Program-made: the position numbers and the translations under genes
Shown here: positions 1 to 23,069 of the stretch, piece after piece
Position numbering within the stretch: position 1 is the first letter of the stretch
Layout: each line of letters begins with the position of its first letter
Notes under the pieces: model-generated
What the model was told of the DNA's origin: nothing
Database searches by the model: none
What the model saw: only the letters and a program-made list of their open reading frames with translations
Source of the DNA: a virus
Strand: one strand, 5' to 3'
DNA length: 23,069 bases
Virus record (IMG/VR): IMGVR_UViG_3300020171_000714
Location: 1-23,069 of that record

Positions 1-534
1 GGTGAGCACCTGATTGGCGGTGCCCTTCGCCAGCCGCTCCCAGCGCGTCGCCGTGCCGTGGATGATGTCCCCTAGTGCTGGCTGGGCGGCAGTCGCGTCC
101 AAGTGCGTATTACTAAGAACGCGGTGAAGCCGAGTTGCCCCAGCCCCGCCGCCCGCCACCGCCTGCCCCACGTTCAAGATGGTCTGTGCGGCGGGAGAGA
201 TGTTGAAGTTGTAGGTGCTGCCGCCGTAGGTGTTCGCGTCCGTCTGATTGTCGAACGCCTGCGAGATCGTGAAGTTGAAGGGCTCCATCTCGACGGTCGG
301 CCACTGGACGGTCGGGACGACGGGCGCGTTCGCGGCGCTTGTCCCGCCTTCGGTTTGGGCGGCAGAGGCCCCGAACAGGGCGGACAGGGAATCGGACCCG
401 CCACCCCCGATTATCGGGGAGACGAGCCAGGCGTTGCGGCGAAGACGGGGGCCGAGGTCAAGCAAGCGGCCCGTGCCCGCGCGAGGCATCTGCATCGCGT
501 AGTTCGCCAGTTGAGTGGTGTAGAAGCCTGCCAT
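1..534 (-). CDS. Fibre-like structural protein, partial (3' end off the window)
   Basis: The frame is open from an ATG at 534 to base 1, giving 178 codons without a stop, so the C-terminus lies outside the window. It starts one base after the TGA of the adaptor gene, with a GGAA upstream. The N-terminus (MAGFYTTQLANYAMQMPRAG) is followed by a Gly/Ala/Ser-rich stretch. From about residue 130 there is a pattern with the sense of RVLSNTHLDAT...GDIIHGTATRWERLAKGTANQVLT. From memory, similar 'LSxTHxDTxxG...RGDLI...WxRLAxGTxxQVL' repeats occur in many phage tail or fibre proteins of metagenomic origin. The role is inferred only: a virion surface or tail fibre component next to head-tail connector genes. 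Product identity is uncertain because the rest of the gene is missing. Confidence 0.7.
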   Translation of the reverse strand, partial: MAGFYTTQLANYAMQMPRAGTGRLLDLGPRLRRNAWLVSPIIGGGGSDSLSALFGASAAQTEGGTSAANAPVVPTVQWPTVEMEPFNFTISQAFDNQTDANTYGGSTYNFNISPAAQTILNVGQAVAGGGAGATRLHRVLSNTHLDATAAQPALGDIIHGTATRWERLAKGTANQVLT

Positions 535-535
535 G

Positions 536-1486
536 TCATGTTCCGACCACTGCCCGCGAGGTTGAGTTCAGTCCGGGGGCGGCGGATGGGATCGTCCTCC
601 CGCGAGCGAAGCGGCTGTCGCGCTTCAGCCCCTCCGTCATCGCGTTCATCCACTTGTTCTGGTCTATCAGGTCGCGTATCTGTTCCTGATACAACGAAGA
701 CAGGGTAGCCATGCGGTCCCGTTCGCCTTCGAGAGCGCATAGCGTCCGAGCGACGTATGTAGCCACGGCGATGTCTACCGCCTGCTCGACCGGGGGCGCT
801 ATCTCATACACGACTGTGGCCCCCGGCAGTAGAGCCGTCTCAAAGCACGGCGACACCGTGATGGTGCGGGTCGTAACGTCGTAGGCCGTTATCATCCGCT
901 CTTGAACGTAGTCCTTGGTGGTTGCGGACAAGACTCGGAAGACGCTTCCGATGTAGGCGTTCGGGCGGTTGTCCAATGTTCCGGTCGTGGGAGTGGCCGG
1001 AAGGACAACCGTGCAGGTGTTCAGCGTAGTCGAGTTCACGATGCTTGCGTCCGACGCAATCGACCCCGTATGGAGGCGGACGCACCCGGACGGCACGTAC
1101 CAGACTCGAAGCGAGTAGCCGTCCACGGGGTCATTCCAGAAGCGTATGCAGTTGTGTTCGAGCGTGACACCCGGCCCCCCTGGGTTGTAGCGGCTGGACG
1201 GCATAGTGTAGCCGATGGTGTTCCCGTCCGAGTTCAGCAGTTCCAGGTCGATGATGCGCTGGACGGTGGGCGGCAGCACGTACAGAAGCAGGTCCGCGTC
1301 CAGGGCGATCGTGAATGGAAGGACGATGGGGTTCGCGGACCTCCGGTTGATTTCGAGGATGATGTGGGAGTACGCCTGCTCGATCCAGGTGAGCAGGCGG
1401 GCGTCCGTGTACTTCGCGTGGATGCTCGGCTCGCCCGCGATCTCGCGGATGCTGGTGCGCGTTCGCTCGATGAAGGATGTCGCCAT
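536..1486 (-). CDS. Head-tail adaptor/connector-like protein
   Basis: A 316-residue protein starting at 1486, four bases after the previous stop begins, with GAGG about six bases upstream. The N-terminal half is helical and polar: residues 1-60 include SIREIAGEPSIHAKYTDARL and then IEQAYSHIILEINRR. A beta-rich middle follows, then a C-terminal helical segment (VEQAVDIAVATYVARTL...YQEQIRDLIDQNKW) near residues 230-290. A helical start, beta middle and helical end with an 'A-x-Y-A-x-R-T-L' helix resembles adaptor proteins that bind below the portal in podovirus- and siphovirus-like heads. Position downstream of the capsid genes fits this job. The family call is by pattern recognition, not by a search. 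An alternative is a tail-tube-type protein. Confidence 0.55.
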   Translation of the reverse strand: MATSFIERTRTSIREIAGEPSIHAKYTDARLLTWIEQAYSHIILEINRRSANPIVLPFTIALDADLLLYVLPPTVQRIIDLELLNSDGNTIGYTMPSSRYNPGGPGVTLEHNCIRFWNDPVDGYSLRVWYVPSGCVRLHTGSIASDASIVNSTTLNTCTVVLPATPTTGTLDNRPNAYIGSVFRVLSATTKDYVQERMITAYDVTTRTITVSPCFETALLPGATVVYEIAPPVEQAVDIAVATYVARTLCALEGERDRMATLSSLYQEQIRDLIDQNKWMNAMTEGLKRDSRFARGRTIPSAAPGLNSTSRAVVGT

Positions 1487-1487
1487 G

Positions 1488-1949
1488 TCAACCTCGTGTC
1501 AGGGCGGCAGGTGTCTCGCGGAGGGCTTGGATCATCGGGTGGGACTTCGCCACCTCCGAGCCGCCGCGCTTGCGCTGGAGGGCCGCCGCTCGGTCGGCCA
1601 CCGTCCGCGTATACAGCTCGTTCGAGGCATCCATCTCGCGCTCCGGGATGCCGATGGTCGCCCGTATCTCATCCCGCTGGACCGGAAGCGGCGTGGCCAT
1701 AAACCAGTGAAGCCAATCGGCGTTCGCCCGCGTGAACTCCGCGTTCCCTTCCAGCACAAGTATCTCGTCGATCTCACCCCGGTCCCGCGACAGCCACCGG
1801 GCTATGACCGTCGAGTTGTGCTGGAGGTGGCGATAGGTGAAAAGCCCTCGTCCCGGAAACTCGGTGGCGAGCCAGCGGGACAAGGGCGTTTCGACAATCA
1901 GGTGCCGCTTGCTGTCGTACTTCAGCGTTCCGGGCAGTCCATCGGGCAT
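1488..1949 (-). CDS. Hypothetical protein in the head-tail module
   Basis: A 153-residue protein starting at the ATG at 1949, with a strong AAAGGAG six bases upstream. It ends one base before the adaptor gene starts, so the two are probably translated together. It is mixed alpha/beta without a membrane segment or signal peptide. Visible features are a hydrophobic strand IDEILVLEGNAEF near residues 60-73, a Trp pair (DWLHWF) near residue 80, and a basic C-terminal helix (RTVADRAAALQRKRGG) near residues 115-132. I do not recognise the family. The position between the fibre-like gene and the adaptor suggests a virion assembly or closure role, but nothing in the sequence proves it. Confidence 0.75.
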   Translation of the reverse strand: MPDGLPGTLKYDSKRHLIVETPLSRWLATEFPGRGLFTYRHLQHNSTVIARWLSRDRGEIDEILVLEGNAEFTRANADWLHWFMATPLPVQRDEIRATIGIPEREMDASNELYTRTVADRAAALQRKRGGSEVAKSHPMIQALRETPAALTRG

Positions 1950-1979
1950 GGGCCGCTCCTTTCAGTTGTCAGCCCGCTA

Positions 1980-4900
1980 TTAGCTGCCGAGCAGCGGGAT
2001 CGTGTACCAGGTGGTCGCGTCATACGCGACGTAGGTGGCCGCCGTAAATGCCGCCAGCACGCCGTTCGCGTTGGCCGCGACCGCATTGATGGCATCGTCA
2101 GTGTTCGGCCACACCTTCAAGACAGCATTTGCGTTGTTCTTCACGATGCACACCAAGCCTGCGGCTGCAGCGGGGAGCTTGACGCCCTTAGTCGCGTCAG
2201 CATCGGAGACCAGCGTAAAGCCGGTCGTGATCGCAGCCGCGTTCGCTTGGGCATCGCCCGCAGCCGCCACGGTCGCTGTGGGGATGATCGGCATGGTGCT
2301 GAACGTCTTGGCTCCGGCGATGGTGGCCGCGCCCGCAGTCAGCACGAAGCTGGCCGTCGCCGCCCCTCCGTCCGGGATGGTCAGGGTGGTGGCCTGCCCC
2401 TGCGCGGCGTTCTTGATGGTCAGGGCCGTGTTGCCGGTATTCGCCACGGCCTGGATGTCCATGTAGCCACTGTCGGAGGTCAAGCCGTAGAGCCGCAGGG
2501 TATCGAAGCCGTTGGCGTCCGTCGCGTTCCTGCCGACGGTCAGCGCACCAGCCGTGGAGTTCAACCTCGCGGCCTCTGTGACATTACCGCCGGTCATCAG
2601 GCTAAGCACGAAGTCGCCATACTCCACCCCATTCGTGATGGTCACGGACACCGCATCCATCGAGCCCCACTCCTCGACGGTGCTGGTCCCGGTGGCGTTC
2701 TCCAACTGGAACGAGATACCGGCCCCGTCCGCCGCAGTCGCGTTGTTGTCGCTTGAGGAGTGAGTCAGGGCCAGGATATTGACCACTCCATCGGTCGTGT
2801 CATCGCTGGCCGCAGTCTGAACTGCCGTGAACGCATTTGCCAGTCCGAGGCCGGGCAGCGTACAGGTCGTCGCGGGCAGGGTGATCGTCGGTGTGCCCGC
2901 TGAGTTCTGGAGGGTCGTGGCTCCGGTCCCGGCGTCGATAGGCTTGATCTTGATGGAGCCGTTGGTGACACCGCTGAGTTGGATGTATCCGTCTCCGGCC
3001 GCCAGCGAGATGTTGTCGCCAGCCGCGATGGACAGGTCGCCGGTCACGGTAGTCGTGATGGAAGCGTGACCGATGGCCACGGACGCGGCGTTCGTGCCGC
3101 CGATGGTCATGGCCCCAGCCGTTCCAGAGCCCGCAGCGCCAGAGTCGATTGTCACGGCACCTGCCGTGCTACCGGCTCCGACCGCCGCTCCCGATGTGAT
3201 GCTGATGAGTCCGCCCGTCACCGCAGCCGCGCCCTTGGAGACGCCGCCCGCAACCGTCACGGCACCGCCACTGCCCACGGTGCTTAGAGCCGCCCCGCCG
3301 GTGACGGTGATTCCACCGCCAGTGCCCGTAGCGCCCGCGCCGGTGGCCCCGCCGATGAGGGTTGCCGCGCCGCCGGTCCCCGTGCCGAAGCCCGCCCCGC
3401 CGGTGACGGATGCCGCTCCGCCTGCGTTATTCGCGTCAGCGATTCCACCGGCAATCGTGACCGCGCCACCGTTGCTGGTGGCACCGCTCTTGCCAGTGAT
3501 AACGAACGTGGTGTCGTATCCAAGGAGACCTGACACAACTGGGTCGGCGGTAAAGGTGTTGACTCCAGCGATGGTCTGAGCGCCTTGGGTCAGCATGAAG
3601 GAAGCGGAGGCCCCGCCGTCGGGGATCGTGTACGTGCGGGCAGCCGCCTGCGAAGCGTTGGTAATCAAGGTGACGGAATCCGTGGCGCTGTTGGCCGCTG
3701 TGATCCGCAGGGTGCCGCTGGCCGTGGTTGCGGGGTGAATGTCGAGGCTGACCGCGTTGGCGTCGCCGCCGACTTGAAGCAGCTTCGCCCCACCCGCTCC
3801 GCCTTCGTCCGCATCGAAGCGGAACACGGTCGCCATTGTCCCGGCCACCCTGGACTGCAACAGCACGTCCGCGTCTACCGTCGCTCCGGCGGTCCCCACG
3901 TCAGTCACGATGGATTCGAGCGTGGTTTGCTCGGTCACGCCGTCGGAGTCCTCGACCTTGATCGAGATGCCAGCGCCGATATTGGCCGCAGCATCTCCAG
4001 TGGTCGAGTGGGACAAGGTGAGAACGTCCGTGGTCGCGTTGGTCGTCGCGTCGTCAATGGTCACAGCCTGCGCCGCCGAGAACGTATTCGCCAGCCCCAA
4101 TCCAGGGAGTGTGCAGGTTGCACTCGGCAGGGTAATCGTCATCGTCCCTGCCTGATTCGAGACGGTCGTGGTGTTCGTGCCCGCGTCGATGGGCAGAATC
4201 TTGATTGCGCCCGTGGTCTTGCCGTTCACGATGACGTAGCCCGTGTTGCTCGACCCGGCATTGATGGTCAGGATAGGCGTGGTGTGGCCTAGCGTGAGGG
4301 TCGTGAATGTGCCAGCCGCCGCCGACGCCGCGCCGATGATGGCCCCGTCAACGGACCCGCCGTTGATGTCCGTGGTCGTCACGGTCCCAAGGTTTGTCCA
4401 CGTCCCGGTGACGGTCGGGGTGGTGATCGTCACGGCCCCCGTCACCGTGCAGGCGTTGATGACCGGCGCGGTAAGCGTCTTGTTCGTGAGGGTGTCGGTC
4501 GTCGCCTTCCCGACGAGCGTATCGGTGGCGTCCGGCAGGGTGACAGTGCGAGTCGCAGTCGTGGTCGTGTTCGTGAGGGTGACAGTGTGGGCGGTGCCGC
4601 CCGTGGTCGTCTGCAACCGGAGGATGCCGGTCGTGTTGTCCGAGTCCACATCGTAGGTGTTGCTGGTCGTGCCGGAGGATGTTGCTACCGCCGCAATAGT
4701 GCCGCCCCCAGCCGCGTTGCTGTGGTCGTGGGTGGCACTCGTGAAGTCCGCGATGGTGGGGACGGTGATCGTCGGCGTGGTCATCGTCTTGTTCGTGAGG
4801 GTCTGAGCCAGGGCCGCATACACGAACGAATCGCTTCCGGTGGGGTCAGGGAAGCTCAGTGTGCGATTGGCGGTCCACGTAGCCGTGGCGGGCTGGAGCG

Positions 4901-5294
4901 TGAGGGTGTAGTTCCCGTCCGCGCTCGTGTTCGTGGCGATCTTCGTCTTCACGTCAGCGACGTTATCGCTATCGACCGTGAAGGACGCCTGCGTGGTGCC
5001 CGTCAGCGCAGTGTCGCTAAGGGTCACGCCTGTGAGGGCCAGAGTTCCGGCCCCCTTAGCGGCGATGGTCAGGTTGATGTCGGTGTCCGCCCCAACGGGC
5101 GCGATGGAGACGCCGCTGCCAGCGATGGCGTTCGTGACGCTGAGGTAGTTGACCGCCAGCGTTGGAGAGGCGATCCTGAGCTGCTCGGTCCACCCCTCGG
5201 ATGCGCTCCGACGGAAGCCCAATGCGAGCCGGGCGTTAGTGTTGTCCCACGCCCACCGGAAGGCACCGCGAAGCCAGTACTGTGAAGAAGCCAT
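1980..5294 (-). CDS. Large repetitive fibre or head-decoration protein (1104 aa)
   Basis: A 1104-residue, Thr/Ala/Gly/Val-rich, nearly Cys-free protein starting at 5294 with GGAG nine bases upstream. The first 45 residues (WLRGAFRWAWDNTNARLALG) look like an attachment domain. Two LTNKT motifs (near residues 166 and 269) match the 'TLTNKTLTxP' element common in phage tail-fibre proteins. Residues 358-581 and 777-1000 are copies of one another; both contain ITLP-ATCTLPGLGLAN and end with IPDGGA...SF-LT-GA-TIAG. Between them, residues about 600-735 are a Gly-rich run of GGA/TGG triplets with alternating short strands, like glycine-rich fibre domains. The C-terminal 100 residues are less repetitive and end in YDATTWYTIPLLGS. 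It sits directly behind the major capsid gene, so it may be a head fibre rather than a tail fibre. Several long opposite-strand frames here are composition shadows. Confidence 0.85.
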   Translation of the reverse strand: MASSQYWLRGAFRWAWDNTNARLALGFRRSASEGWTEQLRIASPTLAVNYLSVTNAIAGSGVSIAPVGADTDINLTIAAKGAGTLALTGVTLSDTALTGTTQASFTVDSDNVADVKTKIATNTSADGNYTLTLQPATATWTANRTLSFPDPTGSDSFVYAALAQTLTNKTMTTPTITVPTIADFTSATHDHSNAAGGGTIAAVATSSGTTSNTYDVDSDNTTGILRLQTTTGGTAHTVTLTNTTTTATRTVTLPDATDTLVGKATTDTLTNKTLTAPVINACTVTGAVTITTPTVTGTWTNLGTVTTTDINGGSVDGAIIGAASAAAGTFTTLTLGHTTPILTINAGSSNTGYVIVNGKTTGAIKILPIDAGTNTTTVSNQAGTMTITLPSATCTLPGLGLANTFSAAQAVTIDDATTNATTDVLTLSHSTTGDAAANIGAGISIKVEDSDGVTEQTTLESIVTDVGTAGATVDADVLLQSRVAGTMATVFRFDADEGGAGGAKLLQVGGDANAVSLDIHPATTASGTLRITAANSATDSVTLITNASQAAARTYTIPDGGASASFMLTQGAQTIAGVNTFTADPVVSGLLGYDTTFVITGKSGATSNGGAVTIAGGIADANNAGGAASVTGGAGFGTGTGGAATLIGGATGAGATGTGGGITVTGGAALSTVGSGGAVTVAGGVSKGAAAVTGGLISITSGAAVGAGSTAGAVTIDSGAAGSGTAGAMTIGGTNAASVAIGHASITTTVTGDLSIAAGDNISLAAGDGYIQLSGVTNGSIKIKPIDAGTGATTLQNSAGTPTITLPATTCTLPGLGLANAFTAVQTAASDDTTDGVVNILALTHSSSDNNATAADGAGISFQLENATGTSTVEEWGSMDAVSVTITNGVEYGDFVLSLMTGGNVTEAARLNSTAGALTVGRNATDANGFDTLRLYGLTSDSGYMDIQAVANTGNTALTIKNAAQGQATTLTIPDGGAATASFVLTAGAATIAGAKTFSTMPIIPTATVAAAGDAQANAAAITTGFTLVSDADATKGVKLPAAAAGLVCIVKNNANAVLKVWPNTDDAINAVAANANGVLAAFTAATYVAYDATTWYTIPLLGS
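2295..4223 (-). repeat. Internal duplication within the fibre gene
   Basis: Two roughly 224-codon modules of the fibre-like gene are homologous: 3552-4223 (residues 358-581) and 2295-2966 (residues 777-1000). Both read in order GxIKI-PIDAGT, then TxTITLP-TCTLPGLGLAN-F-A-QxA, then LTLSH/LALTHS, then GAGIS, and close with TIPDGGA-ASF-LT-GAxTIAG-xTF. They flank the Gly-rich section at about 3090-3495. The match is by eye at protein level; DNA identity is lower, so the duplication is not very recent. Confidence 0.75.
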
Positions 5295-5332
5295 GTTCAG
5301 TCTCCGATCTCGTATGGCTTGCGGGCGGAACA

Positions 5333-5394
5333 GGTGAGGGGAGGAGCCCCACGCAGGAGCTCCTCACCCTCGCTACTGCCGCCCGAAGCAGTAA
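5333..5394 (-). promoter_or_regulatory. Two hairpins in the leader of the fibre gene
   Basis: The 144-bp gap between capsid and fibre genes holds two stem-loops upstream of the fibre start. The first pairs 5333-5347 (GGTGAGGGGAGGAGC) with 5359-5368 (GCTCCTCACC), giving ten pairs around a bulge. The second is TACTGC (5375-5380) with GCAGTA (5389-5394), and its loop consists mostly of the genome-wide repeated word CTGCCGCCCGAA. Neither is followed by a T-run, so they look like mRNA stability, processing or protein-binding elements rather than terminators. No convincing -10 box was found with the TTGACA at 5416-5421 (minus strand). Confidence 0.45.
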
Positions 5395-5419
5395 GCCGTG
5401 TGTGTCTTCACCAATTGTC

Positions 5420-5447
5420 AAAACCCAGGTACTTGTTATCAAGTACC
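5420..5447 (-). terminator. Probable intrinsic terminator overlapping the capsid stop codon
   Basis: On the minus strand a perfect 8-bp stem, GGTACTTG and CAAGTACC (5428-5447), has a 4-nt loop, followed after TGGG by TTTT (5420-5423). The TGA stop of the capsid gene (5439-5441) lies at the stem-loop junction. The T-run is short, so termination may be partial. That would suit a high-level capsid message with reduced read-through into the fibre gene. Confidence 0.5.
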
Positions 5448-6941
5448 GAGGCTGTTGTCCGTGCAGCCCGTGAGCAGAAGGCCACGAGTGTCGTTCATAA
5501 TCGTCTGCGTAATGAACAGGTAGGGGGCCTGTGCGCCGGTCGAAACGTAGCCGGTCGTGCTCAGCGTCGGCATCCAGATCGAGTCGAAGAACATAGGCCC
5601 GATCCACTGGACGTTCGAGAACGCGGCGGGAGACCGTCCGGGCGAGAGGCCGACGCCGCTCATCGCGGGCGGGCTGACCCGCTGGATGTTCCCGTTCGCG
5701 CGCTTGAACAGGACGAAGTGGCCCTTCGTGATGTACGGCGAAGTGTAGATCGTGTAGTCCTTGCCGTCATACGAGTACGAAGTGCCCTTGGCGAAGCCCA
5801 GCCGCAGCCGCAGGGGTTCGCCCTGCCGCTGGTAGGCGTTCCAGTTGTTCGTGGTCGGGTTGTCCAGCAGGTTGAGCAGCACCCCGCTTGACGTGAGTGC
5901 GGTGTCAGCCGCGCCCGACAGCGCCGCGTTGTACTGGTCGAGGTACTGATTCAGCACGCTCTCGGTCAGGTCGGCTGACACAGCGGCCACGATGGACGCC
6001 TTCTCCGGCGCGTTCGTGATGGACAGGTCGCCGAAGTTCGTCCCGTACAGTGTGCCGGACGCGATCAGCATGGCCTGATAGCCGCAGGGCATCCGCGAGT
6101 ACCCGGTCCCATTCGTCGAGATGCCGCCCCTGGGCACCAGCCACGCGAGCTGCCAGTTGGAGCTCGTGGAGAGAGTTGACAGGTCGGTGGCGTGGTCCAC
6201 GTACACGACGATGCTGGTCGTGCCGTTCTGGTAGTTGATGACGCCTGTAATCAGCACAAACGAGTTCGTGTTGACCTTGGCGAACGCGGACGAGTACACA
6301 TCCACGTACATGCCGGGCTTGAGTCGGCGGATTCGACCGTCCACGACGAGGTTCCCGCTCGCGGTCGTGACAGTCACGAGGCTCCCGCTCGCGGAGCACG
6401 TGCTGGCGGTGTTGAGCTGCGCCAGCCCGCCGCTCGTGTTCATGTACCACGTGCAGGCGTTCAGGTGCGCCAGCATCTCGATGTGCTTGCGCATGACCTC
6501 CGCAGGCTGATCGTTCAGCGCGGCGTCCAGCGCGTTCATCTGAAGCATGGACATCGGCAGCGTGATGTTGCCGTGCACCTGCGCCAGCTTGACCGAGTAC
6601 CTGCCGACCGTGGGGATCGCGGAGTCCCGCGCCCCAGGGAAGGAGGTCAGAGAGTTGATGATGTTCGTTCGGACAGTGGCCCCCGCCGTGTTCTCCAGCA
6701 GGCCGAGGGAGTCCGTCGATGCGTCGCCGGGGCCGGTCACGAAGATCGCGCCGCCCGCGAGCGAGCTCATGTAGTTCCAGTAAATCTTCCAGTCCTTGCT
6801 GATGGGGTCACGGGTGACACCCATCGAGGTCTCGATCATGTTCTCGAAGAACGGATCGTTCTCGATCAGCAAGTCCTGGATGCCGGGGGTGAGGCGCTCC
6901 TGGAAGGCGTTTGCCAGGGCCGCCATGTAGGTTGAGGACAT
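5439..6941 (-). CDS. Major capsid protein (HK97-fold likely)
   Basis: A 500-residue protein starting at 6941 with GGAG about eight bases upstream. Its place (portal, scaffold, then this gene), length and make-up fit a major capsid protein. The N-terminal region (ALANAFQERLTPGIQDLLIENDPFF) is an amphipathic N-arm and helix. Residues about 90-160 (RTNIINSLTSFPGARDSAIPTVGRYSVKLAQVHGNITLPMSMLQM) look like E-loop/P-domain, followed by a long helix (AEVMRKHIEMLAHLNACTWYMN). A beta-rich insertion with a strand-turn pattern (residues about 190-260) and a late mixed domain follow. Residues 415-470 (KGHFVLFKRANGNIQRVSPP...) resemble the closing A-domain strands. It has its own promoter upstream and a terminator at its end, consistent with high expression. 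The fold assignment is inferred from context and needs a profile search. Confidence 0.8.
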   Translation of the reverse strand: MSSTYMAALANAFQERLTPGIQDLLIENDPFFENMIETSMGVTRDPISKDWKIYWNYMSSLAGGAIFVTGPGDASTDSLGLLENTAGATVRTNIINSLTSFPGARDSAIPTVGRYSVKLAQVHGNITLPMSMLQMNALDAALNDQPAEVMRKHIEMLAHLNACTWYMNTSGGLAQLNTASTCSASGSLVTVTTASGNLVVDGRIRRLKPGMYVDVYSSAFAKVNTNSFVLITGVINYQNGTTSIVVYVDHATDLSTLSTSSNWQLAWLVPRGGISTNGTGYSRMPCGYQAMLIASGTLYGTNFGDLSITNAPEKASIVAAVSADLTESVLNQYLDQYNAALSGAADTALTSSGVLLNLLDNPTTNNWNAYQRQGEPLRLRLGFAKGTSYSYDGKDYTIYTSPYITKGHFVLFKRANGNIQRVSPPAMSGVGLSPGRSPAAFSNVQWIGPMFFDSIWMPTLSTTGYVSTGAQAPYLFITQTIMNDTRGLLLTGCTDNSLGT

Positions 6942-6983
6942 CGTTTGTCTCCAAGCAGGGGGCTGCCGCTACGCAACAGCCGC

Positions 6984-7011
6984 ACTATACAGTTCCAGTC
7001 CGCTATGTCAG
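6984..7011 (-). promoter_or_regulatory. Sigma70-like promoter for the capsid gene
   Basis: In the 116-bp gap between the scaffold-like and capsid genes, the minus strand reads CTGACA (7006-7011), a 16-bp spacer, then TATAGT (6984-6989). Each box is one base from consensus. Transcription would start about 35 bases before the capsid ATG (6941). This would let the capsid gene be transcribed independently of the long late message. The spacer is one base short of optimum. Confidence 0.55.
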
Positions 7012-7057
7012 AGACTCGCGGTGCCCACGGGCTCGGTTGGAAACTTGCGGTTGCGGT

Positions 7058-8059
7058 CTACTTTCGCAGCCCGGCCGCCATGTTTCGCCGAATGGACTCC
7101 ATGAAACTCTGCGTCCAGCGAGGATCGCTTATCGAAAAGCGCTCCCCGCCGGGTTGCCCCGCCGGACGGTTTGGCGAGGCTCCGGCAACTGGTCCTGCGC
7201 TTGGAGCTCCGGCATAACCACCCAGGGCTTCCGCCGCGCCTCCCCCTATCGAGGGAAGCCCGCCAGCAGCCAGGATGGTCGCCAGATCGTCCTGGGGAGA
7301 GTCGTTGGCCGGTTTCGGTTGCCGGGCGTAGGGCCTCAACTCCTGAAGCACTTCTACGACCAGCTCCGGCTTGAACTCCTCTCGCTCGATGACAACTCGG
7401 CGCTGAACCTCTCGGCGAGCGAGTTTGGAAAGCCGCGCCCGCTCGTCCTTATCTACTATCTTACCCAAAACCGGGTCGGTGTCAAGTGAATTATCAATCA
7501 CTTGAAAGATTTTCTCGCGGGCCTCCTGCGCGTCCCGGAGCTGCGTCTGCTCGACCGCTCTCCTGACTTCGGGCGGCAGATTCTCCATTGTGACCGGCGC
7601 GGGCGGTGGAGCTGCCTGTTGTCCGGCCCCCGGTTGGGCTGCCGGAGCGGGCTGGCTGGCGGCCTTGATCTGCGCGATGGTCTGCGCGTCGAGCGGGGGC
7701 TGGCCGGTCATCACCTGCAACTCGTTCATGGCCTGAATCCGCTGGTCGATGGGGACCGCTTCATTCCTGGCCTGCCCCATGAGCTCCCAGGCGCGGACGG
7801 CCTGCTCGTTCGAGTGGCGCTGCTCGGCGGCGAGCCGCATGTTCTCATCCGCCCCGCCGGACTTCTCGGCGGCCTGGATAAGCTCGGCCTCTGTCATCGT
7901 CCGCGTCTGCCCCTTCACCGTGACCACGTAGGTCTTCGGTTGGGCGGCAGGACTGGGGGTGGGAGCCGCAGCCGGGGCGGGAGCAGGCTGTACAACGGGG
8001 GCCGGTGCAGCGGGAGTGGCGGGATCGGGATTCGGGGCGGCAGTGTTGGGCTCGGTCAC
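7058..8059 (-). CDS. Scaffold-like protein
   Basis: A 333-residue protein with a GTG start at 8059, preceded by AAGGAG seven bases upstream. It lies between portal and major capsid genes, the usual place of the scaffold. The N-terminal 42 residues are almost entirely Pro/Ala/Gln. A charged helical core follows (residues about 45-110, including the ordered TEAELIQAAEKSGGADENMRLA), then a Pro/Ala/Gln linker (about 130-155). A second helical segment spans 158-250 (EVRRAVEQTQLRDAQEAREKIFQVIDNSL...RLSKLARREVQRRVVIEREEF). The basic C-terminus (WTQSFMESIRRNMAAGLRK) would fit capsid binding, as in known scaffolds whose C-terminal helix contacts the shell. No protease motif is seen. The function is inferred from position and architecture. 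Confidence 0.7.
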   Translation of the reverse strand: MTEPNTAAPNPDPATPAAPAPVVQPAPAPAAAPTPSPAAQPKTYVVTVKGQTRTMTEAELIQAAEKSGGADENMRLAAEQRHSNEQAVRAWELMGQARNEAVPIDQRIQAMNELQVMTGQPPLDAQTIAQIKAASQPAPAAQPGAGQQAAPPPAPVTMENLPPEVRRAVEQTQLRDAQEAREKIFQVIDNSLDTDPVLGKIVDKDERARLSKLARREVQRRVVIEREEFKPELVVEVLQELRPYARQPKPANDSPQDDLATILAAGGLPSIGGGAAEALGGYAGAPSAGPVAGASPNRPAGQPGGERFSISDPRWTQSFMESIRRNMAAGLRK

Positions 8060-8567
8060 GGCGTGTCTCCTTGTTGGTTAGAGGTTGTCGGCCACCTTGT
8101 GCGGCCAGCAGTTGCTGAATCATGTCTCTTTTCTTCGCTTGGTATTTTTTGCTTGCTGCACCTATCTTGATAAGGGTCTCTGCACTGTGCTTGTGGCCTG
8201 GATGATCCGCACACCACCGCTTTCGGGACACACTCATCTTTGCGCGGGTCGTTGTAGTATGATGAGTGCCAGTCCTAGCGATGCGCATCTTGAGCAGAGC
8301 TCCCGCATCGTGCCTCCTCCCTGTGTGGTGTAGGATAGTGTGCTCTGCGTTGGACATGCACAGGAGGTTTTCAAGGTTGTCGTTCAGTGGATTGCCGTCT
8401 CGATGATGCACTACAAAACCCTCTGGCACCGGACCCTCAAACGATTCCCATATAATGTGGGACACATGATGCTGTCTACCGTTGAGTCCCACGTGCCAGT
8501 GTTCGTGGTCCACTCGCCCCCGCACTCCTTGAAGGGCTGGAACGCCGCATGTTTCCATTGTATTCAT
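7845..8567 (-). CDS. HNH homing-type endonuclease inserted between portal and scaffold genes
   Basis: Starts at 8567, three bases after the portal stop. Residues about 35-85 carry an HNH signature (HVSHIIWESFEGPVPEGFVV followed by HHRDGNPLNDNLENL and then an EH pair). Residues about 88-155 contain two NUMOD3-like DNA-binding segments (RAKMSVSRKRW; HSAETLIKIGAASKKY). Such free-standing genes nick DNA and spread by homing. The DNA here is visibly more AT-rich than both neighbours. No stop occurs before the scaffold start, so the frame runs about 215 nt into the scaffold gene. The last 70 or so residues look like a shadow of that gene (Arg/Gly/Cys/His-rich). It may have lost its own stop on insertion, and the functional protein probably ends near residue 160. 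Confidence 0.85.
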   Translation of the reverse strand: MNTMETCGVPALQGVRGRVDHEHWHVGLNGRQHHVSHIIWESFEGPVPEGFVVHHRDGNPLNDNLENLLCMSNAEHTILHHTGRRHDAGALLKMRIARTGTHHTTTTRAKMSVSRKRWCADHPGHKHSAETLIKIGAASKKYQAKKRDMIQQLLAAQGGRQPLTNKETRRDRAQHCRPESRSRHSRCTGPRCTACSRPGCGSHPQSCRPTEDLRGHGEGADADDDRGRAYPGRREVRRGG

Positions 8568-8570
8568 AAA

Positions 8571-10766
8571 TTACCTGCCTCCGGCTGAAAGTATGGCGCG
8601 CATCATATCAGGAGGCATCCCGCCGGGCATGGGCATCGAGCCGGGAACGGGGCCGGGGCCGGGCATGGGCATCGGCATCCCGCCACGGTCGCCGCCCGGA
8701 GCTATCATCGAAGCGGCGAGTTCGGGCGGCAGGCCCGCGAGATTCTCATTCGGGTTCTGCTGCGCTTCGGCTGCCTCCACGGAAGCCTGGGCCGCGTCCT
8801 CCATCGGGGGCAGCGCATTCGGGATCGCTCCCCGTAAAGCACGGACATCCTGCAATCGGGCGGCGAACTTCTGCTGGACCTCCGGGCTGGCCAGCGAGAA
8901 CTCCGGGGACGACATGCGGGCGAGCAGGACGTACTCGTGGACGGCGGGGATGTCGTAGTCGGACGAGAAGCAGGGGCCGGGCGTCTGGCCGTCGCCGAAC
9001 ATCAGGACCGAGTTGATGACGGCCCGCATGTAGTTCTGCCACTCGACCTCGTTGCCGGTGGGGAGGCCGAGATTCTCTTTTCGGTTGATGAGCCGGAACT
9101 CGCGGGCCGTGATGATGCCGCCTTTCAGCTCTTCCGCGAGCTGGCCTATCCGCTTGTCCTTGTCCACCGGCTCCTTCGAGCGGATCGTGATGACCACGTC
9201 GAACGGGTCCGGCACCGCGTTGTCCTGCAAGCTCATCTCGCCGGTGGACGGATCGAACTTCAGCCCCACAACCACGTCATCCAGCATGGAGGTCGTGTTG
9301 ACCTTCACGGACGGCCAACGCTTCGTGTTCCAGAGAATCGCCCTATACAGGTCGCCGAACATGGTGGCCAGCCCCATCGCGGGTCCGCCGAGGGAGACGG
9401 TCGAGGTCTGGTACAGGATGTCTATGCCTTTGGCCGACTCGACGCGGCCCGGAGCCCCGCCGGACATCAACTCGGTCGGCTGACCGGCCAGCTTGTCAGT
9501 GAGCTGGATTCCGAGCTGGGCGATGCGGCCCGGCAGCTCGCCGGAAGTGACGGGCTGAATGGCCTGTACGCGCGCGTCGGGCAGGGACGGGTCCGGGCGA
9601 TACGAGAATATCCGTCTGCCCGGCTTCGCTTCTTCGAGTGCATCTCGCGGGATGCCCCAGCCTTCGGGGTAGAACAGGTAGCCGAACTGGTCGAGGTCTT
9701 GGACGTTCCTGAACAGTGCCATGAACATCGACTCGACTTCGGCGTTCAGGGTCACGAGCGGCCCGACGAACGAGCGCCCGTAGAACCCCAAGCCGCCCGT
9801 GTACACGGTCTTCGAGATGGGCATGACCGGCTTCGGGCCTTCCTTCGGGCGGTCCTTCCCGTCGAAGTCCACGTCCACGATCAGGCACTTCCCGGCCATC
9901 ACGATGTAGCGCGCGAGTCTGCGGGTCTCGGACGGAACCCATATTTCAGAGAGTTGAACGTGGGCCGTCTCGGTCTTGTTCGGGGACTTCGGGGACGTGC
10001 CGCCGTGCATGGACAGCGACCGGGTGATGCTCGCGGCTATCGGGTTCGGCGCAATCGGCGCGACTGGCGAGCCATCCATCGTGACGTACTCAGGCGTGAC
10101 TTCCACGGCCATCAGGTCCGAATCCTGAACGCCCGGTAGGGTGAACTTCTTGTCCCCGACCGAGATGCCGTCCTTCAACCAGTCGTAGGAGACCCAGCGC
10201 TGGCGGACCATCCCGCGAACGGCGCTATCCGACATCGGATTAGCTGGTAAGGGAAGCAGCTCCCACGGGGGCACCACGTCTATCACATGCGATGTCTGGC
10301 CCTTTTCGCGGCCCTCACCCACCTCCCACACGCACCCGCCGACCGTCCCGTACATCGGAAGTGTCTGGCAGACTTCAAGCTTGATGGAGTCCAGCGGGAG
10401 AGCGCGAGCGGCGTTGTCGAGCAGGACGTGGGCGACCGCCGCGTTCCTGGCGGTCATCAGCCCCATGCCGCCGCGCTCGACGGACGGCCACAGGTCCAGC
10501 CGCATGAGCCGCCCGACCTCATCCGCATATCGGCGAAGGATGTCCTCGTACCGGAATGGAAGATGTCCGAATGTGTCCTCGTAGAACGCTGTAACGGACC
10601 CCGACTTGTAATCGACCGACTCGAAGAAGCGCGCTCCGCGAAGGTAATGATACGAAACGTACCACTCAATCGCAAACGGGATGCGGTATCGCTTCGAGTC
10701 CTCCATCATGCGCCACAGGACTTCGCGGAGAGTGTCGCCGTCTTTCGGGAGTTTCATAAAACTCAT
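8571..10766 (-). CDS. Portal protein
   Basis: A 731-residue protein. The ATG at 10766 is chosen over an in-frame GTG at 10826 because GGAGG lies nine bases before it and the ATG overlaps the stop of the microprotein (ATGA). The portal forms the ring through which TerL pumps DNA. Supporting evidence is position directly after TerL, length similar to large podovirus-type portals, and typical segments. These include an N-terminal helical region (WRMMEDSKRYRIPFAIEWYVSYHYLRG), a wing region with DVVPPWELLPLPANP near residues 165-185, and a long section with GRSFVGPLVTLNAEVESMF and LGIQLTDKLAGQPTELMSGG (stem and clip region). The C-terminal 70 residues are Pro/Met/Gly-rich and probably disordered (MPMPGPGPVPGSMPMPGG). 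The 400-residue frame on the opposite strand is a shadow. Confidence 0.85.
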   Translation of the reverse strand: MSFMKLPKDGDTLREVLWRMMEDSKRYRIPFAIEWYVSYHYLRGARFFESVDYKSGSVTAFYEDTFGHLPFRYEDILRRYADEVGRLMRLDLWPSVERGGMGLMTARNAAVAHVLLDNAARALPLDSIKLEVCQTLPMYGTVGGCVWEVGEGREKGQTSHVIDVVPPWELLPLPANPMSDSAVRGMVRQRWVSYDWLKDGISVGDKKFTLPGVQDSDLMAVEVTPEYVTMDGSPVAPIAPNPIAASITRSLSMHGGTSPKSPNKTETAHVQLSEIWVPSETRRLARYIVMAGKCLIVDVDFDGKDRPKEGPKPVMPISKTVYTGGLGFYGRSFVGPLVTLNAEVESMFMALFRNVQDLDQFGYLFYPEGWGIPRDALEEAKPGRRIFSYRPDPSLPDARVQAIQPVTSGELPGRIAQLGIQLTDKLAGQPTELMSGGAPGRVESAKGIDILYQTSTVSLGGPAMGLATMFGDLYRAILWNTKRWPSVKVNTTSMLDDVVVGLKFDPSTGEMSLQDNAVPDPFDVVITIRSKEPVDKDKRIGQLAEELKGGIITAREFRLINRKENLGLPTGNEVEWQNYMRAVINSVLMFGDGQTPGPCFSSDYDIPAVHEYVLLARMSSPEFSLASPEVQQKFAARLQDVRALRGAIPNALPPMEDAAQASVEAAEAQQNPNENLAGLPPELAASMIAPGGDRGGMPMPMPGPGPVPGSMPMPGGMPPDMMRAILSAGGR

Positions 10767-10852
10767 GGCTTGAATCCTCCGTGTGGCGGCCTGTCGCCGA
10801 AGACCACCCACAGGAATATCGCGCACACCACTATGACGATCAAGTACGTCAT
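10763..10852 (-). CDS. 29-residue single-pass membrane microprotein between TerL and portal genes
   Basis: A 30-codon reading frame fits exactly between two head genes. Its ATG (10850-10852) overlaps the TerL stop as ATGA, with GAGG six bases upstream inside the TerL gene. Its TGA stop (10763-10765) overlaps the portal ATG as ATGA. The protein begins MTYLIVIVVCAIFLWVVFGD and continues with a Pro/His/Gly-containing polar tail. Residues 4-18 are a hydrophobic segment long enough for one membrane pass. The double stop-start overlap is strong evidence that it is translated. The function is unknown: a holin-like or membrane-docking peptide is possible, or a coupling peptide whose main role is to carry ribosomes from TerL to the portal start. 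Confidence 0.7.
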   Translation of the reverse strand: MTYLIVIVVCAIFLWVVFGDRPPHGGFKP

Positions 10853-12795
10853 CTTTGCCTCATTCGGGCGGCAGGTGGTCGGTGAACGCCGGGAAGCTGA
10901 ACGCGCCCGCCAGTGACCGGCGTGTACAGCGTATCGGTGCCTGCTCGATTATACCGCTCGCGGGTACTGTGAAGCGAGGAAAATCGGCTGCGGGCAGCCG
11001 TGGATTTCTGGAGCTCCTCGCGCCGGACCATGAACTTCTGGAAGACCTCCAGCGGCACCCGCGAGACATCCAGGCCCGCGAGTATCGGAAGGCCGGTCTG
11101 CGGGTCGGTCGTCTGCCCGTCCGCCAGAAGGTCAAGCACGTCCTTCGCCAGTCCTTCGGGATAAGCGTCCACGTCCCCTGTCGCGTAGACGCGCGGGACG
11201 TAGGGGACCATCGCCAGCATGTCAAGCGCGTCGTCGTGCGGCAGGGACAATCCATCCGGCGTGAACAGGTTGAACTCCCGCCACAGCTCGGACCACGGGA
11301 ATCCAGCGTTCCTGGTCTTCGCGGGGAGCCGGATTCTGCCGCCCGAAGCACGAGGAGCAAGCGCCGTTATGCGGTCTTCCTTCGACAGCGCGTGCGGATA
11401 ACGAATAGGCCAGACAGCTCGCGGGCTCCAGATGGCCGCTGGGTTCTCGTTCTTCATTCGAGACTCAAGCCACTGGCGGAAGTAGTCCTGGCCCCCGACC
11501 GACTCGATGCCGACGAGCGAGGGCTGCCAGCGGACGCCCATCTGCCACACCTCGGACATCAGCCGCTCAGCGGCGCATCGTCCAAGAAAGAGATCGAGCA
11601 CCCACCAGGCGTTGTCCTTGTCGATGCCAACACACATCGCGCCGCTGAAGTCCGATATAGCGGACACGCGGTGCAGGAGGTCAACGATGATGAGCTTGCC
11701 GAGCCCGTTGAGCCACTGGGCATAGGGCTCGGTGTGTCGCTCGGCGTCTTCGGGGTTGACGGATGAGGGAGTGTGCCACGTGACAGCATCGGCGGCATCG
11801 GAGACCTCGTAGGTGTTGAACAGCGGGTGAAGGTTGAAAATGCGTTCCTTGTCGGAGATGGGGTTGCCCTGCATCTCGGCCTCGAACGCGATGTCGCCGA
11901 GTTCCTTGCGGCGGACATCCAGCCAGCCGGAGTCCCACTTCTCCGGCCAGAACAGAAGCGAGTGGCCCGCTTCGTCTGTTCGGGCGGCAGAGAACACCCG
12001 GCGGTTGTAGAACTCGAAGCGGGGGTCTTGGCCGGAGATCGCCCCGTACAGGGCCGAGCGGCAGTTGATGAGGGTGCCCACCCACTCGAATATCTGATCG
12101 TCGGAGTCCAACATCGGGATAATCTGACTGAACAGCAGGGAGTCGAGCTGGTCCCGCAGGATGGTCTCCGAGCCGGGCTTCTTCGGGTCGTACTCCGGGT
12201 CGTCGAGTATCACGAAGTCGGGGCGAGCGCCTCGCTTTCGGGAATCAACGGATGTGAGCCTGAGCATCGAGCCGTTGAGAAGCTGCATCATGGACAGGGA
12301 CCACTTGCGTCCCGTGGACTTCGGGGGCTTGAGCTGGCCGAAGTCGTCAACGATGTACTTGTTCTCGTCAAGGGCCTGCTGGAGCTGGGTGCCGCGAAGC
12401 TCGGCCTGCTCCTTCGCGGAGAGCACGAGCATCCCGACCGAGAACGGCCACGTCAGCGACAGCAGCAGCGGAATCTCAAGCCCGATCACCGTGGACTTGG
12501 CCGAGCCCCGTGGAGCGACGTGGATGTTGCGGCCATACTCGCCCATGTCACGGACCATCACGTAGTGGGCCGGAGGTGACGGCAGCTTCCGCTTGTAGAA
12601 GACGCCCTCCGGCAGCGGGTCCAGATAGGTCGAGCGGAAGAATAGCCACGAGTTCACGAAGTCCTGGGCAGTCGCTCTCTGGCAGCAGGCATTGATGCGA
12701 GCCAGCCGTTGCCCCTCTTTCGAGAGGGTGGGGTAATCAGGCGGCAAGGGAGCCCAGCGATTGCCCTCTCGTGGGATCGCTCGGACGGTCGGCAT
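10849..12795 (-). CDS. terL: Large terminase subunit (DNA packaging ATPase and nuclease)
   Basis: Powers DNA packaging and cuts concatemers. The frame is open from 12879, but the ATG at 12795 is preferred because it follows the previous stop (12812) by 16 bases; that gives 648 residues. From this start, Walker A is APRGSAKST near residues 94-102. Walker B is VILDD near 195-199, followed by PEYDPKKPGS. The C-terminal nuclease half shows a first acidic residue in GAMCVGIDKDNAWWVLDL, then LVGIESVGGQDYF, and a final HDDALDMLAM, matching the RNase H-like fold of terminases. The C-terminal 60 residues are basic. Its stop overlaps the microprotein start. The gene contains two copies of the repeated 12-mer inside it and one at its 3' end. 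Confidence 0.95.
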   Translation of the reverse strand: MPTVRAIPREGNRWAPLPPDYPTLSKEGQRLARINACCQRATAQDFVNSWLFFRSTYLDPLPEGVFYKRKLPSPPAHYVMVRDMGEYGRNIHVAPRGSAKSTVIGLEIPLLLSLTWPFSVGMLVLSAKEQAELRGTQLQQALDENKYIVDDFGQLKPPKSTGRKWSLSMMQLLNGSMLRLTSVDSRKRGARPDFVILDDPEYDPKKPGSETILRDQLDSLLFSQIIPMLDSDDQIFEWVGTLINCRSALYGAISGQDPRFEFYNRRVFSAARTDEAGHSLLFWPEKWDSGWLDVRRKELGDIAFEAEMQGNPISDKERIFNLHPLFNTYEVSDAADAVTWHTPSSVNPEDAERHTEPYAQWLNGLGKLIIVDLLHRVSAISDFSGAMCVGIDKDNAWWVLDLFLGRCAAERLMSEVWQMGVRWQPSLVGIESVGGQDYFRQWLESRMKNENPAAIWSPRAVWPIRYPHALSKEDRITALAPRASGGRIRLPAKTRNAGFPWSELWREFNLFTPDGLSLPHDDALDMLAMVPYVPRVYATGDVDAYPEGLAKDVLDLLADGQTTDPQTGLPILAGLDVSRVPLEVFQKFMVRREELQKSTAARSRFSSLHSTRERYNRAGTDTLYTPVTGGRVQLPGVHRPPAARMRQR

Positions 12796-12811
12796 GGACT
12801 TGGGTCCAACA

Positions 12812-13546
12812 CTAGCCAGTGGGAGTCTCCGTCTTCGCTTGTTCGGGCGGCAGAATGACGGGGGGCGCGAGTGGGCCACCCGGAGTGCCGGGGGCCGGAA
12901 CGGGGACCACCTGCATCCCCTGGGCGAACAGCGAGTAGACGATCAGGGACAGCACGAAGGAAGCGGTGTCGGCGGACCTGTTCAAGTCGATGGTGGCAGG
13001 CTTGACGCCCATGCCGTTCAGCAGCACGGCAGTCATGGCGACGATGCGCGGACCCTGCGAGTTGGCGATGAACTCGGTGAGCTTCAAGAGCTCGTCATGG
13101 CTTTCCCGTGGCCACATCGACAGGGGCTTCATCCCCTTCATGGACGACACGGCGTTCAGTGTCCGTAACACCCGCCGCCTGTCCATCTTCTTCCACCACT
13201 CCGGGGCCTGCGGTGCGGGCGGCTTCGGCTCCGGGGACAGGTTCCCCTCCGGCGGAAACGGGAGCTGGGGTTGTGGGGGTAAGGGGGCCGTCAACGGCTC
13301 GGCGGACGGAGAGGAGGCCGGAGAGGAAGGGGTTGGAGTCGGGGCCGGTGGTGATGGCGACTCCGGTGGGAGCACGAACGGGAGGACGCGCTGGCGGCTC
13401 TCGGACGGACTCGAACGGGGTGCCACGGAAGGTGGTGCGGCCACGGGGTCCACCGGCGAGACCGGAGGAGGCGCGCTGGGTGGGGGCGGCGTGATGAGAG
13501 CCCTCTTCGTCAGCGGTAGGGGCTTCGGGCGGGGTGTCGTTTCCAT
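12812..13546 (-). CDS. Unknown protein with Pro-rich N-terminus, upstream of TerL
   Basis: A 244-residue protein with GGAG eight bases before the ATG at 13546. Residues 1-118 are dominated by Pro, Ser and Ala, with almost no hydrophobic core. From residue 119 it becomes ordered (WWKKMDRRRVLRTLNAVSSM, ESHDELLKLTEFIANSQGPRIVAMTAVLLNGMG). A hydrophobic stretch SFVLSLIVYSLFAQGMQVV near residues 192-210 could be a buried or membrane helix. The Pro-rich part lies entirely within the 3' part of the preceding gene in another frame, an overlap of 452 nt. The ordered part is mostly free of overlap. I do not recognise the family. Position before TerL would suit a terminase partner or packaging accessory factor. 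Confidence 0.65.
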   Translation of the reverse strand: METTPRPKPLPLTKRALITPPPPSAPPPVSPVDPVAAPPSVAPRSSPSESRQRVLPFVLPPESPSPPAPTPTPSSPASSPSAEPLTAPLPPQPQLPFPPEGNLSPEPKPPAPQAPEWWKKMDRRRVLRTLNAVSSMKGMKPLSMWPRESHDELLKLTEFIANSQGPRIVAMTAVLLNGMGVKPATIDLNRSADTASFVLSLIVYSLFAQGMQVVPVPAPGTPGGPLAPPVILPPEQAKTETPTG

Positions 13547-14054
13547 CGGTGCTCTCCTGTAATAGGGGTTGTGAAGGGCCGGGTGAGTTCATGCGGCGGA
13601 CGACGGTGGCCATCCGCTCGACGGTGATCGTGCCATCTTCCGCCTGGACGGTGACGCGGGACGACATGGGGGCGATGTCCCCGTGGAGCAGCATGGCTTT
13701 GTTGGCCAGCTCGTGGAGGGACTTCGCGGCCATCATCCGAATACGAGGATCGAACGCGTCGTCCTTGGCGATGTCGGTGTACAGACGAACTTCGGCGAGC
13801 ACGGTCCACTCGCCAGCCGAAAAGCCCTGCTCGATCATGGTCGGGTTGATGAACGAGCGGAGCGAGGGCAGCGAGTCTTCCAGGGTCGCCAAGTCGCCGA
13901 ACGAGTCTCCTAAGCCGTCGGGCGGGTAGGCTGGGTCCGCCTCCGCGAGTTGAGAGCGGATTGGAAGGCCCTGATTCACGACAAGCGACAGGGCCTCCGA
14001 AGCGGACGGTCGAACGCGGTGGACGGCGGCCAGCGGAGTATCGGGTTCACTCAT
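13095..14054 (-). CDS. Unknown protein of the packaging module
   Basis: A 319-residue protein starting at 14054, overlapping the previous stop by ATGA. Residues about 15-160 are an ordered alpha-helical region. They include DSLPSLRSFINPTMIEQGFS, TVLAEVRLYTDIAKDD, RIRMMAAKSLHELANKAMLL and a short strand pair SRVTVQAEDGTITVERMA. The second half (from about residue 170) is low-complexity, rich in Pro, Ala, Gly, Glu and Arg, and overlaps the next gene by 452 nt in a different frame. A helical bundle followed by a disordered tail and its position upstream of TerL would fit a small terminase or related adaptor, but no motif confirms this. The frame has no earlier stop, so the overlap is real unless there is a sequence error. 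Confidence 0.65.
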   Translation of the reverse strand: MSEPDTPLAAVHRVRPSASEALSLVVNQGLPIRSQLAEADPAYPPDGLGDSFGDLATLEDSLPSLRSFINPTMIEQGFSAGEWTVLAEVRLYTDIAKDDAFDPRIRMMAAKSLHELANKAMLLHGDIAPMSSRVTVQAEDGTITVERMATVVRRMNSPGPSQPLLQESTDGNDTPPEAPTADEEGSHHAAPTQRASSGLAGGPRGRTTFRGTPFESVREPPARPPVRAPTGVAITTGPDSNPFLSGLLSVRRAVDGPLTPTTPAPVSAGGEPVPGAEAARTAGPGVVEEDGQAAGVTDTERRVVHEGDEAPVDVATGKP

Positions 14055-14584
14055 TGGATGTTGTCCTCTTGTTCAGGGGCGTCGGTGGGGGGCTCCGCTT
14101 GTCCGGCCCCCGTCGTGGGATCGGATTCGGGATCGGGCGGCGGGGGAGCGAGGGCGGCTATGTCGGATGAGGCGGTGGAGCGGAGAAGGCGACCGACGCG
14201 ACCAGCCAAGAAGCGGGTGCGGGTCTGCAACAGGCGGGAGTAGATGTCGATGGCGTGGGCGGCCACCTTCAAGTCAGGGAGAACGTGCCTGCGGGACTTG
14301 GCCTTGCCGCGAGCGATGTCGGAGCATCCGGGGGCATTGACATCCGGCTTGCCGGGAGAAGTCAGGACGATCAGGGCCACCTCGAACGCGGACTCGTGAA
14401 AGTAGGAGTTCTGGCCCACCCGGACGATGGGGACTCGAAGGGCGTGGAGCCACCGATGGAAGGAGTTGGTGGTGATGCCCCACGTGCGGGCTGCGTCCAC
14501 GACCGAGCGAAGCGTGGACAGCAGGCCGACCGGGATGGCGACTGGCGGCTGTCCGGCGGGCGGTTGGGGGGTCTCGACCTGCAT
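14051..14584 (-). CDS. HTH DNA-binding protein, possible small terminase subunit
   Basis: A 177-residue protein. The ATG at 14584 is chosen because the promoter's -10 box ends six bases before it, so the upstream in-frame ATG at 14674 could not be in this transcript. Residues about 25-75 look like a helix-turn-helix with wing (VVDAARTWGITTNSFHRWLH, then VPIVRVGQNSYFHESAFEVAL). A basic helical part follows (RGKAKSRRHVLPDLKVAAHAID, RTRFLAGRVGRLLR, residues about 95-145) and then an acidic Pro-rich tail. First gene of the leftward structural operon, two genes before TerL. This fits a small terminase recognising the packaging site, but a late-gene regulator is an equally fair reading. The message would be leaderless, with no ribosome-binding site. 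Confidence 0.75.
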   Translation of the reverse strand: MQVETPQPPAGQPPVAIPVGLLSTLRSVVDAARTWGITTNSFHRWLHALRVPIVRVGQNSYFHESAFEVALIVLTSPGKPDVNAPGCSDIARGKAKSRRHVLPDLKVAAHAIDIYSRLLQTRTRFLAGRVGRLLRSTASSDIAALAPPPPDPESDPTTGAGQAEPPTDAPEQEDNIQ

Positions 14585-14590
14585 GATGGG

Positions 14591-14619
14591 ATTATACGCG
14601 CGAACAGGGTGGAGTGCAA
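14591..14619 (-). promoter_or_regulatory. Leftward promoter of the structural operon (leaderless start)
   Basis: On the minus strand, TTGCAC (14614-14619), a 17-bp spacer and a perfect TATAAT (14591-14596). The ATG of the HTH gene begins seven bases past the -10 box, where transcription should start. The mRNA would therefore have little or no 5' leader. Confidence 0.75.
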
Positions 14620-14667
14620 GGGAATAATCGAAAGAGGAGAAGTTTTTCTTCGGGCGGCAGATTTCTG

Positions 14668-14696
14668 TTGACACGGAGCCGGGTTTCGGGTAGGAT
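14668..14696 (+). promoter_or_regulatory. Rightward promoter of the RepA-like gene
   Basis: Perfect TTGACA (14668-14673), a 17-bp spacer, then TAGGAT (14691-14696). It is divergent from the structural promoter, with the two -35 boxes 48 bp apart. A copy of the TTCGGGCGGCAG word (14649-14660) lies between them. Expected transcription start is about 14703. Confidence 0.7.
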
Positions 14697-14702
14697 ATCG
14701 GC

Positions 14703-14794
14703 AGAGGTCATGGATGTTGACTCCGCGAACCAACTTGGCCCCCACCCCCCGTGCACCCCTGCCCCTCAGCATCGGTGACCTCTCACGGGGGGTG
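14703..14794 (+). ncRNA. Structured leader with interlocked inverted repeats (pseudoknot-like)
   Basis: The expected transcript start coincides with AGAGGTCA (14703-14710), which is perfectly complementary to TGACCTCT (14776-14783). CACCCCCCGTG (14743-14753) is perfectly complementary to CACGGGGGGTG (14784-14794). The order A-B-A'-B' is that of an H-type pseudoknot, with A' and B' directly abutting so the 8-bp and 11-bp stems could stack. Loops would be 32 and 22 nt. The element ends 20 bases before the RepA-like ATG. It could control translation or be a DNA operator pair instead. Confidence 0.5.
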
Positions 14795-14814
14795 TCGGGG
14801 TCTTTGGTGATAGC

Positions 14815-15888
14815 ATGATGGAGTTCAAGCCAGTGTTGGAGCGTATGTCTGATGTGAAGGAGAGGCGACCGGAGTGGTTGTGGCGGGGACGGTTCCCGCT
14901 CGCGGCCTTCTCGATGATTGTGGGAGACCCAGAACAGGGGAAGAGCTTGCTGACGAAAAGGATTGCGGCCCACGTGACGACAGGGGCGAATTGGCCGGAT
15001 GGATCGCCCTGCCCGAAAGGGAGCGTGATTATCATTACGAGCGAGGAAACATCGGACGTGGAACTGGCTCCTCGATTGAGGGTGGCGGGTGCGGACCTGA
15101 CGAAAGTGATGAGGCTCAGGGGATTCGAGCCAGTGCAGGGGGGAGACGTGAATCCGATAGACATGACCAGAGCGTGCTTGGAGATGGTGGAAGAAGCGGT
15201 TAGAGGAATGGGGGACGTGAAGTTGGTGATCGTGGACCCTATCTCGGCGTTCATGGGGCCGGACACGAACTGCAACACGAACGAGCAGGTGAGGATAGTG
15301 CTGGGGGCAGTATCTACTTTGGCGGAGACATACGGGGTGGCGATCATAGGGATCAACCACCTGAGCAAGAACGCGGACAGGGCGGCGTTGGCTCGGAGCC
15401 TTGGGAGCACGGGGTTTGTGGCGCACGCGCGGGCGGTGTGGTTTGTGGGCCGCGATCCGAGGGCACCGGCGGAAGGGGACGACGGGGGCCGGAAGTGCCT
15501 TGTGAGGGGGAAGAACAACTGGGCGAAGTACGTGGATGCACTTGCGTTTACGATCATGTCTGCACCGGCTCCTGATGGCGAAATCCCCGTGATCGCGTGG
15601 GGGGAGGTATTCAAGACGACGGACAACGCGGTGCTGGGGACGAGCCTTGTGGGGATGGGCAGCAGGGGACGGCCTCCAGCCAAACGGCAAAACGCGGAAG
15701 CGTGGTTGGCCGAGACACTGAAAGAGGGAAGTGCCTTGGCACTGGTGGTGGAGGAGGCGGCTGAGGAGGCGGGAATCAGCATACGAACGCTGGCCAGGGC
15801 GAAGAAGGACTTGGGGGTTGCGTCGGTGAAGGGGGTGGACGGGTGGAGGTGGGAAATGCCAAAAGAGGGGGCAAGGGCGCCAGAATGA
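14815..15888 (+). CDS. RepA-like AAA/RecA-fold ATPase (replicative helicase type)
   Basis: A 357-residue protein. Walker A is GDPEQGKS (residues 37-44), preceded by the strand AAFSMIV. The acidic strand SVIIITSEET follows near residues 70-79. Walker B is KLVIVDP followed by ISAFMG near residues 135-146, then IIGINHLSK with a polar residue after the strand (near 176-184). This is the order of AAA_25/RepA-like hexameric ATPases of plasmids and phages. The last 70 residues look like a winged helix (LVVEEAAEEAGISIRTLARAKKDLGVASV, then a W-rich wing), a DNA-binding tail often seen on these proteins. ATG 14815 is used; ATG 14818 has better spacing from the weak GGTGA at 14806. Adjacent iteron-like repeats support a role in replication initiation or as loader/helicase. 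Codons are G-ending with AGG arginines, unlike the head genes. Confidence 0.85.
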   Translation: MMEFKPVLERMSDVKERRPEWLWRGRFPLAAFSMIVGDPEQGKSLLTKRIAAHVTTGANWPDGSPCPKGSVIIITSEETSDVELAPRLRVAGADLTKVMRLRGFEPVQGGDVNPIDMTRACLEMVEEAVRGMGDVKLVIVDPISAFMGPDTNCNTNEQVRIVLGAVSTLAETYGVAIIGINHLSKNADRAALARSLGSTGFVAHARAVWFVGRDPRAPAEGDDGGRKCLVRGKNNWAKYVDALAFTIMSAPAPDGEIPVIAWGEVFKTTDNAVLGTSLVGMGSRGRPPAKRQNAEAWLAETLKEGSALALVVEEAAEEAGISIRTLARAKKDLGVASVKGVDGWRWEMPKEGARAPE

Positions 15889-16060
15889 AAAGAAGAGTGC
15901 CATAATGCCAGAAGTGGCAAGGGTGCCTGGGGGCGGGAGAATATGGCATTATTATTATTACCCTGTCAAACCCGCTCCCGGCGGGGTCAAGGGTGCCATA
16001 TGTCCCGGTCCCCAGGGGGGGGTCAAAAACGCGACGATTTAGGGCAAGAGTGCCAGAAAG
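15872..16060 (+). other. Candidate replication origin with iteron-like repeats
   Basis: Directly after (and slightly into) the RepA-like gene, the word CAAGRGYGCCA recurs: CAAGGGCGCCA at 15872, GAAGAGTGCCA at 15892, CAAGGGTGCCT at 15918, CAAGGGTGCCA at 15988 and CAAGAGTGCCA at 16045. A copy of the core lies in reverse at 15941-15952 (ATATGGCATTAT). ATAATGCCA (15902-15910) and TGGCATTAT (15944-15952) form a perfect 9-bp inverted repeat. TGCCA-GAAG-TGGCA (15906-15919) is a small hairpin. An AT-only run (15948-15960) could be the melting site. The spacing is irregular (20, 26, 70 and 57 bp), so the origin call is a hypothesis. The stretch has no gene of its own between 15889 and 16071. Confidence 0.5.
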
Positions 16061-16071
16061 AGACGTGAAAT

Positions 16072-16320
16072 ATGGCCGGGATGAAAATGACGGTGGCGGA
16101 GCACTTGAGGCTGGGGCTGATCCTCCAAGCGGTCCATCAGACGGTTCAACACGAGCTACTCGTTCCGCTGAACACATACCCGAAGGGGTCTAAGGCGGCA
16201 CGAGACTGCCATCGCTTGGGGCGGGCCTTCGTTGAGTTGCGGTGTGAAATGGACAAGGTGGCCTGTCGAGACCACCCGGAGGAGTTCGACGTGAAGTGGT
16301 ACTATCCGGGTTTAGGGTAG
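16072..16320 (+). CDS. Small hypothetical protein downstream of the origin-like region
   Basis: An 82-residue protein starting at 16072 with an AAAGAGA-type site about eight bases upstream; Met4 is an alternative start. It is helical and charged: residues 4-35 (KMTVAEHLRLGLILQAVHQTVQHELLV) form a probable amphipathic helix. A second helix spans about 42-63 (SKAARDCHRLGRAFVELRCEMD), with a terminal DVKWYYPGLG. No membrane segment. I do not recognise a family. As the second gene of the rightward unit it may assist the RepA-like protein, but this is position only. No terminator was found after it. Confidence 0.7.
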   Translation: MAGMKMTVAEHLRLGLILQAVHQTVQHELLVPLNTYPKGSKAARDCHRLGRAFVELRCEMDKVACRDHPEEFDVKWYYPGLG

Positions 16321-16538
16321 CAGCCGGGGGATGTCAAGGGGTAAGCCACGTCTATGCAACCAAAAGGCGGGTGGACTCATGTGTGTAAGTCCTGGGAAGC
16401 GGGCAATTTACGGGGGCCGGGAAAATCGAAGGAGAGTCAAGTATCACATAACTCGGAGCTCCCTGGGGGGACATAGGGGTGGGTCTGGCTTAGAAAAGGA
16501 CACACGGACACACAGACATCCATACATCTATACAGAAT

Positions 16539-16615
16539 GAAAGGACAAGAGACTATCCCTTATAACAGCAAGAGATACAGAAGAAACAACAGACCGAAAG
16601 GATAAGAGACTATCC
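16539..16615. repeat. Direct repeat GAAAGGAYAAGAGACTATCC
   Basis: Two 20-bp copies, 16539-16558 and 16596-16615, differ at one base (C or T at the eighth position) and are 57 bp apart, in non-coding DNA. They could be protein-binding sites or remnants of a duplication. Confidence 0.75.
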
Positions 16616-16663
16616 GGATGGCGCGGCGCGGGACGGCGGCCCCGCGCTCCACGGCCGCTCGCC

Positions 16664-16733
16664 AATAGAATACAACTTACCCATCTTATCGTGCTTCGAA
16701 TAGAATACAACTCGTACATCTTACCACGCTTAC
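16664..16733. repeat. Tandem 35-bp repeat beginning AATAGAATACAACT
   Basis: Units at 16664-16698 and 16699-16733 share 14 identical first bases, then CATCTTA at the same offset and a GCTT near the end. On the minus strand each unit offers TAAGATG and TTGTATTC boxes, which could be operators or weak promoter elements pointing left. Confidence 0.65.
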
Positions 16734-16858
16734 CCTGGTCCCTCACGCCCACCGTCCATTCCCTTGCTACCCCGATCCGGCCGCGCTCGCGCTTCCCCTT
16801 GTCATATCGCTTTCCCTCTACATGATACCCGCTATCACATCGCTTCCCCTCCGCGCAT

Positions 16859-16885
16859 AAAAAGACCGTATCCCGTGATACGGTC
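16859..16885 (-). terminator. Intrinsic terminator of the leftward operon
   Basis: On the minus strand, GACCGTATC (16877-16885), a 4-nt loop, GATACGGTC (16864-16872) and then TTTTT (16859-16863). The 9-bp stem is perfect. It lies 36 bases past the stop of the last leftward gene (16921), so it ends the operon that enters from the right edge. Confidence 0.85.
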
Positions 16886-16920
16886 CTGCAGCGCCCTTTT
16901 CTACGTCCTTCGGCGCGCTT

Positions 16921-17169
16921 CTATATGTTCTGTGCCTGTTCTCTGCTGCGCCGCGCGCGCCCTGCCAACATATCCAAAACCTGTTCCGCCCGGCTCGTGT
17001 ATGACACGCTCCCCGCGATTGTCTTTCCCCGTCGTATTGCTCCCGCGCGTCCCACAAACCAGAAGGCCCCGGACGGATCGCGGAATCGTCGATACTTCCG
17101 TGACGCCCCCGGTTCTTCTACGGCGTTCGCGTCTATCAGCGCTCTAGCGATTTCTTCCTGCCTTGCCAT
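16921..17169 (-). CDS. Small hypothetical protein, last gene of the leftward operon
   Basis: An 82-residue protein with AAGGAG six bases before the ATG at 17169. The N-terminal helix is acidic (MARQEEIARALIDANAVEEP). It is followed by a compact basic beta region RKYRRFRDPSGAFWFVGRAGAIRRGKT (residues about 24-50) and a C-terminal helix with RAEQVLDMLAGRARRSREQAQ. The FxDPxGxFWFVGxxGAxRxGKT pattern looks like a small nucleic-acid-binding or strand-rich fold, but I do not recognise the family. It is followed by the terminator and separated from the HTH gene by a perfect inverted repeat. Confidence 0.75.
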   Translation of the reverse strand: MARQEEIARALIDANAVEEPGASRKYRRFRDPSGAFWFVGRAGAIRRGKTIAGSVSYTSRAEQVLDMLAGRARRSREQAQNI

Positions 17170-17189
17170 GCCCAGCTCCTTGTAGTTGC

Positions 17190-17222
17190 GGGAAGCGCTG
17201 TTAGTTACCTCCAGCGCTTCCC
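17190..17222. repeat. Perfect 11-bp inverted repeat between two genes
   Basis: GGGAAGCGCTG (17190-17200) and CAGCGCTTCCC (17212-17222) flank an 11-nt spacer, filling most of the 61-bp gap upstream of the 82-residue gene's ribosome-binding site. There is no T-run, so it is more likely an operator for a dimeric DNA-binding protein or an mRNA-processing or stabilising hairpin. Confidence 0.8.
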
Positions 17223-17230
17223 TTGTCCGC

Positions 17231-17460
17231 CTATCGTACTATTTCGCCATGCCGCGCTTGCCAAACATTCAACCGTGCCCATACGCTCTGTTTCGTCACG
17301 CCAATCATTCTCGCAATTTCAGGACACCTCATCCCAGCGATTGCCATCCCGGCTAGAATGTCTGTCTGTCGGCGCTGTCCCTTCGGACCGCGCTTCCGTG
17401 GCAAGCGCGGTCGTCCGGTTTTCCCTCTAGGTCGCTCGCGCGGCGCGCCTAAAGGTCCAT
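17231..17460 (-). CDS. Helix-turn-helix domain, probably made as a -1 frameshift extension
   Basis: This frame ends at 17231 and encodes a convincing DNA-binding tail. A basic AT-hook-like linker (GKTGRPRLPRKRGPKGQRRQ) is followed by a helix-turn-helix, ILAGMAIAGMRCPEIARMIG and VTKQSVWARLNVWQARHG. No ATG or GTG with a ribosome-binding site precedes the linker; the first ATG lies inside the first HTH helix. The frame joins the preceding gene at seven Gs (17461-17467 on the minus strand), read there as ACG-GGG-GGG-ATG. A -1 slip gives a 286-residue fusion. A separate gene using a TTG or late ATG start is the alternative; a sequencing error in the homopolymer is a third. Confidence 0.6.
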
Positions 17461-18090
17461 CCCCCCCGTTGCCTCGTCGTCGATCTCCACCGTCCGCGCG
17501 GCCGTCGCTTTCGGCGCGCCCAACCAGGATTGTTTGGCAATCCAATGGTTGTAGTTCCGTCGTGTCCCATCGGCCCGGAACACCGGAAGAGCTGCCTTCG
17601 CGTACTCGGCGCGGTTGTCTGACGTAACGTATTCCGGTCTCTTCCGCGCGATCTCCCTTGCCACCTCCAGCACATCGGCCCCCGTCGCACCGGCCGCGCC
17701 ATCCCGCCTTGCGGACCGCAGAAGAGGCGCGAGATTGACATGGCACGGATGTTTGCCTGCGTCCTCCATAGCCGTCCGGCGCGCCTCCAGGTTGACCAGC
17801 GCGGCGAGGATGATCCGCGCGATTGTCAAGCGCGCGGCCTTGCCATCTTCCCCTTTGGCAATCCCAGGTTCGCCGGCGAACAGCGCGTCCCATTCCGCCG
17901 TGGACCACGCCCCGCGCGGCGGCGGCGCAACCCGGACGGACGTTACGACCTTCCCAGGGACCGCGCCGGCATCGGCCTGCGCATTGGCCTCTGCCTGCGC
18001 AATTTCTGTTTCCCGCGCAATCGGCGCGCCTACCGCCGGGCTCACCTTGTCCCGGTTCTCGACCTCAACCTGTCTTCTGTTCTCCGACAT
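17449..18090 (-). CDS. Hypothetical protein ending at a frameshift-prone G-run
   Basis: A 213-residue protein. The ATG at 18090 is preferred over 18135 because AGGAGATAGG precedes it. Residues 1-55 are polar (SENRRQVEVENRDKVSPAVG, EIAQAEANAQADAG). A conserved-looking core runs from 65 to 170 (WSTAEWDALFAG, KAARLTIARIILAALVNLEA, CHVNLAPLLRSARRDGA, DVLEVAREIARKRPEY). The end is RNYNHWIAKQSWLGAPKATAART followed by an acidic EIDDEATGG. The in-frame stop comes four codons after the G-run, so the normal product lacks the HTH tail. The family is unknown; the predicted fusion suggests a DNA-binding role. Codons are CGC/GCG-rich, and four GGCGCGCC octamers occur here or at its ends. Confidence 0.75.
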   Translation of the reverse strand: MSENRRQVEVENRDKVSPAVGAPIARETEIAQAEANAQADAGAVPGKVVTSVRVAPPPRGAWSTAEWDALFAGEPGIAKGEDGKAARLTIARIILAALVNLEARRTAMEDAGKHPCHVNLAPLLRSARRDGAAGATGADVLEVAREIARKRPEYVTSDNRAEYAKAALPVFRADGTRRNYNHWIAKQSWLGAPKATAARTVEIDDEATGGMDL

Positions 18091-18323
18091 GATCCTATCT
18101 CCTGTCTGTTGCCTGTCGTTAGTCCGCCGGAACATCCGGCAGGTCCTATCGACCTGTATTCATTGTAACGAATACCAAGTGTCCACGTGCGATTATCTTC
18201 GCGTCCCCTATCCCACCCAAACCGCGCATCTTCCGCCGCTTTCCTTGCGCTGTCCAAACCACCCATATTCCGCTCCCCAACCGCTCCCGAATCCGTTGCG
18301 CTCCCCATTTCGTAAATCCCCAT
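18042..18323 (-). CDS. Small hypothetical protein coupled to the Cys-rich gene
   Basis: A 93-residue frame whose ATG (18321-18323) overlaps the stop of the Cys-rich gene as TAATG. A textbook GGAGGTG sits ten bases upstream, inside that gene. The first 60 residues look protein-like (MGIYEMGSATDSGAVGERNM, then LDSARKAAEDARFGWDRGRE). The last third crosses three RNA hairpins and overlaps the next gene by 49 nt, and its composition (Arg/Thr/Gly) is less convincing. Start evidence is strong and coding evidence for the C-terminus is weak. No family recognised. Confidence 0.5.
   Translation of the reverse strand: MGIYEMGSATDSGAVGERNMGGLDSARKAAEDARFGWDRGREDNRTWTLGIRYNEYRSIGPAGCSGGLTTGNRQEIGSCRRTEDRLRSRTGTR
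18126..18175 (-). promoter_or_regulatory. Three abutting perfect hairpins upstream of a gene start
   Basis: GCCGGA-aca-TCCGGC (18126-18140), CAGGTC-ctatc-GACCTG (18140-18156) and GTATTC-attgtaac-GAATAC (18156-18175) follow one another, each sharing its boundary base with the next. They end 36 bases before the ATG at 18090. They may form a structured leader or protein-binding array for the downstream gene, although they also lie in the preceding 93-codon frame. Confidence 0.5.
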
Positions 18324-18514
18324 TAGCTTTTCACCTCCACTCGTCTCCTAACGAACCGCTTGCACTCCGCCGCAGGATCACCAGCCCAGGCACAGCAGTC
18401 GTCCGCGCACTCCTCCACCCACATTGGCAGAGGCACACCACACTCACCCCTCCCGCTGCTCTCCTCGATCCGCACAAAGTACTTGCACTCGCCGCACGTC
18501 TTTGTCGCTTCCAT
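18323..18514 (-). CDS. Small Cys-rich protein, probable metal binder
   Basis: A 63-residue protein. The second in-frame ATG (18514) is used because AAGGAG lies seven bases before it but only one base before the ATG at 18520. The pattern is CGECKYF near the start, GECGVP near residue 24, CADDCCAW near 37-44, and ECKRF near 51. That is seven Cys residues in a short protein with few hydrophobic residues, which suggests a zinc- or iron-sulphur-stabilised fold. Similar CxxCxxF...C...C small proteins are common in phage early regions, mostly without known function. It is translationally coupled to the next gene by TAATG. Confidence 0.75.
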   Translation of the reverse strand: MEATKTCGECKYFVRIEESSGRGECGVPLPMWVEECADDCCAWAGDPAAECKRFVRRRVEVKS

Positions 18515-18568
18515 GTCCATTCTCCTTCTCGCTGTGCTGGCCTATCCACTCTCTGCCGCCCGATGACT

Positions 18569-19543
18569 CTACGCCATCCTCCTTCTCCTGATCGCTTCCT
18601 CCGCTGCTATCGCTGCTCTCATTCCTAATTGGTCCTCTTCGACGCCCAGCCACCCGCTCAGCCACCTGGGAGCATATACTCCTATCTCTATTTCCAACTC
18701 TCTCCTCCAGAGACGCGCCGCCGCCCCTCTCGGTGGCTGGCTCAACCGCTGGCGCTGCCGCTCCTTGTGTTGCCTGTACGCTGCGTCCCACCGATCCAAC
18801 ACCCCGTGCTCCACAGCGAACAGGTACACTTGCGCCACCATGTCCGCCTCGTCCACGAGCAGCGTGCACAACTCCACCTCCTGTTGCTCCGCTTGCGCGG
18901 ACGCCTCCATCTTGAACAAGTCAAGGCGTCTACTAGTGCTGCTCATCACCTCTCCAAGCCTACACTCTTGTTCCATCGAGAGTGCCCCCACTGCCGCTCC
19001 CTCGACGTGCTCCAAGTCCTTCGCCGTCAGCCGCGCTTTAGCGGTATTTCTATCCTTACTCTGCCACACACATCTGCTGCACCTCCACCCCCGCCGTATC
19101 TCACCGCGCCCCCCCTGCTCGCCCTGTATCGTATTCCTGTACTGCGCGTACAACTCCCAATCTGACACAACTCCCACGTCCACCTTCCCTTGGGCCACAA
19201 TCCACTGTTCATCCTCCCGCACCCACTCGTATCCCGTCGGAACAGGCACGTCCGCTGGCACTCCCGCCATCCACATCCCTAACTCCCCTGACGGCGCATC
19301 CACCGGCCCGCGCTTCCACTTCCACGCGGCTTCTACTGCATCTAGCCACACATCGGCCGCCGTCCACTGGTCACATGATGCCCACCCACCACCTAGCACC
19401 CGGGAAGTGTCCTCGTGCGTAGCTGGACCACCAAATCCGCTGAACTCAGTGCGGGCAAACACCCTCCCACCGTAACCGCCTTCCGTAGACCATGACGCCG
19501 TAACCACCATCTTGGCTCCGCCCGTGCTTTCAGCACCTATCAT
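18569..19543 (-). CDS. Unknown 324-residue protein of the E1/JAMM operon
   Basis: The ATG at 19543 is chosen because it overlaps the previous stop (ATGA) and has AAGGAAG six bases upstream, although the frame is open to 19609. The N-terminal 150 residues are Gly/Trp-rich and beta-like, with many Trp (WLDAVEAAWKWKRGPVD, GYEWVREDEQWIVAQG). A CSRC pair at about residues 155-158 (WRCSRCVWQSKDRN) could bind metal. From about 175 on it is helical and charged (LGEVMSSTSRRLDLFKMEAS, EQQEVELCTLLVDEADMVAQ, DAAYRQHKERQRQRL), ending in AAIAAEEAIRRRRMA. I do not recognise the family. Tight coupling to the JAMM and E1 genes suggests a shared process. Confidence 0.8.
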   Translation of the reverse strand: MIGAESTGGAKMVVTASWSTEGGYGGRVFARTEFSGFGGPATHEDTSRVLGGGWASCDQWTAADVWLDAVEAAWKWKRGPVDAPSGELGMWMAGVPADVPVPTGYEWVREDEQWIVAQGKVDVGVVSDWELYAQYRNTIQGEQGGRGEIRRGWRCSRCVWQSKDRNTAKARLTAKDLEHVEGAAVGALSMEQECRLGEVMSSTSRRLDLFKMEASAQAEQQEVELCTLLVDEADMVAQVYLFAVEHGVLDRWDAAYRQHKERQRQRLSQPPRGAAARLWRRELEIEIGVYAPRWLSGWLGVEEDQLGMRAAIAAEEAIRRRRMA

Positions 19544-20751
19544 GTCCCACTTCCTTTCGCCACCCCGTCCCACAGTTCCAATCCGCCGCCCTTCGCTGCC
19601 GGTAGCCACTTCCCGCTATTCACCGCGAACTCCACCACTTCCCTATCGGCTTCCCTCGCCACCACCACCACTCTCCTGGCTTCCACCAACCACTCTTCGC
19701 ACGCCCACGCCGGGCTTGCTCCTCCCTCGACGCTTCTGTTAGCCGCCGCCCCCATCGCTTGCACCACCCACTCATTCCACGCTCCCCCCACCTCCGCTAT
19801 CCATGCACCCGATTCTGTCAAGTCCAGATTGCTCGCACCGCTCAGGCTAACTCCCGCTCCGTACATCAGTGGACTCAACTCTTTCGGGATATTCTCTCGC
19901 AGCACCCCGCGCCCGTAGTTCCCACACTTCGACAGCTGATCCCCATTCAGCAGCGGCTGCGCTGCCCCTCTCGATCCCGTGATAGACCACTGGGGCACCG
20001 CCACACACCCCGCTTTCGCCAGACGCGCCCACTCCGCCAGCGCCTCCCTGCTCGGCAGCCACACGGCCACCCGCTCACTCGGTGCAGGCTCAACATTCCC
20101 CCCCCCACCCACCCGCCACGGCCCTATCCGCTTGCCTCGGCCCAGCGCTATCCCCGTGGATGTCATTGCCTCCCACACGGCCGCTCTTATCGCCACCCTC
20201 CTTCCCTTCTCCCCCACGCTCCCCACGACTTCCAGCCCTGTCCGCTTTCGCGCTTCCGCGTGACTTATCTCCGCCGTCCGCACCCCAGCCTCTACCGCTT
20301 CCCGCAGCACATCCCTCTCGGCCCCACTTGCTCCTTCCCACATCCGCACCGCACCTTCCCAATTGATCGTCCTAGCTGACACTACCTCCTCCATGTCCAA
20401 CTCTCTAACCCCCTCCGCTTCCAGCAGCCCCAGGACTCCCTCATCATCCCTCCCGCCAACCACCAGCCCGCTTCCAGCCCAGCGGCCCCCCTTCATCACT
20501 ACCCCAACCACGTCCACGAGCACCGGCGGAATGTTCCTCCGCTCCTCCCCGCTTGCCTTGTGCACAATCCTCATGTACGCGCTTGGACTCTCGAACTCCC
20601 CGCTCACTCTCCACCCAGGCACACACTCCATGCCTGCCACCCACATCGCTTCCTCCAACGTCCATCTTTGCCACCCCGCACGAGCTTCCGGTCCTTTGGC
20701 ACTCGCTAGAATACCTCGCTTCGCTGCCACTTGCCACTCTGTCATGGTCAT
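19540..20751 (-). CDS. Unknown 403-residue protein of the E1/JAMM operon
   Basis: Starts at 20751 with AAAGGAG seven bases upstream, overlapping the JAMM gene stop as ATGA. It is rich in Val, Gly, Glu and Trp. Segments that look ordered include LVDVVGVVMKGGRWAGSGLV (residues about 78-97), a helical part with REAVEAGVRTAEISHAEARK, and AVWEAMTSTG. Later come REALAEWARLAKAGCVAVPQ and SPLMYGAGVSLSGASN. Four Cys residues are scattered. No nucleotide-binding, nuclease or membrane motif is visible. It could be a conjugation partner such as an E2-like protein or a target, but nothing in the sequence shows a catalytic centre. The family is not recognised. Confidence 0.8.
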   Translation of the reverse strand: MTMTEWQVAAKRGILASAKGPEARAGWQRWTLEEAMWVAGMECVPGWRVSGEFESPSAYMRIVHKASGEERRNIPPVLVDVVGVVMKGGRWAGSGLVVGGRDDEGVLGLLEAEGVRELDMEEVVSARTINWEGAVRMWEGASGAERDVLREAVEAGVRTAEISHAEARKRTGLEVVGSVGEKGRRVAIRAAVWEAMTSTGIALGRGKRIGPWRVGGGGNVEPAPSERVAVWLPSREALAEWARLAKAGCVAVPQWSITGSRGAAQPLLNGDQLSKCGNYGRGVLRENIPKELSPLMYGAGVSLSGASNLDLTESGAWIAEVGGAWNEWVVQAMGAAANRSVEGGASPAWACEEWLVEARRVVVVAREADREVVEFAVNSGKWLPAAKGGGLELWDGVAKGSGT

Positions 20752-22265
20752 GGTCCGACTCCTTTCACGTTATCCCACGCTCCCCCATCGCTTATCACGC
20801 CCAGGAACGCATCCAACTCATCCTCCATCCCTTCCAGCACTTGCTTGATCACGGCTTGCCCAACTGCCGCTATCGTCTCCCCGCGCTTTATCCTCTGTCT
20901 CGCGCTCCTGAGCTCGCTCGCCACATCCCTTAGCACTCCCCTCTCCCGATCCATCTCCTCCGCCACCCCCAACAGTCGCGCCATCACCTTCAACTCCTCA
21001 ACACTGTGCTCCCCCGCTTTCTCCTTCCCCTTCTTGGCCCGCTTCCGCTGCTTCTTCGTCATCCCTGGTTCGTCATCCATCACCATACTCCCATCCTTCA
21101 TCCTCCGATACCACACCCCATCCCGAAGCACTAACACATTCGTCCCTTCTTCCCTTTCCGCTCCAAACCCAAACCACCGCCGCCGCCCGAACAACCGCCC
21201 TTCGTACTCGCCGTACACCACCGGCACCGGCCTCGTAATCAACTCGCCGATCTTCTTCGTCCTCCCATCTTCTCCCACCAGCTCACACTCGTCGTCACCC
21301 GCCTTCACCACCCCCGGCGCGTCCACGTCCACGCTTGTCGCCCGCCAGCAGTTCCCGACCCCCATCACCGACACATACACATTCGCTGTCCCACCCTCGC
21401 GTGGCTGTACGATATGCACCCCCGGCGACTTGCTCCACTGGATCAAGTCCACCCCGCTGCACTCTTTCATCTTATTCGGATGGAAGTGCCAATTCGTTCC
21501 GATCCACTCCGCTTCCATCTCCACGCACCTTTCCAGGCACTTTCCCCCGTCCTCCACGTCCACGATTGCGCTCGTCGCTTCCTGCTTCGGCACTACCCCT
21601 ATCCACTTCCATCGGGCGGCAGAGCTCTCGCTGGCTGCCGCGATCAACTTCCTGCACACCCTAATCTCCGCCTCCCCGTCGCACTCCTTCAGCATATCCT
21701 CCTTCCACCGCTTGAGTACTCCCGCTGGCGGCAATCTACTCTCGTCCCACTTCACCAACTGCGCTTCGAGTTCCTTATGCTCCGCTCCCGTCCCGTACAC
21801 GAGCTTCCGCACGGCTGCCAAGTCCGCTGGCACCTCGGCCTCCACGCTGCCCTTCGCCACCCTCCACACTCGCAGGTCCGGCAGCACGCTCATCTTCACC
21901 CCATTCACCGTGAACTCCGCGAGCGCTGCCCTGCCACTGTACTCGAACTTCGGCACGGCCGGGAGGAGGGATACAGTGGAACCGGATTGCTGCCCGTAGG
22001 CTTCCCGACTATACTGGTACGTCATCGCTCCCGGATCATCGTAGATTCCACCCAGCACTTCCTGCACCGCTTCCATGTCCGTCTCCCACGCGGACCTGCT
22101 GCGGCCCACGCCCGAACTCCGATGTGCCTGTTCGGTCTGACTGGCTTCATCCTTCCGCTTGTTCTCCTCCCACCAGTCGATGAACCGCTTGTCCGTCCCC
22201 CTGCACTCCCTGTGGAACTGCTCCCACACGCTCTCGAACTCCCTGTTGTCGTACACTCCGCTCAT
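20748..22265 (-). CDS. JAMM/JAB1-MPN metalloprotease-like protein
   Basis: A 505-residue protein starting at 22265, ATGA-overlapping the 63-residue gene and with AAGGAA upstream. Residues 260-273 read HFHPNKMKECSGVD: the JAMM zinc signature H-x-H-x10-D with the usual Pro after the second His and the S-x-x-D ending. The preceding strands (WKWIGVVPKQ, AIVDVE, AEWIGTNW) match the JAB core. JAMM enzymes cleave ubiquitin-like conjugates or precursors. The usual catalytic Glu before the I-G of the first strand seems replaced by Lys220, so activity is uncertain. The N-terminal 200 residues and the C-terminal part (beta region, then a Lys-rich linker MTKKQRKRAKKGKEK and a coiled helix to the end) are unassigned. 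The neighbouring E1-like gene supports the call. Confidence 0.75.
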   Translation of the reverse strand: MSGVYDNREFESVWEQFHRECRGTDKRFIDWWEENKRKDEASQTEQAHRSSGVGRSRSAWETDMEAVQEVLGGIYDDPGAMTYQYSREAYGQQSGSTVSLLPAVPKFEYSGRAALAEFTVNGVKMSVLPDLRVWRVAKGSVEAEVPADLAAVRKLVYGTGAEHKELEAQLVKWDESRLPPAGVLKRWKEDMLKECDGEAEIRVCRKLIAAASESSAARWKWIGVVPKQEATSAIVDVEDGGKCLERCVEMEAEWIGTNWHFHPNKMKECSGVDLIQWSKSPGVHIVQPREGGTANVYVSVMGVGNCWRATSVDVDAPGVVKAGDDECELVGEDGRTKKIGELITRPVPVVYGEYEGRLFGRRRWFGFGAEREEGTNVLVLRDGVWYRRMKDGSMVMDDEPGMTKKQRKRAKKGKEKAGEHSVEELKVMARLLGVAEEMDRERGVLRDVASELRSARQRIKRGETIAAVGQAVIKQVLEGMEDELDAFLGVISDGGAWDNVKGVGP

Positions 22266-22453
22266 GTTTTCTTTCCTTTCACTCTAGAGTACCGCTTCAT
22301 CTCAGCGCGGTAGAACTCCACCAGTTGCGACATCCCTGCCAGCTCTGCTTCATTCTCCGCGTGCGCCCACGCGATCCGCTTTGGATCGCCGCTCGTCAAC
22401 GCGGCGTGCACTTTCCGGTCATGGCTCGACCACTGGCTTCCAGGAAATGGCAT
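22262..22453 (-). CDS. 63-residue helical protein between E1 and JAMM genes
   Basis: The ATG at 22453 lies one base after the stop of the E1-like gene, with AGAGGAG six bases upstream; its own stop overlaps the JAMM start (ATGA). The sequence is polar and helical (WSSHDRKVHAALTSGDPKRI, WAHAENEAELAGMSQLVEFY) with a basic end RAEMKRYSRVKGKKT. It lacks the beta-grasp pattern and Gly-Gly tail expected of a ubiquitin-like modifier, so it is probably not the modifier. It could be an accessory or a substrate. Function unknown. Confidence 0.75.
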   Translation of the reverse strand: MPFPGSQWSSHDRKVHAALTSGDPKRIAWAHAENEAELAGMSQLVEFYRAEMKRYSRVKGKKT

Positions 22454-22454
22454 G

Positions 22455-23069
22455 TTATGCTCCTCTGAATGGCCGATACACTCGGCAGTTTCCCTTGTTA
22501 TCCATCACCCACCCCCACTCGGCATACGTCCCGGCTGTCGCTTCCATCAAGTCTCTCAGCGTGCTGACCACACACACCGCCGTCAACTGATTCCCGACTG
22601 AGTGCTGCTCAGCCACCGCCAGATTCCTCGCGCAGTGCCCACCCGGAATCCTTCCCGCTTCCGCTTCCTTCTTCGCTTCCTCCCACACGGACTCCTGCCA
22701 CATGGCCACGTCCGGCTGCGCCTCCTCGGCCTCATACACTCCACCATACGCTTCCCCGCTCTCCATCCCGTTGCTTCCCGCGACCACCACCACCCGGCCA
22801 CGATGCCCAGCTGCCATCGCCGCTGCCACGGTGTCGAACACGAACACCCGCGCCAACTGGTTGTCCGGCACCACAATAAACACCACTTCCCTGTATCCCT
22901 TGAGTAGCGACTCCCCATCATACCACCTATCCTCAATAGTCATGCACACCGCCTCCTGTTCGCCTCCTCGAAGACACATTTGGCGCACCAGAGTTATTGC
23001 CTCATCCGCTTTGTCGGCTCCTACTACTCCCCAAGCTTGTCGCTCCCTGTTCCGCGCTTCCATCCTATC
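22455..23069 (-). CDS. ThiF/E1-like ubiquitin-activating-type enzyme, partial (N-terminus off the window)
   Basis: Open from the right edge to a stop at 22455; the Met codon at 23063 is internal, because DR precedes it and the family motif continues upstream. The visible order matches the ThiF/E1 adenylation fold. It starts DRMEARNRERQ (family D-x-V-E-x-x-N-L-x-R-Q), then GADKADEAI (the G-x-x-K-A helix). VVFIVVPDNQLARV follows (the D-N-x-x-x-R motif), then a strand with RVVVVAGSNG and EAYGGVY, and a late helix HSVGNQLTAVCVVSTL. The G-x-G-G-x-G ATP loop should lie upstream of the window. Cys144 in GGHCARN is a candidate thiol. E1-like enzymes adenylate the C-terminus of a ubiquitin-like or sulphur-carrier protein. 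Pairing with a JAMM gene supports the conjugation type. Confidence 0.75.
   Translation of the reverse strand, partial: DRMEARNRERQAWGVVGADKADEAITLVRQMCLRGGEQEAVCMTIEDRWYDGESLLKGYREVVFIVVPDNQLARVFVFDTVAAAMAAGHRGRVVVVAGSNGMESGEAYGGVYEAEEAQPDVAMWQESVWEEAKKEAEAGRIPGGHCARNLAVAEQHSVGNQLTAVCVVSTLRDLMEATAGTYAEWGWVMDNKGNCRVYRPFRGA

Follow-up and report, generated by a model that had tools for sequence, protein, structure and literature searches.

Dispersed, lineage-specific DNA words in an undescribed phage family and their likeness to uptake sequences

Introduction

The uptake sequences of two bacterial families are the closest described systems to the repeated words analysed here. Uptake sequences are characterised by copy numbers in the hundreds to thousands on the host chromosome, by a gain in DNA uptake, and by binding to a ComP-like receptor of the type IV pilus. 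The DUS of Neisseriaceae are asymmetric words of 10-12 bp that occur as a large excess of exact copies on both strands, in dialects that differ between relatives. Their density is one per 400-1100 bp (PMC7371117). Phages of Pasteurellaceae accumulate the uptake signal of their host, the USS, and the USS-rich phages are mostly temperate (PMC6776037). An even spacing of USS has been claimed by some authors and disputed by others, and inverted repeats amount to about 10% (PMC1939737). These phages carry the 9-bp word of the host at 160-540 per Mb in both orientations; the Haemophilus phages HP1, HP2 and Aaphi23, which served as the positive control in this work, carry it at 395-540 per Mb.

Two other kinds of dispersed sites are also relevant. 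Known Chi sites have 5-8 bp and are short directional words selected on DNA, which act per strand. Cluster A mycobacteriophages have stoperators, asymmetric sites of roughly 13 bp that occur many times in a single phage genome.

The phage family of the window

The window, which means the whole stretch of 23,069 bases that was analysed, is a virus record of 23 kb and belongs to an undescribed phage family. The terminase large subunit (TerL) was the marker used to find this family. Single-query searches with the TerL, portal and helicase of the window returned no viral relatives, and a search of 50,697 phage records found nothing related to its portal or to the structural protein beside it; profiles based on TerL found eight relatives in IMG/VR, labelled B (G066), C (G065), D (G075), E (G076), F (G080), L232, L233 and L234. 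Identity to the relatives over long matches is 29-37% for TerL and about 28-37% for the portal. Since the large relatives have 43-57 kb, the window is probably a fragment of a larger genome. Features are collected in Table 1. GC skew on the plus strand of the window is extreme from 16200 to 23069 (about -0.25 to -0.52) and flips at about 16.2 kb; this region holds four or five long minus-strand ORFs, none of which matches Pfam.

Table 1. Genes and word copies of the window, with the portal gene of one further record; for word copies the strand is that of TTCGGGCGGCAG
Feature	Position	Strand	Assignment or setting
Tail- or fibre-type protein, 1104 residues	1980-5294	-	Low complexity, internal repeats; no PHROG match
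Word copy 1	5376..5387	-	Between the end of ORF 5439-6941 and the start of ORF 1980-5294, in the leader of this long repetitive tail-type gene
Structural protein, major capsid candidate by position only	5439..6941	-	26-28% to B, D and L232
Word copy 2	7568..7579	+	Within ORF 7058-8059 (-); LPPE in that frame
HNH_3 endonuclease	7845-8567	-	Amid structural genes; possible free-standing homing endonuclease
Portal protein	8571..10826	-	Named from gene order and family; 31% to B over 630 residues
Word copy 3	8721..8732	+	Within portal gene (-); LPPE
Terminase large subunit (TerL)	10849..12879	-	PHROG 38, E 2e-53
Word copy 4	10863..10874	+	Final codons of TerL (-); AAR
Word copy 5	11336..11347	-	Within TerL, opposite orientation; SGGR, variable protein position
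Word copy 6	11979..11990	+	Within TerL; SAAR, variable protein position
Word copy 7	12842..12853	+	3' end of ORF 12812-13546 (-), LPPE; overlaps 5' extension of TerL ORF
Word copy 8	14649..14660	+	Between divergent genes (about 14622-14814) if ORF 14051-14674 starts at an internal ATG; the placement rests on this inferred start codon
AAA_25 ATPase, helicase-like	14815..15888	+	Pfam E 1e-30; PHROG primase/helicase families
Portal of L225 (not TerL)	5538-7535 of L225

The repeated word of the window

The 12-mer CTGCCGCCCGAA / TTCGGGCGGCAG is present in eight exact copies in the window, TTCGGGCGGCAG lying six times on the plus and twice on the minus strand, and a recount returned every copy that the initial annotation had listed. 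Inspection of all eight likewise bore out that they fall in various reading frames and in non-coding DNA. Exact copies are confined to 5.4-14.7 kb, and elsewhere in the window only mismatched forms are seen. The flanks of the copies are unrelated, so that what they share is the 12 bp only, plus a weak T before CTG in five of the eight. The 9-mer core GGGCGGCAG has 16 copies, 13 of them on the plus strand, against a shuffle mean of 1.3. The word CTGCCGCCCGAA was not found in the literature searched.

Chance or codon usage, for example through repeated LPPE peptides, would be one source of such a word, and copies 2, 3 and 7 do give LPPE in assigned genes. Dinucleotide shuffles of the window contain on average 0.01 copies of the 12-mer. 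The codon-preserving shuffle that had been proposed as a check, in which synonymous codons were permuted within 15 ORFs with proteins and codon counts kept and intergenic DNA shuffled too, gave a mean of 0.19 copies and a maximum of 2 in 300 runs, and the top count for any 12-mer across 100 codon shuffles was 4. Since eight copies are observed, the excess is real and comes neither from codon usage nor from the choice of the best word. These shuffles, together with the conservation of words in relatives and the recurrence of the same phenomenon with other words there (both below), refute an origin by chance or codon usage, whose probability is negligible.

The word of the window is thus real and selected as DNA, and the earlier proposal of selection on the DNA, for a Chi-like or recognition word, is supported: codon shuffles fail to give it, and the words of relatives are conserved far beyond their surroundings. 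The two copies inside TerL (5 and 6) lie at variable positions in the alignment with other terminases, which fits a word that arises at sites where the protein tolerates it.

Other words in the relatives

The word of the window is absent from all eight relatives, and with one mismatch allowed a single copy is found, in E (L232-L235 included). The enrichment in close relatives that had been suggested as a check is therefore missing for this word, yet other words of the same kind are enriched there: most relatives carry a word of their own, at similar density and with different letters. B has 47 copies of CCCAGTGACG in 56.9 kb, C has 22 copies of CTCTCCCGA in 49.4 kb, with a longer form ACTCTCTCCCGAT, and E has 43 copies of CCTCCGCAG in 42.7 kb. 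The E word also occurs in L233 and reaches 30-57 copies in each large member of the E subclade. The short fragments L234 and L232 carry GCAGAGACA (six copies) and GCCCCCCACGA (four copies). The words of the relatives occur on both strands and in every frame, at a density of 347-1155 per Mb, a range that includes the density of USS in the control phages. Poisson tails under an order-3 Markov model range from 2e-7 to 1e-90, the weakest three being those of L232-L234, whose words were picked from the same few kb as were tested. In the other lineages, each of these words is missing or close to background. The dialect of the window was seen in this record only: an extended 15-mer scan across viral contigs gave background only, and the inverted pair of the word was found in no viral stretch.

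D and F lack a clear dispersed word. An apparent word of D was rejected, as it equals an 18-bp tandem repeat; nine such repeats, CCCACTACGACCCAGG(C/T)T, stand in tandem at record position 40124-40276 (L238). F (L242) has, in a 3-kb stretch at about 2.3-5.3 kb, repeats of TGTTACTCC on one strand, preceded by a CATTG-like element, and these repeats look like control sites rather than a dispersed word.

Placement and conservation of the words

The words of the relatives lie in coding DNA at about the coding fraction, in all frames, sense and antisense. In the E clade they have no preferred position along genes (117 sense and 121 antisense words, with the duplicates V203 and V205 still included). 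The orientation bias first reported stands for the window, with six of eight copies, but is not general, as the relatives are near 1:1 (22/21 in E, 18/29 in B).

These placements bear on the possibility that the words are sites of a phage repressor dispersed over the genome, like the stoperators. The word of the window is asymmetric, has about 12 bp, lies six of eight times in one orientation and several times near gene ends, and many asymmetric sites over one phage genome are the common property of both. Nevertheless, the orientations in relatives are about equal, their words are found inside genes as often as the coding fraction predicts and without a preferred position, the words are not tied to gene junctions or to the direction of transcription, and one of them, that of E, is also carried by an unrelated phage (below), which makes dispersed repressor sites very improbable.

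Viral contigs were also scanned for inverted pairs of the E word, which yielded further members of the E subclade. Between diverged phages of this subclade, 50-72% of the words at matching positions are kept, against 3-11% of other 9-mers (18/25 vs 11%, 9/18 vs 4%, 8/11 vs 4% and 5/9 vs 3%), in comparisons that share genomes and hence are not independent of each other, although they are independent of how the records were found. This indicates purifying selection on the DNA word in the E subclade. The window has no close relative, and its word probably behaves like those of the relatives. A small mobile sequence, which had also been proposed, is not supported, since only a short word is common to the copies, and within conserved genes of the relatives it occupies corresponding sites.

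Strand rule

In the E clade, words on the same strand repel each other (within 800 bp they are about half as frequent as expected, at 2-3 kb slightly in excess), convergent neighbours are enriched to about 600 bp and divergent neighbours depleted (V203 and V205 included in this spacing analysis). The distances of convergent and divergent neighbours still differ without the distance range of the scan (P 2e-6, V203 and V205 included). These two records match E at 98-100% and were left out of the later strand analysis as non-independent. In E and L233, which are not finds of the pair scan, there are within 1 kb 21 convergent pairs against 11.4 expected, seven divergent against 11.4 and nine same-strand against 21.3. 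B agrees (15 convergent against 9.1, 10 same-strand against 19.5), and so does the same-strand result of C, with numbers too small to judge alone. HP1, HP2 and Aaphi23, a set of three with few words in which HP1 and HP2 are near relatives of each other, have neither same-strand repulsion (13 vs 11.3) nor a convergent excess (4 vs 5.8).

The strand rule suggests a reader that acts directionally on DNA. Lineage-specific directional words, about 2 kb apart per strand and in convergent pairs, might belong to a phage or host reader that is neither a known uptake system nor Chi, a tentative reading that is somewhat unlikely.

A related possibility is that a protein encoded by the phage reads the word, for replication priming, packaging, or marking or organisation of the genome, and that word and reader co-evolve in the family. 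The strand-specific spacing of about 2 kb and the convergent pairing suggest such a directional reader, and in the unbiased scan for inverted pairs of the E word most dense records belonged to one subclade, whose members have many genes in common although their GC content ranges over 42-56%. The same word in an unrelated siphovirus speaks against it, and no candidate gene for the reader was found; there is no obviously common replication protein, because the window and B have the AAA_25 ATPase and V210 a D5-type primase. A reader of the phage's own is rather unlikely, yet a serious rival of the uptake reading discussed below.

Sharing of the E word and search for a host

The E word also occurs 3-6 times in each of three fragments of 6.4-6.9 kb (L252, L260, L262), none of which has a gene in common with the phage family by tblastn. 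L262 encodes a lambda-gpE-type capsid and is an unrelated siphovirus. L252 and L260 are nearly one virus over 4.2 kb, and where L260 aligns with L262 the identity is about 80% and all five aligned words are kept. L262 has six E words, one pair of which is the reason it was found, so that the independent excess is four words against 0.08 expected. The E word in an unrelated siphovirus suggests a mark at the level of the host. Outside this small siphovirus, nearly all dense records of the E word come from a single phage subclade; V220 (eight E words vs 1.3 expected, GC 60%) was judged too weak as a further carrier.

Among 84,980 genomes, which may not include that of the host, the inverted pair of the window's word was found in 14 scattered genomes, none of them dense, the densest having 22 copies in 5.3 Mb; a scan for pairs misses moderate densities. 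Two Chloroflexota genomes (G009 and G010) have 22 and 13 copies in 5.3 Mb against two copies of the reversed control in each, a mild enrichment that is far below the phage density. The 12-mer of B occurs at most three times per genome in 121 Chloroflexota genomes. The inverted pair of the E word turned up nowhere in samples from the class of Cedecea (369 genomes), the phylum of Hymenobacter (158) and the class of Pseudorhodoplanes (142), again in scans blind to moderate densities; for every dialect but that of the window the genome samples are small. No literature was found that ties CCTCCGCAG to uptake.

A Chi-like word would stop or redirect an end-processing nuclease of the host in one orientation, and copies on both strands would protect and recombine the phage DNA. 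Sharing at the level of the host is compatible with this, and so is the avoidance on the same strand in E and B, with each strand covered, as if one signal per stretch and strand sufficed. However, the exact cores of 9-12 bp exceed the length of known Chi sites, the simple model does not predict the enrichment of convergent pairs, the genomes of relatives lack an orientation bias, and no host dense in the window's word came out of the scan of 84,980 genomes. A Chi-like function is unlikely, though likewise a serious rival.

Comparison with uptake sequences

The present words resemble uptake sequences in length, density, strand balance and dialects. As for DUS and USS, the excess is large, affects both strands and extends over coding as well as non-coding DNA, found here in phage DNA only, and phages carry the word, namely a subclade of the family and one unrelated siphovirus. 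By inspection, CTGCCGCCCGAA of the window matches ATGCCGTCTGAA at 9 of 12 positions. However, the 10-mer DUS GCCGTCTGAA is absent from the window, B and E, the DUS core CTG before GAA is CCG in the word of the window, and the strand rule is not a described property of DUS. The USS AAGTGCGGT is absent from the window, and the Haemophilus-type phages do not follow the strand rule. In both comparisons the present words differ in being known from phages and not from a known host. As no host copies were found in the genomes scanned, and as uptake and its receptor are putative, the words are not filed as members of DUS or USS.

The favoured explanation, with a probability of about 40%, is that the word is a DUS/USS-like dialect of an unsampled competent bacterial host. 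The word would be a short directional DNA recognition mark belonging to the bacterial host lineage of the phage, and phages of such a host would be selected, or driven by repeated recombination, to bear it about once per 1-3 kb. The host would recognise the word, and this recognition would presumably serve DNA uptake. The excess beyond codon usage, the lineage words at similar density, the purifying selection in one subclade, the word common to two unrelated phage types and a density like that of USS in Haemophilus phages all support uptake marks. Against them stand the genomes scanned, among which no word-bearing host was found, the concentration of dense E-word records in one subclade (the small siphovirus aside), the same-strand repulsion and convergent pairing that the three Haemophilus-type phages lack, and the lack of an integrase among 34 scanned proteins of E (G076) and V210 (G210), where USS-rich phages are mostly temperate (PMC6776037).

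If the words are uptake marks of hosts, self-recognition by DNA words would extend to one or more bacterial lineages outside the two well-described families, with many dialects, and phage genomes would offer a means of finding such marks and of matching phages to hosts. Otherwise the words would be a genome-wide directional code in phages, under strong selection and with a measurable spacing rule. Both readings yield concrete sequences for testing.

The proteins of E and V210 that were scanned include several DNA methyltransferases, an EcoO109I-type restriction enzyme, a D5-type primase/helicase, a uracil-DNA glycosylase and a SLOG/DprA-like match.

Follow-up and report, generated by a model that had tools for sequence, protein, structure and literature searches.

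What is known of bacterial ubiquitin-like systems concerns mainly their part in anti-phage defence. A phage with an activating enzyme and a deconjugating peptidase of its own reverses the question: what does it modify, and why? Iyer et al. (2006; PMC1779556) reported JAB peptidases accompanied by ubiquitin-like (Ubl) proteins in tail clusters of the lambda type, and bacterial operons of E1, E2 and JAB. Descriptions of complete phage-borne modules were found nowhere in the literature searched, which excludes most subscription journals and all preprints.

The DNA analysed here, hereafter referred to as the window, is a 23,069-base phage fragment from IMG/VR (IMGVR_UViG_3300020171_000714). It encodes a terminase large subunit (10849-12879; PHROG 38, E 2e-53) and, on the plus strand, an AAA/helicase-like protein (14815-15888; PF13481, E 1e-30). 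Judged from size and order only, the portal and capsid places are occupied by large proteins. The right end of the window holds five minus-strand genes, in the order of an E1/ThiF-like adenylyltransferase (22455-23069, 204 residues, its 5′ end open at the contig edge), a 63-residue protein (22262-22453), a 505-residue JAMM/JAB-domain protein (20748-22265), a 403-residue protein (19540-20751) and, last in the overlapping block, a 324-residue protein (18569-19543). Three of the junctions are ATGA overlaps and the fourth is a one-base gap. Shine-Dalgarno-like AGGAG or AAAGGA runs lie just 5′ of the starts at 22453, 22265, 20751 and 19543. An alternative GTG start for the 324-residue gene is found at 19609; the ribosome-binding site belongs to the ATG at 19543. 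Codon-position GC and G content indicate minus-strand coding for the five genes, a pattern lacking in the long opposite-strand ORFs of the region. The five overlapping reading frames are real genes. The overlaps, Shine-Dalgarno runs and coding composition bear out the view, put forward in an earlier note on this DNA, that the five genes form one operon linked in this way. The 63-, 403- and 324-residue proteins, recognised as genes by reading frame, Shine-Dalgarno run and coding composition, are probably co-expressed.

Searches of Pfam, NCBIfam, PHROGs and PDB sequences with the operon proteins returned nothing meaningful, and for the JAMM protein, the E1, the AAA protein and the terminase, peptide-pattern scans of IMG/VR turned up no close relative. 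A terminase profile scan yielded 80 phages with only 22-30% identity to the window terminase, and none of them encodes a relative of the orphan proteins. Relatives of the E1-JAB pair were reached by tblastn of E. coli MoeB against phages, which pointed to a JAB-ThiF operon in crAss-like phages. A DNA pattern of the JAMM motif of these phages, HSH[HN]xMxxFxSGxD, matched at least 120 stretches of IMG/VR, which together with two crAss-like records gave 122 JAB ORFs. A ThiF ORF is present in 107 of the 122 loci, mostly adjacent to the JAB gene and overlapping it. All four pathway members, Ubl-like, E2-like, JAB and E1, are present in at least 53 IMG/VR loci, many of which adjoin replication genes. 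The terminase and AAA proteins of the window resemble those of module-bearing phages (E 7.9e-20 and 3.7e-7, respectively).

Two flavours of phage are seen among the JAB loci. In the crAss-like flavour a Ubl-like protein and an E2-like protein (HSHx...CLG) accompany JAB and ThiF. Small environmental phages encode a protein of 70-90 residues, a protein of 450-600 residues with an E2-like motif, JAB and ThiF. 3′ of ThiF the small phages have, as judged by inspection, genes for a recombinase-like ATPase, an SSB-like protein and a primase-helicase. In one cluster of the 70-90-residue proteins, an invariant Gly-Gly lies 0-8 residues from the C-terminus in 13 of 13 aligned sequences, and HPH...PCxG is invariant in all ten of an aligned subset of the 450-600-residue proteins. 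The latter gave three weak PDB matches (E ~1), two of them E2s. The Ubl of these phages was not borne out by profile searches of PDB sequences, and motifs, length and position are the basis of the beta-grasp and E2 assignments in the relatives. Vibrio phage D69 has genes for a protein with three Ubl-like repeats in tandem (ending around GTKG), for an E2-like protein (PRTRC_B, E 0.006), for a JAB (PRTRC_A, 4e-20) and for an E1 relative. The cultured Salmonella phage Arash has an E2-like protein, a JAB and an E1 (PRTRC_ThiF, 7e-15). Mass spectrometry of phage particles identified 116 proteins, Arash gp246-gp249 among them (PMC10585845), so the module genes appear to be expressed; since so many proteins were detected, the place of gp246-gp249 in the virion is uncertain.

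The E1 fragment carries the motif series D-R-M-E-x-x-N-R-x-R-Q, G-x-D-K-A and V-P-D-N-x-x-A-R, by which it had been recognised earlier. In a hmmsearch with a phage-locus ThiF profile against the 156 ORFs of the window it scored 12.9 bits (E 4.6e-4; next best 1.4), a score matched by none of 5000 shuffles. With hhalign, phage ThiF profiles aligned with the fragment over 143 co-linear columns at E 3.5e-4, with a probability of only 37%. Six residues 3′ of the cut are invariant in 24 of 24 relatives, and all six (D1, N7, K20, D69, R74 and C146) are present; C146 (22632-22634, minus strand), in an invariant column, is the candidate catalytic or thioester cysteine. The ATP-binding GxGGxG loop is absent because the contig ends at 23069, inside the E1 gene. 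The best-conserved N-terminal part is thus not in the fragment, which did not match Pfam PF00899 at its gathering score and was recognised by no annotation library searched, Pfam, NCBIfam and PHROGs included. Neither tblastn against phages and plasmids nor a scan of 85,000 genomes gave a match to this E1. The profile comparisons establish the E1/ThiF homology claimed in the earlier note, and the similarity across the adenylation domain identifies the right-edge gene as a divergent E1/ThiF enzyme.

For the 505-residue protein, the earlier note had relied on an H-x-H-x10-D signature. The signature is present and, by itself, only moderately informative: it arose in 107 of 20,000 shuffles of the protein and also occurs in an opposite-strand ORF (6192-6935, plus strand). 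The full signature H-x-H-P-x6-[ST]-G-x-D was found in none of 20,000 shuffles. The motif itself, WHFHPNKMKECSGVD (21447-21491, minus strand; H260, H262, S270, D273), was located by pattern and by JAB alignment. It lies in a JAB domain at residues ~177-304 (21354-21737, minus strand), delimited by a phmmer match to the JAB of an IMG/VR locus, L018, and by a PRTRC-type JAB HMM; extensions of no recognised kind, ~175 residues N-terminal and ~200 residues C-terminal, flank it. A profile of 11 PRTRC-type JABs picked out the 505-residue protein among window ORFs at E 5.8e-4 (next 5.1) and at E 0.024 over all 6476 ORFs of the collected loci. Its score was reached by none of 5000 shuffles, and 7.0 of 12.9 bits were kept when the JAMM motif was masked. 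The independent PADLOC library gave six weak matches (E ~0.003-0.035, best 0.0029), all to JAB models. A JAB profile built from the HSHHxM phage family alone did not recognise the protein, Pfam and NCBIfam JAB models did not match it at E<=1, and tblastn against phages and plasmids gave only two chance-level matches, both in plasmids. A genome scan from the L018 JAB alignment was empty because the patterns chosen were weak.

In an alignment of 21 JABs, H260, H262, S270, G271 and D273 fall in invariant columns. The second motif position is F261, versus the usual Ser/Thr between the histidines, and MAFFT placed Arg202 in the catalytic-Glu column, with candidate E200 two residues off. An alternative reading of the motif, an E2 site (HPN...C), was discarded: the motif has a His-Cys spacing of 7 versus 9-10, and E2 profiles gave no support (hhalign E 0.13). 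AlphaFold with the single sequence gave a pLDDT of 39. An AF2 model of residues 110-330, for which an alignment of 20 relatives served as guide, had a mean pLDDT of 60 and a pTM of 0.55. Foldseek with this model returned JAMM/MPN-domain proteins at E<1e-3 (Sst2/AMSH 3e-7), and VIA-align Z scores were 12.9 for AMSH, 12.8 for PfJAMM1, 10.7 for Cap3 and 10.5 for BubCD; the absence of other folds from this structure search does not count against them. Since the relatives' alignment guided the model, the fold is supporting evidence rather than independent proof. The structural check proposed in the earlier note, in this guided form, came out for a JAB fold, and profiles, PADLOC and the full signature agree with it in establishing JAB homology; sequence and model together place a JAMM/JAB domain at residues ~177-304.

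The 505-residue protein could alternatively be a virion-processing peptidase akin to lambda tail protein K, its ThiF-like neighbour being unrelated. The DNA pattern W-H-x-H-P-N-x5-[ST]-G-x-D has one match in the window and occurs in three contigs among 2.9 million of IMG/VR, where all matches lie in JAB-like proteins of apparent phage tail clusters. However, phmmer with the 505-residue protein against the 6476 ORFs gave just two non-self matches at E<1, both JABs, and favoured the L018 JAB (E 0.0068, residues 177-304) over a tail JAB (L127, E 0.46). Unlike lambda-K-type tail JABs, the window JAB adjoins an E1 and orphan proteins, with the recognised structural genes kilobases off and no NlpC/P60 partner recognised. 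We consider a tail function very improbable.

L018 (IMGVR_UViG_3300016665_000872; sister JABs in L039 and L122) is among the closest known relatives of the window operon. Its JAB shares a long N-terminal part, a VPKQ strand and HxH...SGxD with the window protein, its ThiF shares DxxxxxxN...RQ, VDN..TR and GGC, and its ORFs are likewise joined by overlaps. The gene order differs: a 95-residue Ubl-like protein ending in ESKG, JAB, a 383-residue protein and ThiF, versus ThiF, 63 residues, JAB, 403 and 324 residues. The 383-residue protein has no detectable relation to the 403- or 324-residue protein. The L018 JAB and ThiF have matches to PRTRC_A and PRTRC_ThiF that stay below cut-off, and a tree puts the window E1 among PRTRC-side sequences, adjoining L018 with 86/86 support. 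The window E1's own branch measures 4.57 changes per site; the placement is therefore weak, and enzymes on so long a branch could be repurposed or decaying. Together with recognition of the 505-residue protein by the PRTRC-type JAB profile, these similarities raise the alternative of a PRTRC-like plasmid or phage module diverged past recognition, in which an E1, JAB, E2-like and Ubl set does the work of PRTRC and the 403- and 324-residue proteins are altered PRTRC subunits. None of the five window proteins, however, matches any NCBIfam model, those of PRTRC included, at E<=1, an E2/PRTRC_B-type profile finds nothing anywhere in the window (the 403-residue protein included), and the gene order is different. 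Such an origin seems unlikely.

The three orphan proteins matched nothing in Pfam, NCBIfam, PHROGs, PADLOC or the 6476-ORF set, which agrees with the impression in the earlier note that they are unlike PRTRC, CBASS or Bil members. Profiles built from the Ubl-like and E2-like families of phages, or from PRTRC-type E2-like proteins, did not find them. The 63-residue protein, probably helical on inspection of its sequence, has no Gly-Gly end and is not Ubl-like. Of the profile searches that the earlier note had proposed for all five proteins, those for ThiF and JAB succeeded, and those for E2 and Ubl gave no match: neither a modifier nor an E2 is recognisable within the 23-kb fragment, which is cut inside the E1 gene.

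We propose, with a probability of about 0.62, that the operon belongs to a phage-borne Ubl system, of which it is the part sequenced, and in which the E1 activates and the JAMM protease trims or removes a Ubl. In this scheme a small Ubl would be adenylated at its C-terminal glycine by the E1 and then carried on C146 in thioester linkage. Zinc coordinated by H260, H262 and D273, together with E200 as the likely catalytic glutamate, would let the JAMM protease trim a Ubl precursor, cut Ubl off targets, or both. Zinc peptidase activity, thioester chemistry, conjugation and the existence of the Ubl are inferred here by analogy with E1-JAB systems. Genes for the Ubl and for any E2 most likely lie beyond the contig edge, on the upstream side of the truncated E1, because Ubl-like and E2-like genes precede the E1 gene in the nearest complete relatives (L018, PRTRC-type and phage modules). 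The reading is favoured by an E1 and a JAB in one overlapping operon, a pair common to most of the collected JAB loci, by the 53 loci that add E2-like and Ubl-like genes, and by L018 as a bridge. It is weakened by the lack of a recognisable Ubl or E2, by an E1-before-JAB order unlike that of nearly all relatives, and by F261, Arg202 in the Glu column and the low single-sequence pLDDT. Of the conjugation system suggested in the earlier note, the two enzymes and their shared operon are supported; no modifier or E2 is recognised in the fragment.

An E1 and a JAB need not serve protein conjugation, since ThiF enzymes and JAB peptidases also pair in bacterial operons for sulfur transfer or peptide activation (Iyer et al. 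2006; PMC1779556). A ThiF/MoeB-like enzyme would then form a carrier thiocarboxylate and the JAB would free the carrier from a precursor, with a tRNA, a cofactor or a small molecule being modified. We regard this as rather improbable: no rhodanese, sulfurtransferase or metabolic gene is recognised in the window, and the E2-like proteins of related phage modules, with their invariant PCxG, would be superfluous for sulfur transfer. Slightly less probable still is a counter-defence set, in which the JAB strips host-made Ubl conjugates (Bil, CBASS Cap2, Bub) from proteins of phage or host and the E1-like protein depletes free Ubl or serves as a decoy. In PADLOC, which collects defence proteins, the JAMM protein matches JAB models only, and the JAB model is similar to Cap3 and BubCD; all six invariant E1 residues, unneeded in a decoy, are nevertheless kept, and relatives have Ubl-like and E2-like genes of their own.

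Under the proposed Ubl system the orphan proteins may act as substrates, adaptors or new transfer factors. That they are new pathway parts (an E2-replacing transfer factor, an E3-like adaptor or dedicated substrates) is a tentative and somewhat doubtful suggestion; if correct, the conjugation architecture would be one unseen in bacteria, plasmids and other phages. A counter-defence role is less likely. Since related modules adjoin helicase, recombinase-like and SSB-like genes, the target is most likely, among guesses, to be replication or recombination proteins of phage or host. Many relatives also have modifier-like and E2-like genes, and their spread (crAss-like gut phages, Vibrio phage D69 and the cultured Salmonella phage Arash) makes the question testable now. 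The window operon is the divergent edge of this family, where new pathway components may be found.

With Ubl-E2-JAB-E1 modules (crAss-like MT774392 and crAss001; environmental L111 and L005) the window shares a phage-borne E1-JAB operon of overlapping genes and related terminase and AAA/helicase genes. In those modules JAB nearly always precedes ThiF, with E2-like and Ubl-like genes before both, whereas the window has ThiF, the 63-residue gene and JAB in that order, no recognisable version of their Ubl or E2, and three orphan proteins. The fold of the alignment-guided JAB model resembles that of the AMSH/Sst2 and Rpn11 deubiquitinases, and the SGVD segment is as in Rpn11; the window protein differs in being viral, in having F for S/T inside HxH and in sharing only ~14-21% identity with them. 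CBASS type II (Cap2/Cap3), Bil and Bub likewise pair an E1 with a JAB peptidase, and Cap3 and BubCD are among the fold matches. Their sequences are far apart from those of the window, where no CD-NTase, E1-E2 fusion or defence effector was recognised, PADLOC found no E1-E2 match, and neither NCBIfam nor PADLOC matched a Bil/Bub Ubl, E2 or E1 in a cluster that is incomplete at the contig edge. PRTRC (PRTRC_A TIGR03735, PRTRC_ThiF TIGR03736, PRTRC_B TIGR03737) shares the E1-JAB pairing and, weakly placed, the side of the tree; gene order and partners differ. As the defining models are unmatched or the cluster is incomplete, the operon cannot be assigned to PRTRC, CBASS or Bil, the systems named in the earlier note, and its E1 and JAB, far below curated family cut-offs, make it no member of these as defined. 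It most likely works as they do, and we view it as most likely a rapidly evolving system, carried by a phage, for activating and deconjugating a modifier, and as distant kin of PRTRC-type modules.

Consecutive genes for a ubiquitin-like (Ubl-like) protein, an E2-like protein, a JAB peptidase and E1 were found to form widespread phage modules among the IMG/VR loci fetched as relatives (within L005-L124), with all four members present in 53 loci. Examples lie at L111:2407-5225, L112:9392-9616 and L005:713-4368. A subset of the E2-like proteins of these modules carries the motif HPH...PCxG, and in one cluster of Ubl-like proteins a Gly-Gly close to the C-terminus is invariant. In small phages, the module adjoins recombinase-like, SSB-like and primase-helicase genes. 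A literature search, with most subscription journals and all preprints outside its coverage, revealed no earlier account of such phage modules.

The nearest relative found for the JAMM protein of the window (505 aa, 20748-22265, minus strand) is the JAB protein of IMG/VR locus L018 (IMGVR_UViG_3300016665_000872). The L018 module (9890-13617) comprises a Ubl-like protein of 95 aa ending in ESKG, JAB, a 383-aa protein and ThiF. The 383-aa protein contains NQICWG and is, questionably, E2-like.

Several other features of the window were noted. Immediately downstream of the operon is a Cys-rich, zinc-finger-like 65-aa ORF (18323-18520; CGECKYF...CADDCCAW). In the segment 15900-17200, GC drops to 0.56, the GC skew reverses near 16 kb, gene direction switches, and there are two pairs of direct repeats (16532-16615 and 16664-16731); the segment resembles an origin of replication or a control region. 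At 12812-14054, two minus-strand ORFs in different frames, one of 244 aa and the other of 319 aa, share about 450 bases, with proline very abundant in one overlapping part; dual coding or a mis-called start is possible. An HNH-type endonuclease-like ORF (7845-8567; VHHRDGNPLNDNLENL), located between the portal-position gene and a 333-aa gene, extends 215 bases into the following gene, as though its proper end had gone missing. The repetitive, Thr/Ala/Gly-rich 1104-aa protein (1980-5294) is probably a tail fibre or spike.

PRTRC-like systems were also identified in sequenced phages, Vibrio phage D69 (locus L211, 2259-6816) and Salmonella phage Arash (locus L213, 375-4539). One D69 protein contains three tandem Ubl-like repeats, and the D69 E1 relative, as annotated (6061-6816), lacks the ATP loop. 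In Arash, gp246-gp249 were detected in phage particles by proteomics (PMC10585845).
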